DNA of 64,000 nucleotides from Siphonodentalium dalli (Eukaryota > Mollusca > Scaphopoda > Gadilida > Siphonodentaliidae), in the NCBI GenBank assembly GCA_032622095.1, contig CP136066.1, positions 91,657,319 to 91,721,318 of the forward strand, in the 5' to 3' direction. Every line of letters starts with the position of its first letter. Positions within the stretch are counted from its first letter, which is position 1. The notes under the pieces are model-generated. The model saw only the letters and a program-made list of their open reading frames with translations, was not told the DNA's origin and made no database searches. A program made the position numbers and the translations under genes. Below, piece by piece: positions 1-64,000 of the stretch.

Positions 1-860
1 TTAATAGTTAATGATATGCCTCACTTACATTACAAAGTTCTGTTCATTTCTTGTTGAAATATGACTAGAATCCCAATTATGATTTTTTGTGAAATTTTAT
101 AACGCATTCTGTAAAATCGAATTTTTGAGAGATCGGAAGGGGTTAGGACCCCAATAATTGTATATTTCGTTGCTCCAATGATCAGTTATATTTGTGAAAA
201 AATGTTATATTTTCAACTTCCGGTGGCCATTTTGGTGGCCATCTTGGATGGTGAGTTTAAATTTATGTCTCAGCTTCACGAAAATATATACATTTGTATA
301 CATTTTACAAGATTTTCCCGCTATAATTTGCATAAAACTTACTTAGGGTCTGGTCTGAAAAACGGCAGCCATGATGGACGCCATCTTGTCTGGAGTCTAC
401 ACGGCCACTTTTTTTCTTGTTAACATTGCTTAAAAGTTGAAGGACATAATAAGGAACAAAATGAGTGGGGTGAAGTTAAGTCCCAGGGGGGGTGCAAGGG
501 TACCCCTATTAGCTCCCGGACTAATGCCACTCAAATTTTTGTTATCGATATTAAAGTCTCATCCTTTCGGCAACATGGAATTTTGTTTTAATATAGTAAT
601 TTGCCTTTTATCAGTGATGAAATGAGAAATGGTAATTGTCTTTTTTTGCTAACATTAAATTAAATTAAATAAATTAAGTAAAATACAGTGAAATTATTGT
701 TTATTACATTTTTGCGCACGTTGGCATCTCTCTGAGTGCATTCTAGTTAACAGTTACATACAGTGTATACAACAAGAGATTTCTGGCAGTGCTGGCATAC
801 ACCCACGGTGGCAAATTCGAACGGACAAAGTATGGGTGAGATATCTGCTAAAAAAAAATT
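1..860. other. Upstream repeat-rich DNA, no gene seen
   Basis: Contains two 'GCCATTTTGGTGGCCATCTTGG'-like phrases (about 225-390) of the kind found in the interspersed E repeats of this window, and AT-rich sequence around 640-700. The short open frames here have no recognisable protein features. Confidence 0.5.
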
Positions 861-861
861 C

Positions 862-1437
862 ATATAAACAAAGATAAATAACTGTAGAATAAACAGAACG
901 ATTGAACACTCAATTGATTGCCATCATAATAGTGAACATCCATACCAAATTTCATTGATATCCGTCAACCGTTGTTGGAGATATGGACAAAAAACCAACA
1001 CTTCCAAATCTACAAAGATGAATAACTTTAGAATGGAAAACCGGAAAAAAACGATTGAACACTTAATAAAACAATTGAACACTCAATTGACTGCCCTCAT
1101 AGTAGTGAAAATCCATACCAAATTTCATTGATATCCGTCAACCGGTGGTGGAGATATCTGCTTGGACAGCCAAAAAAACAATATTTCAGATAAACAGACG
1201 AATAACTCTAGAACAGAAAATCCGAAACAAAAATGATTGAACACTCTTTTGAATGCCCTCATAGTAGTGAACATCCATACCGAATTTCATTCAGATCCGA
1301 CAACTGGTGTTTGAGATATCTGCCTGGACGGACTGACAGACGGATGGAAAAACAGAGGGATAGATGTCCGGACGGAATGACAGGACAGACAAGGTCAATC
1401 CTGTATACCCCCATTCTTTTTGAGAGTGGAGTATAAA
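862..1437 (+). repeat. Interspersed tandem-unit repeat, family G (about 3 units)
   Basis: Units contain 'GAACATCCATACC', 'AAATTTCATTGATATCCG' and 'GGTGGAGATATCTGC'. The same phrases occur in reverse orientation at 30990-31790, so this is a dispersed family rather than a local duplication. It ends in CCCATTCTTTTTGAGAGTGGAGTATA. Confidence 0.75.
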
Positions 1438-1439
1438 TA

Positions 1440-2240
1440 TTATTTATAAGTGAGCTGAGTTACAGCTCAGTTATAGGATTAATAATTTCTAAATCGAGCT
1501 GGGTGGGAGGGGCTAATTTTTTGTTTGTTAACACTTTCGCTGCCAAACGCGCATAAATGCGAACTTCGAAGACGCTGCCAATCGCGCATTTTTGCGAATT
1601 TGGTATGTAGTCTAATGTATGGGATATAACTCAATTCTTTCCGGCATGTTTGACAGTGTACAATGTATTTATCTGTAGTACTGTTGCGCGCGAACAAATT
1701 AAAGCGACAATGTCCTCAAGGTCATGCTATTTCTGACGTTATGGAAGTACAGTCAGAGCCGGAATATTGCGTCATTGTTGTTAGCACGTGGTTATCAGTC
1801 GAAAATGGCTAGGAAGTGTGGGCGTGTTTCCCAGCCAGAAGAGGCTGCAAGAAATCCCTTTCCGGTACGGGAGTATCATCGCGTTCAGGAATCAAAGATA
1901 TTTGCCGATGTCAGACGGGGATTGAACTTCAAGGCTATTGAATAAAATAATTATAACTATTCGGTGATGTGGTTTGTGATGTATTTTCCATTTGAGTTGA
2001 CGACAACAACAACAATTAATGAGACGTTCCTCGTGCATCATTTCGTATCATTATAGCCATAATCCTTATAACCATAATCCTTATAACAATAATCCTTATA
2101 ACAATAATCCTTATAACAATAAGGCAGCTAGTTAAAATGGTTCTGTTTCAAGTTATCCAATCTACTAGGGTGAGATAATACAATCAATTTCGAATATGGA
2201 ATAACATTTTATTGAAAATAACAACCATATATGCCCAAAT
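1440..2240. other. Intergenic, with a small 15-16 bp tandem repeat
   Basis: At 2056-2121 the unit 'ATAATCCTTATAACA' occurs about four to five times in tandem. Nothing else is recognised; the open frame at 1724-1945 has no recognisable domain. Confidence 0.5.
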
Positions 2241-2870
2241 TTATGGAACATGCACAAAAATGTAATGGTTGTAAATAAACAATAAAAAATAGAAATAAAA
2301 AATCCGCTGCTTTATAATTATAATGGTGATATAAAAAATAATCAATATAAAATAGTCATCCTGACTGTTCACAAATGAATTAACCACCTGTAAATTATAA
2401 TGGTCATAATAGGCATTAGTATCATCCGCAAAAAGTATCAAATTTCAGATCTTTACATATGTTAGGCAAATCATTCATGTATATGAGAAAGAGAAGGGGA
2501 CCAAGAATTGACCCCTGTGGAACACCACACTGGCAGGAAATAGATATCTGGCTAGATATATAACCATCATATTGTACTGATTGCTTCCTATTCGATAAAT
2601 AGCTACAAAACCAATTCAGTGCAACCCCTCGACATCCATAATGTTCAAGTTTGCTAAGCATTATTTTATGATTTATTGTATCAAAAGCTTTTGATAGGTC
2701 TAAAAAAAACTCCAATGGTAGTTTCCTTTTTGTCAAGTGCCCCAGTTATTTTTTCCAATAAGTCAGTTAGATTATGATTTCGATCATAGAAATTTACTAT
2801 CGCCAAGGGATGGGCTAAACATCTGCCGATCGTAAACGGCCTCATGTTTTTTTGTTTTTGAAAAAAAAAT
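2241..2870 (-). pseudogene. Decayed non-LTR retrotransposon reverse transcriptase fragment
   Basis: On the minus strand three frames together cover reverse transcriptase core motifs: [16 protein letters not shown] (domain A), then [21 protein letters not shown] (domain B), then FADDTN (domain C catalytic box) in another frame at 2440-2420. An upstream piece with [23 protein letters not shown] is in a third frame. At least two frameshifts separate the pieces, so it is dead. The pattern is that of LINEs of the Jockey/CR1 group; the exact clade is not assigned. No 5' ORF or endonuclease was found. Confidence 0.85.
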
Positions 2871-2929
2871 GGCCATAACTCCATAAAAAAAAATTGGTTC
2901 AAATTGATATTCGAACCATGGGAGACTCG

Positions 2930-3690
2930 CGGGTTCTACTAAACGCAGCAAGTCCCTGGATATGCAGCAAGTCCCCGGTAAACGCAACAAGTCCCTGGTA
3001 AATGCAGCAAGTCCCTCAAATTTAGGGTGGATTAGCATGGAGTTGTTGATGAGTTTAATCAGTGTTTTATTATCCATTTGATTTATGATCTGTGGCAGTA
3101 GATTAGAGTTGATTGGAAATCTTTATCCCTTTATAATTATTTAAGATGGTTATTTGTAGATTTGTATACATAAAATAAAAGTTTTTCTAAGTTTAATTAA
3201 GTTGCTATTTCTTTTATTCTACTCACTATTTAATATAATTTAACATAACATAACAGGCGATGGAAGCTGTTTTTATCGTTCGCCATCCATGGCATTATAT
3301 GGAAGTCAGACCAACCATCCGCTGATTCGACTACTCACAGCAATAGAAATAATAATAATAATAATATGTATTCTACTATTCTCATGTTACTTGTTTGCAT
3401 TTACCAATAAAAAAAATCCAAAATAAATCCAACTCTTAATTTTATCATTCAATGATTCAGTCCCACAAATCAGTCCAATTCCCTTCAATAACCTATCAGT
3501 ATAACGATCAATTTAAAGCCCTTTGTAATCAGCACCTCCACTGATTAAACATATCGGTGTGTAAACACGCATGACTAATCCGCCGCAATCCACCCTGGGC
3601 GAGAGGGACTTGCTGCATTTAACAGGGACTTGCTGCATTTACCGGGGACTTGCTGCATATCCAGGGACGTGCTGCGTTTAGTAGAACCGA
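2930..3690. mobile_element. Terminal-inverted-repeat element whose ends are made of a short tandem repeat (family L)
   Basis: Left end 2930-3035 reads GGTTCTACTAAACGCAGCA, followed by about four copies of 'GCAGCAAGTCCC(T/C)GGTAAA'. The right end 3590-3690 is the same sequence inverted, ending CTGCGTTTAGTAGAACC. The arms are about 90-100 bp. Inside are an AT-rich stretch and GTTTATTACC-like sequence but no open frame of note. A second, shorter copy lies at 12545-12760. No clear target-site duplication was found. Confidence 0.75.
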
Positions 3691-3774
3691 TACTGAGTCG
3701 TATATATAAGAGAACGCATGGCATCTTTAATGCTGCACCAGTGCAGCAGCTCTCATCATGAAAGGGTTATTACA
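3691..3774 (+). mobile_element. Fragment of the TTAA MITE family P
   Basis: Carries 'GTATATATAAGAGAACGCATGG', then TTTAATGCTGCACCAGTGCAGC and ATCATGAAAGGGTTA, the right end of family P as seen at 22302-22547. The left half is missing, probably cut off by family L. Confidence 0.65.
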
Positions 3775-4956
3775 ATAAATTTGCGGCTGCGGGATAACTC
3801 TATCTAAAAATTCAAAAAAGTAGTAACGAAAAATTGTTCCAATTGATTACCGCATTATATAAGAAAAATTTATATCAAATCAATATTATTTGAAAGAAGC
3901 GGTTTTTTTTACCCATACTTATTATTGTATACTCTTGAAATTATATAAAACCTATTTAGGAAGAGATCCTTGAACCAGCTTGTTCGTCCGTCTGTCCATC
4001 CGTCCATCCGCAGATGCAATTTTGTCCGAGCTTTTTTCCTACATTTTTTTGTCAATTTTTTTCAAACCTGGCACAGATATTTAGTACCATGGGATCCTGT
4101 GAACCTGCGATTATGAGGTCTGTTTGACTTTTTTTGTGTGGAGATCTCCCTTTGGAGTATGCATTGGTATACCTTTGTCCGAGCTTTTATTCCTACATTT
4201 TTTTGTCAAAGTTTTTTTAAACTTTGCACAGATATTTAGTACCATGGGAAACTGTGCCCCCCGGATCTTACTCCCAAACTCCAATCTGGGGACATCATTG
4301 CATTCAATAATTACTCTTAGAAAATATTCTTTTTCTACCAAAACATTGGTACGAATATACAACCAAGGCACTCAGCAATCTCCATACAGCGCCCTCTCAG
4401 TTATCATGTCACTGGCATAGATCACTGCCACAAGGATGGTACTTTGCGGACCGATACGTCTATTTTTACGTATCGTCTGAACTATATTTAGTCACCTATT
4501 TATCTTATTTTGACCACCACTAGTTTGCAAAAATGTTTTTATTTTGGTATTGATAAGAACAATATGAACTGAGCCAGACATGGACAATTTTAATCCTAAA
4601 ATATAAGAACTAAGATCATGTCAGAAATCCGTACAAAATGTCCCTGTGGCAGTGGTGTCTCAGTGGTGTCTGGAGTTTGGGCAGTCCGACGGTCCCAATG
4701 GTCACACTCGTCGAATTGGCTTACATTCCGAGGAATCTACGGAAAGTACCGAGGTGTGCGATTGCGTTGGTCCAGCACCCGATTTTGCTAGACTCGTTGT
4801 GTGTTCGTCGTTTTATAATAAGAACTGTTTTATCGCACCATATTTTGTGCTCCGAGTAGGCAAAACGAGAAAACCCAAATCTTAACAGAGAAAATGTGTA
4901 AACATTGATGTTTTCTGTACATTTTTGTGTGAAATTGTCATTTAAAAGACCTCAAT
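3775..4956. other. Region upstream of exon 1 with 'CCGTCCGTC'-type repeat; promoter not resolved
   Basis: 3930-4440 is an interspersed repeat: two units with 'TTTGTCCGAGCTTTT' and 'CACAGATATTTAGTACCATGGGA' (4023-4100 and 4177-4250). From about 4440 to 4956 the DNA is less repetitive and must hold the TDRD9 5' UTR or promoter if transcription starts nearby. I see no convincing TATA box or initiator, and an upstream untranslated exon is possible. Confidence 0.4.
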
Positions 4957-5129
4957 ATGACATCGAGAGTTGTAGCAGACATAACTCGGGACCAAATCGA
5001 CGATTGGTTCGCAATTGGCAAGAAAACAGTCAGAAAAGTCGAAACAATTCCAAAACATGCACCAAAGGAACCAGACGAAGACGAGACACGTGCCAAATCG
5101 AGCTTCGCGTACACGTCCGCATTCAAAAG
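4957..5129 (+). CDS. TDRD9: TDRD9 exon 1 (start codon, N-terminal leader)
   Basis: Codes for residues 1-57 plus two bases. The segment ITRDQIDDWFAIGKK resembles the start of vertebrate TDRD9 (a 'QINDWFTIGK' pattern), which fixes this as the first exon although it lies 13 kb before exon 2. Joining at AAAAG|GTCCGA gives AFKRS, matching the AFERS-like segment of vertebrates, and restores the frame. The donor GTCCGA is weak. The ATG is the first one in this frame; 'AATATGA' around it is a modest start context. The following residues are charged (KEPDEDETR). Confidence 0.8.
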
Positions 5130-8100
5130 GTCCGATATCTTGACGCATGTGCATATCTTGGATTTTGCTTTTTGTATTACTAAATCATTCTGTGCACCAG
5201 TCCTACTAAAGAACAAACACAAACAAACTAGCGCTGAAACGGATATCCGGTTTACAACCGGCCACCGTCAGCAATCGTTTGAAGTAGGAATCTAGGATCA
5301 ACCGGTTAACCACTATGTAATACACACACGCGATGACAATGACAAAAACTAACGTATTCTGACACGTACTTAATCACCGCCAAATTGAATACAGCAGCTT
5401 GATCAGTTGATCACTCAAGGCTAAAAGTGGTATGCAGTTGCGATTTAGCGTATTCAAAGTCAAAATCTGATGCGAGATCAAAAGTCTTCCATAAATTGCT
5501 GGTTACATAGTCTGGCTTTGGCAGGTTAACATCAAAGATGCATTATGTTGTCATGTTCCGATGTCCGAGGAAACAAGTGCACCGAGTCTTCGGCACAGAT
5601 CAATACAATCGTTTCAATGCAGTGTGCTGTATGGCCTGCAGACTTTCATTTTTAGAAAATGTAGGCGCACATATAGTCCCGCTCGCTGGGTTTTGGGTCC
5701 AGGCGCGCAGTTTCTATCAAGATAAAATAAACAGCGGATTGCCGGAAATACATTCATAAATACCGCGTAAATTGAATTAGTTAACTCACGATCGATGTCC
5801 AGTGAATCTCTTTGATGGTTTAACACTGCTTAATCCACTATCCATAAGCACAAGTGAATGTTACACACTATGTTTTATATTGTACATGCTCCTATATTAA
5901 TTGTAATTAATAATTATTAATAAAGAATCAATTTAATGCTCCATAATATTCCATGCTGACAGAATAATATCAACATCTCCCGGCCACGTGGTCTCGCTTT
6001 GATTTTCCAGGAATTTATGTGACGTCATAAGCCATACATAGAAATCATTCAAATGTATTTTTAGCTTCGAATCATTCAGACAGATAGTGCATTCGACACC
6101 GTGTGACCTCAAATAATTTACTGGTGTCGGTGATCAAACGTCGGGCCGGTTGATCGACACCGCACTGTGAATGGAAAGTTGTGGAATTGGTAAATAGGGC
6201 GCGGCACCTTTGATCTCGCGACACATCATACAGGCATTCTCGCAACGCGTTAATAAAACGGAAAATGGGACACATTATTAACCAATCTCGTCTTGGTAGA
6301 CACTGAAAATAGCGTTATCAGGTTCGGCCAACTTCAGGCGCGCGATGGTGCGCAAGAGCGATCGCGCACCTCAAAAATGAAAGTCTGATGGCCTGTCATG
6401 TGACATCTACTATCCGACTCACTACTAGTAGTACCTATATGGTATCATGGCTCCTCAAGAAATGCGTAAATCGGATGTCTGGGCGGATTTTGTTCTGCTC
6501 GAAGAAAACAAAAAGAAATTTGCAGAATGCAAACTCTGTAGAACCTGATTTACATGTAATGCAGGGTCCAATACTACCTGGGACCAATAATATTTATCCC
6601 AGATACTTCTAACATTACTGAATTTGAGTAATCTCAGTGGATGAAGTTCCAATGAACTCGCATCAAGTGGTGTTTCCATGCAGTTTTACTCGTTTGCAGC
6701 CTAATGGACCTTTCCACAGCTGTCAATCATATACAGCTATGCTCTCAGTAAGCGACCTGTTTAACGAGGTTATGGGCCGGTACTTACCGTGGTGATACCA
6801 CCAAACTACCGCGGTTATCATTCACTACCGCGACGGAGGGCGGTTGACCTGTAGTACTGGTACGGTATTTTTACCGTTGGTTACCGCAGGTCACCGCGTT
6901 ATTGGTGTTCGTTACCGCCATACACCGCGTTATTTTTTTCGTAACCGCGTTCAAATTACCGCTAACGGCCCTCCACCGCGGGGAGACCACGACTGAAACA
7001 AGGCGTCACACGGTAGGTAAATGATTATGAATAACTTTTGTATTGAATGAATACCTGTAAGCTGCACGTAATTATGAATACGTAATGAATATAAACGAAT
7101 AATAATGCAATCGGATTACATATGAACATGTCGGGTTTACATGTAACATATTACAAATGTACACGTACATCATGTTTAATCACGTCGGCAGTTTTTTAAC
7201 TCAGCTATAGTTGCTTACAGCGACTGGATTACGCAAAACACCGTGGAGTAATAGTTTTGTTGTTAGCATCTATCTTACATATCGTCAAATTATTTACGCA
7301 CCCGATTCCTATATCGGTTTCCACTGATTCCGAATTTTTTTTTTTTTTTTTTTGTGTTTCCGAAATCTAAATTTCTTATAAAATGGGAAAAGTAAATCCT
7401 CCATTTATCTGAATTTGGTCGAAACCAGTGGGGACGGTGCATTAGTAACACTGAGTCCGATTTTAGTCTTGGAGGCCAGGGCGGCGATCATTGCAGAAAT
7501 ATTCATATTCGTTCAAATCTATAGTTTTGTTCATATGCCAAACATAATCGGCACGTAAAATTTCGTAAATAGTATATTGTCGCCAAGACGTATGATTGTA
7601 CTCATGCGTGAAATAGTAAAGCAATTTACAAACATTTGCGCCTGAAGATTTCTTGTCGGTGGGAATAAAATGTATAACTAAGAAAGCGTGGCACATGTCA
7701 TGCAGCAAAGTAAAGTTGTTATCATCACCAATGTGCGCGACAAAAGACACGTAAAACACCAAACCTTGAAAGACACAACGTTGTCAAATCAGGCTTTGAT
7801 TTTGTTACGTGAACATTCATTGAGCTCACGAGTGCGTGTCGGGCGGCATCGTTTGATGTGAAATACACTGAAATTGCAACTTTTGGCGAGGGCATGCACT
7901 TGTAGTTCTCGGTGGGTCGCAGTATAAATTATATCACATACCGGTATTCCTATCTAATCGTTATTCGGAAGAAAACATGCATGGTGTTGGAAAGTTGACC
8001 TCTAGATATGTTTGTTTGGTTATATACATATGTTAATATTGTAACATAATTATTTAAAGTGATAGAATTCGGTGTGTTTTAGTCCTTGTTAGTTTAATCC

Positions 8101-11100
8101 CGATACGGTAGCAATAAAGAGCGTTTGTCTCACTTTTGTGCGACAAATATTTAGAAATAGCTATTACGTGCACAACATTTTAAAGATCGAATGAGACTTG
8201 TCTGTTTAAAGCCACGTGGCGGTTCACACATAATATTATTCACAATACCAAAATAGATCAATAAATATCTGAACTACCTTCTGCGAGCATTATGTAAGCC
8301 AAACGGACGCATTGAAGTAATGGAAATACAAGTGTCCAAAACCCAAAACAGCCATTCGCGCGTCACGTGTGTAGTTTTACTAATAGCACCATCAACAAAA
8401 CACAAATATTTATTTCACCCATTGAGGCCAGTTATTAAAAGACATGACAACATCTTAATTTAAGTGTCCCGTGCCCTATATTAACAAAGTCTGCCAGCTG
8501 CAGTATGACGTAATCAGTGACACATGCTTTTGCGTAGAATGTGTTTTTTTCCTGGATATACGGGAGTTCCACTTTGTGTCTGTTATTGCTAAGACAATAA
8601 TTCCCGTTATACGAACAAATGGTGTTTGTGATAATGTGATTTGCAGTTAATGAATGTCAATAAAGTTAATAACGATATTTATTCTGGGGACTATTTAAAT
8701 AGTGTCGTTATCATTCAATTTAGGGATCACGTACATCTGAACATTGACATAAACTGTAGATACAGGATTTATCGAGCTGTCTAAAATGGCCGAAATCATT
8801 TGTTCCCTTCCCGATAACCAACACTGATTACAAATAGTGTCATTTATGGGAATTTTTGGCAATAAAACGAGACTAGAAATGTTATTGTAATATTTTAATA
8901 TTCACATTAATTGAAAAATGACTTTCTCAAAGTAACTTATACTTACCTTTACTTAATCTGGAAGCCCGTTATAATGGGCATATTTCCCGATACTCGGCTT
9001 TCATCTATTTCAATATTTCAATAATACACTTCACGGTACACAATCATGGACGGAGATCGTGAGAACGGCCGTCCTATTTTTGGAAGATTGACGGTCAGCC
9101 ATCGAATCCCGTCATTAACCTAGTTTCAAAAATGCTACCGCGTATCGGTAATGTCACCGCGTTTGTGCAGTGCATTACCGCGTGCCACCGCGCTACCAAC
9201 ATTCGTTACCGCTGGTATTGCGGTGGTACCGTGAACGTCGCGGTGGTACCGCGGTACGCGCATGGTAGTGCAACCGCGAATCCGCGGTATTGCACCGCGG
9301 TATTAACACATGTACACCTCGTTAAAACAGGTCGCTTAATTTGAGCAGTGCTGTATTTATTAGCCGATATTTTCGACCAATCAGCGACTGAGCCGGCCAA
9401 TGGCTGCATTGAAAATTCTGCTGCCATCTTTCTTCACCCTAATTCACTTTACTGCCCAGCGGGGATAACCACGCCTGCCATAAATTGCCAGACTGAAGTA
9501 TAGTGGGTTAGACATCACGCATCGATATGTCTGACCACAAGGAACGACATGTTTCAAATTTGGTGGACTTACCACCAGAATTTGCTGGATTGTTCTTCAA
9601 TTCGACTGGTACTTCATTGAAATCGCGACAACAAGAATACAAGTACTTTAATGAAGGCTACACACATTCAGTTTCAATGTTTATTTGCGGCGACAAACTG
9701 TTTTTCAAAATTTAAAATTTTTGAGAAAGAAAATTCAATCTAAAAATCTAAAAAGAAAATTAAAACTTAAAAAAAAAAAAATTTAAATTAAGTTTTTTTT
9801 ATTTATTTTTGTTCAACAGCAGATCAGAGTTCAATCTAAAAAATTGAATTTAAAATATCAAAATTTGCACGAATCATATACATGAGTCTGTTTCAGCCAG
9901 TGCAAGTGCTGATGTGTTCACTTCGGAAGTTGATCTTGCTTAACAGACAATATTTACATGGGTAGAGTCTTATTACCAGTGGACGGTACTACCGCTGTGG
10001 GCATGATCTCTTTGGAAAGCTCCATTATCAGCATTTGATTATGTTCAATCAGAAAACACTGTTTTCAGCTGATTTCATTTGTTAACTACTTAAAGTTCAT
10101 GAAATTTCATAATGGAGTTTTCTACAGACACACCGACAGCAGTAGTACCGCCCACTGGCAATAAGCCATGTTTGCCCTTATGTTGTAACTAGCTGAAATA
10201 GTCTCCTCGGTGTGCATTGCTTAATACATTTAATTTATGATTTTTTTTTTAACTCCTTTTATATGAACTCCTTGCTCAATTTAACATTTTAATTTAAATT
10301 TAATTGTTTTAATTCTACAAACATTGCTGACTCAATTTAACAAAAATAATAAATAAAATTTAATTAAAAAAAATATATTAAGATTAAAAAAACTAACGGC
10401 GTTATAACATCCGCCTGGGAACCCTGAGTCACCACACCAAATTTGATTGAAATTGGTCCAGAGATCTGGGAGAAAAATTGCGAACAGGCAGGTCCTACTC
10501 TTAGAGTATACATAGCTATAACAGAGAGGTTCTCCTGGAGAACATGCATTCTTTTTGCCTTTAATTGTGAGAATATGATGTTTCATGCAAAATGAAAATA
10601 TGTGTTATAACCATGGATAAATTTCCAACATCATGGCGCAAATAGAATTTCAGTACATTATGATTTGACAACAAACATGTTGTTTGAACAGCCCTGGGAA
10701 TTAAGGAAAATTTGCCTAGGCAATATATTTGCCTAGGTCAAAGAAATTGTCCTAGGCAAAAACAGATTTTGCCTAGGCAATTTTGCAACAATATTGCCAT
10801 CTCAAATCAATATGATTCAATAATAACCTGAATTACTTAAGTTATTTTGGGGAACATTATTTCCAGGCAACTACTCAACATACAGGTATGTGCAATTCCA
10901 CAAATCATCTCCAAAACAAGTGTCCATATTTCGGGTAACTAGTAAATGGCCCAGTGCCATGGAAATAATTGTAGGACAATACATGTAAAGAGTGATTTAA
11001 GGAAGTCATTTTGGCTAGAGGTTCTATTTCTGATAGACACAAATCAATTTTAGTAACCCAATGAACTTGTTTTACCTAGGAAATATAATTGCCTAGGCAA

Positions 11101-14100
11101 ACCGATTTTGCCTCTGCTTTTACCTAGGCATTGCCTATTGCCTAGGCTAATTCCCAGGGCTGTTGAATATAGCCAATTTAACACTGAATATATGCATGGA
11201 TCTCATAATTAGGGTGAAGAAAGATGGCAGCAGAATTTTCAATGGCCATTGGCCGGCTCAGTCGTTGATTGGTCGAAAATAATTATTTGATTGACAGATG
11301 TGGAAAGGTCCATTGTGCTTAACTGCCGTCTGTCATTCTTATAGATGGCGCACATCTGTATCTGTATATGGTTTCAGTGCAGGATCCTGTCGGGTGTATT
11401 AGCACACGAGATGAGACTATGACGTGCGGTCTGCCTTGATTAATTCGAATGGTTTGGAGTTGATACACTCCAGACTTTGAACAAAGTTATTTGCAGTGAA
11501 GCCGTCAAATTTTTTGGCCTTAATTTTTCTACCACTTTGATGTTTAGGTCTCAAGAGTCCTTTGGTGTCGATAGCTGGGACCAGCCCATCCACTATCTAT
11601 TAGCATTCATCTCAAAGCACAGAGACGAACAACGTGTAGTTAGAATACCTGAGTCACATGACCTACTATAAATCACCAATATCCAAGTCCCACAATTGCA
11701 AAAATTACAATAAAAAGTTTCGGTGATTTATGCAAATTTAAATAGATCACGCAATATTCTTCCCAAACACAAACAATAACAAGTCAGGGAGCAGTCGCGA
11801 CTACAATAGAAACAGGTCAAGCATGACACGTCTATTTATAAACACTGAGTTTTAGTTCACTGCCATCTGTCAAGTTGTCAACGTGTTACGTGTAGCTTAT
11901 TACCAGTCGATTTTTGGTGATTTACTTTCATTTAACCCTTTAACCCTTTTAACAGTTATGCCCTGTGCCAATGCATTCTCTTATATATGCGAGTCGACCA
12001 TAGGTCGCCTCACATATATAAGAGAATGCACTTTTTACCATTTTTTCTTACATTCTTTAACAATTTCATAATTTATTTTTACCTTTTTTAACAATTTTTT
12101 TAATATTTTTCTACATTCTTTGACAATTTTATCTATTTTAATATGTGTTAAGCCAATGCATTCTCTTATATATGCGAGGCGATGTAACCATCACAATGTG
12201 GTCAATGAACATGTTCCAATGATATCCATATTTGTATGGTGTTATTGAGACAGACCGAAGATATTTTAGACTGTTGAAGCTTTATTTGGGTGTTTTTGGC
12301 CGTTTTGTTGGGTAAAGGGTTAATACAAGCTTTGTCTGTGTAAACATTGTGTGAGTTCGCCGTACAGTTAATATACCTTATTATGGTGATATCTTGGTAC
12401 TTATTATGGTGTAAACAATGAGTGTAAAGTCATAGGTTGAAAATAGCAGATATCCGATTATGATCCGGTTACACATTGCGGTTAACTGGCTACAAAAATA
12501 GGTCAACCGTTTCAGCACTAAAACGAACGCAAGTCCAAAAAGCAGAAAAGAAGGGTCCACCTTAATGCAGCAAGTCCTTTGAAATGCAGCAAGTCCCCCT
12601 AGAAATGCAGTCCCTCTAATTGTTGATGAGTTTAATCAGTGTTTTAACTTTTATTATCCATTTGATTTATGATCTGTGGTAGTTGATTGGAATCTTTATC
12701 CCTTTATAATTATTTAAGATGGGTATTTGTAGATTTTTAATAATAAAATAAAAGTTTTAAGTTACTAAAAACCCTATATTCATATTATTAGCATCATTGT
12801 CCCAAAAATAGGTGTCTCATTCTTGGAGCTTTGGTGTCTCAGTCCTCGAGCTCTAGTGTTTTTTTTATTAAATCAGCATCTCTTGTACAGATCTATAGTA
12901 TTTCCATGGTCATATGTGCGAATGTGGTGTCACTGGTATACTCAAAAATTGAAGAAACTCAAAGTCGCCCCGACCAATACAGAAGGTAATGTTATCGTGA
13001 GTAGCCCCAACTAATAGAGAAGATAATATAATGCTATCGTGTGTCGCCCTGACTAATACAGAAGGTAATGCTATCGTGAGTAGCCCCAACTAATACAGAA
13101 GATAATATAATGCTATCACGAGTCACCCCGACTAATACAGAACGTAATGTTATTGCGAGTAGCCCCAACAAATACAGAAAATAATATAATGCTGTCATGA
13201 ATCACCCCTACTATAACAAGGTAATACGATCGCGAGTCGGCCATTTTCATAAAGAAGTTAGGCCAGCTCCCTACCCATCCAAACCAATGAAAACGAGGTG
13301 ATATGTCAATGTAGTTATGGTTAAGTAATGGATAAACCTATTTATTCACCAGGGGTGTTTAGTTACATATAACCATGAATTGCGCTTAAGTGCAATTAAT
13401 TATTAAACGTGAATTTGGACTCTTTGTTAATTACACATCTCTGAGTTGTTTTGACTTTATTTCATTCGCTCTAAGACTTTGTTTAGGGATATTGCACCTT
13501 CTTTGAAAGTCAGACACAAAATTCGGACAAACATGACAGCAGAACAACGAAACAGAGGGTGCGATTACATCTTAATTTTGTGACTTACAATTCCAAATCC
13601 CAAACATCAACTGGTGGACAATTAACAAGCTCTACTGCATGATAGAGCAGTGTGATATATAGAGAATATCCGCATAGTGCAGCTGAATAAAGAATTTATT
13701 TTTGCGAGTATGTGGGTATCTATTTGGCGAGCCAAATAGATGCCCACATACGAGCAAATATAAATTCTTTATTCAGCTGCACTATGTGGATGTTCTGTTT
13801 ATTCACCGGATAAATTTAAATGTATTTTATCGCTGTTTTTGTCAAAAAACATCGCAAAATTCACAGGCTCCTTATAAGGAAGCGATGACCTACTTAGCGA
13901 CTTTATCTGTATAGTAGAGCCTAATTAATTATGAAACAGTTGTGTATTCATGCGACTGCGCCGCGAAATAGTCCGCCATATAATTTCTAAATTATGCCGA
14001 AAAAATATCATAGCATGGTGTAATTTATAATAAAATCTAAATGATTTGCGTAACGTTCAAATCTAAAACTGAAATGTACGAATATATCAGTTATGTGAAT

Positions 14101-17100
14101 TTGGATGTTTGTGCTTGAAACTTTTTAATGAATTGAATGAATTTTGAAAGTCTGAATTTTAGCAGTACTTAGCTTCTAGCACCAGCACTAAGATCGGCAG
14201 TGCAAATGTACTACTACCAGCTCACGGAAGAATATCTTATACTTTATATAGTAACAAACTGCCAATTACTTAATCATGTTATATATTTTACCAACTGAAC
14301 ATTTAAAAATTATATTTGAGTGTGTTTTGGGGCGCATCCTCGTGATCTTTTAGAAAGTTGTTGCACGAAAATACGTTGTGTATGTTGACGTTTCTAAGGA
14401 CGCTTTCACTAACAACGGAAACCAGCATGGTCCGTTCTAATGTTGCTCCGTAATGTTGTTACGACCCAGTGACGTCACTCACGAACTGCTGGAGGTTAAC
14501 TGCTCCAAGTTCTTGTAACCTTTCTTCCTTGCATATTTTAAGTTTATCTGTCTAGTAGAGGATGCTTTATCTGTCTAGTAGACGGATAGAGGCGTGGTTT
14601 ATCTGATGGGCTTTATCTGTATAGTAGACAGGGGTAGGAGGTGGATAAATATATATATCTGATCAATCTGTATCAATTTTCCTACATATCATCTAAGCTG
14701 ATAAGAAAAATTCTTTATTACTGGTCACATGCAAACAATGTGGGTCAGAAAGAAAATGCACATCGCGCACGAATGGATAACCATCTCTCAGATATTCGAT
14801 TAGATAATGATTTCTGTGTTGCAAAGAATTTCAATTTGTATCATGTTGAGAAATTATTAGTAGTACTTCTCATAATCGTTCATGTATCAATGACAAATCT
14901 TAAACTCATTAATAGCGAGTTCCAAAGATACATCTATGTAAGAAATCGTGCCAGCGACCTGAGCCTGTGCCGACTTAATTTTTTCCAAAAAAGTTAACTT
15001 TAAATACGCATGACTTCTACAAAGTCTGCTGTTCCCAAGCCCTTTATGCAGATAAAGGCTGGGAGAGTTAAACAAAGTCAAAACAACTCAGTAATGTGTG
15101 ACTAACAAAGTGACAGATTAAGCCATATGAGAGTAAGCGGTAGTTAATTAAAACCTTGATTAATGCCTTATAGTACTATATGGTCAATGTTAGGTTCATA
15201 TGTGTTCGTTGTTTATTAGGACCCCCTGCACACCCAAGAGGCCAACTCCCTCATCCGATCATCAAACATCATGATGATCTTCTGGTAGTCATACACTATG
15301 ATGATAGCATACAAGGTGTGTGTGAGTTGCGAGCGAAAGTCCCCCCTCCCGAAAATACCAGGACATTATTTTTGTTATTGTCATTATGCTGTATTTTAAA
15401 TATATGAATATGTCCATGTATATATTGTCAATAAAGAATTAAAAAAAACAAAATAAAACAAAATAATGATAGCATACAATAATAATTATTATAATCTATT
15501 ATATATTTTGAAAGATCTGTGTGTGTGTGTGTGTATCTGTCTGTGTGTGTGTAATCGATGGACTCGAAAATGGCCCAGCCGATTTCGATGAAACTTGGTA
15601 CGTGGGGGTATTTTCGGGTCAGGAGTAACATAGGCCTATTGATTATCAGATCCGAGGTCAACTTTTCACGTGCCGAGGTCAAATCTGTTTTTACGCCGTT
15701 TTGCGCTAATATATTTCAGTTTGGTGCTCACAAATCGATTCAATATAGTGCGAATAATAAATTGCCAGTCATATAATTTGCACGGTTAGAATCTGTGGTG
15801 CTTCATCTTTCCAATGATGTATCACACGCCTGTGTACGTTTAAAGTTTCTACCTTAATTATCGGGAAGAACGCAGGACCATGCTTCGCTCATCGAAAATC
15901 ATTGCGTAAATATATTACGCCATCAACATATCGTGACGTGATCGCGTTAACTCTTAACCGGCCGATGTCGCGTTAACTCATCACCGGCCGAGGTATCCGC
16001 AAATGACATTGGGCTATATATCTCGGAAACGGGTGGAGCTATCGACTTGAAATTTGGTATGTGAATGTATATTGCCCCGAATACGAATTTTATCGGGTCG
16101 CCGAGCCCGTGCGACGCCAGCTTCGCGCATGCGCAGACCAGATCTCGGAAACGGGTGGAGCAATCGACTTGAAATTTGGTTTTTGAATAGCCCGGACGAA
16201 GTCGGGTCACCTTCTAGTTTATATATATAATAGCCAACAATATTAATTCTTATAATTTATATATATAATTTATAATTTATTATAACAATATAGGCCTATG
16301 TATTGTCATCCCGTATGACTAGATCTTCGGGGTGACATCCAGATGGGTGCCATCAAAGATTTTACTCTTTCTATTAGCAACCGTAATGTAATGACGTCGC
16401 GGCCAGTTTCCTATTCTGCTCTAGATATATGTAGTAAATTTCACCACTGGATTTTGTCAAATTGATAGTAATATAAATAATAGTAATAATAAATATTTAC
16501 AAATAGAAACTTAATAAAAGACAAGGACTGTAACTAGAGGATTAGTGATTTGACATACATGTATACATTTTTATTAATAATTATTTGACTTGAAAATAGG
16601 TAAATTTAAACACAATATTGATCGTTTTGATTCCCAGATACATTGCTATTATGACTATTATATATCAATCTGACCACCTGTGAATTACATTTAGCATTGC
16701 ATTGACTATATCACCTTACGTTCTCTTTATATCCACATGATATCATTTGCGAAGCGATTTTCTGTCTTCTCTTCTATAGTTACTGGTGTCCCTGGGGGTC
16801 CTGGCAAAATTGTCGAAGCTCTCGAGAAATCTCTTTCGAACAAATGTCTGAATATTTTGGCCCAAATCTTGGAAATGTTACTGACACTGTTGCTCTTTTT
16901 CTCATCCAGATATAACAGTGTTGTGTCACATTAATAAATAATATTCTCTATGCACACTTGTTTCGTCCACTAATCAATTTGAATTATATGTGCAGTTCTG
17001 TTTTTAAAGGTACTCAATCCGACCAGAGGGTCCCCATCTCAACAGATTCCAACAACAACAATCCGATCAGAGGGTCCTATATTACTATTCTTTGGCTTTG

Positions 17101-20100
17101 GTGGTAAAAAATATTTGATTCGAGTCGAGGAACCCATCAAACAAAGCTCAGAGTTATTAGATATTGATTTTTGAAAATTCTTATGTTCTCGAGATGAGTA
17201 CTAATAATTGCCGTCAATTTCGTTTCCTGCTCGAGATTTGTACACCAAAACTCTATTCAAACAGACAAGGATGGATAACTCTAAAATCAAGTGGTAATAA
17301 TAACGCAATTTTGACTGAGATCTGGGCCAGAAAGTATTCCCGATAATGAAAAATAATAGATTTCTAAAATCGATATCTAACAAATCTGAGCTTTGATGGG
17401 TGACTTTCTCGACTCGAATCAAATATTTTTGACCCCCGAAGCCATTGAAATAGTAATTGAGAGGAGTTTTATCGGATTGAGTACCTTTAAATCCTGTTTG
17501 AATTTACAATAAAATATCATTAATTTAAAAAAATTAACCGTTTAAAACGAAAATCACATCTTTGAATAACAACATCGTTAGTAACATTTACATGCCCTGG
17601 AGATATTTGGAGATTCCTCAGCCCTTTTATTTTATGTGTACAATTTTGCCCACACACCGGTAACTTATGGGGAAGTTATGCGCATGGCCTTCATGAAGAG
17701 AAGACAGAAAATCGCTTCGAAAATGAAACCTGGTGTCACAGGGATATAAAGAGAGCATATGGTGCTATAGTCAATGCGATGCTAAATGCAAGTCACAGGC
17801 GGTCAGATTGATGTATAAAAGTCATAATAGCAATGAATATTGGGATCGCCACGATCGATAACGTGTTTACCATTTTTGATTTTCGTGTTGCGAAAAGTTA
17901 AAAAAAATATTACGCAAATCGCTAATCCACTAGTTTCGACCCTATTCTTCATATTACATATATGTCTTATCCATATTATATATTTATTATTATTTACTAG
18001 CATCTTATCAAACCCCTGTGATTTCATTTTGAATTTTTATTTTTTATTTTGATAAATACTCAATGGTACGAAAAATAATTTAGTGAAACAACGAAGTCTC
18101 CATTTGAATAAAATTTCTGCAGTGAACACCCAGACAATTGTTTAGCTAGAACCCTTATAACGCCATGTTTTTACATTGAAATTGCGACGTTTCCGACTAA
18201 ATCCTGAAAAATTACCCATAATTCTGCTGTGGTTAAAGAGTTGATTATTTAGGGCATTACTTTACATGTATATTGTATATAAAATTACCGGGTATTCTAT
18301 CCTTGATATTTCCATGTTTCTTTCACAGAAGCGAGGATTTTAATCAGAGAGATTATGTGGAACAGTATCAGAAGGAGGAGGAGCAGAGTCTACTGCAACA
18401 CAATCAGGTATAAGTTAACCCTTTGAATATTGAAGGTCATGATGAACACTCATTAACCCTTTGAGTGCCAGGGGCCGATCTCATCGGCCCTAATTTACAG
18501 TGTGGAAAATCGGCCATAAAAAATAATCTTTTTTTTTGTTTTTGTTTTTTAAAAAAAGATTTTTGTTTTTTTTTGGGTTGAATTTTCAGCCTTCATAATT
18601 GGCTACGGCAATCAGCATTGCCGTAGCAGATTGCCGAAGCCAAACAATCTGAATTAAGAGGGCTGAATTTTTTTTGGGTATGCTTAAGCATGCTATATCG
18701 AATTTAAAAACAAACTGGATAAAACCTTAGGGGCATGTTATCACTCAAAACTATCACCATGTATTCATAGTAATAATTTTGATGCCCATGAAAAACGTAA
18801 GATTCCCTGGCACCAAACCTACAAAATAAGTCTGTTAAAGAATATAAGACAAAATTACTAAAATTGTAAAAAATTGTAAAAAATAATAACAAATGATGAA
18901 AAATGTTAGGCCAATGCATTCTCTTATATATGCGAGGTGACCTATGGTCGACTCGCATATATAAGAGAATGCATTGGCACAGGGTATATGGGTTGATACA
19001 AAAATCGGACCTGGCACTCAAAGGGTTAAAGACATATTATGGACATGTTCGAGTGCTTGAAACTGAGTCAGTATTCAGGCGCTATGCTAACTGGAGGAAT
19101 GTAGCATTCTACTAACATTGCCGTAAATCTCTAGCAAATCGACCATGTACCATTCCATAGAAAACATCGTCTGTACTACGAAAATTGTAAATATTTACTT
19201 CTCGATTTGGGACGCAACTGTCGGCGATAGACTAATGACAACAATTTCGCCATCAAGAGTCACTGCATTTAGTTAATAAGTATGACGTTGTTTGTTGTCA
19301 ATTTGGATATATAATAGTTGTAAAAGTAACTACTTTGAGCAAGATTATTCTCCTTTTCTATTTGATCACCATACTGGAGTGGTTCATATCACTTTAATTA
19401 TTTTACTGAATGAAATTAAATTTGGTATGTGAGTTTACTAGCCCGAAATACAGTTCAAGTTCAAATTTGGGTTCCACCTATCAATTTTTACCAGAGTTAC
19501 AGCCCTTTGATATGAATTACCACAGGCATATTTTTCCGTTGTTGCAAACATGTGCATACTCTGGAGTGTTTATCAGGACCCTGAGAGTACAGTAATGGCC
19601 AAAGTATATGACCCTTTAACCACAGCAGAAGTATGGGAAAAAAATTCAGGAATTAGTGTGGAAATATGGCTTGTTGCCATTTATCAGAAAGCTCTGACCG
19701 ACAGCTTTTCGATGAATGGCAACATGCCATATTTCTGAGTAAATCCTGAAAAAAATTCCCATAATTCTGCTGTGGTTTAGGGGTCGATTATTTAGGACAC
19801 TACTGTACTAAGTATAATTTGAGGCTTCAAGCTGTCTTGGGCCTTCAATTTAATAAATTTTTCACTTTTCCAGCCTTCAAGCAGCCAGAGCAGTGGGGTT
19901 CATGGCATTGCACATTCTCTCGAGCAGCTGGAGATGGGGAGTGTTGCGAGCGCGTCTGTCGCGGGGGATTTTTTACCAGATCTGATCCCCGAGAATGCCA
20001 CAGAGGTGTACAGCCACTATGAATTTGAGCACACTTACGATCCCAAACTGCCGATCACGCATCACCGTGATGATGTGAGTATAATTATGAATTCATTCAC

Positions 20101-23100
20101 ATTCAAAAAGTGGAGCTTCAGGGATTATTCTACCCTTATTAGGAACAGGTCCCAGTCGTCTGGATAAATTTGAGAATACTTAAATGCAATACAGTTAAAC
20201 TTTGTTAAGTCGAATCGCAAGGGACCGTTTGATTACTTCGAGTTATCCATGTGTTCGACTTAACCATTTCGACAATTTTGTGACCCCAAATTCCAACTAG
20301 TCGAATTAATTTCGACCCGATAATCAACCTTATGCACGCTATATACCCGCGTAAGATCAATAGTCAGCAACTATGCTGATCATATACAACAAACAGGATG
20401 ATATTTGTTCTGATTATTTATTGAATAATGTAATAAAACACAGAATATGACGGCAACAAACAACAAATTCGCGGTAGAGATAACAAAAGTACATTTCATT
20501 TTACACGAAAGTGGTTACCATGAATAGTATTTACAAAAATTAGGATTCAGGACTGGAAATGACTGGTGATCAAGGACAGTGGTTTCTGCATATATTTAGT
20601 CGTTCTATCTTTCTTCAGTTTATCACCGATTTCCAGCATTTTCATTAGGTTGTCGGCCGTGTTTGTTTGCTTGCGTCATCATTTATCGCATTACAAGGTC
20701 ATAGCTATGCATTGCATCATCTTGCGTTCCTTTGCCACCAATCGCTACAAAAAGCCGTTCTTCGATGCTTTTAACATCCATTTTTTCTTTCCGTCATCAG
20801 ATGGATGGCGCATTTCTTCGTTTGGAACATTGTTTTAGTTTTGAGAAGACATGACTTAATGAAATTATTCTCTATATCAAGCGGTTTAAAAATGATTTTT
20901 CATTTCGTCTGTCAACACTATACTAATCCTAACATGGTGGAAATTGACACACCGCACCTCGTTAATATGTTAAATAAATAATGCATTAGGACAAACAAAG
21001 ACTCTAAGAAACTTCACAGCTTTTTATGCACTTGAATGGACGCATACTGAGTTAAAATCACATGGCAATGCGTCGTGTATAGGTCCAATGGGGAATTTTC
21101 AAACCATAAACCTACTGCAAAAGTTAATTGCATTTCCGTGACAACAACTGTCAGTAAAAATGTAAACCAATTTATTTAGTAATGTGCACTAACCCATCAA
21201 TTAATCACGTCCAGCTGACAAAATTTGATAAAATTCATGGGATATCCACATATTTTTTCTTGGTAAATCAGCTGGTAAATTGGGAAATTTCAGACCAATA
21301 TTGGGAAAAATAGGGTATTTTAGACATTGGAAATGTGGCCTGTATTCTGGCCTTGGTGCTTCTCGTGATAATCCCTGAACTTATATTCCAAAAAAACTGG
21401 ACTATTTTGTGGGTTTCTGAAATCAAAACGTACACAGTAACTTTGAGGAAATTATAGGCAGTTGAATTACAAAAGAAACAAATTAATAGCACAAGGGCGT
21501 GTATAGTCAAATTTGACAACAGAAACTGATTGTTGGACTGCTCTTAGTGTCATCCTACAATCAGTTTCTTTGTGTCTTGTTTACCCCCCAAATTAATAAA
21601 TGTGATTAATTTGAATAGAGTTTTAATAATGTAGGCACATCATATAGCCATTGGGCCATGGGGATTTCCAAATATACTTCCATCTGTATAAACTTGTGCA
21701 CATGTAACATGCAACACTTTACAGATGTGTAAGGCTTTGTCCAGCTAACGAATCTTGGGTGTCTTGGCTAAGTTGGCTTCAATGGGTTTCATTGTGAATA
21801 GGTTTCTCGTTTAACGTTATATTATGAAACTTCATCATACCATATCCAGACACATTAGTCCATACTCATACTGAATTAATTACACACAGTGACTAGTGAC
21901 CGAGAACACGCAATAAACGTATTGGTATAATTATTGTATTCAATTAAACTGACATGACGTGACACAAATTGAAAGCGCGGCTGTCGTTAAGGTTATCTTT
22001 GATCGGCCATCGCGCTATGATATGTATTTATCAGCGACATTGTCAATTTCATAACTGGTGTTTGTGTAAGTAATTCTACTAAATAGCGCGGCTTTTGTTT
22101 TAACATTAAACACTGTCGTTGCCATTGTTGGTATATTGTATTGTACCATTGTTCCCTTAAATCATAGCGCATGCTCATTATAATATACAAAATGCAACTA
22201 ATCTAGTTGGGATTCTGGAGTCGACTTTTGGTGAACAATTCATTGACGTCGAATAATCGACAAATCCTAATATACACGCTGATGCATCAAGTACATATTT
22301 TTTAACCCTTCCATGACTGGAGCTTCAGGAAATTTTGCAAAAACCCTGTGCCAATGCATTCTTTTATATATTCAAGTCTCCCTATAACAGAATACATTGG
22401 CCTAACAATATGTTCCTTTATATTGTAAGCGAGTGCATTCTCTGGTATATGCGAGGCTCCATATCGGAGACTCGCATATATAAGATAATGCACTGGCACA
22501 GGGTATTTAATGCTGCACCAGCGCAACTCCCATCATGAAAGGGTTAATTTAACAAATACTGGTATCTGAGCATTTGTTATCAGATCTATGTAATTTTTGC
22601 ATGGATGTTCACCACCATGAAAGCTTCCGACAAAGGGATTGTTGGGTGCTTTTTGCATTATTGATCAATTCCAGAGTTATTGCACTTTGTTTATCTGGGT
22701 AATCCCTCGCTACGTAATATACGATGTGGGGCTATGCAATGGCTGACAACCCAGATCTTGCTTAACCCTACATGAACTTTGAAACAGATGGAGCCATTTT
22801 AATAAATATATATTGTTGACATTATCCATATTGATTTCAGATAATTGCCACGATAGAATGCAATCAAACAACAATAATTCAGGGTTCGACGGGTTCTGGC
22901 AAGACCACCCAGGTACCGCAATACATCCTTGATTCTTACCAAAAGAAGAACAAGTATTGCAACATCATTGTCACGCAGCCAAGAAGGATTGCAGCACAGA
23001 GTATTGCCAAGAGAGTTTGTTATGAAAGGGACTGGCAACTTGGAACATTGTGTGGTTATCAGGTATTATTGCTGTGCCACAAGGATCGCGCTGCCACTTA

Positions 23101-26100
23101 CCAAATTTGCCAATGGCAAAAATAATTCACATTTGGCTAAAATATTTTCATTTGGCAAAAGTTTTGACAAGTCACTTTTTAATTCCTGAAGAAAGTTGAA
23201 ACATATTGGTCAATCAATACCATTCATTTCCAGAAACTCTTACAACATAATTATATTAGTGGTGTTTTATAAGGTTTCAGAAAAGTTAACACCTCAATTA
23301 AGATGCAGTAAATTTCATAGCATTACTATCAATTAATACCAGCATTGCCATTGTGAAAATTAGTGGAATCAAACAGTTTAACCCTTTCTCTATTAAATTC
23401 TCATTGACAGAAGTTCCCTTAGGAAATACATAACAAGTTCAACAAACAACAATAGGTCTAAACATTTCTCACCAATGACCATGAATTCTTCTGTAGTCAA
23501 GTTTGAGTTAATAGAGACCTTTCGCAAAACTCACATTTATGATTACGGATACGGATAGGGTACTACGTCACCAACCTTTGTGTACTTTCTAATTGTTCTC
23601 GTATTTTACTATCCGTAATGACGGTTACGATTTCATGGTTTCTAATAAGGTCAAATAACACCTGAAATTTATTTTCTGCACTGTATCACTTTACTCCGTT
23701 CGAGACTGTATATGTATATCATGTAAACCATCCAGTTGTATTGAGCTACGACCTCGATATGCTGTTTAGATTGTAAATCACTGTACTCGTCGTCGTGAAT
23801 CACGAGCTTCCCGCGAAATAAGATCGCTATTCACAACGGATAGCCATCGCTGGCTGCGACAGAAAACTTTACAGTAAGAGGAGTGCACTATGAAACCAGT
23901 CGCCAAAAATATAGTGTGCAATGCATGAGTAGTTTTGAGTGATTATTATGTGCAAGATAGAACACAATATATATTGAAATTCAACAATTATTTAATTCAA
24001 CAACCCATGGTGGTGTCCTAACGTGTGCAGTTATAGAATGCCTCAGGGGAGCATAAAGAATGGCATAACCCTATTAATGAATAGTGAAAGATTTTGTGTT
24101 CTCTTCCCCTTTCCCGAATTGAATAGTTCATTCAATCTAATAATATTTGGTTTTCGGTAGAAGTTGGGTTTTATATATCTCTCTCTCTCTCGTAGAGTCT
24201 GTAATGCAGGGCATTTTAAAATTACATGGAATTCATAACCGATTTTAAAATTACATGGAATTCATAACCGAGTTCTAAGTTACATAAAGTACTCTGTCTG
24301 AGTAATCTGAACCTACCCTGGATCCCGATTCAACTGGTAAGTATTGATTTCTGCTCCTGAACCGTAACTAAAAGAATATTTGGCACACCCACCGAAATCA
24401 CCAGAGCTCAGCAGTCTTTGTCATGTTTGTTCTTTGCATTTATTTTTAATCTAAAAAACACGCACAAATGCAGCATTTAAAGGTACTCAATCCGATTAGA
24501 TGTCCCCATATCATCAGATTCCAACAACAATTTTTTTTTTAAATGCCGCTTCTGTTATCAGAATCGAGTAATTGCTCAAAATTAATGCTAACCACAGTCA
24601 ACTATATTATAAAATTGCCCAAAACCTGTTATTTATCAACATTTTGTTCAACGACATTTTGCCGGTTTGTCAAATATCTGACAAAAAGCAACTTGATGCA
24701 CATCACTTCTACTGTGTCGACTTTGTTTCGATTTGGTAGTAACAAATCAGAAGTGATGCACATCAGCGAGCTCACCAACCTTATGTCGGATTTCCTAAAC
24801 CCAAAGAGGTGAAGCCGAAATCGCATTGAAATCAACTCGCTGACTTGAAGGGGCTTGAACGATGGCGTCGTGGTTGATGTGAGGTCCAAATTCAGGAACC
24901 CTTCTTCCCCATCAGCATAACGTCTATCTGGTCATCCATGCTAACAACGAACTGAATTTCCACCACATATGACCTGGCATTTATACCTGTATTGCCACAA
25001 TATATCACGAGAATCCCGGGTCGTACGTTGTGACTGGTCGAATTATTGACAATATTAACAGGTCATGATTATCGCATTGTTGCAAATGAGACGATAAGTG
25101 AAGTATTAAGGGACTGTATACCAAACACACGCTTTGAGTTGTAAAAGTGGTACGAAATAATGATCGTACGTGTTCGTCAAAACTCTTACGCGTAATCGTT
25201 TTGCGAAAGGACTTTTTGGCCATAAGGATAGACTTACGACTACGAATAGCTATCCGTATTCATAATCGTAAACGTGAGGATGCGAAAGGTCTCTAATGCC
25301 TTGGTTTGTCATCCGTGGGGCGTCTGTCTGTGATGATAGTGTGATCCATCAACAATTTCATTTAGCACACCTTGCAGGTCACATCTCTCATCTGATCATC
25401 ACCAAACTTCATATGGATCTTCAGGGTGACCTCTAATTCGTTAAATAATTTGGGCGCCAGCAGCCATCTTGGATTTCAAATTTGAATCCATTGGCTCACC
25501 CTGCAGCCTGCATTTCCTGGGAGAATTGTTTAGGATCACTTCAAGATGGGAGCTATCAAATATTAATGATTTTGATGAAAAACAGGGCCATTGGCAGCCA
25601 TCTTGCATTTTACTCTTTGCATGACAAAATCCTTTGAAAAAGCCTACAGTTCATATGGATCTTCAGTGTTGCAACAACTAGATGGGAGCCATCAATTATT
25701 TTGCCAATTTCGTAAAAAAAAGGCCATCTTTGATTTCACATTTTAATCCATCGGCACACCATGCAGCCGACATTAATTTTATTGGAGAAATGTTTTTAAA
25801 ATTTACGGGCATGTTCAGGATCACTTTTAGATGGGACTTATCAAATTTGAATGATATGCAATCAAAAACATGGCTGTTGGCAACCATCTTGGATTTTTCT
25901 CTTTGCATCACTAAATAATTTGGCATGCCCTACTGCCAAAAAAATTCATCCAATTGATACCAATCTTCATACGGCTCTTTGGTTTGACCTCTGGTATTAC
26001 TTAAACTTTCCACTTTCCTTATCGCTCCATTGACTGTAATGTATGGCATTATCGCCTCTCCAACTGGGAGCTACCGTTTCAATGACACTTTTATTTTATC

Positions 26101-29100
26101 TTCTATTCATTGGATATATTTTATTCTAAAAATGGCAATGATTGATAATTTAATGATTGAATTTGGTATCAATCAATTGTATGGTTCACACATGCATCAA
26201 CATATTATATCACACATCATGGAGCCATTCTTATTATAGACATTGACAACGGAACTGAAAATTTACTGGTAGACCCAAGGCCATAATTAAAAGATTATTT
26301 CGGATTGAATCAAATAATCAAATCTTCACACGACCCAGCTCCAAGTAGGACTGTTTTATTACCACCAAACTTGGTTTGTGACTAAAATTTTATACTCCTT
26401 TTGAAAAAAAGGTTGTATTATGTAATCAGTCTGACCACATCTTGTCTATGCATCCATCTGTCCGTCCGTCTAGCCGTCTGTCCATTAAAATTTTTCATTT
26501 CCAATCATTTACTCTAGTTTGGATTATTTCATCTGAACAAAAGTTGGTGTGTGTATTTCCCAGCTAAAGATACAGACCATGTTCTAATATGGGTTCTGTC
26601 CAATTATTTTTTACATGAGTCACAGCCCTTTTTCGACTTAGAATTTGACCGTCTTAACATTTTTGGTTTCTGACAGATAACTCAAGTTTGGATTATTTGA
26701 TCTGGACCAAAGTTGGTATGTGTATTTCCCAGCTAAAGATACAGGCCAATTCTTCGAATATGGGTTCCGTCCAATTATTTTTACTTGAGTTAAGACCTTT
26801 TTTTACTTAGAATTTGACTGTCTGTTAACATTTATGGTTTCCAGTCAATAACTCCAGTTTGAATTATTTGATTTGAACCAAAGTTGGTATGTGTATTTCT
26901 CAGCTAAAACTACAGGCCAAGTTCGAATATAGATTCTGTCCTATTATTTTCACATGAGCTACAGCCATTTTTCGACTTAGAATTTGAACGCATTTTGGCA
27001 TGGAAATTAGGGGTATATCAGATATTCTTTGTAAGCTCAAATTATGATTTTATTTTGCTGTAGTACAATTTGAAATTGCTAAAGGGCTATTTTGCCACGC
27101 CCTAGCGATGCTCTTGTTTGCAAGAGTTATGGGATTTTTGTTTAAATTTCTTCATCAACGTTTGGTTTTCAAACGGTATCTGTCTAAAATTTAATGTGAA
27201 ACCAGCCCACATGCATATCATGATACGCTTGGTTTGTTCTCTTGTTTAGACTAACATAATGTTTTTCATATATGTGTTATAGGTACTATGTAAAATATTT
27301 ACAGGTCGGATTGGATAGAAAAGCCAACGATGACACAAGACTCATCTATGTGACAACTGGCGTCTTACTACAGAAACTTATCAACACAAAAACCATGTCA
27401 CAGTACACACATATTATACTTGATGAGGTTAGTGCATAGCTTTACACTCATTAATACGTGTCACAGTTCCTCCTTCCATGCTAGTATCGAATATTACCTA
27501 GATTTTGAAATAGAATGAAGATTCATGCCATACTACTCTTTCAGCGTAGTCCAGTGATCTTGGATTTTACTCTTTGTGTGACTAAATCCTTCGGCTTCAA
27601 CATGACCAACAGCCAACTTTTGTTTACCCAATCATTATATCATTCTCCAGGTTGACCTCTAGAAGTAAACATTTCAACTTTCCACATTCCATAGCACTCC
27701 ATTGACTGTAATATTTTACATTATTATGTATTATCCCCTCCCCAAGTTGAGCTACAGTGTCATTGACACTTTCATTTCATTACCAGGTACATGAGAGAGA
27801 TCAGGAGATAGATTTCAGCCTCTTGGTTGTCAGAAAGCTTCTCAGGACAGTTTCCAGACAAGTCAAGGTAAGAAATGGTTATCAGTGTCCATGTCGTAAA
27901 GCCCTGTGATGGTTTTAAGCCATAATTATCCCCCGCAAATGAAGTTTGACGGGAAATGTTGAAATTTGTTCTGTCCTTGTGTCCGTAACAACTTTGGAGC
28001 GATCTATCTCAGTCATCATACAGTAATGCTGTAAATAACCGACTGCTTAACCACAGCAGAATTATGGGTAATTTTTCAGGATTTTGTCGGAAATATGACT
28101 TGTTGCCATTCAACAGAAAGCTTTCACTGAGAGCTTTCCAATGAATGGCAACAAGCCATATTTCCGACTAAATCCTGGAAAATTACCCATAATTCTGTGT
28201 GGTTAATGAGTCGATTATTTAGGGCATTACTGTAAGTTGTATTTGAATGATCTTTGGTATGCTAATGAACCACCATAGGGTAAGGGAGATCCACATGGAA
28301 CATGTTTCGTCTGTTCACTTATTGCAGAGTATTAGCCCTTAATGAAAATGTGTCAATGCCAAATTTGGATCTCTGTACCTCAGTCATTGTAAGTCATATC
28401 TGAATGCAGCCTGTGGAAACATACACTCAGAGTCATACTGACATACTGAATTCATCACAATCTCATCAAAATGTCATATCCATGGGCTTCCAGCTTCCTC
28501 CAAATTATGTCATATCGTTTTACATTTATCATTTTGATATGGGTCACTTTTATCTTGGAGCTAGTAATAATGAGTTATGATTGGCGCTACTGATGTGGAA
28601 TTCCACGGATCGCGAAACAGAAAGTCTACAACAGGTAATCAGACCCACTATATTTATATGTGGGTCTGAACTGAGATTGGTTTGAGTGATATTTAGTATG
28701 GGAACAGAACAGTATCCACATGTAACATGTTTTGTCCATTCATTTCTTTTGAAGTTAGAGTGTAAAATACGTCCATCCCAGAATGACATGAGTGTGAATG
28801 GGTTTGTCGATAAGGCACGAGGCACAGCTTGAGTTCTATCCTTCCACAATGCCCGCCGATATAGTTAGGTTAATATGAGATCATCTGGCTCCAATTATAA
28901 CACTTTTACATCTTGCAGGTGGTTCTCATGTCTGCGACCTTTGACACGGACATGTTTGCTAAATATTTTGCTTTGCCAGTTTTGGATAAGATAGAGCAAG
29001 CTCCTGTTGTTAAGATTGATGGAAGAATTCACAGCGTCCATGAATACTTTGCAGACATGTTCTCAAAACTTGGGACTGTAAGTATGCTTTGATTACAATA

Positions 29101-32100
29101 CAGACCAAATATATTGACACTTAAGTATGACAACGTCAACTGTGATGGAGAATATCTTTTCTGTTATGAGGTATATTCTATCTAGATGACTAATTTATTC
29201 AATTAAATAAGGTAGTACCAACATCAATTTTAGTATCATACAAGCTATCGTCTCCAGGATAAACATAGAACGACACAGTGGCGTGAGCTGGTTAAAAGGT
29301 TACCTCACTAGTGTGTGAGGTACAACTCAAATTACTATACTGGTGCCATCACATCACAACAAATAAAACTTGTATGATAACATTAACCCTTTCATGATGG
29401 GAGCTGCGTTGGTGCAGCTTTAAAGATTCTGTGCCAGTGCATTCTCTTATATATGCGAGAATACACTGGATTACATTTCTCATATATGGGGAGCCTCGCA
29501 TATGTAAGATAATGCATTGACGTAGGGTTGTCGCAAAATTTCAGGCAGCTCAGGTCATGGAAGGGTTAACAAGTTCACACAATCACCTGACTCCATCAAC
29601 AGTATTTTTTCTTTAAGGCCACAGGAAGTTGATTCTCTGTTTCTCAGACACTTTTTTTCCCAAAGCAGGCAGGCAGGCAGATTTTTATATTTATTTTTTA
29701 TGGCCAAAATTTACCGGCAGGCAGGTTTTTATTACCATATTTTATGACCAAAATTTCCCGGCAGGCAGGTTTTTATTTGTTTATCCTAAAATTGTAAAAC
29801 CAATGTTCGGACATTGAAACATGACTACATGTACTTGATTTGATTTTAATGAAATTTTATTAATACTGAAACTTGTCAGGCTTTACTAAGCCATCTTTGA
29901 ATGTGTCAATACAAGACAAAAACAAAATATATTAAACTTTCATAACATAAAATAACAACAATATGCAGAATCAATTTTTTTTAATGTGTATGGATAAATT
30001 GATTATCAGTGGTTGTTCTTAATCACCATTGCTACTGTCGTTTTAGCAAGCTTCCACCTGTTGATAGTACAAACACACATACATATATAGAATATAAATA
30101 GAGTATATCTGTATGTATGTATGTAATAATAGAAATGATGTTTAATATGTGAAACATACATGATTTTTCTTCCAAATTTTCGAGAAATTTTTGGGTGAGT
30201 TCATCCCTTTTATTTATGGATTTGTCCAACTTTGGAAGATGGAAAGTCTTTTCCACAAGAACACTGAATGCAGACTTCGTTGGTGCATCCGCACTGGTAG
30301 TTGCACGTTGACAAGTACTTGAAGAAGTATTGGTGGTCACCATGATCTTAAAATAAAAGCCAAAAATGTCTGCAACCTGTGTGGCTTTCAGTTCAGGTGA
30401 GACGAAGTCGAAGTCTGATGTTTTGTTTTTTCCAACAGAAATGGATTTGATGCTTCCGCCGTGTTGGGACGTTATCCGTTCCGATAAATTCCGACATGTT
30501 TCATCGATCTCAACACTCACTATAGTCCAGGGGATAAGATATTTGTTGCCGTCCCACACGCAACCATTGTTTTAGCGGAAGTAGATCGGGCGCGTTCGAT
30601 TAAGATTCCTGACATCGGCTTGTTCGATCTATTAAAGATTGGAATTATGAGATAGAGTTGCGCCTCTTTATCCACACCTGTTAACAATGGTCGATTGCGA
30701 ACTTCACGGATTGCGAGCGGCGGGATGAATTATACTTTTTATTTTTGGTAGGCTATAAAAAGTACCCAGCGGCGTATTTTTTCGGGGGCCGGCGGTGTCT
30801 GAGAAACAGAGAATCAACTTCCTATGGCCTAAGGATAAATATCGATAATCAATTTATCCACAATTCAAATTTCTTAATGGTTCCGTTAAAGATGTTATAC
30901 CTTAGTGGCACTTGATGATTGGTTCTATCAAATTCTTGGATAATAGTTATTCCATAAAATTATTTATATATCCATTATTTAAAAAAAGGGGGTGTATACT
31001 GTTTTGCACCTGTCTGTCTGTTTATCCGTCCATCCGATGTCTGTTCATGTCATAACTTGGAACAGTTGTGCTCTGATCTCAATGAAATTTGGTATGGATG
31101 TTCACTACTATGAGGACATTCAATAGAGGGTTCCATCGTTTTGTTCGGATTTTCCATTCTAGAGTTATTCATCTTTGTTTATCTCGAAATGTTGGCTTTT
31201 TGGGCCGTCTGATGTCTGTTCATGTCATAACTTCAACAGTTGTGATCGGATCTCAATGATATTTTGAATGGATCTCAACTACTATGGGGACATTCACTAC
31301 TACTATGAGGACATTCAATAGAGGGTTCCATCGTTTTGTTCGGATTTTCCATTCTAGAGTTATTCATCTTTGTTTATTTGGAAATGTTGGCTTTTTGGTC
31401 TGTCTGATGTCTGTTCATGTCATAACTTCAACAATTGTGCTCGGATCTCAATGAAATTTGGAAGGGATCTCAACTACTATGGGGACATTCACAACTACTA
31501 TGAGTACCCTCAATAGAGGGTTCCATTGTTTTGTTGGGAGTTTCCATTCTAGAGTTATTCATCTTTGTTTATCTGAAAATGTTGGCTTTTTAGTTCGTCC
31601 GATGCCTGTTCAGGTCATAACTTGATGACATTTTGTATGGATGTTCACCACTATGAGGACATTCAATGGCGCGTTCAATCATTTTGTTTAGGTTTTTCAT
31701 TCTATAGTTATTCCTCTTTGTGTATATGAAAATGCTGATTTTTGGGTCCATCTGTCTGAGTATATCAGTCATAGGTTATAGATATGCCCACATTAAGCAG
31801 TATGCCACAAGGGGGTATGCACCAGACGACAGTCCAACTCTTGTTTTTAATAGCCTAACTATAATAGCTACATTCAGAATGTGCCAGACCTGTCCATTTG
31901 AATTCTAGATTGAACTGGAGGAATGTAATCCCATCGTGTCGAGTGAAGCGGAGGAAGTGTGCCTGAGACTCCTTGAGACATTCGATGACATAGAGTGGAA
32001 AGAACAGATGTAAGTGAAGCAATGTATAGACCTTAGGTTGAGGTTTTTTTTGCAAAAAATTAGGGTACACCTTAGTCCAAGTCTTCTTGTACTAAAACCA

Positions 32101-35100
32101 GCTAAGATATTGGGATGGCGATGCTGGTGTTTAGTCCAAGACCGCTTGTATACCAATCCTATCACACGAGTTACGCCCACGATCTGTGGCGGGAATTTGT
32201 GGTGTATTTTACTCGATTTACCTAGCAAATCAATACATGATGCTATATACATCGGAAAGGCTTACATCTTATGGTCATAATGGTGTATAATAATCTAACT
32301 TTAATGTTAAATTACACATAGAATATTCCGGTTGATTGCCATAAACATCGATTTGTTTCTCTGTTTGTTTACGTTTTAACCGAAAGCCGAAGTGGTCCGA
32401 ATAAGTTTGGCATAATCCGCTGTTTGTTCTGGGAATTCTACTTTCCGTTTCTATATATAGCGCGGGTTTTCCGAACAAAAATGGCGAAAACCGATCGCCC
32501 GAAAGTCCAGTTTTCTATGTGCTTTCAGAACAATTCCCGCACTAAAAACTTAATGACATAATGGAGGATCAGAACGGTAGTTTTGTTGACAATTTTCGCA
32601 AGCAACTTGTCAAAATTGGAGCAAATTAGAACTCTTGTGTCTGACTTGCCATGCGTGTGATTTTCATCCATGTGCATTTTGACTTTTGTGTTGATAAAAT
32701 AATCGGAGAACCGAATCACACAGTTTCGAAATATAGTTCTTCCGTTTTAGTGGGACTTTTCAAACTTAAGGTTAAAAATTTATACAAATTTTGTTTGATT
32801 TTTTGTGTGCTTAACAAGAGCAGTATATTGCTCTGTTCGCTTAGTATATATCTTAATTTCGCCGAAGTCCACCAAATGTGGGAAATGTAGCACCATATTA
32901 TTTATTCTAATACTCGTTGTGTTTACACTGTTTTAAACTTTGAGAGGGTTGTAATTCCCCGTAATTTATTTAATGTATTACATTTATATCTTCAATGTTT
33001 AATTAATCTATTTATTATTTTATTTATTGACACACATAATTACGATTACAATGGAGAATTCTTCGTAATTTGCGTTGTTGTCCAAAATCTACGGAATATT
33101 TTCAACGGAAAATGCCGAACACAGTTCGCGAGGTCAACCGAGTTCGCATACTTTTAAAAAATTGTAAACATTGAGGTAAATGTCTCTTTTCGCATTAAAT
33201 TACCGTTTTAAATTCACAACTGATGTGGGTTTCAGATAAAATAGCATGTCTTCTGCGGAAAATATCCGTTTATTGTCGCAATTGTGATATTTTATTTCAT
33301 AGAATTGTGGTTTTATTTGAGCGGGTCACTAACGCTTAAGCCGTGTCATAAGCGAGCATATAGGGCGGTCTTGGACTAAACACCAGCATCGCCATCCCAA
33401 TATCTTAGCTGGTTTTAGTACAAGAAGACTTGGACTAGGTACACCTATGCAATATCAATGTTTGTATGCAGTGCCCAATGACACACTTACATTAATTAAC
33501 CCTTCAAATTGTTAAAAAATAAAACACAATTATGATTCCTTAACTTTATCTACTTATAATATCATAGACACTCACAACTTGGCTTTAATTATGGACTGAT
33601 TTACTAAATAGTAATAGATATTCAGTTTGTTGATGGACTGAGATTTCCCCTACGGCTACAGGGTTCCATTCCCCCAACCCCTAATATTCTGCTCATGTTG
33701 TTTATGGCATTAATGAAGATTTGTTTAGTTGACATTTACCAGTTAACCCTTCCATGACTGGAGCTTCCTGAAATTTTGCGAAAAACCCTGTGCCAATGCA
33801 TTCTCTTATATATGCGAGTCTCCCATAGGGAGCCTCGCATATATAAGAGAATACATTGGCCTAACAATATTTACCATGACGTTGTAAGCCAGTGCATTAT
33901 CTTATATGCGAGGCCACCTATGGGAGACTCGCATTTAAGAGAATGCACTGGCACAGGATCTTTAATGCAGCACAAGCGCAGCTCCCATCATTAAAGGGTT
34001 AACTATTTGTCTCAACAATAGATTGCATTTATATCCCATAATTTAAATATATTTTCTGATTAACTCTTTTATGCGTTGTTTGCAGGCCTGATGACAAATC
34101 TCCGAGCACGGGTCCCAGATTGGCTCCTGTTAGGGGGAGTGTGCTCTGTTTCCTGCCAGGTTTGTGAATAACATCATCAATCAGTGTTACTTGTTACAGT
34201 CAGTACATTAATATGATGTTACGTGGTTGCTAATATTATTCACAAAATAGTTGCATGATATATACATGTGTATACATGGCAGAGTTATATACATACACAT
34301 TAATATAAAAATGCTTCACTGGTATAGTACAAAACTGGTCTGAAATGTAGAATAGACTCAAGTTTAAGGCAGTATTATTTAGCATAGTATCAGTAATGTG
34401 GTTACATGAAATATCATCATAATGGTAACACTGCTGGGCATTAAACCATATTATCACTAGCATGGTGATAGTGAATTGAATTAAAGTACACAATCCGATT
34501 CGATGGTCCCCAACAACAACATTTCTTGAAATGCCGTTTAGTTATCATAATCGATTAATTGCCAAAAAATAATGCTAATCACTGTCAACTATAGCATAGT
34601 TGCACAAAGAGTGTTATACATCAACATTTTGTTCTACGCAATTTGCAATCGAGAGCGTGTCAAGCCACCAAATATTCGAGGTAGTGAAAAATAACAGGTT
34701 TCAAAATTCAAAATCTGATAACTCTGGACTCTGATGGGTAGGTTCCTCGGCTCATATATATTTTACCCGCGAAGCCGAAGAAATAGTAATTTAGGGGCGT
34801 TAAATTGGATTGTTCATTTAACAACCAATTTCCTTTATTAACACTTCCATGACTGGAGCTTTCTGAAATATCGTGAAAACCCTGTGCCAATGCATTCTCT
34901 TATATATGCGAGTCTCCCATATTTACCTTGACCTTGTAAGCCAGTGCATTCTCTCATATATGCGAGGCTCCATATATGAGACTCGCATATAAAACAGAAT
35001 GGACTGGCACAGGATCTTTAATGCTGAACCAACACATCTCCATCATGAAAGGGTTAAAAGGGACAGTATTTTTGTATCTAATCACTGTCGCTAATGGGGT

Positions 35101-38100
35101 CGTTGTCGTAATGTTTTATTCATAGATGCACACCGTGTGCATTTCTGTATACATAAATGCACACCAGTCTCGCGTAGTGTCACATGACAGGGTCATTGTC
35201 GTAGTGTTTTCTACATAAATGCACACGTGTTGATATTTTTGTAAGTTCATTTCCTTCCGTTCATCAATTAAACAACCATGCAGTTCTTTACGGACCCTGT
35301 TTAATACCGGTACTATAAGATCAATATGTGACCGATGATCAATTTTATTGCAGTTTCGTCATTGTGATAAAAGAATGCCTTTATCAGAACTACGGAAGAA
35401 AATATAGTCTGAATTGAAGCAGACGGCAATTATTTACGGCAACATTTCATTCTCGCGCCGACTGAGACTAGTGTGCATTTATGTATACATAAATGCACAC
35501 CGTGTGCATTTATGTATAAAACGTTATGACAACGACCCCATTAGCATCACTGTCTAGTTGAACTGCGGTGTTATTGACACTTTGTTGTTTTTTATTGCTG
35601 CAGGTCTCGCCGAGATTGAGTCTCTTAGCAGGAAGATGAATGAACGAATGCTGGATCAGAGAAGGTTGAATATTTTTTAAAACCCTTTCACTATTCACTG
35701 TATTCTCCAATTTAGTTAAAAAAGTATACACTAGAATGGTTTATTATGCCACTGAACCCCATAAGCCAAGGGCTCCTTCCATTCGTCCGTCTTGTCAGGG
35801 TGGGTGTCTTTCTGTCCGTCCGAACATATCGTGTAACTTGGGTGATAATTGTGGTGTCCTTTGCCTTGGCGATAGCACATGTTGAGGAAAGGATACCCAC
35901 ATAACTTGGGTTTCATCCATTAATTTTTACCAGATTTACGGCCCTTGTTTGATTTGTGAATATTGTGTCTGTACAAACATTTCAGTTTGTTACTCAGGTG
36001 TTAATAGTTGGCATGGTGATAGCACAATTTGGTGAAAGGATAGCCACATACTACGAGTTTTGTCCAACCAGAGTTACGGGCCTTGTTTGAATTGGAAATT
36101 GGGCAATGATTAAGTTGTGCTTTGGTATGGTCGCGATACATTCCCCGACGATTTGAATAAAAATGTTGCACTTGTGGGGTTTTGGGACCATGCGCACGTA
36201 CCTGAGTGATGGAAATTTTACTTTCTGTGGCCTTAGGCCAAAACAAAAAAGGGTTTTGATTCTTGGGCATAGCCACGTCTGGAAAAAAGGCCCGCGTTGA
36301 AGCATTTTATTACGATTTTCAAATTGACCGATGCTGTCAAATGATAACACGAAAATGGGAAACTAGAAAAGAGAAATTAGTTATGTTTCAAACATCGAAT
36401 ATGATAGACATACAATGGTGTATGTGTTGGTATTCAACAACAGACACTAGGCAACGATAACTACCATGTATATTGTCACCACAAGCTGCCCAAACCCCAA
36501 GTTTATTAATTCAAATGTGTTTCCGTGCTGTAAACAATTATGTGATTTCCAATTTCGGGAACGCAAACCGGAAAGAAATATGGTGCGTATTGGCGATGTG
36601 TATGCTGGTTAATTTAATAGTATTGGAAGTTTTTATGGCTAGCATGTATAGTTACTATAGTATAGATGGATAAATATTAAAGTATATATATAGATATAAA
36701 ATGTATAATCCCGATTTAAACTTTGATTGTTTTAGTTCCGTTTCCGTCTTTGTTGTATTCCGTGTTTTATATACATGTACGCAGTAACAGAGAACGAGAA
36801 TCGAACGGACCTCAAACAAATCTGTCCATGCGTATTCTCTTTAATTAAGTTTAAATTCACCGATGTTACTGAATATATTTGGCGACAAAATTATCCGAGA
36901 ACACCATTTTATAGTGTCCAAATATATTTTTAATCGTTGTATTTTGGCTTGTGGGAAATAAAGCATGATCCATAACCGAAAAATCGTAATTTTATTCCCA
37001 ATGATTCAGTGATTTTAGAAATTAGACTAGAGACACTCAGTAGTCGGTGTCAAGGCCGTTAATTGCGCATAGATCATAGATGTACTAAACTGTGAATACT
37101 ACCGAAAGGGTGTGCCTTTGAATGCAGAAAATCAAGAAACAGGTAACTGAGGTGTGGCAGATGCAAACTAAAATTAAATGCAACAAACAGTCTATGACAT
37201 TTAAATAAAAAATATGAAGTGTTTTCCATGTTACTGACATTGAAAAAAATCTCCCTATTTTTCACTAAATCTCCATATTTCTGAGGACAAATCTCCCTAT
37301 TTCCAATTATGAAAGTAAACAGGTCTGATATAAATAGATATATACTATAAAAAGGTACATACATATATCAAATATACCAACAATATATATATTATGTACG
37401 GGTAGTATAATGTGATAATTGGTCATTCTTTATAGTGGAATACATTAGTTTATATCAAAACAATGTTCTCCTTAGATTTTCTTAACCTGGGAAGGTATAA
37501 TAACCCATGCTAACTATGGGCATTATCCCCATAACAAAAATAAAAAATAAAAATAAAACCCTCGCTCCCTCATCGATTCTCAAAAATAATTGCCCGAGAA
37601 TCAAAACCTTTTTTTTTTTGGCCTTATCTGAATATTTTCCAAGTGAACTTCTCGTGAGCGAGTATAAGCCTTGAAATAATTTAAGAAATTCTCTGTTTTA
37701 CAACTTAACATCATATCAGGCTCAATGCAATTTTAGCCTTTCATTTGATGCCCTGTGTCCGTCAATCATTTAATACACAATAAATAGTCATACTACCTGA
37801 GTGTACTATCATAAATAAAAAAAAATCAATTCATATATTTTCTATCATATTAGTCATGTGTTATTTTGCTCATCCCATATTAACTCATTCAGTCTGATTC
37901 AGTGCCAACTTTTTGTGGGTATCCGATGTCCATGTGCCACGTTTCCTGGCCAGAATTATGCGTTATTGATACACTTTCCATATGATGTTCCACTCCATTC
38001 CCAAAAACGCATCTTACTGACAATGTAATCAGTTCTTGTCATAGGAACAGCCTGTGGCTGGGGTTCTTTATTTGAAAAAGTTGTTCAGTGGAGTGTGTCA

Positions 38101-41100
38101 ATGGGTTACCATAATATAAACATGAGTTATGTATCATGCATGATGTCATATCTTATTCAGGTGATCTTTGTCCTAGTGCAATATTTTGGACATTATTCAT
38201 TGTCTAATGTCAGATGTTTGGCCCCGAATTGTTTACTGCCTGAATTAGATCAAATTTGTAAAACGTTTCGAAAGAACACTTGAAACATCGACTGTTATAG
38301 AATATATACTAGCCAAATATATAGGTATAGTTTGAATTTGGGTTCTGCCCACCAATTTTTACCAGAGTTATGGTCCTTTTTAGCTCAACTTGACAAAGTC
38401 AAGATTGAGCTATTGCCATGGATTTATGTCCGTCATTGGTGCACCCTACAGGCCACATCCCTCATCCGATCATCATCAAACTTCATATAGGTGACCTCTA
38501 GATTTTCCAAAATTCGTTAAAAAACATATCCGCCAGCAGCCATCTTGAATTTCAAATTTGAATCTTGTTGTTTGCTCTTGTTGAATTCTTTTCCACTAAT
38601 TGTCATTCTGCAGGTTAGAGGTTGTGCTGCTGCACTCATCCATCACAATGGAGGAGCAAGCTAAAGCATTCGAACATGTTGGAGACCAGAAAAGAAAGGT
38701 ACGTTTTCACCCTTCGATTGGATTCTCAGCTCTAAAAATAAATGTTGTAATGGTCCGTTTTATATATAAATGTGATGTAATGTCCAGGCTGCCTCCCCCA
38801 TAGAATGGATATAAATAAATAGCCTCCCTCCCTCATCTCAAAATTGAGATTCAATTGTCTGAGATCAGATATTTTATTTTAATGGCCTAAATGTGAGACT
38901 ATTTGTGTACAACATGTTTCATGTCTTTCTTTTCAGGTAATTTTATCAACGAACATTGCTGAAAGCTCCATCACAGTTCCCGATATCAAATATGGTAACT
39001 ATTTTATCTACTGTATTGCCCTAAATAATCTACTCCTTAACCACAGCAGAATTATGGGTAATTTAGTGAGAGCTTTCCGATGAATGGCAACAAGCCATAT
39101 TTCTGACTAAATCCTGAAAAATTACCCATAATTCTGCTGTGTTAAGGAGTCTATTATTTATGGCATTACTGTATATAGTGATTAAGAACTCAAATCTCAT
39201 GTGTTGAAAAAGTGAAGTGAAACACTCCGCTGTGGTGTTCAGATGCACATAGCAAATAAACTTGCTCAAGGCAGGATATTTTCTTAAAAGTTATATCAAA
39301 ATGACAGCATACAACGTCATTCTTTTATATAAATTAATGTCAGTAAAATTATCGTTGGCAAAATCATTCCTGTTTTTTATTGGTGTTTGATTCATGAAGG
39401 TCTAAATATTTACATTTATGCATTGTTCACATTATAAATGGTACATCCGATGTTAAAATTATCAGCTGTAATTGTTGCATGTTACAAAATAGGTAGTTAA
39501 CTTCAGGATAATCTTAACATTTTAATACATATATTAGGCCACACAAAATTTGATAATTTATTTCTCTGACACTTTTGTTTTTAAAATGGACAGGCAGGCA
39601 GGTTTTCATATTTATTTTTTACCTGAAAAATTACCTGGCAGGCAGGCTTTTTCCCCCCACTTTCTACAACCAAAATTTCCCAGCAGTTATGTTTTTATAT
39701 GCCCATTTTAAAAATCGGGACGTAATATGTTAGTCTGGCCATCAATCTGTCCGTCCGTTGGGGAGTCTGTCTGTTCACTTTTGGCTTCAAGATGATAACT
39801 TTAGATAGTCTCAACTGAATGGAATGACATTTTTTATGTGTGTTTACTAGCACAAATACAAAGACATACAGTTTAAGCAAACCAAAAAGTAAACTTCAAT
39901 TTTATCAGATCTAGATAAACTAAAGGGAAATATGAAATACAAGTTGAAATTTGTCTAGCTGAGACTAAGCGGCAGGAAGGATTTATAATTTTTATTTTTA
40001 GTGGCCCATAAAAAGCACCAATCAGGGTATATTTTTATGAGGCAGAAAGTTTCTGTGAAATAGAACATTAACTTTGTTTGTCCTTATTTTGCTCTTTTTT
40101 AGTCGATTAAAAGCTCTTCAATGAAGGTTTGTGTTTTATAATGCATTTACATCTCACTTTAAATGAATTTATATAATATATTTAATATCTTATCTAAATT
40201 ACCAGATATTGCGTACTAGTATGTCTTTTATTTATTCCTCAGTGATCGACTTCTGCCTCACAAAGAATCTTCAATGTGATCCTGATACACATTACACATC
40301 TCTACAATTACAATGGGCTTCTAAGGCTAACTGTAACCAAAGGAAAGGTAGGTTTTTCAGTGTAATTCAAGTTGAATATATGTCGCTGAAACACGCATTC
40401 TGATTGGCCTAGAGCTGCTAACTTTAGTTTACAATTCACCAGCATCGGCCTCTGATCGGAGTACAAATTTTGAATGGAGCATGATGTCATTGACAGTGCT
40501 CGTAAAATATGTCACCGCATTGCCAGTAGTCATGTATTGGAGTGAACTGGAAAGTTATTTACTTTAGTTACAGTTCACAGGAAGTTGTTCTGGTGCTGTT
40601 TGGAGTAACCACAAGGAACATGCCCAGAGATACAGTAATGCTCTAATTAATTGACCTCTTAACCACAGCAGAATTATGGGTAACTTTTCAGGATTTAGTC
40701 GGAAATATGGCTTGTTGCCATTCATCGGAAAGCTCTCTGCGAGCTAGTACGCAATATCTGATAAACACTCTCTGTGAGAGCTTTCCGATGAATGGCAACA
40801 AGTCATATTTCCGACTAAATCCTGAAAAGTTACCCATAATTATGCTGTGGTTAAGAGGTCGATTAATTAGAGCATTACTGTATGATTCCCGAAAAACGTA
40901 TATCTCACTTCATAGCAAGTAATAATAAATAATAGATAAATAGTGCTTTACTTGCAGTTTCTTTTATAATTTTTGGTGGATTGAATTACAATGAAGATAA
41001 GCATACCCTGTTTCATTGGATAATTTAAGCATGTAAAGAATTTGTGAACTCACCGCAGGCTGGCTCGTTCACAAACTGTTTTCGTACTCTAATTCCTGAA

Positions 41101-44100
41101 TATCCAACTCTAATGGTTTCTCTCATTGATTTATAAGCCACCAAAATGGCTGCAAATTTTTGGCTCTGAATATAACGTGCGTATGCACCCGTATGGATCC
41201 CCATTCTCTCAATACTGTTGAAACTAATTGTGATGTTCTTAAAACAGTAGTTGACCTCTGACATGGCTATTGAACTTTGATCCGTGAACATGGAACATGG
41301 ATCTGTCACCCAATTAGGTTTAATATAATGCACAGTGTCTCTGCAACATTCAAGATTAACTCAATTTGAATGTTGATATAATATATGGTGATGGACCATT
41401 CACAGGCCTAACATTTTCAGTCAAATAAAACGTTGAATCTTCAATTTGGATGATTAGTCTAAAGGAAACCGGTTAAGACGTCTAACATCACTTGACATCA
41501 GAATCCCGATCCAATGATAGCTAATGTAGCAGAACATACATCATTTCATTGGTCCATCAACCTTTATTGATTTCTATTATGTGACCAACTGACTTCATTT
41601 GTAATATTTATATTTACAGTGACTGCATCATGGTTAGCTTTATTAAAATTTTGCATTTACTGATTTCTTTATCATACATGCAGGTCGAGCTGGCCGAGTT
41701 TCGGATGGAAGATGTTACCGTATGGTGTCTGAAGAATTCTACAGGAACATCCTGCCAGAATACGGAACCCCAGAAATGCAGGTATATGGCTATTATTTTA
41801 TCTCAATATTGTATCTTTCCAAAGTGATACACCACTAAAAAGCACTGACTCAGGAAACTTTCTGACGTTTCTGTGTTGAGCAAAAATAGGATATTTTCAT
41901 TTCATGCACAATGTCCCTTGGGTTATCTTTAAGAAACATTTACTACCTAAATCTATGGAATTATGAAATTAGTATGGGTTTTGAATTTTAACATTTTTTC
42001 TGTGGAATGTGAAACAGTATATCATAGAGTTTATGAAGTATGTTTATCTTACCAATATGAATATCCAGTATTTGTATCCAGTTGAGAAATTACATGACAT
42101 TATTGTGTTCCATATTATGTACAGTTGCTGGGACAAAAAGCAGCATGTACATAGGTTGTTAAGTTATTTTTGCCTAGATTTATCAGGTGGGTATATGGTG
42201 GTAAAATTTGACTGACTTGCCTGTCTTTTTACATTTCCTCGCATTACTACATAGTACTTAATTAATTTGTTAAGTCATTGGACTCCTCATTTGACACTGA
42301 ATCTGTTTGGTAGCTGTAACTCTGGCAATAGTGAGTCATTCTCCTTTTGAAAGTTTTTCTCATTTTTTTTGCAGAGATGTCCATTGGAGCAGCTCATTTT
42401 AAAGGTCAAGGTCTTGGATCTGGGAGAGCCGAAAGCAATACTGGCTCTGGCACTAGCCCCACCCAATCTGCACAATATTGAGGCCACAATTCTGCTTCTC
42501 AGAGAGGTAATTGAATCAAATTTTCTCACAAAAAAAACAAACGACAGCAGTGATTTAGAGCTGGGCGTTATTTCGGTTTGGTTGCGGTCAATGCAGTGTT
42601 CACGATGGGCCGAGAAATCTTTTGGCCAAATGAAATATTTTTTTTGGCCAAATTAAATTCTCATTTTCTGGGCGCACAATTAATGACTAAAATTGTTCTT
42701 AATTTAAAAGTTTATTTGTTACATGAAATATGTAAACATGAGAATAACACTCTACTTTAGTCATAATAACATAAATCCGCTTAAACAATTACAGTACTCT
42801 ATGTCGCTTTCATGTGCCGTGATCGCCAACTAATGAGCTGTGTTAATTGTCACAGCTAGCTTCACCAAGATAAAACAGAATGTCAGTGTTGCTTATTATA
42901 GTGAGGTAATAACTGTTGAATATCAATTATTGGATTAAAACCTTTACGAGGTGAAGCCAGTTTGTTGTGATTATAAGCCCTAGGTGGGATAAAGTTTATT
43001 CCACCTTACTTAACTGACATGCCATTGAGTAGTGTGGCTCGCTGGTACATCTTTGTACCGCCCAATTATGGGACAATGCATTCTCATATTTTATCATTCA
43101 ATCAACAAAATATGAAATGACCAGTGCACAGATTGAAGCTTTGCTATAGTTTGATATAAGCCTGTAATGGTACAGTATTTCCAAAGGTCGAAAACTGCAT
43201 GTTGAAGACTGGCGAATCAGCAATACTGTTTCCTCACCTAGTTTCGGCATTGTCGATCAATTCAACGCTTTTGAATTAGAATTACGTCTCCATTTGGGGT
43301 AAAAAAAAACTTTGCCCAAATCAAATTTTTACTCTTTGTATGATTAAATCCTTTGGCGCACCCAACAGGCCAACTCACTCATCCCATCATCACCAAACTT
43401 CATATGGATCTTTGGGTGACCTCTAGATGAGAGCCACCTCGGATTTTAATCTTTCTATTAGTATTACTGCATCCTTTGGCACTCCCTACAGCCAAACTTT
43501 TTCTTCCGATTGATTCCAAACGTTTTATACATCTTCAGGGTAAACTCTGGTTACTTAAGCATATAAACTGTCCCGAGTTCCCTATCACTCTATGGACTAA
43601 TATATAGTATGGTCCCATTTCCATGTTGAGCTACATTGTCATTGACACTTTCATTACCAGAGTTACAGCCCTTGTTTAACTTGGGAATTTTTAAATTTTT
43701 GTGCCCTTATAAAATGTTCAGCTTGTAACTTGGGCATGGATCATCAAATTTGGTTGTGCTTTGGTGTGTTGGTAGCCCAGTTTAAGGGGAAATGATTTAG
43801 AAAATAAAACAAAATTTCCATCCATACAAATATTTAGTATTGCCTACTCTCTAGACTGAGCATCGGGGCATATGTTCCCCACTTGGCGTTGCTAATGTTA
43901 TTACTATATGATGTATTTGTGAGTTTTGTTGAAGACCCAAAACCGTAATAATAACTCTGAAGATGGCAAAAGGTCAACTGATGGAAAGAATACAAATTTT
44001 AGTGACGTTGCCAAAGAAAATAGCCATCCTTGTTTTCATCCAAGGCAATAAATTTTACAATTTTATTGAATTTTGCCCTGAGACCAACAGATGCATATAA

Positions 44101-47100
44101 GTATTATATGTGTTTTGGTATTTATCAAGTTATTTTCACCAACATGAATAGCGATAGAACAAAAGTTTGACACCGAGCATGAATGATGATGGATGCAAAG
44201 CCCATGCCAAAATGTTCATCTCCATTTTATAATAATACGTCACATTTGAAAACTTAAAAAAAAAGAAGACTAACACATCCAACATGCGTTCATGGCTTGA
44301 AAAAAAAAAAACTCAAGTCCACTTCTCACTTAACCCGGGTAAGATGGGATATACACATGATTTTTTAGGAATAAAAGTAGAGTCGTCACACTATACCGGT
44401 TAGCACTTGAAACGGCCCGGTATTGTGGTATTACTATATATATTAATCATATGATTTGGTTTCAATAATGATCAGGGGGGGGGGGGGCTCTGTGGCTCAG
44501 TTGGTAAGGTGCTTTGCTCCAGACCCACTCACTCTCTAGCAGTGGCGATATTTGTTCAATTCCCAGTGGAGTCAATCTGACTTTGTATCCCATATCGCTA
44601 TCTGGGTGAGTTGCCAGTTAATACCTGATGCTCTGTGTTTCGCTGTGCACAATGGGTCATTCTGCCAGCCAATGAAATCATTGCTAGATTTACCTTAGTG
44701 CACAGACTTTCCCTCAACCAATAAAATTGTTAACTGTGTGATATTGCCCTGGCTACTGAAAGTGACGTTAAAACACCAGTAAATAAATAAATAAATCAAT
44801 GATTAGTCAATGAAAGTTTTTTTGTTTTTTAAATTTTTTATTTGAACCAGAAAAAACAGCAACATACATAACATGTGTAATACAATTTAAACCTGCAAGT
44901 ATAATATACGTACAACATGATTCAGTAGTATATATGTGGTTTGTACTTCGTTCAGTTCCGCTGAAATCACTGGTTCTTTTTTAAGAGGAAAGAAAAGGGT
45001 ATAGGTATATATAATATATATATAGAAGGATGGTTAATAAGATATAGAATATGAATATAGTTGGGAGAAAATAGCGTCTTTACATGAGTTCATTGAGAAA
45101 AGTAAAATGGTAGTATTTCATGCATAACATCTTAGTCAATGAAAGATGCTGATACGACACCAGAACCGTTCAGTAATTAACCTGATATTGTATATGGAAA
45201 TGAGGCCTGAAAATTACTGACGATGTTCATTCATTTCAGATTGGTGCCTTGTCCACACCTTCAGCAGCTGTGACCAACCGATATGATGGTGACCTGACGT
45301 TTGTCGGTCGTGTCTTGAACTCCCTACCTGTCGATGTACGCATTGGGAAACTACTCGTGCTCGGACATGTTTTTGGATTGTTAGATGAGTGCATCATAAT
45401 AGGTAATAATGTAGGTGTCGCGCTATCGTGGCCTAGATCATGTCATGAATCTTGACTCTGGCTACGCCCGTAGACATCGTCATATACCACCAGACAGGCA
45501 ACTTTATAAGGCCAAATAAAAAAAGGTGTTTGTTTCTCAGAGAATTTTCTTTTCAAAAGTGATGAGGGAGGCAGGTATATGATGTTGATATTATTTATTT
45601 CAAATTTTTCAGATGAGGGAGGCAGGTTTTTGTATATTATAATTTTAATGATACTGTGTAACAAAACACTAATTATTCAAATTTCTGATCCATATAACAT
45701 GGAAAGCCTTAGGTGGTGGACATGTAGCTAAATGATAATAGTTCTGAAATGGGAAAGGATCCAGTCAGTCTGACACTATATTCCATTTGGGAAGGAATTT
45801 ATATATGCAATTAGAAATGATATGGAAGCAGACAAATTTTATTATTTTTTAATTTTTAGGGTCATTATACCCAATGAAAAGTTCAATTTTTTTTATAAAG
45901 AGCATGCACGTTCTTCTAATTTATTCACATGAGGGTCTATAAACCACAGTGCATTGCAGATCATGTTAATAAAATTCATGCCAATGCTCTGGACACTGTC
46001 CTTTTGAAATCCAAGTGTTCTCATTTCATTGAAACATGCAAAGTCTCTCGATAAATCATCTCTTCGCAGTTTGCTGTTGCATGTTGGAAATACGGTACTT
46101 TCCTTCATCATTAGAAGTTCAAAAGCATTTTTTTTTTTTGAATACATGAATTGCCAACATAATTTGTTGTCATCCTTTTTAGCTCAACTTTACTTTGTAA
46201 AGTTTGAGCTATTGCCATGGCTTTGTCGTCCGTCGTCCGTGTGTGCGTGTGTGCGTGTGTGCGTGTGTACGTGTGTACGTAAGGCGTCAACAATAGAGGC
46301 TACAGGTCGTACCTTTGATCGGATCATTATGAAATTTGTCATAGCTGTTGACATCAACATTTGTACCGGAATGATTCATTTTGGGGACATACGGAAAAAA
46401 AACATGGCCGCCAGCGGCCATCTTAGATTTCAAAATTCAATCCATTAGCACGGGCTACAGGCCGTACTGTTTGTCTGATCGTCATGAAATTTGTCATGGA
46501 TGTTAATATTGACATGTAGATGGGAACGAGTAATTTTGGGGTCATTCGGCCAAAAAACATGGCCGCCAGCAGCCATCTTCGATTTTACTCTTTGCATGAC
46601 TAAATCCTTTAGCACGGGCTACAGGTCGTACCTTTAGTCAGACCATCATAAAATTTGTCATGGATGTTAACAATGACATGTAGATGGGAACGAGTCATTT
46701 TTGGGTTATTCGGGCAAAAAACATGGCCGCCAGCAGCCATCTTGGATTTTACTCTTTGTATGACTAAATCCTTTAGCACGGGCTACAGGTCGTACCTTTA
46801 GTCTGATAATCATGAAATTTGTCATGGCTGTTGAAATTGGAATGTAGATGGGAACGAGTCATTTTGGGGTCATTCGGACAAAAAACATGGCCGCCAGTGG
46901 CCATCTTTGTTTTCAAAATTCAATCCATTAGCACGGGCCACAGGTCGCACTGTTCGTCTGATCATCATGAAATTTGTCATGGATGTTAATATTGACATGT
47001 AGATGGGAACGAGTCATTTTGGGGTCATTCGGCCCAAAAACATGGCCGCCAGCAGCCATCTTGGATTTTACTCTTTGTATGACTAAATCCTTTAGCACGG

Positions 47101-49814
47101 GCTACAGGTCGTACCTTTAGTCTGATCATCATAAAATTTGTCATGGATGTTAACAATGACATGTAGATTGGAACGAGTCATTTTGGGGTCATTCGGCCAA
47201 AAAACATGGCCGTCAGCAGCCATCTTGGATTTTACTCTTTGTATGACTAAATCCTTTAGCACGGGCTACAGGTCGTACCTTTAGTCTGATCATCATAAAA
47301 TTTGTCATGGCTGTTGATATTGGAATGTAGATGGGAACGAGTCATTTTGGGGTCATTCGGACAAAAAACATGGCCGCCAGTGGCCATCTTTGTTTTCAAA
47401 ATTCAATCCATTAGCACGGGCCACAGGTCGCACTGTTCGTCTGATCATCATGAAATTTGTCATGGATGTTAATATTGACATGTAGATGGGAACGAGTCAT
47501 TTTGGGGTCATTCGGCCCAAAAACATGGCCGCCAGCAGCCATCTTGGATTTTACTCTTTGTATGACTAAATCCTTTAGCACGGGCTACAGGTCGTACCTT
47601 TAGTCTGATCATCATAAAATTTGTCATGGATGTTAACAATGACATGTAGATTGGAACGAGTCATTTTGGGGTCATTCGGCCAAAAAACATGGCGTCAGCA
47701 GCCATCTTGGATTTTACTCTTTGTATGACTAAATCCTTTAGCACGGGCTACAGGTCGTACCTTTAGTCTGATCATCATAAAATTTGTCAAGAATGTTAAT
47801 AATCACATGTAGATGGGAACGAGTCATTTTGGGGTCATTCGGCCAAAAAACATGGCCGTCAGCAGCCATCTTGGATTTTACTCTTTGTATGACTAAATCC
47901 TTTAGCACGGGCTACAGGTCGTACCTTTAGTCTGATCATCATAAAATTTGTCATGGCTGTTGATATTGGAATGTAGATGGGAACGAGTCATTTTGGGGTC
48001 ATTCGGGCAAAAAACATGGCCGCCAGTGGCCATCTTGGATTTCAACATTTAATCCATTAGCACGGGCCACAGGTCGTACTGATTGTCTGATCATCATGAA
48101 ATTTGTCATGGATGATAATATTGACATGTAGATGGGAACGAGTAATTTTGGGGTCATTCGGCCAAAAAACATGGTCGCCAGCAGCCATCTTGGATTTTAC
48201 TCTTCGTATGACTAAATCCTTTAGCACGGGCTACAGGTCGTACCTTTATTCTGATCGTCATAAAATTTGTCATGGATGTTAACGATGACATGTAGATGGG
48301 AACGACTCATTTTGGGGTCATTCGGCTGAAAACATGGCCGCCAGCAGCCATCTTGGATTTTACTCTTTGTATGACTAAATTCTTTAGCACGGGCTACATG
48401 TCGTACCTTTAGTCTGATCATCATAAAATTTGTCATGAATGTTAATAATGACATGTAGATGGGAACGAGTCATTTTGGGGTCAATCGGCCAAAAAACATG
48501 GCCGCCAGCAGCCATCTTGGATTTTACTCTTTGTATGACTAAATTCTTTAGCATGGGCTACAGGTCGTACCTTTAGTCTGATCGTCATAAAATTTGTCAT
48601 TGATGTTAACGATGACATGTAGATGGGAACGACTCATTTTGGGGTCATTCGGCCGAAAACATGGCTGCCAGCAGCCATCTTGGATTTTACTTTTCTCTTC
48701 ATGTCTATAAACTAGTATTAGACATTCAACTTTCCACATTCCTAATCGCTCCATTGACTGTAATATATTAAATTATTCCCTTTCCAAGTTGAGCTACAGT
48801 GTCATTGACACTTTCATTTATAATTATTTTGATTTGTATTTATCGACCGAACATCTGAACGTTGATGCAACATCAGAGGCATATTTAACTGTTCATCAAC
48901 ACAATCAAAGTCCGATGTTTTCAAGTTTGAAACGCGAACTTGAAACAGTGTGAAAAGTGATTTCAGAATTGTTCGCCTGAGTTTCCTCTCGGTATTCAGT
49001 AAGAATTATCAGTTTCTTTTCGTCAATAACCTTCTCCCAAAGGAATTGAAAAGAATGTGTATTAGGGCATGATATAACTGTCCATGGTACAAGGTGTTGA
49101 AGAGGTGCTCCCAGCTTCTTTCCAAACACGGCAATATTTAAGAGCGTGGCCATTTTTCATACAGGAAACAATGAGGTGTGCTCGATCTCGCAACCCGCAA
49201 TCCGGTCAGTTGTACTTTTACCACCAAAGAGGCATAACTCTATATACCTACATTGCTTTCATCCTGCCAATCTCAACGGTGAAAATTGGGAAGGCGCGGT
49301 AGGGTAGTAAGCTTATTATCAGCCGGCGATAAAAAGTGCCAATGCGCACAGTTTTTTAAGACGCGGAGGTCCTTGAGAAACGTAGTTCCTTTTTTATTTG
49401 GCCTAATATTAAGAAAATATTAACCTTGGTAATATATTTATAAGTTGATACCTGTTCATCAATAATGTATTTCACAACAGGCTTTTGTAAGCTGACTTCT
49501 TTTTGAGTCGCTTACAATCATAAGATTTCCCACATAATCAATTCATGTCTATTGTGAATTTGGCTCACAAAAGTTGCCTAAATCATGTAATCTTGATTAG
49601 GTACCAATACATACTGTGAAATGCATTATTAAGAAACAGATATCAACTAAACATTAGGCCAAAAAAAAAGAAGAGTTTTGTTTCACGGGCAATTTTTTTT
49701 CAAAACGATGAGGGAGGGAGGGTTTTATTTTTATTTTTATGTTTACCCATACCATAGTATGGTAAACATAGTGTCGTTGTCCGGATTGACCACTCGTCGT
49801 TAGTCCGTCCGTCC

Positions 49815-49856
<42 letters not shown>

Positions 49857-52800
49857 AGACACTTTACGCATGGTGCGATAACTGAAATATTTTCTATCTG
49901 ATCGCAACCAAATTTGGTATGTGAGTTTCTCAGCCCAAAATACAGATCGAGTTCGAATATGGGTTTGATCCGAGTTTTTTTTATGGAGTTATGGCCCTTT
50001 TTCGACTTGGAATTCATGCATGCTACCATAACTCAAAAAAAAATTATCTGATCAGAATCAAATTTGGTATGCGAGTTTCTCGGACCAAAATACAGATCGA
50101 GTTCGAATATGGGTTTGATCCGATATTTTTTAATGGAGTTATGGCCCTTTGACATAGAATTTATGCATGTTTCGATAAATCTACAATTTTTCAACTGATA
50201 GGAACCAAATTTTGTATGTGAGTTTCTGAACTCAAAATACAGATCGAGTTCGAATATGGGTTTGATCCGGTACTTTTTAATGGAGTTATGGTCTTTTGAT
50301 ATTTTATTAATCGCTAAAACATATCAAAGATACCCAGTTTGCACTGTCCAAATAGAATCTAATAAATCAGGTTTGATGTTGTCTTCTGACACAGAGACAG
50401 TATCTGGTTACAATGCCATGAAGTTGTCTCTGTCTTGCATTGAGATAATTAACTACTAGGAGATGTGTTGGCCATATGTTATATACTTTATACTCTATAA
50501 AGTATATCTGGCCATATGATGAGATATCATAGATGGGATCATTGGGATGTTTATACTATTATATTTATATGCATGGTTATTTAAATTCCATCTTAAAGGC
50601 ATAATCTGGTTTCATTGTTTAATAGCATTACTATTGGAGATTAATAATGTGATTGTGTTGAGTAGATTTAAGCTATCTGTTGTTTATTTCATTTCCATAG
50701 TGTGTTGACAGTGTCAGACTTCTCAGGATTTATCAACTCCAACATACTAGTAGCTCCCTGGTCTTGCATGGATTTTGGGATTAAATTAACCCATTCCATA
50801 CACACATGATATCTGATAGGCAGATATTAAATTATATCTTTCACTTTGAGCCATGTTCAGTAAGGATTTCTTAAAACATTAGAGGAATTGTCTTATTTTG
50901 AAATTCCATCTATTGCATTCGGGGTGCAGGATAATAATAATGTTGCTTGTATTCTTGAGACTGACTTATTGTGTGGGCTTCTAAATCCATATACATGCAT
51001 TTATAGACTATTTTGATCAGTTTATTAGTGTGATTAAGATCAACCCTTGCTATCTCATTTAATAACTCAAATATTTGTCATTGATTATATTATATTTCAA
51101 GTCATAGTTTATGATAACACACCCCTAACCTGTATAGAGAGGGTCATTTGGTTTAATTGCTTTAAAATATTAACAAAATTAACCCACCCATTCCATAGAC
51201 ATACAGTATGCTATCCAATGTAATGAATTTAATATCTTCAATCTCATATCCCACCTCTAGTTATCTCATAATTATGCATTAAAGTTCAATGTATGTTATA
51301 TCCAATCATTATCAATCATATTTTACTCAATTTTTTTAATATCTTTAACTATTATGTTTGGTTCTTCTGTCTGACTATGGACTGAGCTCTATGGACTGAG
51401 CTCTATATATCTATTTTAAACTGACTTAATAGGTTGGAATCAAATGCCATATCCATGTTCATATGGAAGGTGCCCAATAAGTCTTATGCCACTTGTGAAC
51501 TTAAAGGTACTCAATCCGATTTGGTCCCCATATCATCAGATTCCAAAAACAATTCCGCTTCAGTTATCAGAATCGATTAATTGCCCAAAAATAATGCTAA
51601 CCACAGTCCACTATAGTATAAAATTGCCCAAAACCTGTTATTTATCAACATTTTGTACATTGAAATTATGTTGCTTTGTCATATATCTGACCAAAAAAAG
51701 CCACTTGATTTTAGAGTTATCCATCTTCATCGACTTTCATACGGCCACTAAATATTCCAGGTGGTTAAAGATAATGGATTTAAAAAATTGATATCTGCTT
51801 ACTCTGAATTTGATGAATGGGTTCCTCGATTTGAATAAAATATTTGTTACCCCCGAAGCCAAATAAATAGTAACTGAGGGGTGCTTAATCGGATCGAGTA
51901 GCTTTAATAGTAAGGTGTGAATTGTTGAAAAGGTTGGTGTAAGGATTTATGAAAATAGCTAATCGTTATCGCCAAGGTATGGGTTAAACATCTGCCGATC
52001 GTGATCGGCCTCTCGTTTATTTTCCACAAGCCATATACCTCATACTGGAAAACTTACAAAACTAACAAACAGGCTAGCTATTGACTGTTGGGGGTAATTA
52101 AGAAAGGTTTTATGAATTGCTGGCTTTGTCAAATTGTGCAGCACAGATGCAGTTTGTTCCACAGCAAATTATTTCTTCATGTTTAATACATTTTCTGTGC
52201 AAAAGTGCATCTTTGTTGCACAATACAATTTAATATTTGTCTCAAAAGCCAACCCAATAACCAATTATATCCTCACCCCCCAGGAAACAAACGTCACCTT
52301 ATAATCCCTGCATTAATTTTGAAGAAGGTTATAAAGTTTCCCATCAGAAGTTCAATGGTTCGAACATGTTCCCTTTGGCATAGCCAGAGTAATGAATCAT
52401 GGCATGATCTTCGGTGGCCAAATTTGTCAGGCCTAAAAAATATTTGACAACTTTCAGGGGCATAATAGTAATGGCAAAAAATATTTGTTATTTACTAAAA
52501 GAATATTTTGACCACGTGCCAACCCATGTTCAAATTAAAATTTTAAATGCACCTTTTGTCATTGAATATTCAGCTCATATATTATTGAAACTAAACTTAT
52601 TATATTATTTTTCAACAGTTTTATCTGTGTTTTAATCACTGTCCTTCTTGACGAATAAAAATGTCCTCATAATAAACAGCGTCGTCAGTCAACTATATCT
52701 GTAAGAAGAATTTCCATCAGCAAAGAGATCAAGTTGACTGAAAAAATTTACATTAAATAAGGGGTATTTGGAAGCCTGACAATGTCTAATAAAAAATCTC

Positions 52801-55800
52801 AAAACACCTCTGTCATGAACATGATTGATTGGCTTGGACAACATGGTGGCAAATTGTATTGAGTTTTAACAGAGTAATTTCAAATTGGATTTTCAAACTT
52901 GCATATACCAGCCTAATATTATACACAAAGTCTGAAAAATAGATGAATTAATAAGAATACTGGCTTTTTCACCTCAAAATATATTTAAATGACTATAAAT
53001 AACAACCTTAGGCCAAAATTAAAAAATTGTTGTGGTTCATGTTTCCCTACCGACCCTATTTTAAACTCATGGCTTGTTTCTTGTGTTTGTTTTTTTACAC
53101 TTGTTACAGTGTATACAAAGAAAAAATGATCTATCTTACAGAAGACATGAAAAGCCAATAAGAATATGTCAAAATAAAAAACATTTTAGGCACAAAAAAA
53201 AGGGTTTTGATTCTCGGGCATAGCATAGCCGCGTCTGGAAAAAAGGCCCGTGTTGAACCATTTTATTACGATTTTCAAATGATAACACGAAAATAGGAAA
53301 CAAGAAAAGAGAAATTAGTTATGTTTCAAACATCGAATATGATAGACATACAATGGTGTATGTGTTGGTATTCAAAAACAGACACTAGGCAACGATAACT
53401 ACCAGGTATATTGTCACCACAAGCTGCCCAAACCCCAAGTTTATTAAGTCAAATGCGTTTGTTGTTGTTGTTGTTGGCATCATAATCATATGTAGCTGAT
53501 TTCCGCGAGGTAAACAATTATGATATTTCCAATTTCGGGAACGCAAACCGGAAAGAAATATGGTGCGTATTGGCAATGTGTATGCTGGTTTAGTATAATA
53601 GTTTTTATGGCTAGCATGTATAGTAACTATAAATGGATAAATATTAAAGTATATAGATAGATATAAAATTTATAATCCCGATTTAAACTTTTTGTTTGTT
53701 TTAGTTCCGTTTCCGTCTTTGTGGTATTCAGTGTTTTATATATACGCAGTAACAGAACGCGAACGGACCTCAAATAATTCTGTCCATGCATATTCTCTTT
53801 AAATTCACCGATGTTACTGAATATATTTGGCTACAAAAGTATTCAAGAGCACCATTTTATAGTGTGCAAATATATATTTAATCGTTGTATTTTGGCTTGT
53901 TGGAAATAAAGCGTGATCCATAACCGAAAAATCGTAATTTTATTCCCAATGATTCAGTGATTTTAGAAATTAGAGACACTCGGTAGTCGGTGTCAAGGCC
54001 GTTAATTGTGCATAGATGTACTAAACTGTGAATACTATCGAAAGGGTGTGCCTTTGAATGCAGAAAATCAAGAAACAGGTAACTGAGGTGTGGCAGATGC
54101 AAACCAAATGCAACAAACAGTTGCAATTATGAAAGTAAACAGGTCTGATATAAATAGATATATACTATAAAAAGGTACATGCATATATCAAATATATCAA
54201 CAATGGTTCAGTAAATTGAAATATACATTGTACTAGTATATATATATCATTCTGGTAAATCCCTACCTGATGTACGGATAGTACAATGTCATATATTTAT
54301 GTCATTCTTTATTTCAGATTTGATGTACGGGTAGTATAATATGATAATTGGTCATTCTTTATAGTGGAATACATTAGTTTATATCAAAACAATGTTCTCC
54401 TTAGATTTTCTTAACCTGGGAAGGTATAATAACCCATGCTAACTATGGGCATTATCCCCATAATAAAAATAAAACCCTCGCTCCCTCATCGATTCTCAAA
54501 AAAAATTGCCTGAGAATCAAAACAATTTTTTTTTTTGGCCTTAATAAAATAAAATTTTAAACATTGTACTACCTTGTACATTGTACTTGGCCTTATCACT
54601 TATCACCTGAGAAAATGTTTTATATTTGGCCTAATATTTTCTCTTCAATTAATTTCTAATAGGAGCTGGATTGTCACAGAAATGTATCTTCACGAGACCT
54701 CTGAAGAAACCGTTGGAAGCTTATGGGTAAGTTCAGCAATCAGAATGGAGAAACCGTTGGAAGCTTACAGGTAAGTTCAGAAATCAGAATGGAGAAACCG
54801 TTGGAAGCTTACGGATAAGTTCAGCAATCAGAATGGAGAAACCGTTGGAAGCTTACGGATAAGTTCAGCAATCAGAATGGAGAAACCATTGGAGGCTTAC
54901 GGATAAGTTCAGCAATCAGAATGGAGAAACTGTTGGAAGCTTACGGGTAAGTTTAGCAATCAGAACAGGCTTGTCAAAGTACCGCCGGTACCAAGGTAGT
55001 CGGTACCAGTACCGGTACTGTGTTGGAACCGCGGTACCGGTACCGGTACTGGTGTTGCATTGTTTATTCCACTACATATCACACATTTAAAAGAGTATAT
55101 TCTAATGTGGTCATTACTGGTATTGTATGGCACTTTGTGCCAGTTTTTGGTGATTGTTGTGGATGACAAATACAACCATGTCAGACTATCCTAATGCACG
55201 TATGCCACAGTAGCCACACATAAATGTGTGACATACATGCATTAGTATAGTCTGAAATAGTTGGATTTATCACCCACAACAATCACCTAAAATGTGCCAT
55301 AATTTAGGCAGCCTGATAGGTGTTAGAACTTTTATGTTTAGGGCTTCAGGCGCTCAAATACATACATCGGAAAGATGGGTATATATGTGGTGAATGACAA
55401 TTTAAACTGAAATAAGTTTTATGTACCTGCAAGGCTGCAATACTCTTATGTAAGTTATAATGTAACACACTGTTCCACTTACAAGCACAACTGACTAGAC
55501 TGATGCAATAATTTGTTGACGGGTCACAGGTCACGTGACAGGTCACAGGTGCCGACATCAAATTAATCAAACTCAAAGGAAATACAGAGTGTTCCAGACT
55601 TCCGTGCATGGGCGGTTGGATTGCATTGATCCGCCGGGCGGATCAATGCAATCCCGCCCACGCACGGCTGTCCGGCTGTTCCCTATGATGTCGGCATCTG
55701 CCACCGCGTGCTTGATCCGTTGACACAATCATAGTAGCATACCATAATGCAAGCGGCAGTTGCGGCACACTTAAAAGAGCAAAGTTCCTTCAATTTTAAT

Positions 55801-58800
55801 CGATCTATACTGATATATTTACTGTTTTTGGCGAGTACAGAGAACCGTCGGTACTGAGTATCAGAACCGGTACCGTTGAAACGGCCAAGTACCGCCGGTA
55901 CCGGTACTGGTACCGGTTGACAAGCCTGAATCAGAATGGAGAAACTTTGTTGTGTCCAGAAAGTCCCAACAGAATGCCCATCATATAAAGTTGATAAATT
56001 GTTTGATTTCACATTGTGATTGATGCGGACGAAGATGAAGATATGGTTGTATTAGTTTATCAGTCTCTCTGTCCATCTAGCCATCTGTCCGTCGGTTAAC
56101 ATTTTTGGTTTCCGACTCCAGTTTGGATTATTTTATCAGAACAAAAGTTGATATGTGTGTTTCTGAACCTAAACTACAGGCCAGGTTCGAACATGGGTTT
56201 CATCCAATTATTTTTACATGAGTTACGGCTAGAGCTGAAACGGTTGACCCATTCTTCTAACCGGTTAACCATCGGGGTTAACCGGATTTCAACCGGTTAA
56301 CCGCTAAATTTCTAGCGGATTTCTCTCACACTAATTATGTCGACATTATGCCATGCTCCAGGGACAAACCTATAGGTGAAAAGTAGTAGCTGAAATAAAG
56401 ACCTTATTCACGGCATTTAACGATATTCAAAAACACGCATTCACTGTTCTTTTGCTGGCTCTCGTGATGGGGAATGAGCAAGTGAAATTTGTGAATGGCA
56501 GGAGAGATCGCTTATTTGCCGTGATCAGCATATGTTTGGGCATTTGTAAAACGAGTAAAATAGTATGGGTATTGGTAAAACGAGTAACAAAACTATATAT
56601 TAAAGATCTGTAATATATCATTATCATCATTGGTATATCCTCCAATGCATTATATATAAAGACAAGAAAGTAATAACTAGAGAACAAAAAGGAAGGTCAG
56701 TTAGGTCAGACTCGCAGTCCTATTCAGTATTCGAGCTATTCGTCGGTATCATGATAGCGGACACTAGTGTTGGGAGGTTATATAATTTACGTTTCGGTTT
56801 TGGTTTCAGTTTTAGTATGCAATCACTTAACATATAGCAATTACTGCCAAATTGAGTGTTAATTAGTCCCACAGGCACAACCAGTTACAGAGTAGCATGG
56901 AGCATCAATTTCCTTGATAAAAGGGAAGATTATTGAAGAAGTTTTGAGTTGCTTCAACTACGATGTCTGTTTGGTCACTCAATTGAATTGATCATATTAA
57001 ATCACAACAGGGAGGAAGAACGGGAAGAGTGAAGACATTGTGCAGCTGATCTCAATCTTCAAACTTTGTCGACTTACATAGTTTTTAGCTCACCTGAGAC
57101 GAAGTCTCCGGTGGAGCTATAGTCATCACTCCTCGTCCGTCGTCCGTCCGTCCGTCAACAATCATCTTCTCGTCCCGAACCGTAAGACTTAACGTGTTCA
57201 TATTTGGTGTGGATGTTCCCTAGGTGAATCACATTCAGATTTGTTCAAATGTGGTCACTGGGTGGAATAGTTGTGAAAGCAGGGCCATAACTCTATTCCT
57301 CCATAGTAATTCTTAGAACGACTTCTTTTACTGAACTATAAGGCCGTATGGATTCATATTTGGTGTGGATGTTCCCTAGTTGACTCACATTCAGATTTGT
57401 TAAAATGAGGTCACCAGGTTGATTAGTTGAGAAACCAGGGCCATAACTCTTCCTCCATAGTAATTCTTAGAATGACTTCTTCTTTTGAACCATTTGACCG
57501 ATTTAGCTTACATTTGGTATGGAGAGTCCTTGTGTGACTGTGGTTCAGATTTGTTCAAATGGGGTCACTGGGTCAAATAGGGGCAGAGCCAAGGCCCAGG
57601 GACATAACTCTTAAAAAAAAGTTAATTCAAATCCTTGTTTTAAACCCTTGCCCCCCCTCCACCCCACCTCCCCCACCAATGCATGTCCCTGCCACCCCAC
57701 ACCAGAGATCCCTGCAAGGTTCACCCCATTAAAAGCCTTACACTTTAGTTATGACATGCCAGGAACGGGTTGGTCTCACTTTGCAGACATGCGGCAGGGG
57801 ATTAACTCAAGGTGCGACCGACTGTGTTGTTACAACGCTGGCAATTAGGCCGATCCAAGTTAAGTGTGGTGTAACTTGTGTCCAGGCCCCAGGCCAACTT
57901 GTCAAAGCTAAGGCTAGGTAACTGTTGTCACTTGTATTTCGCGCATATGTAAGTTACACTAACTAATGTTCATCGTGAATATTTAGTGTTGTGTCCAGGC
58001 CACATTAAACGTCTTTATACTGTTGACACTTGTAAGTTACATTTGATTTGATTGATTTATTGCTCCACCAATAACACATGGTATATGACAAGGTACATAA
58101 TATGAATGTAACATACATTAGTCAACAATATATATACATATATACAAAGATGAATTTTACCGAACTGGCTAAGTGGCACTGGGTATAAAATGCAATGAAT
58201 AATTTCAGTGCGGTAGTATTTTCCTTTTTTTTTTACAATGAAACGGGATTTACATAACAAAACGGAAGTACTAGCTCTTTCCATTATGTTCTGTACCTCC
58301 AGCTTCACTGCTTCCTTCGTGTGAGATTACTATTTTATCCGTTTGAATGCAAGTTTGAGAAATATGCAAAGTCGTTTTAGTATTGACACGTTACATATAG
58401 TTAGTAAATCGTGGAATTTCTCTCTAACGGGATATTTCCAATAAGATTGTGGAATGTATTTCTCTCTGAGTTCTTTAATTATGTCACATTCTAAAACAAA
58501 ATGGAATTCATCCATCTTCATGTTTAATATTATCTTACAAAACTTGAGATGAATCTTTTCAAGACAGTCAACATTTTCGAAACCCCATATCTCACTTCCA
58601 TAGAGGATGATAGGTAAAACTGTACGATCAAACAATTTAAGTGACAAGTCAATAGCCAGATTAAGTTTATATTTTTTGTTTAAGAGTCCGTACATAGCCC
58701 TTGTTGCAACCGTGCACGTTTTCTTCACTGCTTGACAAAAACGTCCATTATGAAAAAATAAAACACCAAGGTACTGAAACTCAAAAATCAATTTCTTTGT

Positions 58801-61800
58801 TGAAATACACTCTGAAACTCCAATTATTCCAGTTTATTTTTATGAAGGAAAACGTGAGACACAGTCTCACACAGATAGTAAATGCGAGAATACACCTTGG
58901 TTGTAGTGATTTAAAAGCACATAAGTTTGAGCGATTCCTGACTGATGATCCAAAATGTATTTGTGGGAACATATATGAAGATACAGAACATTATTTTATG
59001 AGTGACCCCACAGAAGAGAAAGTATCGTGCCTTAGAAAATTCCAGACGTAATTTCAAGATAGTGTACCAGGCGAGATAGATGAAGTATATTTCCTGGATG
59101 AGATGGCCAAGTTATGCGGTCATTGAGCATGTTGTTGTCATTTATAAGTTTCTAATTCATTAATGTTTGTACCTCATTGTTTTTGTCATTATTATTTGCA
59201 TGTATTTTATATTATCCATAACTAATAAACAGTCATAAATTCAACCCAAACCTCGGTTCTTTCTCATAATAAAAAGGGCAGAAAAAAACCGAATCCAATC
59301 AAACCAACTAGGAAGGGCCTAAGTAGTCATTAAGAGAATTATTCACACCTTTACCCTAACCTACCGAAAACAATAGGTGTCTGCAAAACGGGACGACCCC
59401 GCCAGGAACTGACCAGCCTTAATTCTCACAGTGCTCACAGCTGTGTGTCCAGTCATTATAAAAAGTAATTAACTTTTATCTCAATATCCACATTTATCAG
59501 GCTGAGAGAGAAAGATGTGTGTGAATGAAATTTAATCCTATGTGTTTATAGCAATCTCAAATACAACTCTAACTGTTTGACAGTGTACACATTTTATAAT
59601 AGTATTAGTATTAACCATTTCATTACCAGAGCTATGCTGGTACAGCAATAAAGACCCTGCACCAGTGTATTCTCCTATATATAAGAGAATACACTGGGGT
59701 TCAAGATCAAGGAAATATTGTTAGGCCAATATAGTCAGACATCCAAATAAATCACACATGTCCTATTCTCGCAGGGATGTCCCCACATATGTTTGGGGAG
59801 GGGACAAATTTCTCAGATTTGTTCATTGAGATGTAATTGTTTTTCCAAAACCAATTACATATACTAAAATAAAATGAATATAAAATAATAGACCATTGAT
59901 CAAGAGAAATGAGCTCCTAGTTTTAATATTTGTCCAATATTTATTATTTTCTAACAAAGTACTAGTATCATGCCAGTGCATTGTCCCATAGGTAGCCTCA
60001 CCTAAGAGAATGCACTGGCTTTCAAGGTTAAGGAAATATTGTTAGGCAAATGTAGACAAGCATCCAATAAATCACATTCTTGAATGTCCTATTCTTGCAG
60101 GGATGTCCCCATGGGTTGAGGGGGTGGAATTATCAGATTTGTTCAATGAGATGTAATTTGTTTTCTCAAAATTAATTATATAGACTAAAATGAATATAAA
60201 ATAGTAAACTACTTAATTTTTTAACCCCCAGATTACATTATATAAAATATATGGCATATTATATACCATTTGAAAGAGCAAGCTCCAAAACATTGTATTA
60301 TCAACTTATCCAGTATAATAAACTGTGGACATGTTGTTTTTATTGAGTTGCCAAAGAGTTTTGTCATCTAGATTGCAGTAAAAAGCTAAATTATTTTCAA
60401 TGCAGGGGGAATAACTCTATATATTAAAGATATATTAAAATTGCAAGTGAAGTCTGACATTTTTATAAACATTTCCTGGAGATCTGCTGGAGGTCATTAA
60501 TTCCCAATTACAACATCAATCTATCATATGTATTGTTCAAATCTTTCAACAGGACATTTAACTCTCCCACACCCACCACTTCACCAGAACATATTTGGCA
60601 AACTTGTAAAGTGTTCTTTGAAAGAACCACCAGCTCTATTTAGTTCACATTTAATATTGAGGCTCCTTTGGTGATGTGTGATTCAGATTTGTTTAATCAG
60701 GGTCACCAGGTCAAGTAGGTGCAAGGCCAGCTACATTACTCTTTCTCTCCATAGTAATTCATCATACGTCTTCTATGCAAGAATGAAATGGCCTATTTTG
60801 CTTATATTTAGTAGGAAATTACCTTGGGTGACAGATTTGTGAAAATGGCATCACAAATTGAATAAGGGCATTGCCAGAGACATAACTATTTCACAAGATA
60901 GTAATTCTTAAAATATGTATGGCAGAGCCAAGAACTAGTTGGCTTATTTAGCATGGAATGTTCTTGTTTGACTGCGATACAGATATTTTTAATGGGGTAA
61001 CCTGGAAAAATAGGACAGTTTCCTTCTTAATATGCTTCCTTCACAAGGACCATCAGGTCTATTTTATAAAAAGGCGCTTGTGAGATTGGAAATTTCCAAC
61101 AATTGGGAAAGTTTGAGATATCAATTGTGTAATTCCAACCTAAGACTTGGGAGTCTGGAGCCCAGTCGGGAGGGGACTTGTTGGGGGGAGGGGGGGTGAT
61201 CAGTAGTGTACATTTGGTAATTTGGCCACATATCCTGTTTAGATCTACTTCTTTTAAAGTGATTATGAAAAGTTCTGACTGTTGTGGTCTCCAGAGTCGC
61301 AGTCTTATCAGTCTTTGCAGTCTGGTGAGCAACCCCACAGTCATTGACTGTCTTGTTATAAACCCCACTGTAAAACAGTTTTATATATAGTATGTCGTGG
61401 TGTGGTTCCAATTTGAATCCATGTTGCTTCGTGCAGTATTAACTATTAAGTTACGAAAGCACGCATTGCCACACAATGCCACTTTTACGTTGTCACTTCC
61501 TTGTGTGCATTCAGACTTGATACACAGTGACTGCACACATGCTTTTGTCGGAAGAAAACTTCAAAGGGTCGGAATTGATTGAAGTTCGCCGACACTTCCA
61601 GACAGTTCGAGAATTGCTACTAAGTATCTGATACTACTGCGTGTACCAATTAATGCTTGCATTGCACTCTACTATCGGTGACGCGGGATTTAGTATTAGT
61701 TTTGCATCATTTAACCTAATATTTTGAGGATTATTCACGTTCACATTCAACTGACAACGGGATGCGGTTACGTCCGGTTCATTTTTTTCTAACCGGTTAC

Positions 61801-63604: not shown

Positions 63605-63640
63605 GTATGTGACATAAGTCATTGTTTTCCGAAGTGTATA

Positions 63641-63831
63641 CAGTAATGCCCTAAATAATCAACTCCTTAACCACAGCAGAATTATGGGTAATTTTTCAGG
63701 ATTTAGTCGGAAATATGGCTTGTTGCCATTCATCAGAAAGCTCTCAGTCTTTCCGATGAATGGTGACAAGCCATATTTCCGACTAAATAATTATGATGTG
63801 GTTAAGGAGTCGATTATTTAGGGCATTATTG
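63641..63831. mobile_element. TA-flanked palindromic MITE family S, copy in intron 18
   Basis: CAGTAATGCCCTAAATAATC to GGGCATTATTG, TA on both sides; starts 36 bases after the exon 18 donor. Confidence 0.85.
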
Positions 63832-64000
63832 TATTTACATCCACTTTGTTTTCTATAGTATCTTGCCATTGGTTTTCATAAAGCTTATACATTTGTTTAA
63901 ATAGGATTATTACATTAGGGTGCATATTAAAAGCACAGATGGCCTTCTCAGTGGGTATTGCTGTTAAAATAAACACATCCATTAACGCTGTCCTAAACAG

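Follow-up and report, generated by a model that had tools for sequence, protein, structure and literature searches.

Within a window of 64,000 nucleotides from the scaphopod Siphonodentalium dalli, the donor of exon 17 in a predicted spindle-E/TDRD9 helicase gene has been multiplied by a 44-bp tandem array, which is probably a tolerated minisatellite that arose by slippage, the donor at 54727 making most of the mRNA and the decoy donors a minor product with a premature stop. The arrangement looks more like a by-product of slippage than like an evolved switch, and a close human precedent exists. Word searches of open papers found no report of this array. The features are collected in Table 1; a slash marks a boundary between exon and intron or between joined exons.

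Table 1 Features of the exon 17 region, with positions in the window
Feature	Position	Strand	Basis
Predicted exon 16, spindle-E/TDRD9, HA2 region	45240..45402	+	In-frame join to exon 17; translation similar to Spindle-E; genome match
Predicted exon 17, 64 nt, ending in the 22-base exonic half of unit 1	54663..54726	+	AG before 54663, GT at 54727
Unit 1, coding copy, donor TGG/GTAAGT at 54727	54705..54748	+	Unit alignment; U1 duplex -9.8 kcal/mol
TAA in frame upon use of donor 2 or 6	54728..54730	+	Translations for both donors
Unit 2, decoy donor CAG/GTAAGT at 54771, full consensus	54749..54792	+	U1 duplex -11.6 kcal/mol
Units 3-5, with AT in place of the donor GT (CGG/ATAAGT)	54793..54924	+	Unit alignment; U1 duplex -5.0 kcal/mol
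Unit 6, 41 of 44 bases, decoy donor CGG/GTAAGT at 54947	54925..54965	+	U1 duplex -10.9 kcal/mol
hAT-like non-autonomous element, 963 bp, ends CAGGCTTGTC...GACAAGCCTG	54966..55928	+	Flanked by the 8-bp target duplication AATCAGAA
Remainder of the array past the insertion, with the second target copy, the missing bases of unit 6 and the right-hand AGAAAC	55929..55945	+	AATCAGAATGGAGAAAC, then unrelated TTTGTTG
Predicted exon 18	63541..63604	+	TTTTACAG/ACAGAGACGG, in-frame join; genome search match

Host gene and predicted exons

Judged by its translation, the host gene is a spindle-E/TDRD9 helicase. The joined exons 15-18 aligned over 141 residues and gap-free to Spindle-E (PDB 9nhs_G) with 149 bits and an E-value of 8.2e-43, and the runner-up in this search, which covered PDB sequences only, was DHX29 with 59.6 bits. 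One residue of the query, at the junction of exons 15 and 16, was off (V for the true I), with an effect that should be negligible. The first-pass annotation had called the gene TDRD9, and the call is borne out by Spindle-E as the best PDB similarity, clearly ahead of other DEAH helicases. The Pfam family HA2_C (PF21010) was found at residues 76-135 of the joined piece (2.6e-06) and the DEAD domain (PF00270) in an upstream piece of the gene (9.6e-16), while exon 17 by itself (21 aa) matched no Pfam family. The in-frame join of exon 17 yields DECIIIGAGLSQKCIFTRPLKKPLEAYG/QRREWADD, which has no gaps against the Spindle-E of 9nhs_G. Exons 17 and 18 are in frame when joined, the intron between them having 8,814 bp. 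About 5 kb beyond the end of the window lies a 41-residue piece with residues 741-781 of Spindle-E as its sole PDB match, a weak one (E 0.0037); joined to another piece it gave no PDB match at 0.001, and it hit no Pfam family above the cut-off.

A search at the protein level with the three exons 16-18 against the 2.2-Gb assembly gave three matches at E <=0.001 (nine candidates scored), all of them exons of this gene, and a second gene copy was rejected on these grounds. Since the searched exons match only the host gene, no paralogue was found that could cover for it. Severe loss of the helicase would probably be costly.

Layout of the array

Tandem Repeats Finder described positions 54705-54965 with a period of 44, 5.9 copies, 94 % matches and 0 % indels. 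Six units start at 54705, 54749, 54793, 54837, 54881 and 54925; each consists of 22 exon and 22 intron bases, and the sixth was shortened by a transposon. Six such copies, arranged as a repeat, are plainly not chance. They form a donor-containing minisatellite, with head-to-tail units in the range of 10-100 bp that include the donor of a predicted exon. The earlier observation of a 44-bp array stands, but its division of the unit into 23 and 21 bases has to be replaced by 22 and 22. The consensus of the units is AGAAACCGTTGGAAGCTTACGGGTAAGTTCAGCAATCAGAATGG, in which G and A were tied 3:3 at donor position +1 and G was taken. From this consensus unit 1 differs in one base and unit 2 in two; units 3 and 4 do not differ from each other, each having the single change of donor GT to AT, to which unit 5 adds two private changes; unit 6 has two differences, its last three positions, which are insertion bases, being excluded. 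Units 3-5 carry GGATAAGT in place of a donor. The unit alignment agrees with the first-pass annotation on the donor states, GT kept in units 1, 2 and 6 and AT in the others, and on the donor strings of the coding copy and of unit 2. A word search of open papers for AT-AC introns with ATAAGT donors returned nothing useful.

The right end of the array is split by an inserted element with matching ends of 12 bp, which combines an 8-bp duplication with short terminal inverted repeats and which we take to be hAT-like from this duplication and its CAGG ends. Its left end occurs in at least 39 further places of the genome among the matches scored (40 of 202 candidates). Three of seven other fetched loci contained a same-ended complete element with perfect 8-bp duplications, the remaining four none under a strict end search. 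An imperfect palindrome of about 150 bp lies inside the element at about 55144-55292. The target duplication restores the continuity of the array across the insertion: positions 55929-55945 hold the missing end of unit 6 and six bases of a would-be seventh unit. Read from the sequence, the insertion of the element is later than at least the right end of the array.

Origin of the units and later substitutions

The motif AGAAAC stands at the unit start in the exon (54705-54710) and returns as the final matching bases of the far flank, thus a direct repeat of 6 bp, with its copies 44 bp apart, flanks the unit. The right-hand copy is now split from the array by the element. A direct repeat of 6 bp at a distance of 44 bp is an ordinary seed for slippage, and the anatomy of the array points to this process. 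One mutation followed by copying suffices for the three AT units, because the change is common to the identical units 3 and 4 and to unit 5; the AT units are best read as one change spread by duplication. That G is the older base at donor position +1 depends on the coding copy, as three units have G and three A. Counting the common AT change once, eight distinct substitutions are required across the units. Half of them are transitions that fall on the unit's two CpG sites, which make up 4 of its 44 bases (P = 0.0035, post hoc). Among the CpG-site changes are TAC to TAT in the coding copy, silent for tyrosine, and CGG to CAG in unit 2, which produces the full consensus donor; the difference between the coding TGG and the decoy CAG amounts to two CpG transitions. 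For the tyrosine codon in the coding copy, TAT may be the older state.

Selection against strong decoys had been put forward earlier as one possibility. The three AT units do not show such selection: of the changes, seven lie outside the coding unit, and the chance that at least one of them falls on a donor GT is 0.28, and as a single event with copying is enough, no selection against decoys need be invoked. The donor states also bear on an evolved switch. Under this reading the array would set the dose of TDRD9/spindle-E through competition between the decoys and the coding donor, the outcome of which a splicing factor would shift from soma to germline. Strong decoys with a built-in stop would suit such a switch, and SRSF1 is able to shift the choice among neighbouring donors (PMC5585400). 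It is improbable all the same, for there is no sign of constraint, the donor states are obtainable by CpG decay and copying, and a transposon sits in the end of the array; on the sequence, a dose switch is unsupported.

The observed/expected ratio of CpG was 0.67 over the gene span (19800-63604) versus 0.96 in the preceding 20 kb (1-19800). The lower ratio across the gene would fit gene-body methylation in the germline, and the drop is in line with the gene-body methylation described for oyster mantle (PMC4378273).

Rarity of the array and base rate

The array had one match in the 2.2-Gb assembly in a search that skips very common words (one candidate scored); a second array copy and an uncollapsed haplotype were both rejected on this single match. 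Tandem repeats as such are common in the window, where 32 merged arrays span 6,089 bp. Another array, at 46298-48691 in the intron before exon 17, consists of 14.8 units of about 164 bp, or alternatively has a period of 483 bp. Random placement of the arrays (20,000 trials) gave on average 1.41 over the 24 predicted splice sites, an incomplete list from the part of the exons that was modelled, and at least one in 78 % of the trials. One was observed, thus an enrichment of arrays at splice sites was dismissed, and an array over a splice junction is unsurprising in such a repeat-rich gene. The persistence of an array over an exon end should nevertheless be filtered by selection.

Donor strength and predicted outcome of decoy use

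The energies of the duplexes with the 5' end of U1 (Table 1) are a crude gauge of donor strength. Units 2 and 6 rank first and second among the 573 GT sites of the intron, the coding donor excluded, and one further intron site, at 62576, equals the coding donor with -9.8 kcal/mol. Among the 13 donors predicted for the gene, that of exon 17 shares the top place with 40348, both at -9.8 kcal/mol; by this measure the two decoys therefore outdo every authentic donor examined. The earlier suspicion that unit 2 could compete is strengthened by its U1 energy, which is better than that of the coding donor. The six U1-complementary stretches within about 230 nt could also be thought of as a platform that keeps the 8.8-kb intron from being cleaved and polyadenylated too early, and U1 is reported to silence early polyadenylation sites (PMC6946686). 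Against this function stands the weak pairing of the AT units, and we consider it very improbable.

Use of donor 2 would extend exon 17 to 108 nt and use of donor 6 to 284 nt. Both translations end in ...EAYG and then stop, because the donor's own TAA comes to lie in frame directly after Tyr-Gly; with a unit of 44 nt and the in-frame TAA at 54728, the retention of one unit already truncates. The decoy product would end after residue 120 of the 141-residue piece, inside the HA2_C match, so that the truncation before the end of this region that the first-pass annotation had foreseen is confirmed at the level of translation. Nonsense-mediated decay of the stop-bearing decoy RNA is to be expected. 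Another conceivable outcome is that unit 6 or unit 2 would be spliced in as a nascent microexon of 27 nt (ATCAG/AATGG...), with nine in-frame residues repeating EKPLEAY. The stretches between ATCAG and the donor are 27 nt long, at 54744-54770 in unit 2 and at 54920-54946 in unit 6, and these pieces, AYGMEKPLEAYRQ and AYGMEKLLEAYGQ respectively, keep the frame. The candidate acceptors have no polypyrimidine tract, however, and just 17 nt lie between donor 1 and the acceptor of unit 2, which makes a microexon hardly credible.

An exon of 108 nt is closer to the usual exon size than one of 64 nt. Together with the stronger decoys and the preference for intron-proximal donors, this means that the dominance of donor 1 is not predicted by the sequence alone. 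Where two donors are comparable, the choice tends to fall on the intron-proximal one, for a reason that the source states as not known (PMC6002489); in DOK7 the proximal donor was preferred as well, but was also the stronger one (PMC5585400). RNA structure is of no clear help in this respect. The mean unpaired probability from RNA folding was 0.51 for donor 1, 0.40 for unit 2 and 0.33 for unit 6, and the fold of the array was unremarkable (z-score -1.0, 16 of 100 shuffles folding equally well). With accessibility so similar among the units, a stable structure masking the decoys was rejected. Between 54000 and 57000 no known structured RNA was matched in Rfam at the gathering score.

Comparable systems and proposed mechanism

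The closest known case is the VNTR in intron 18 of human ABCA7, a tandem repeat that, as here, includes the donor of an exon, in this instance exon 18 (PMC5954066). When splicing there shifts to the donor of the next unit, one unit is retained, with a frameshift and a premature stop subject to decay as the result, which again resembles the situation described here. The ABCA7 unit has 25 bp, begins with the GT and lies within the intron, whereas half of each 44-bp unit is exonic in S. dalli. The human array is highly polymorphic, with about 12 to about 427 units, and its units differ slightly from one another; the present array is described from one assembly. In 2 +/- 1 % of the ABCA7 transcripts one unit was retained. 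VNTR length had no influence on this retention, unlike on the skipping of exon 19, which goes up with length (PMC5954066). The low and length-independent share backs a dominance of the first donor also in the helicase gene, as far as the analogy carries. The 2 % is a steady-state figure, and cycloheximide, which blocks decay, substantially increased the stop-bearing transcripts (PMC5954066); the true use of donor 2 may therefore exceed an ABCA7-like level.

The same data have to be weighed for an unregulated splicing load, in which units 2 and 6 supply the donor for a sizeable part of the transcripts in all tissues and lower the helicase output to a degree that varies with array length among individuals. 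Their rank as the top two U1 matches of the intron, the frequent advantage of intron-proximal donors (PMC6002489, PMC5585400), the immediate stop met by the extended exon and the rise of stop-bearing ABCA7 forms under a decay block (PMC5954066) all speak for it. A heavy loss would, however, hit the piRNA pathway, as the searched exons match only this gene, and in ABCA7 the retention of one unit stayed at 2 +/- 1 % irrespective of VNTR length, which did affect the skipping of exon 19; we regard a substantial load as unlikely, though less so than a switch.

Other systems share single traits with the array. Internal tandem repeats in human duplicated genes likewise include arrays at exon-intron boundaries that alter splicing, with 27 manually inspected intron modifications (PMC2812944); these concern recent paralogues and possibly novel introns, whereas no second gene match and no new intron was seen here. 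In the intron gain of a potato RdRp gene, discussed under the AGGT model, a tandem duplication over a splice junction also carries splice signals along, but there the duplicated intron-exon (acceptor) boundary gave a new intron, while here the donor side was multiplied and none was seen (PMC4974935). Neighbouring donors compete for U1 also in exon 1 of ER-alpha (PMC6002489) and in intron 4 of DOK7 (PMC5585400), in both cases as two separate donors and not as a repeat array.

For the tolerated minisatellite that we prefer, the following course of events is proposed. Replication slippage or misaligned repair between the exonic AGAAAC and the intronic AGAAAC 44 bp on would have seeded the array, the initial duplication taking the exon end, the donor and the intron start together. 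Further unequal exchange may then have led to six units, in the course of which a single donor-killing change of G to A spread to units 3-5. CpG decay would subsequently have turned CG into TG at the coding donor and into CA in unit 2, and the hAT-like element would afterwards have split the right end of the array. We infer this order of events from the present state of the units. In the living animal the first donor would supply most of the mRNA and nearly all of the productive mRNA, while units 2 and 6 would give a minor, prematurely stopped product that is cleared by nonsense-mediated decay. The array would persist because the first donor, set by the acceptor of exon 17 and by exonic signals, works well enough.

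Significance

A donor-competition device in a helicase of the piRNA pathway, in which the level of U1 or SR proteins or the number of units sets the output and hence the control of transposons in the germline, is improbable. Were it real, small changes in U1, SR proteins or unit number would set the helicase output, because the coding donor is weaker than the two stop-bearing decoys, and a transposon would itself be lodged within the array that governs transposon control. Independently of this, the gene offers a naturally occurring set of almost identical donors, which follow a single acceptor at intervals of 44 nt and vary at positions -3, -2 and +1. The searches revealed no second copy of the gene, and the set constitutes a natural test of donor order against U1 strength. 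The array indicates that a minisatellite can take a splice junction along, apparently without destroying the gene.
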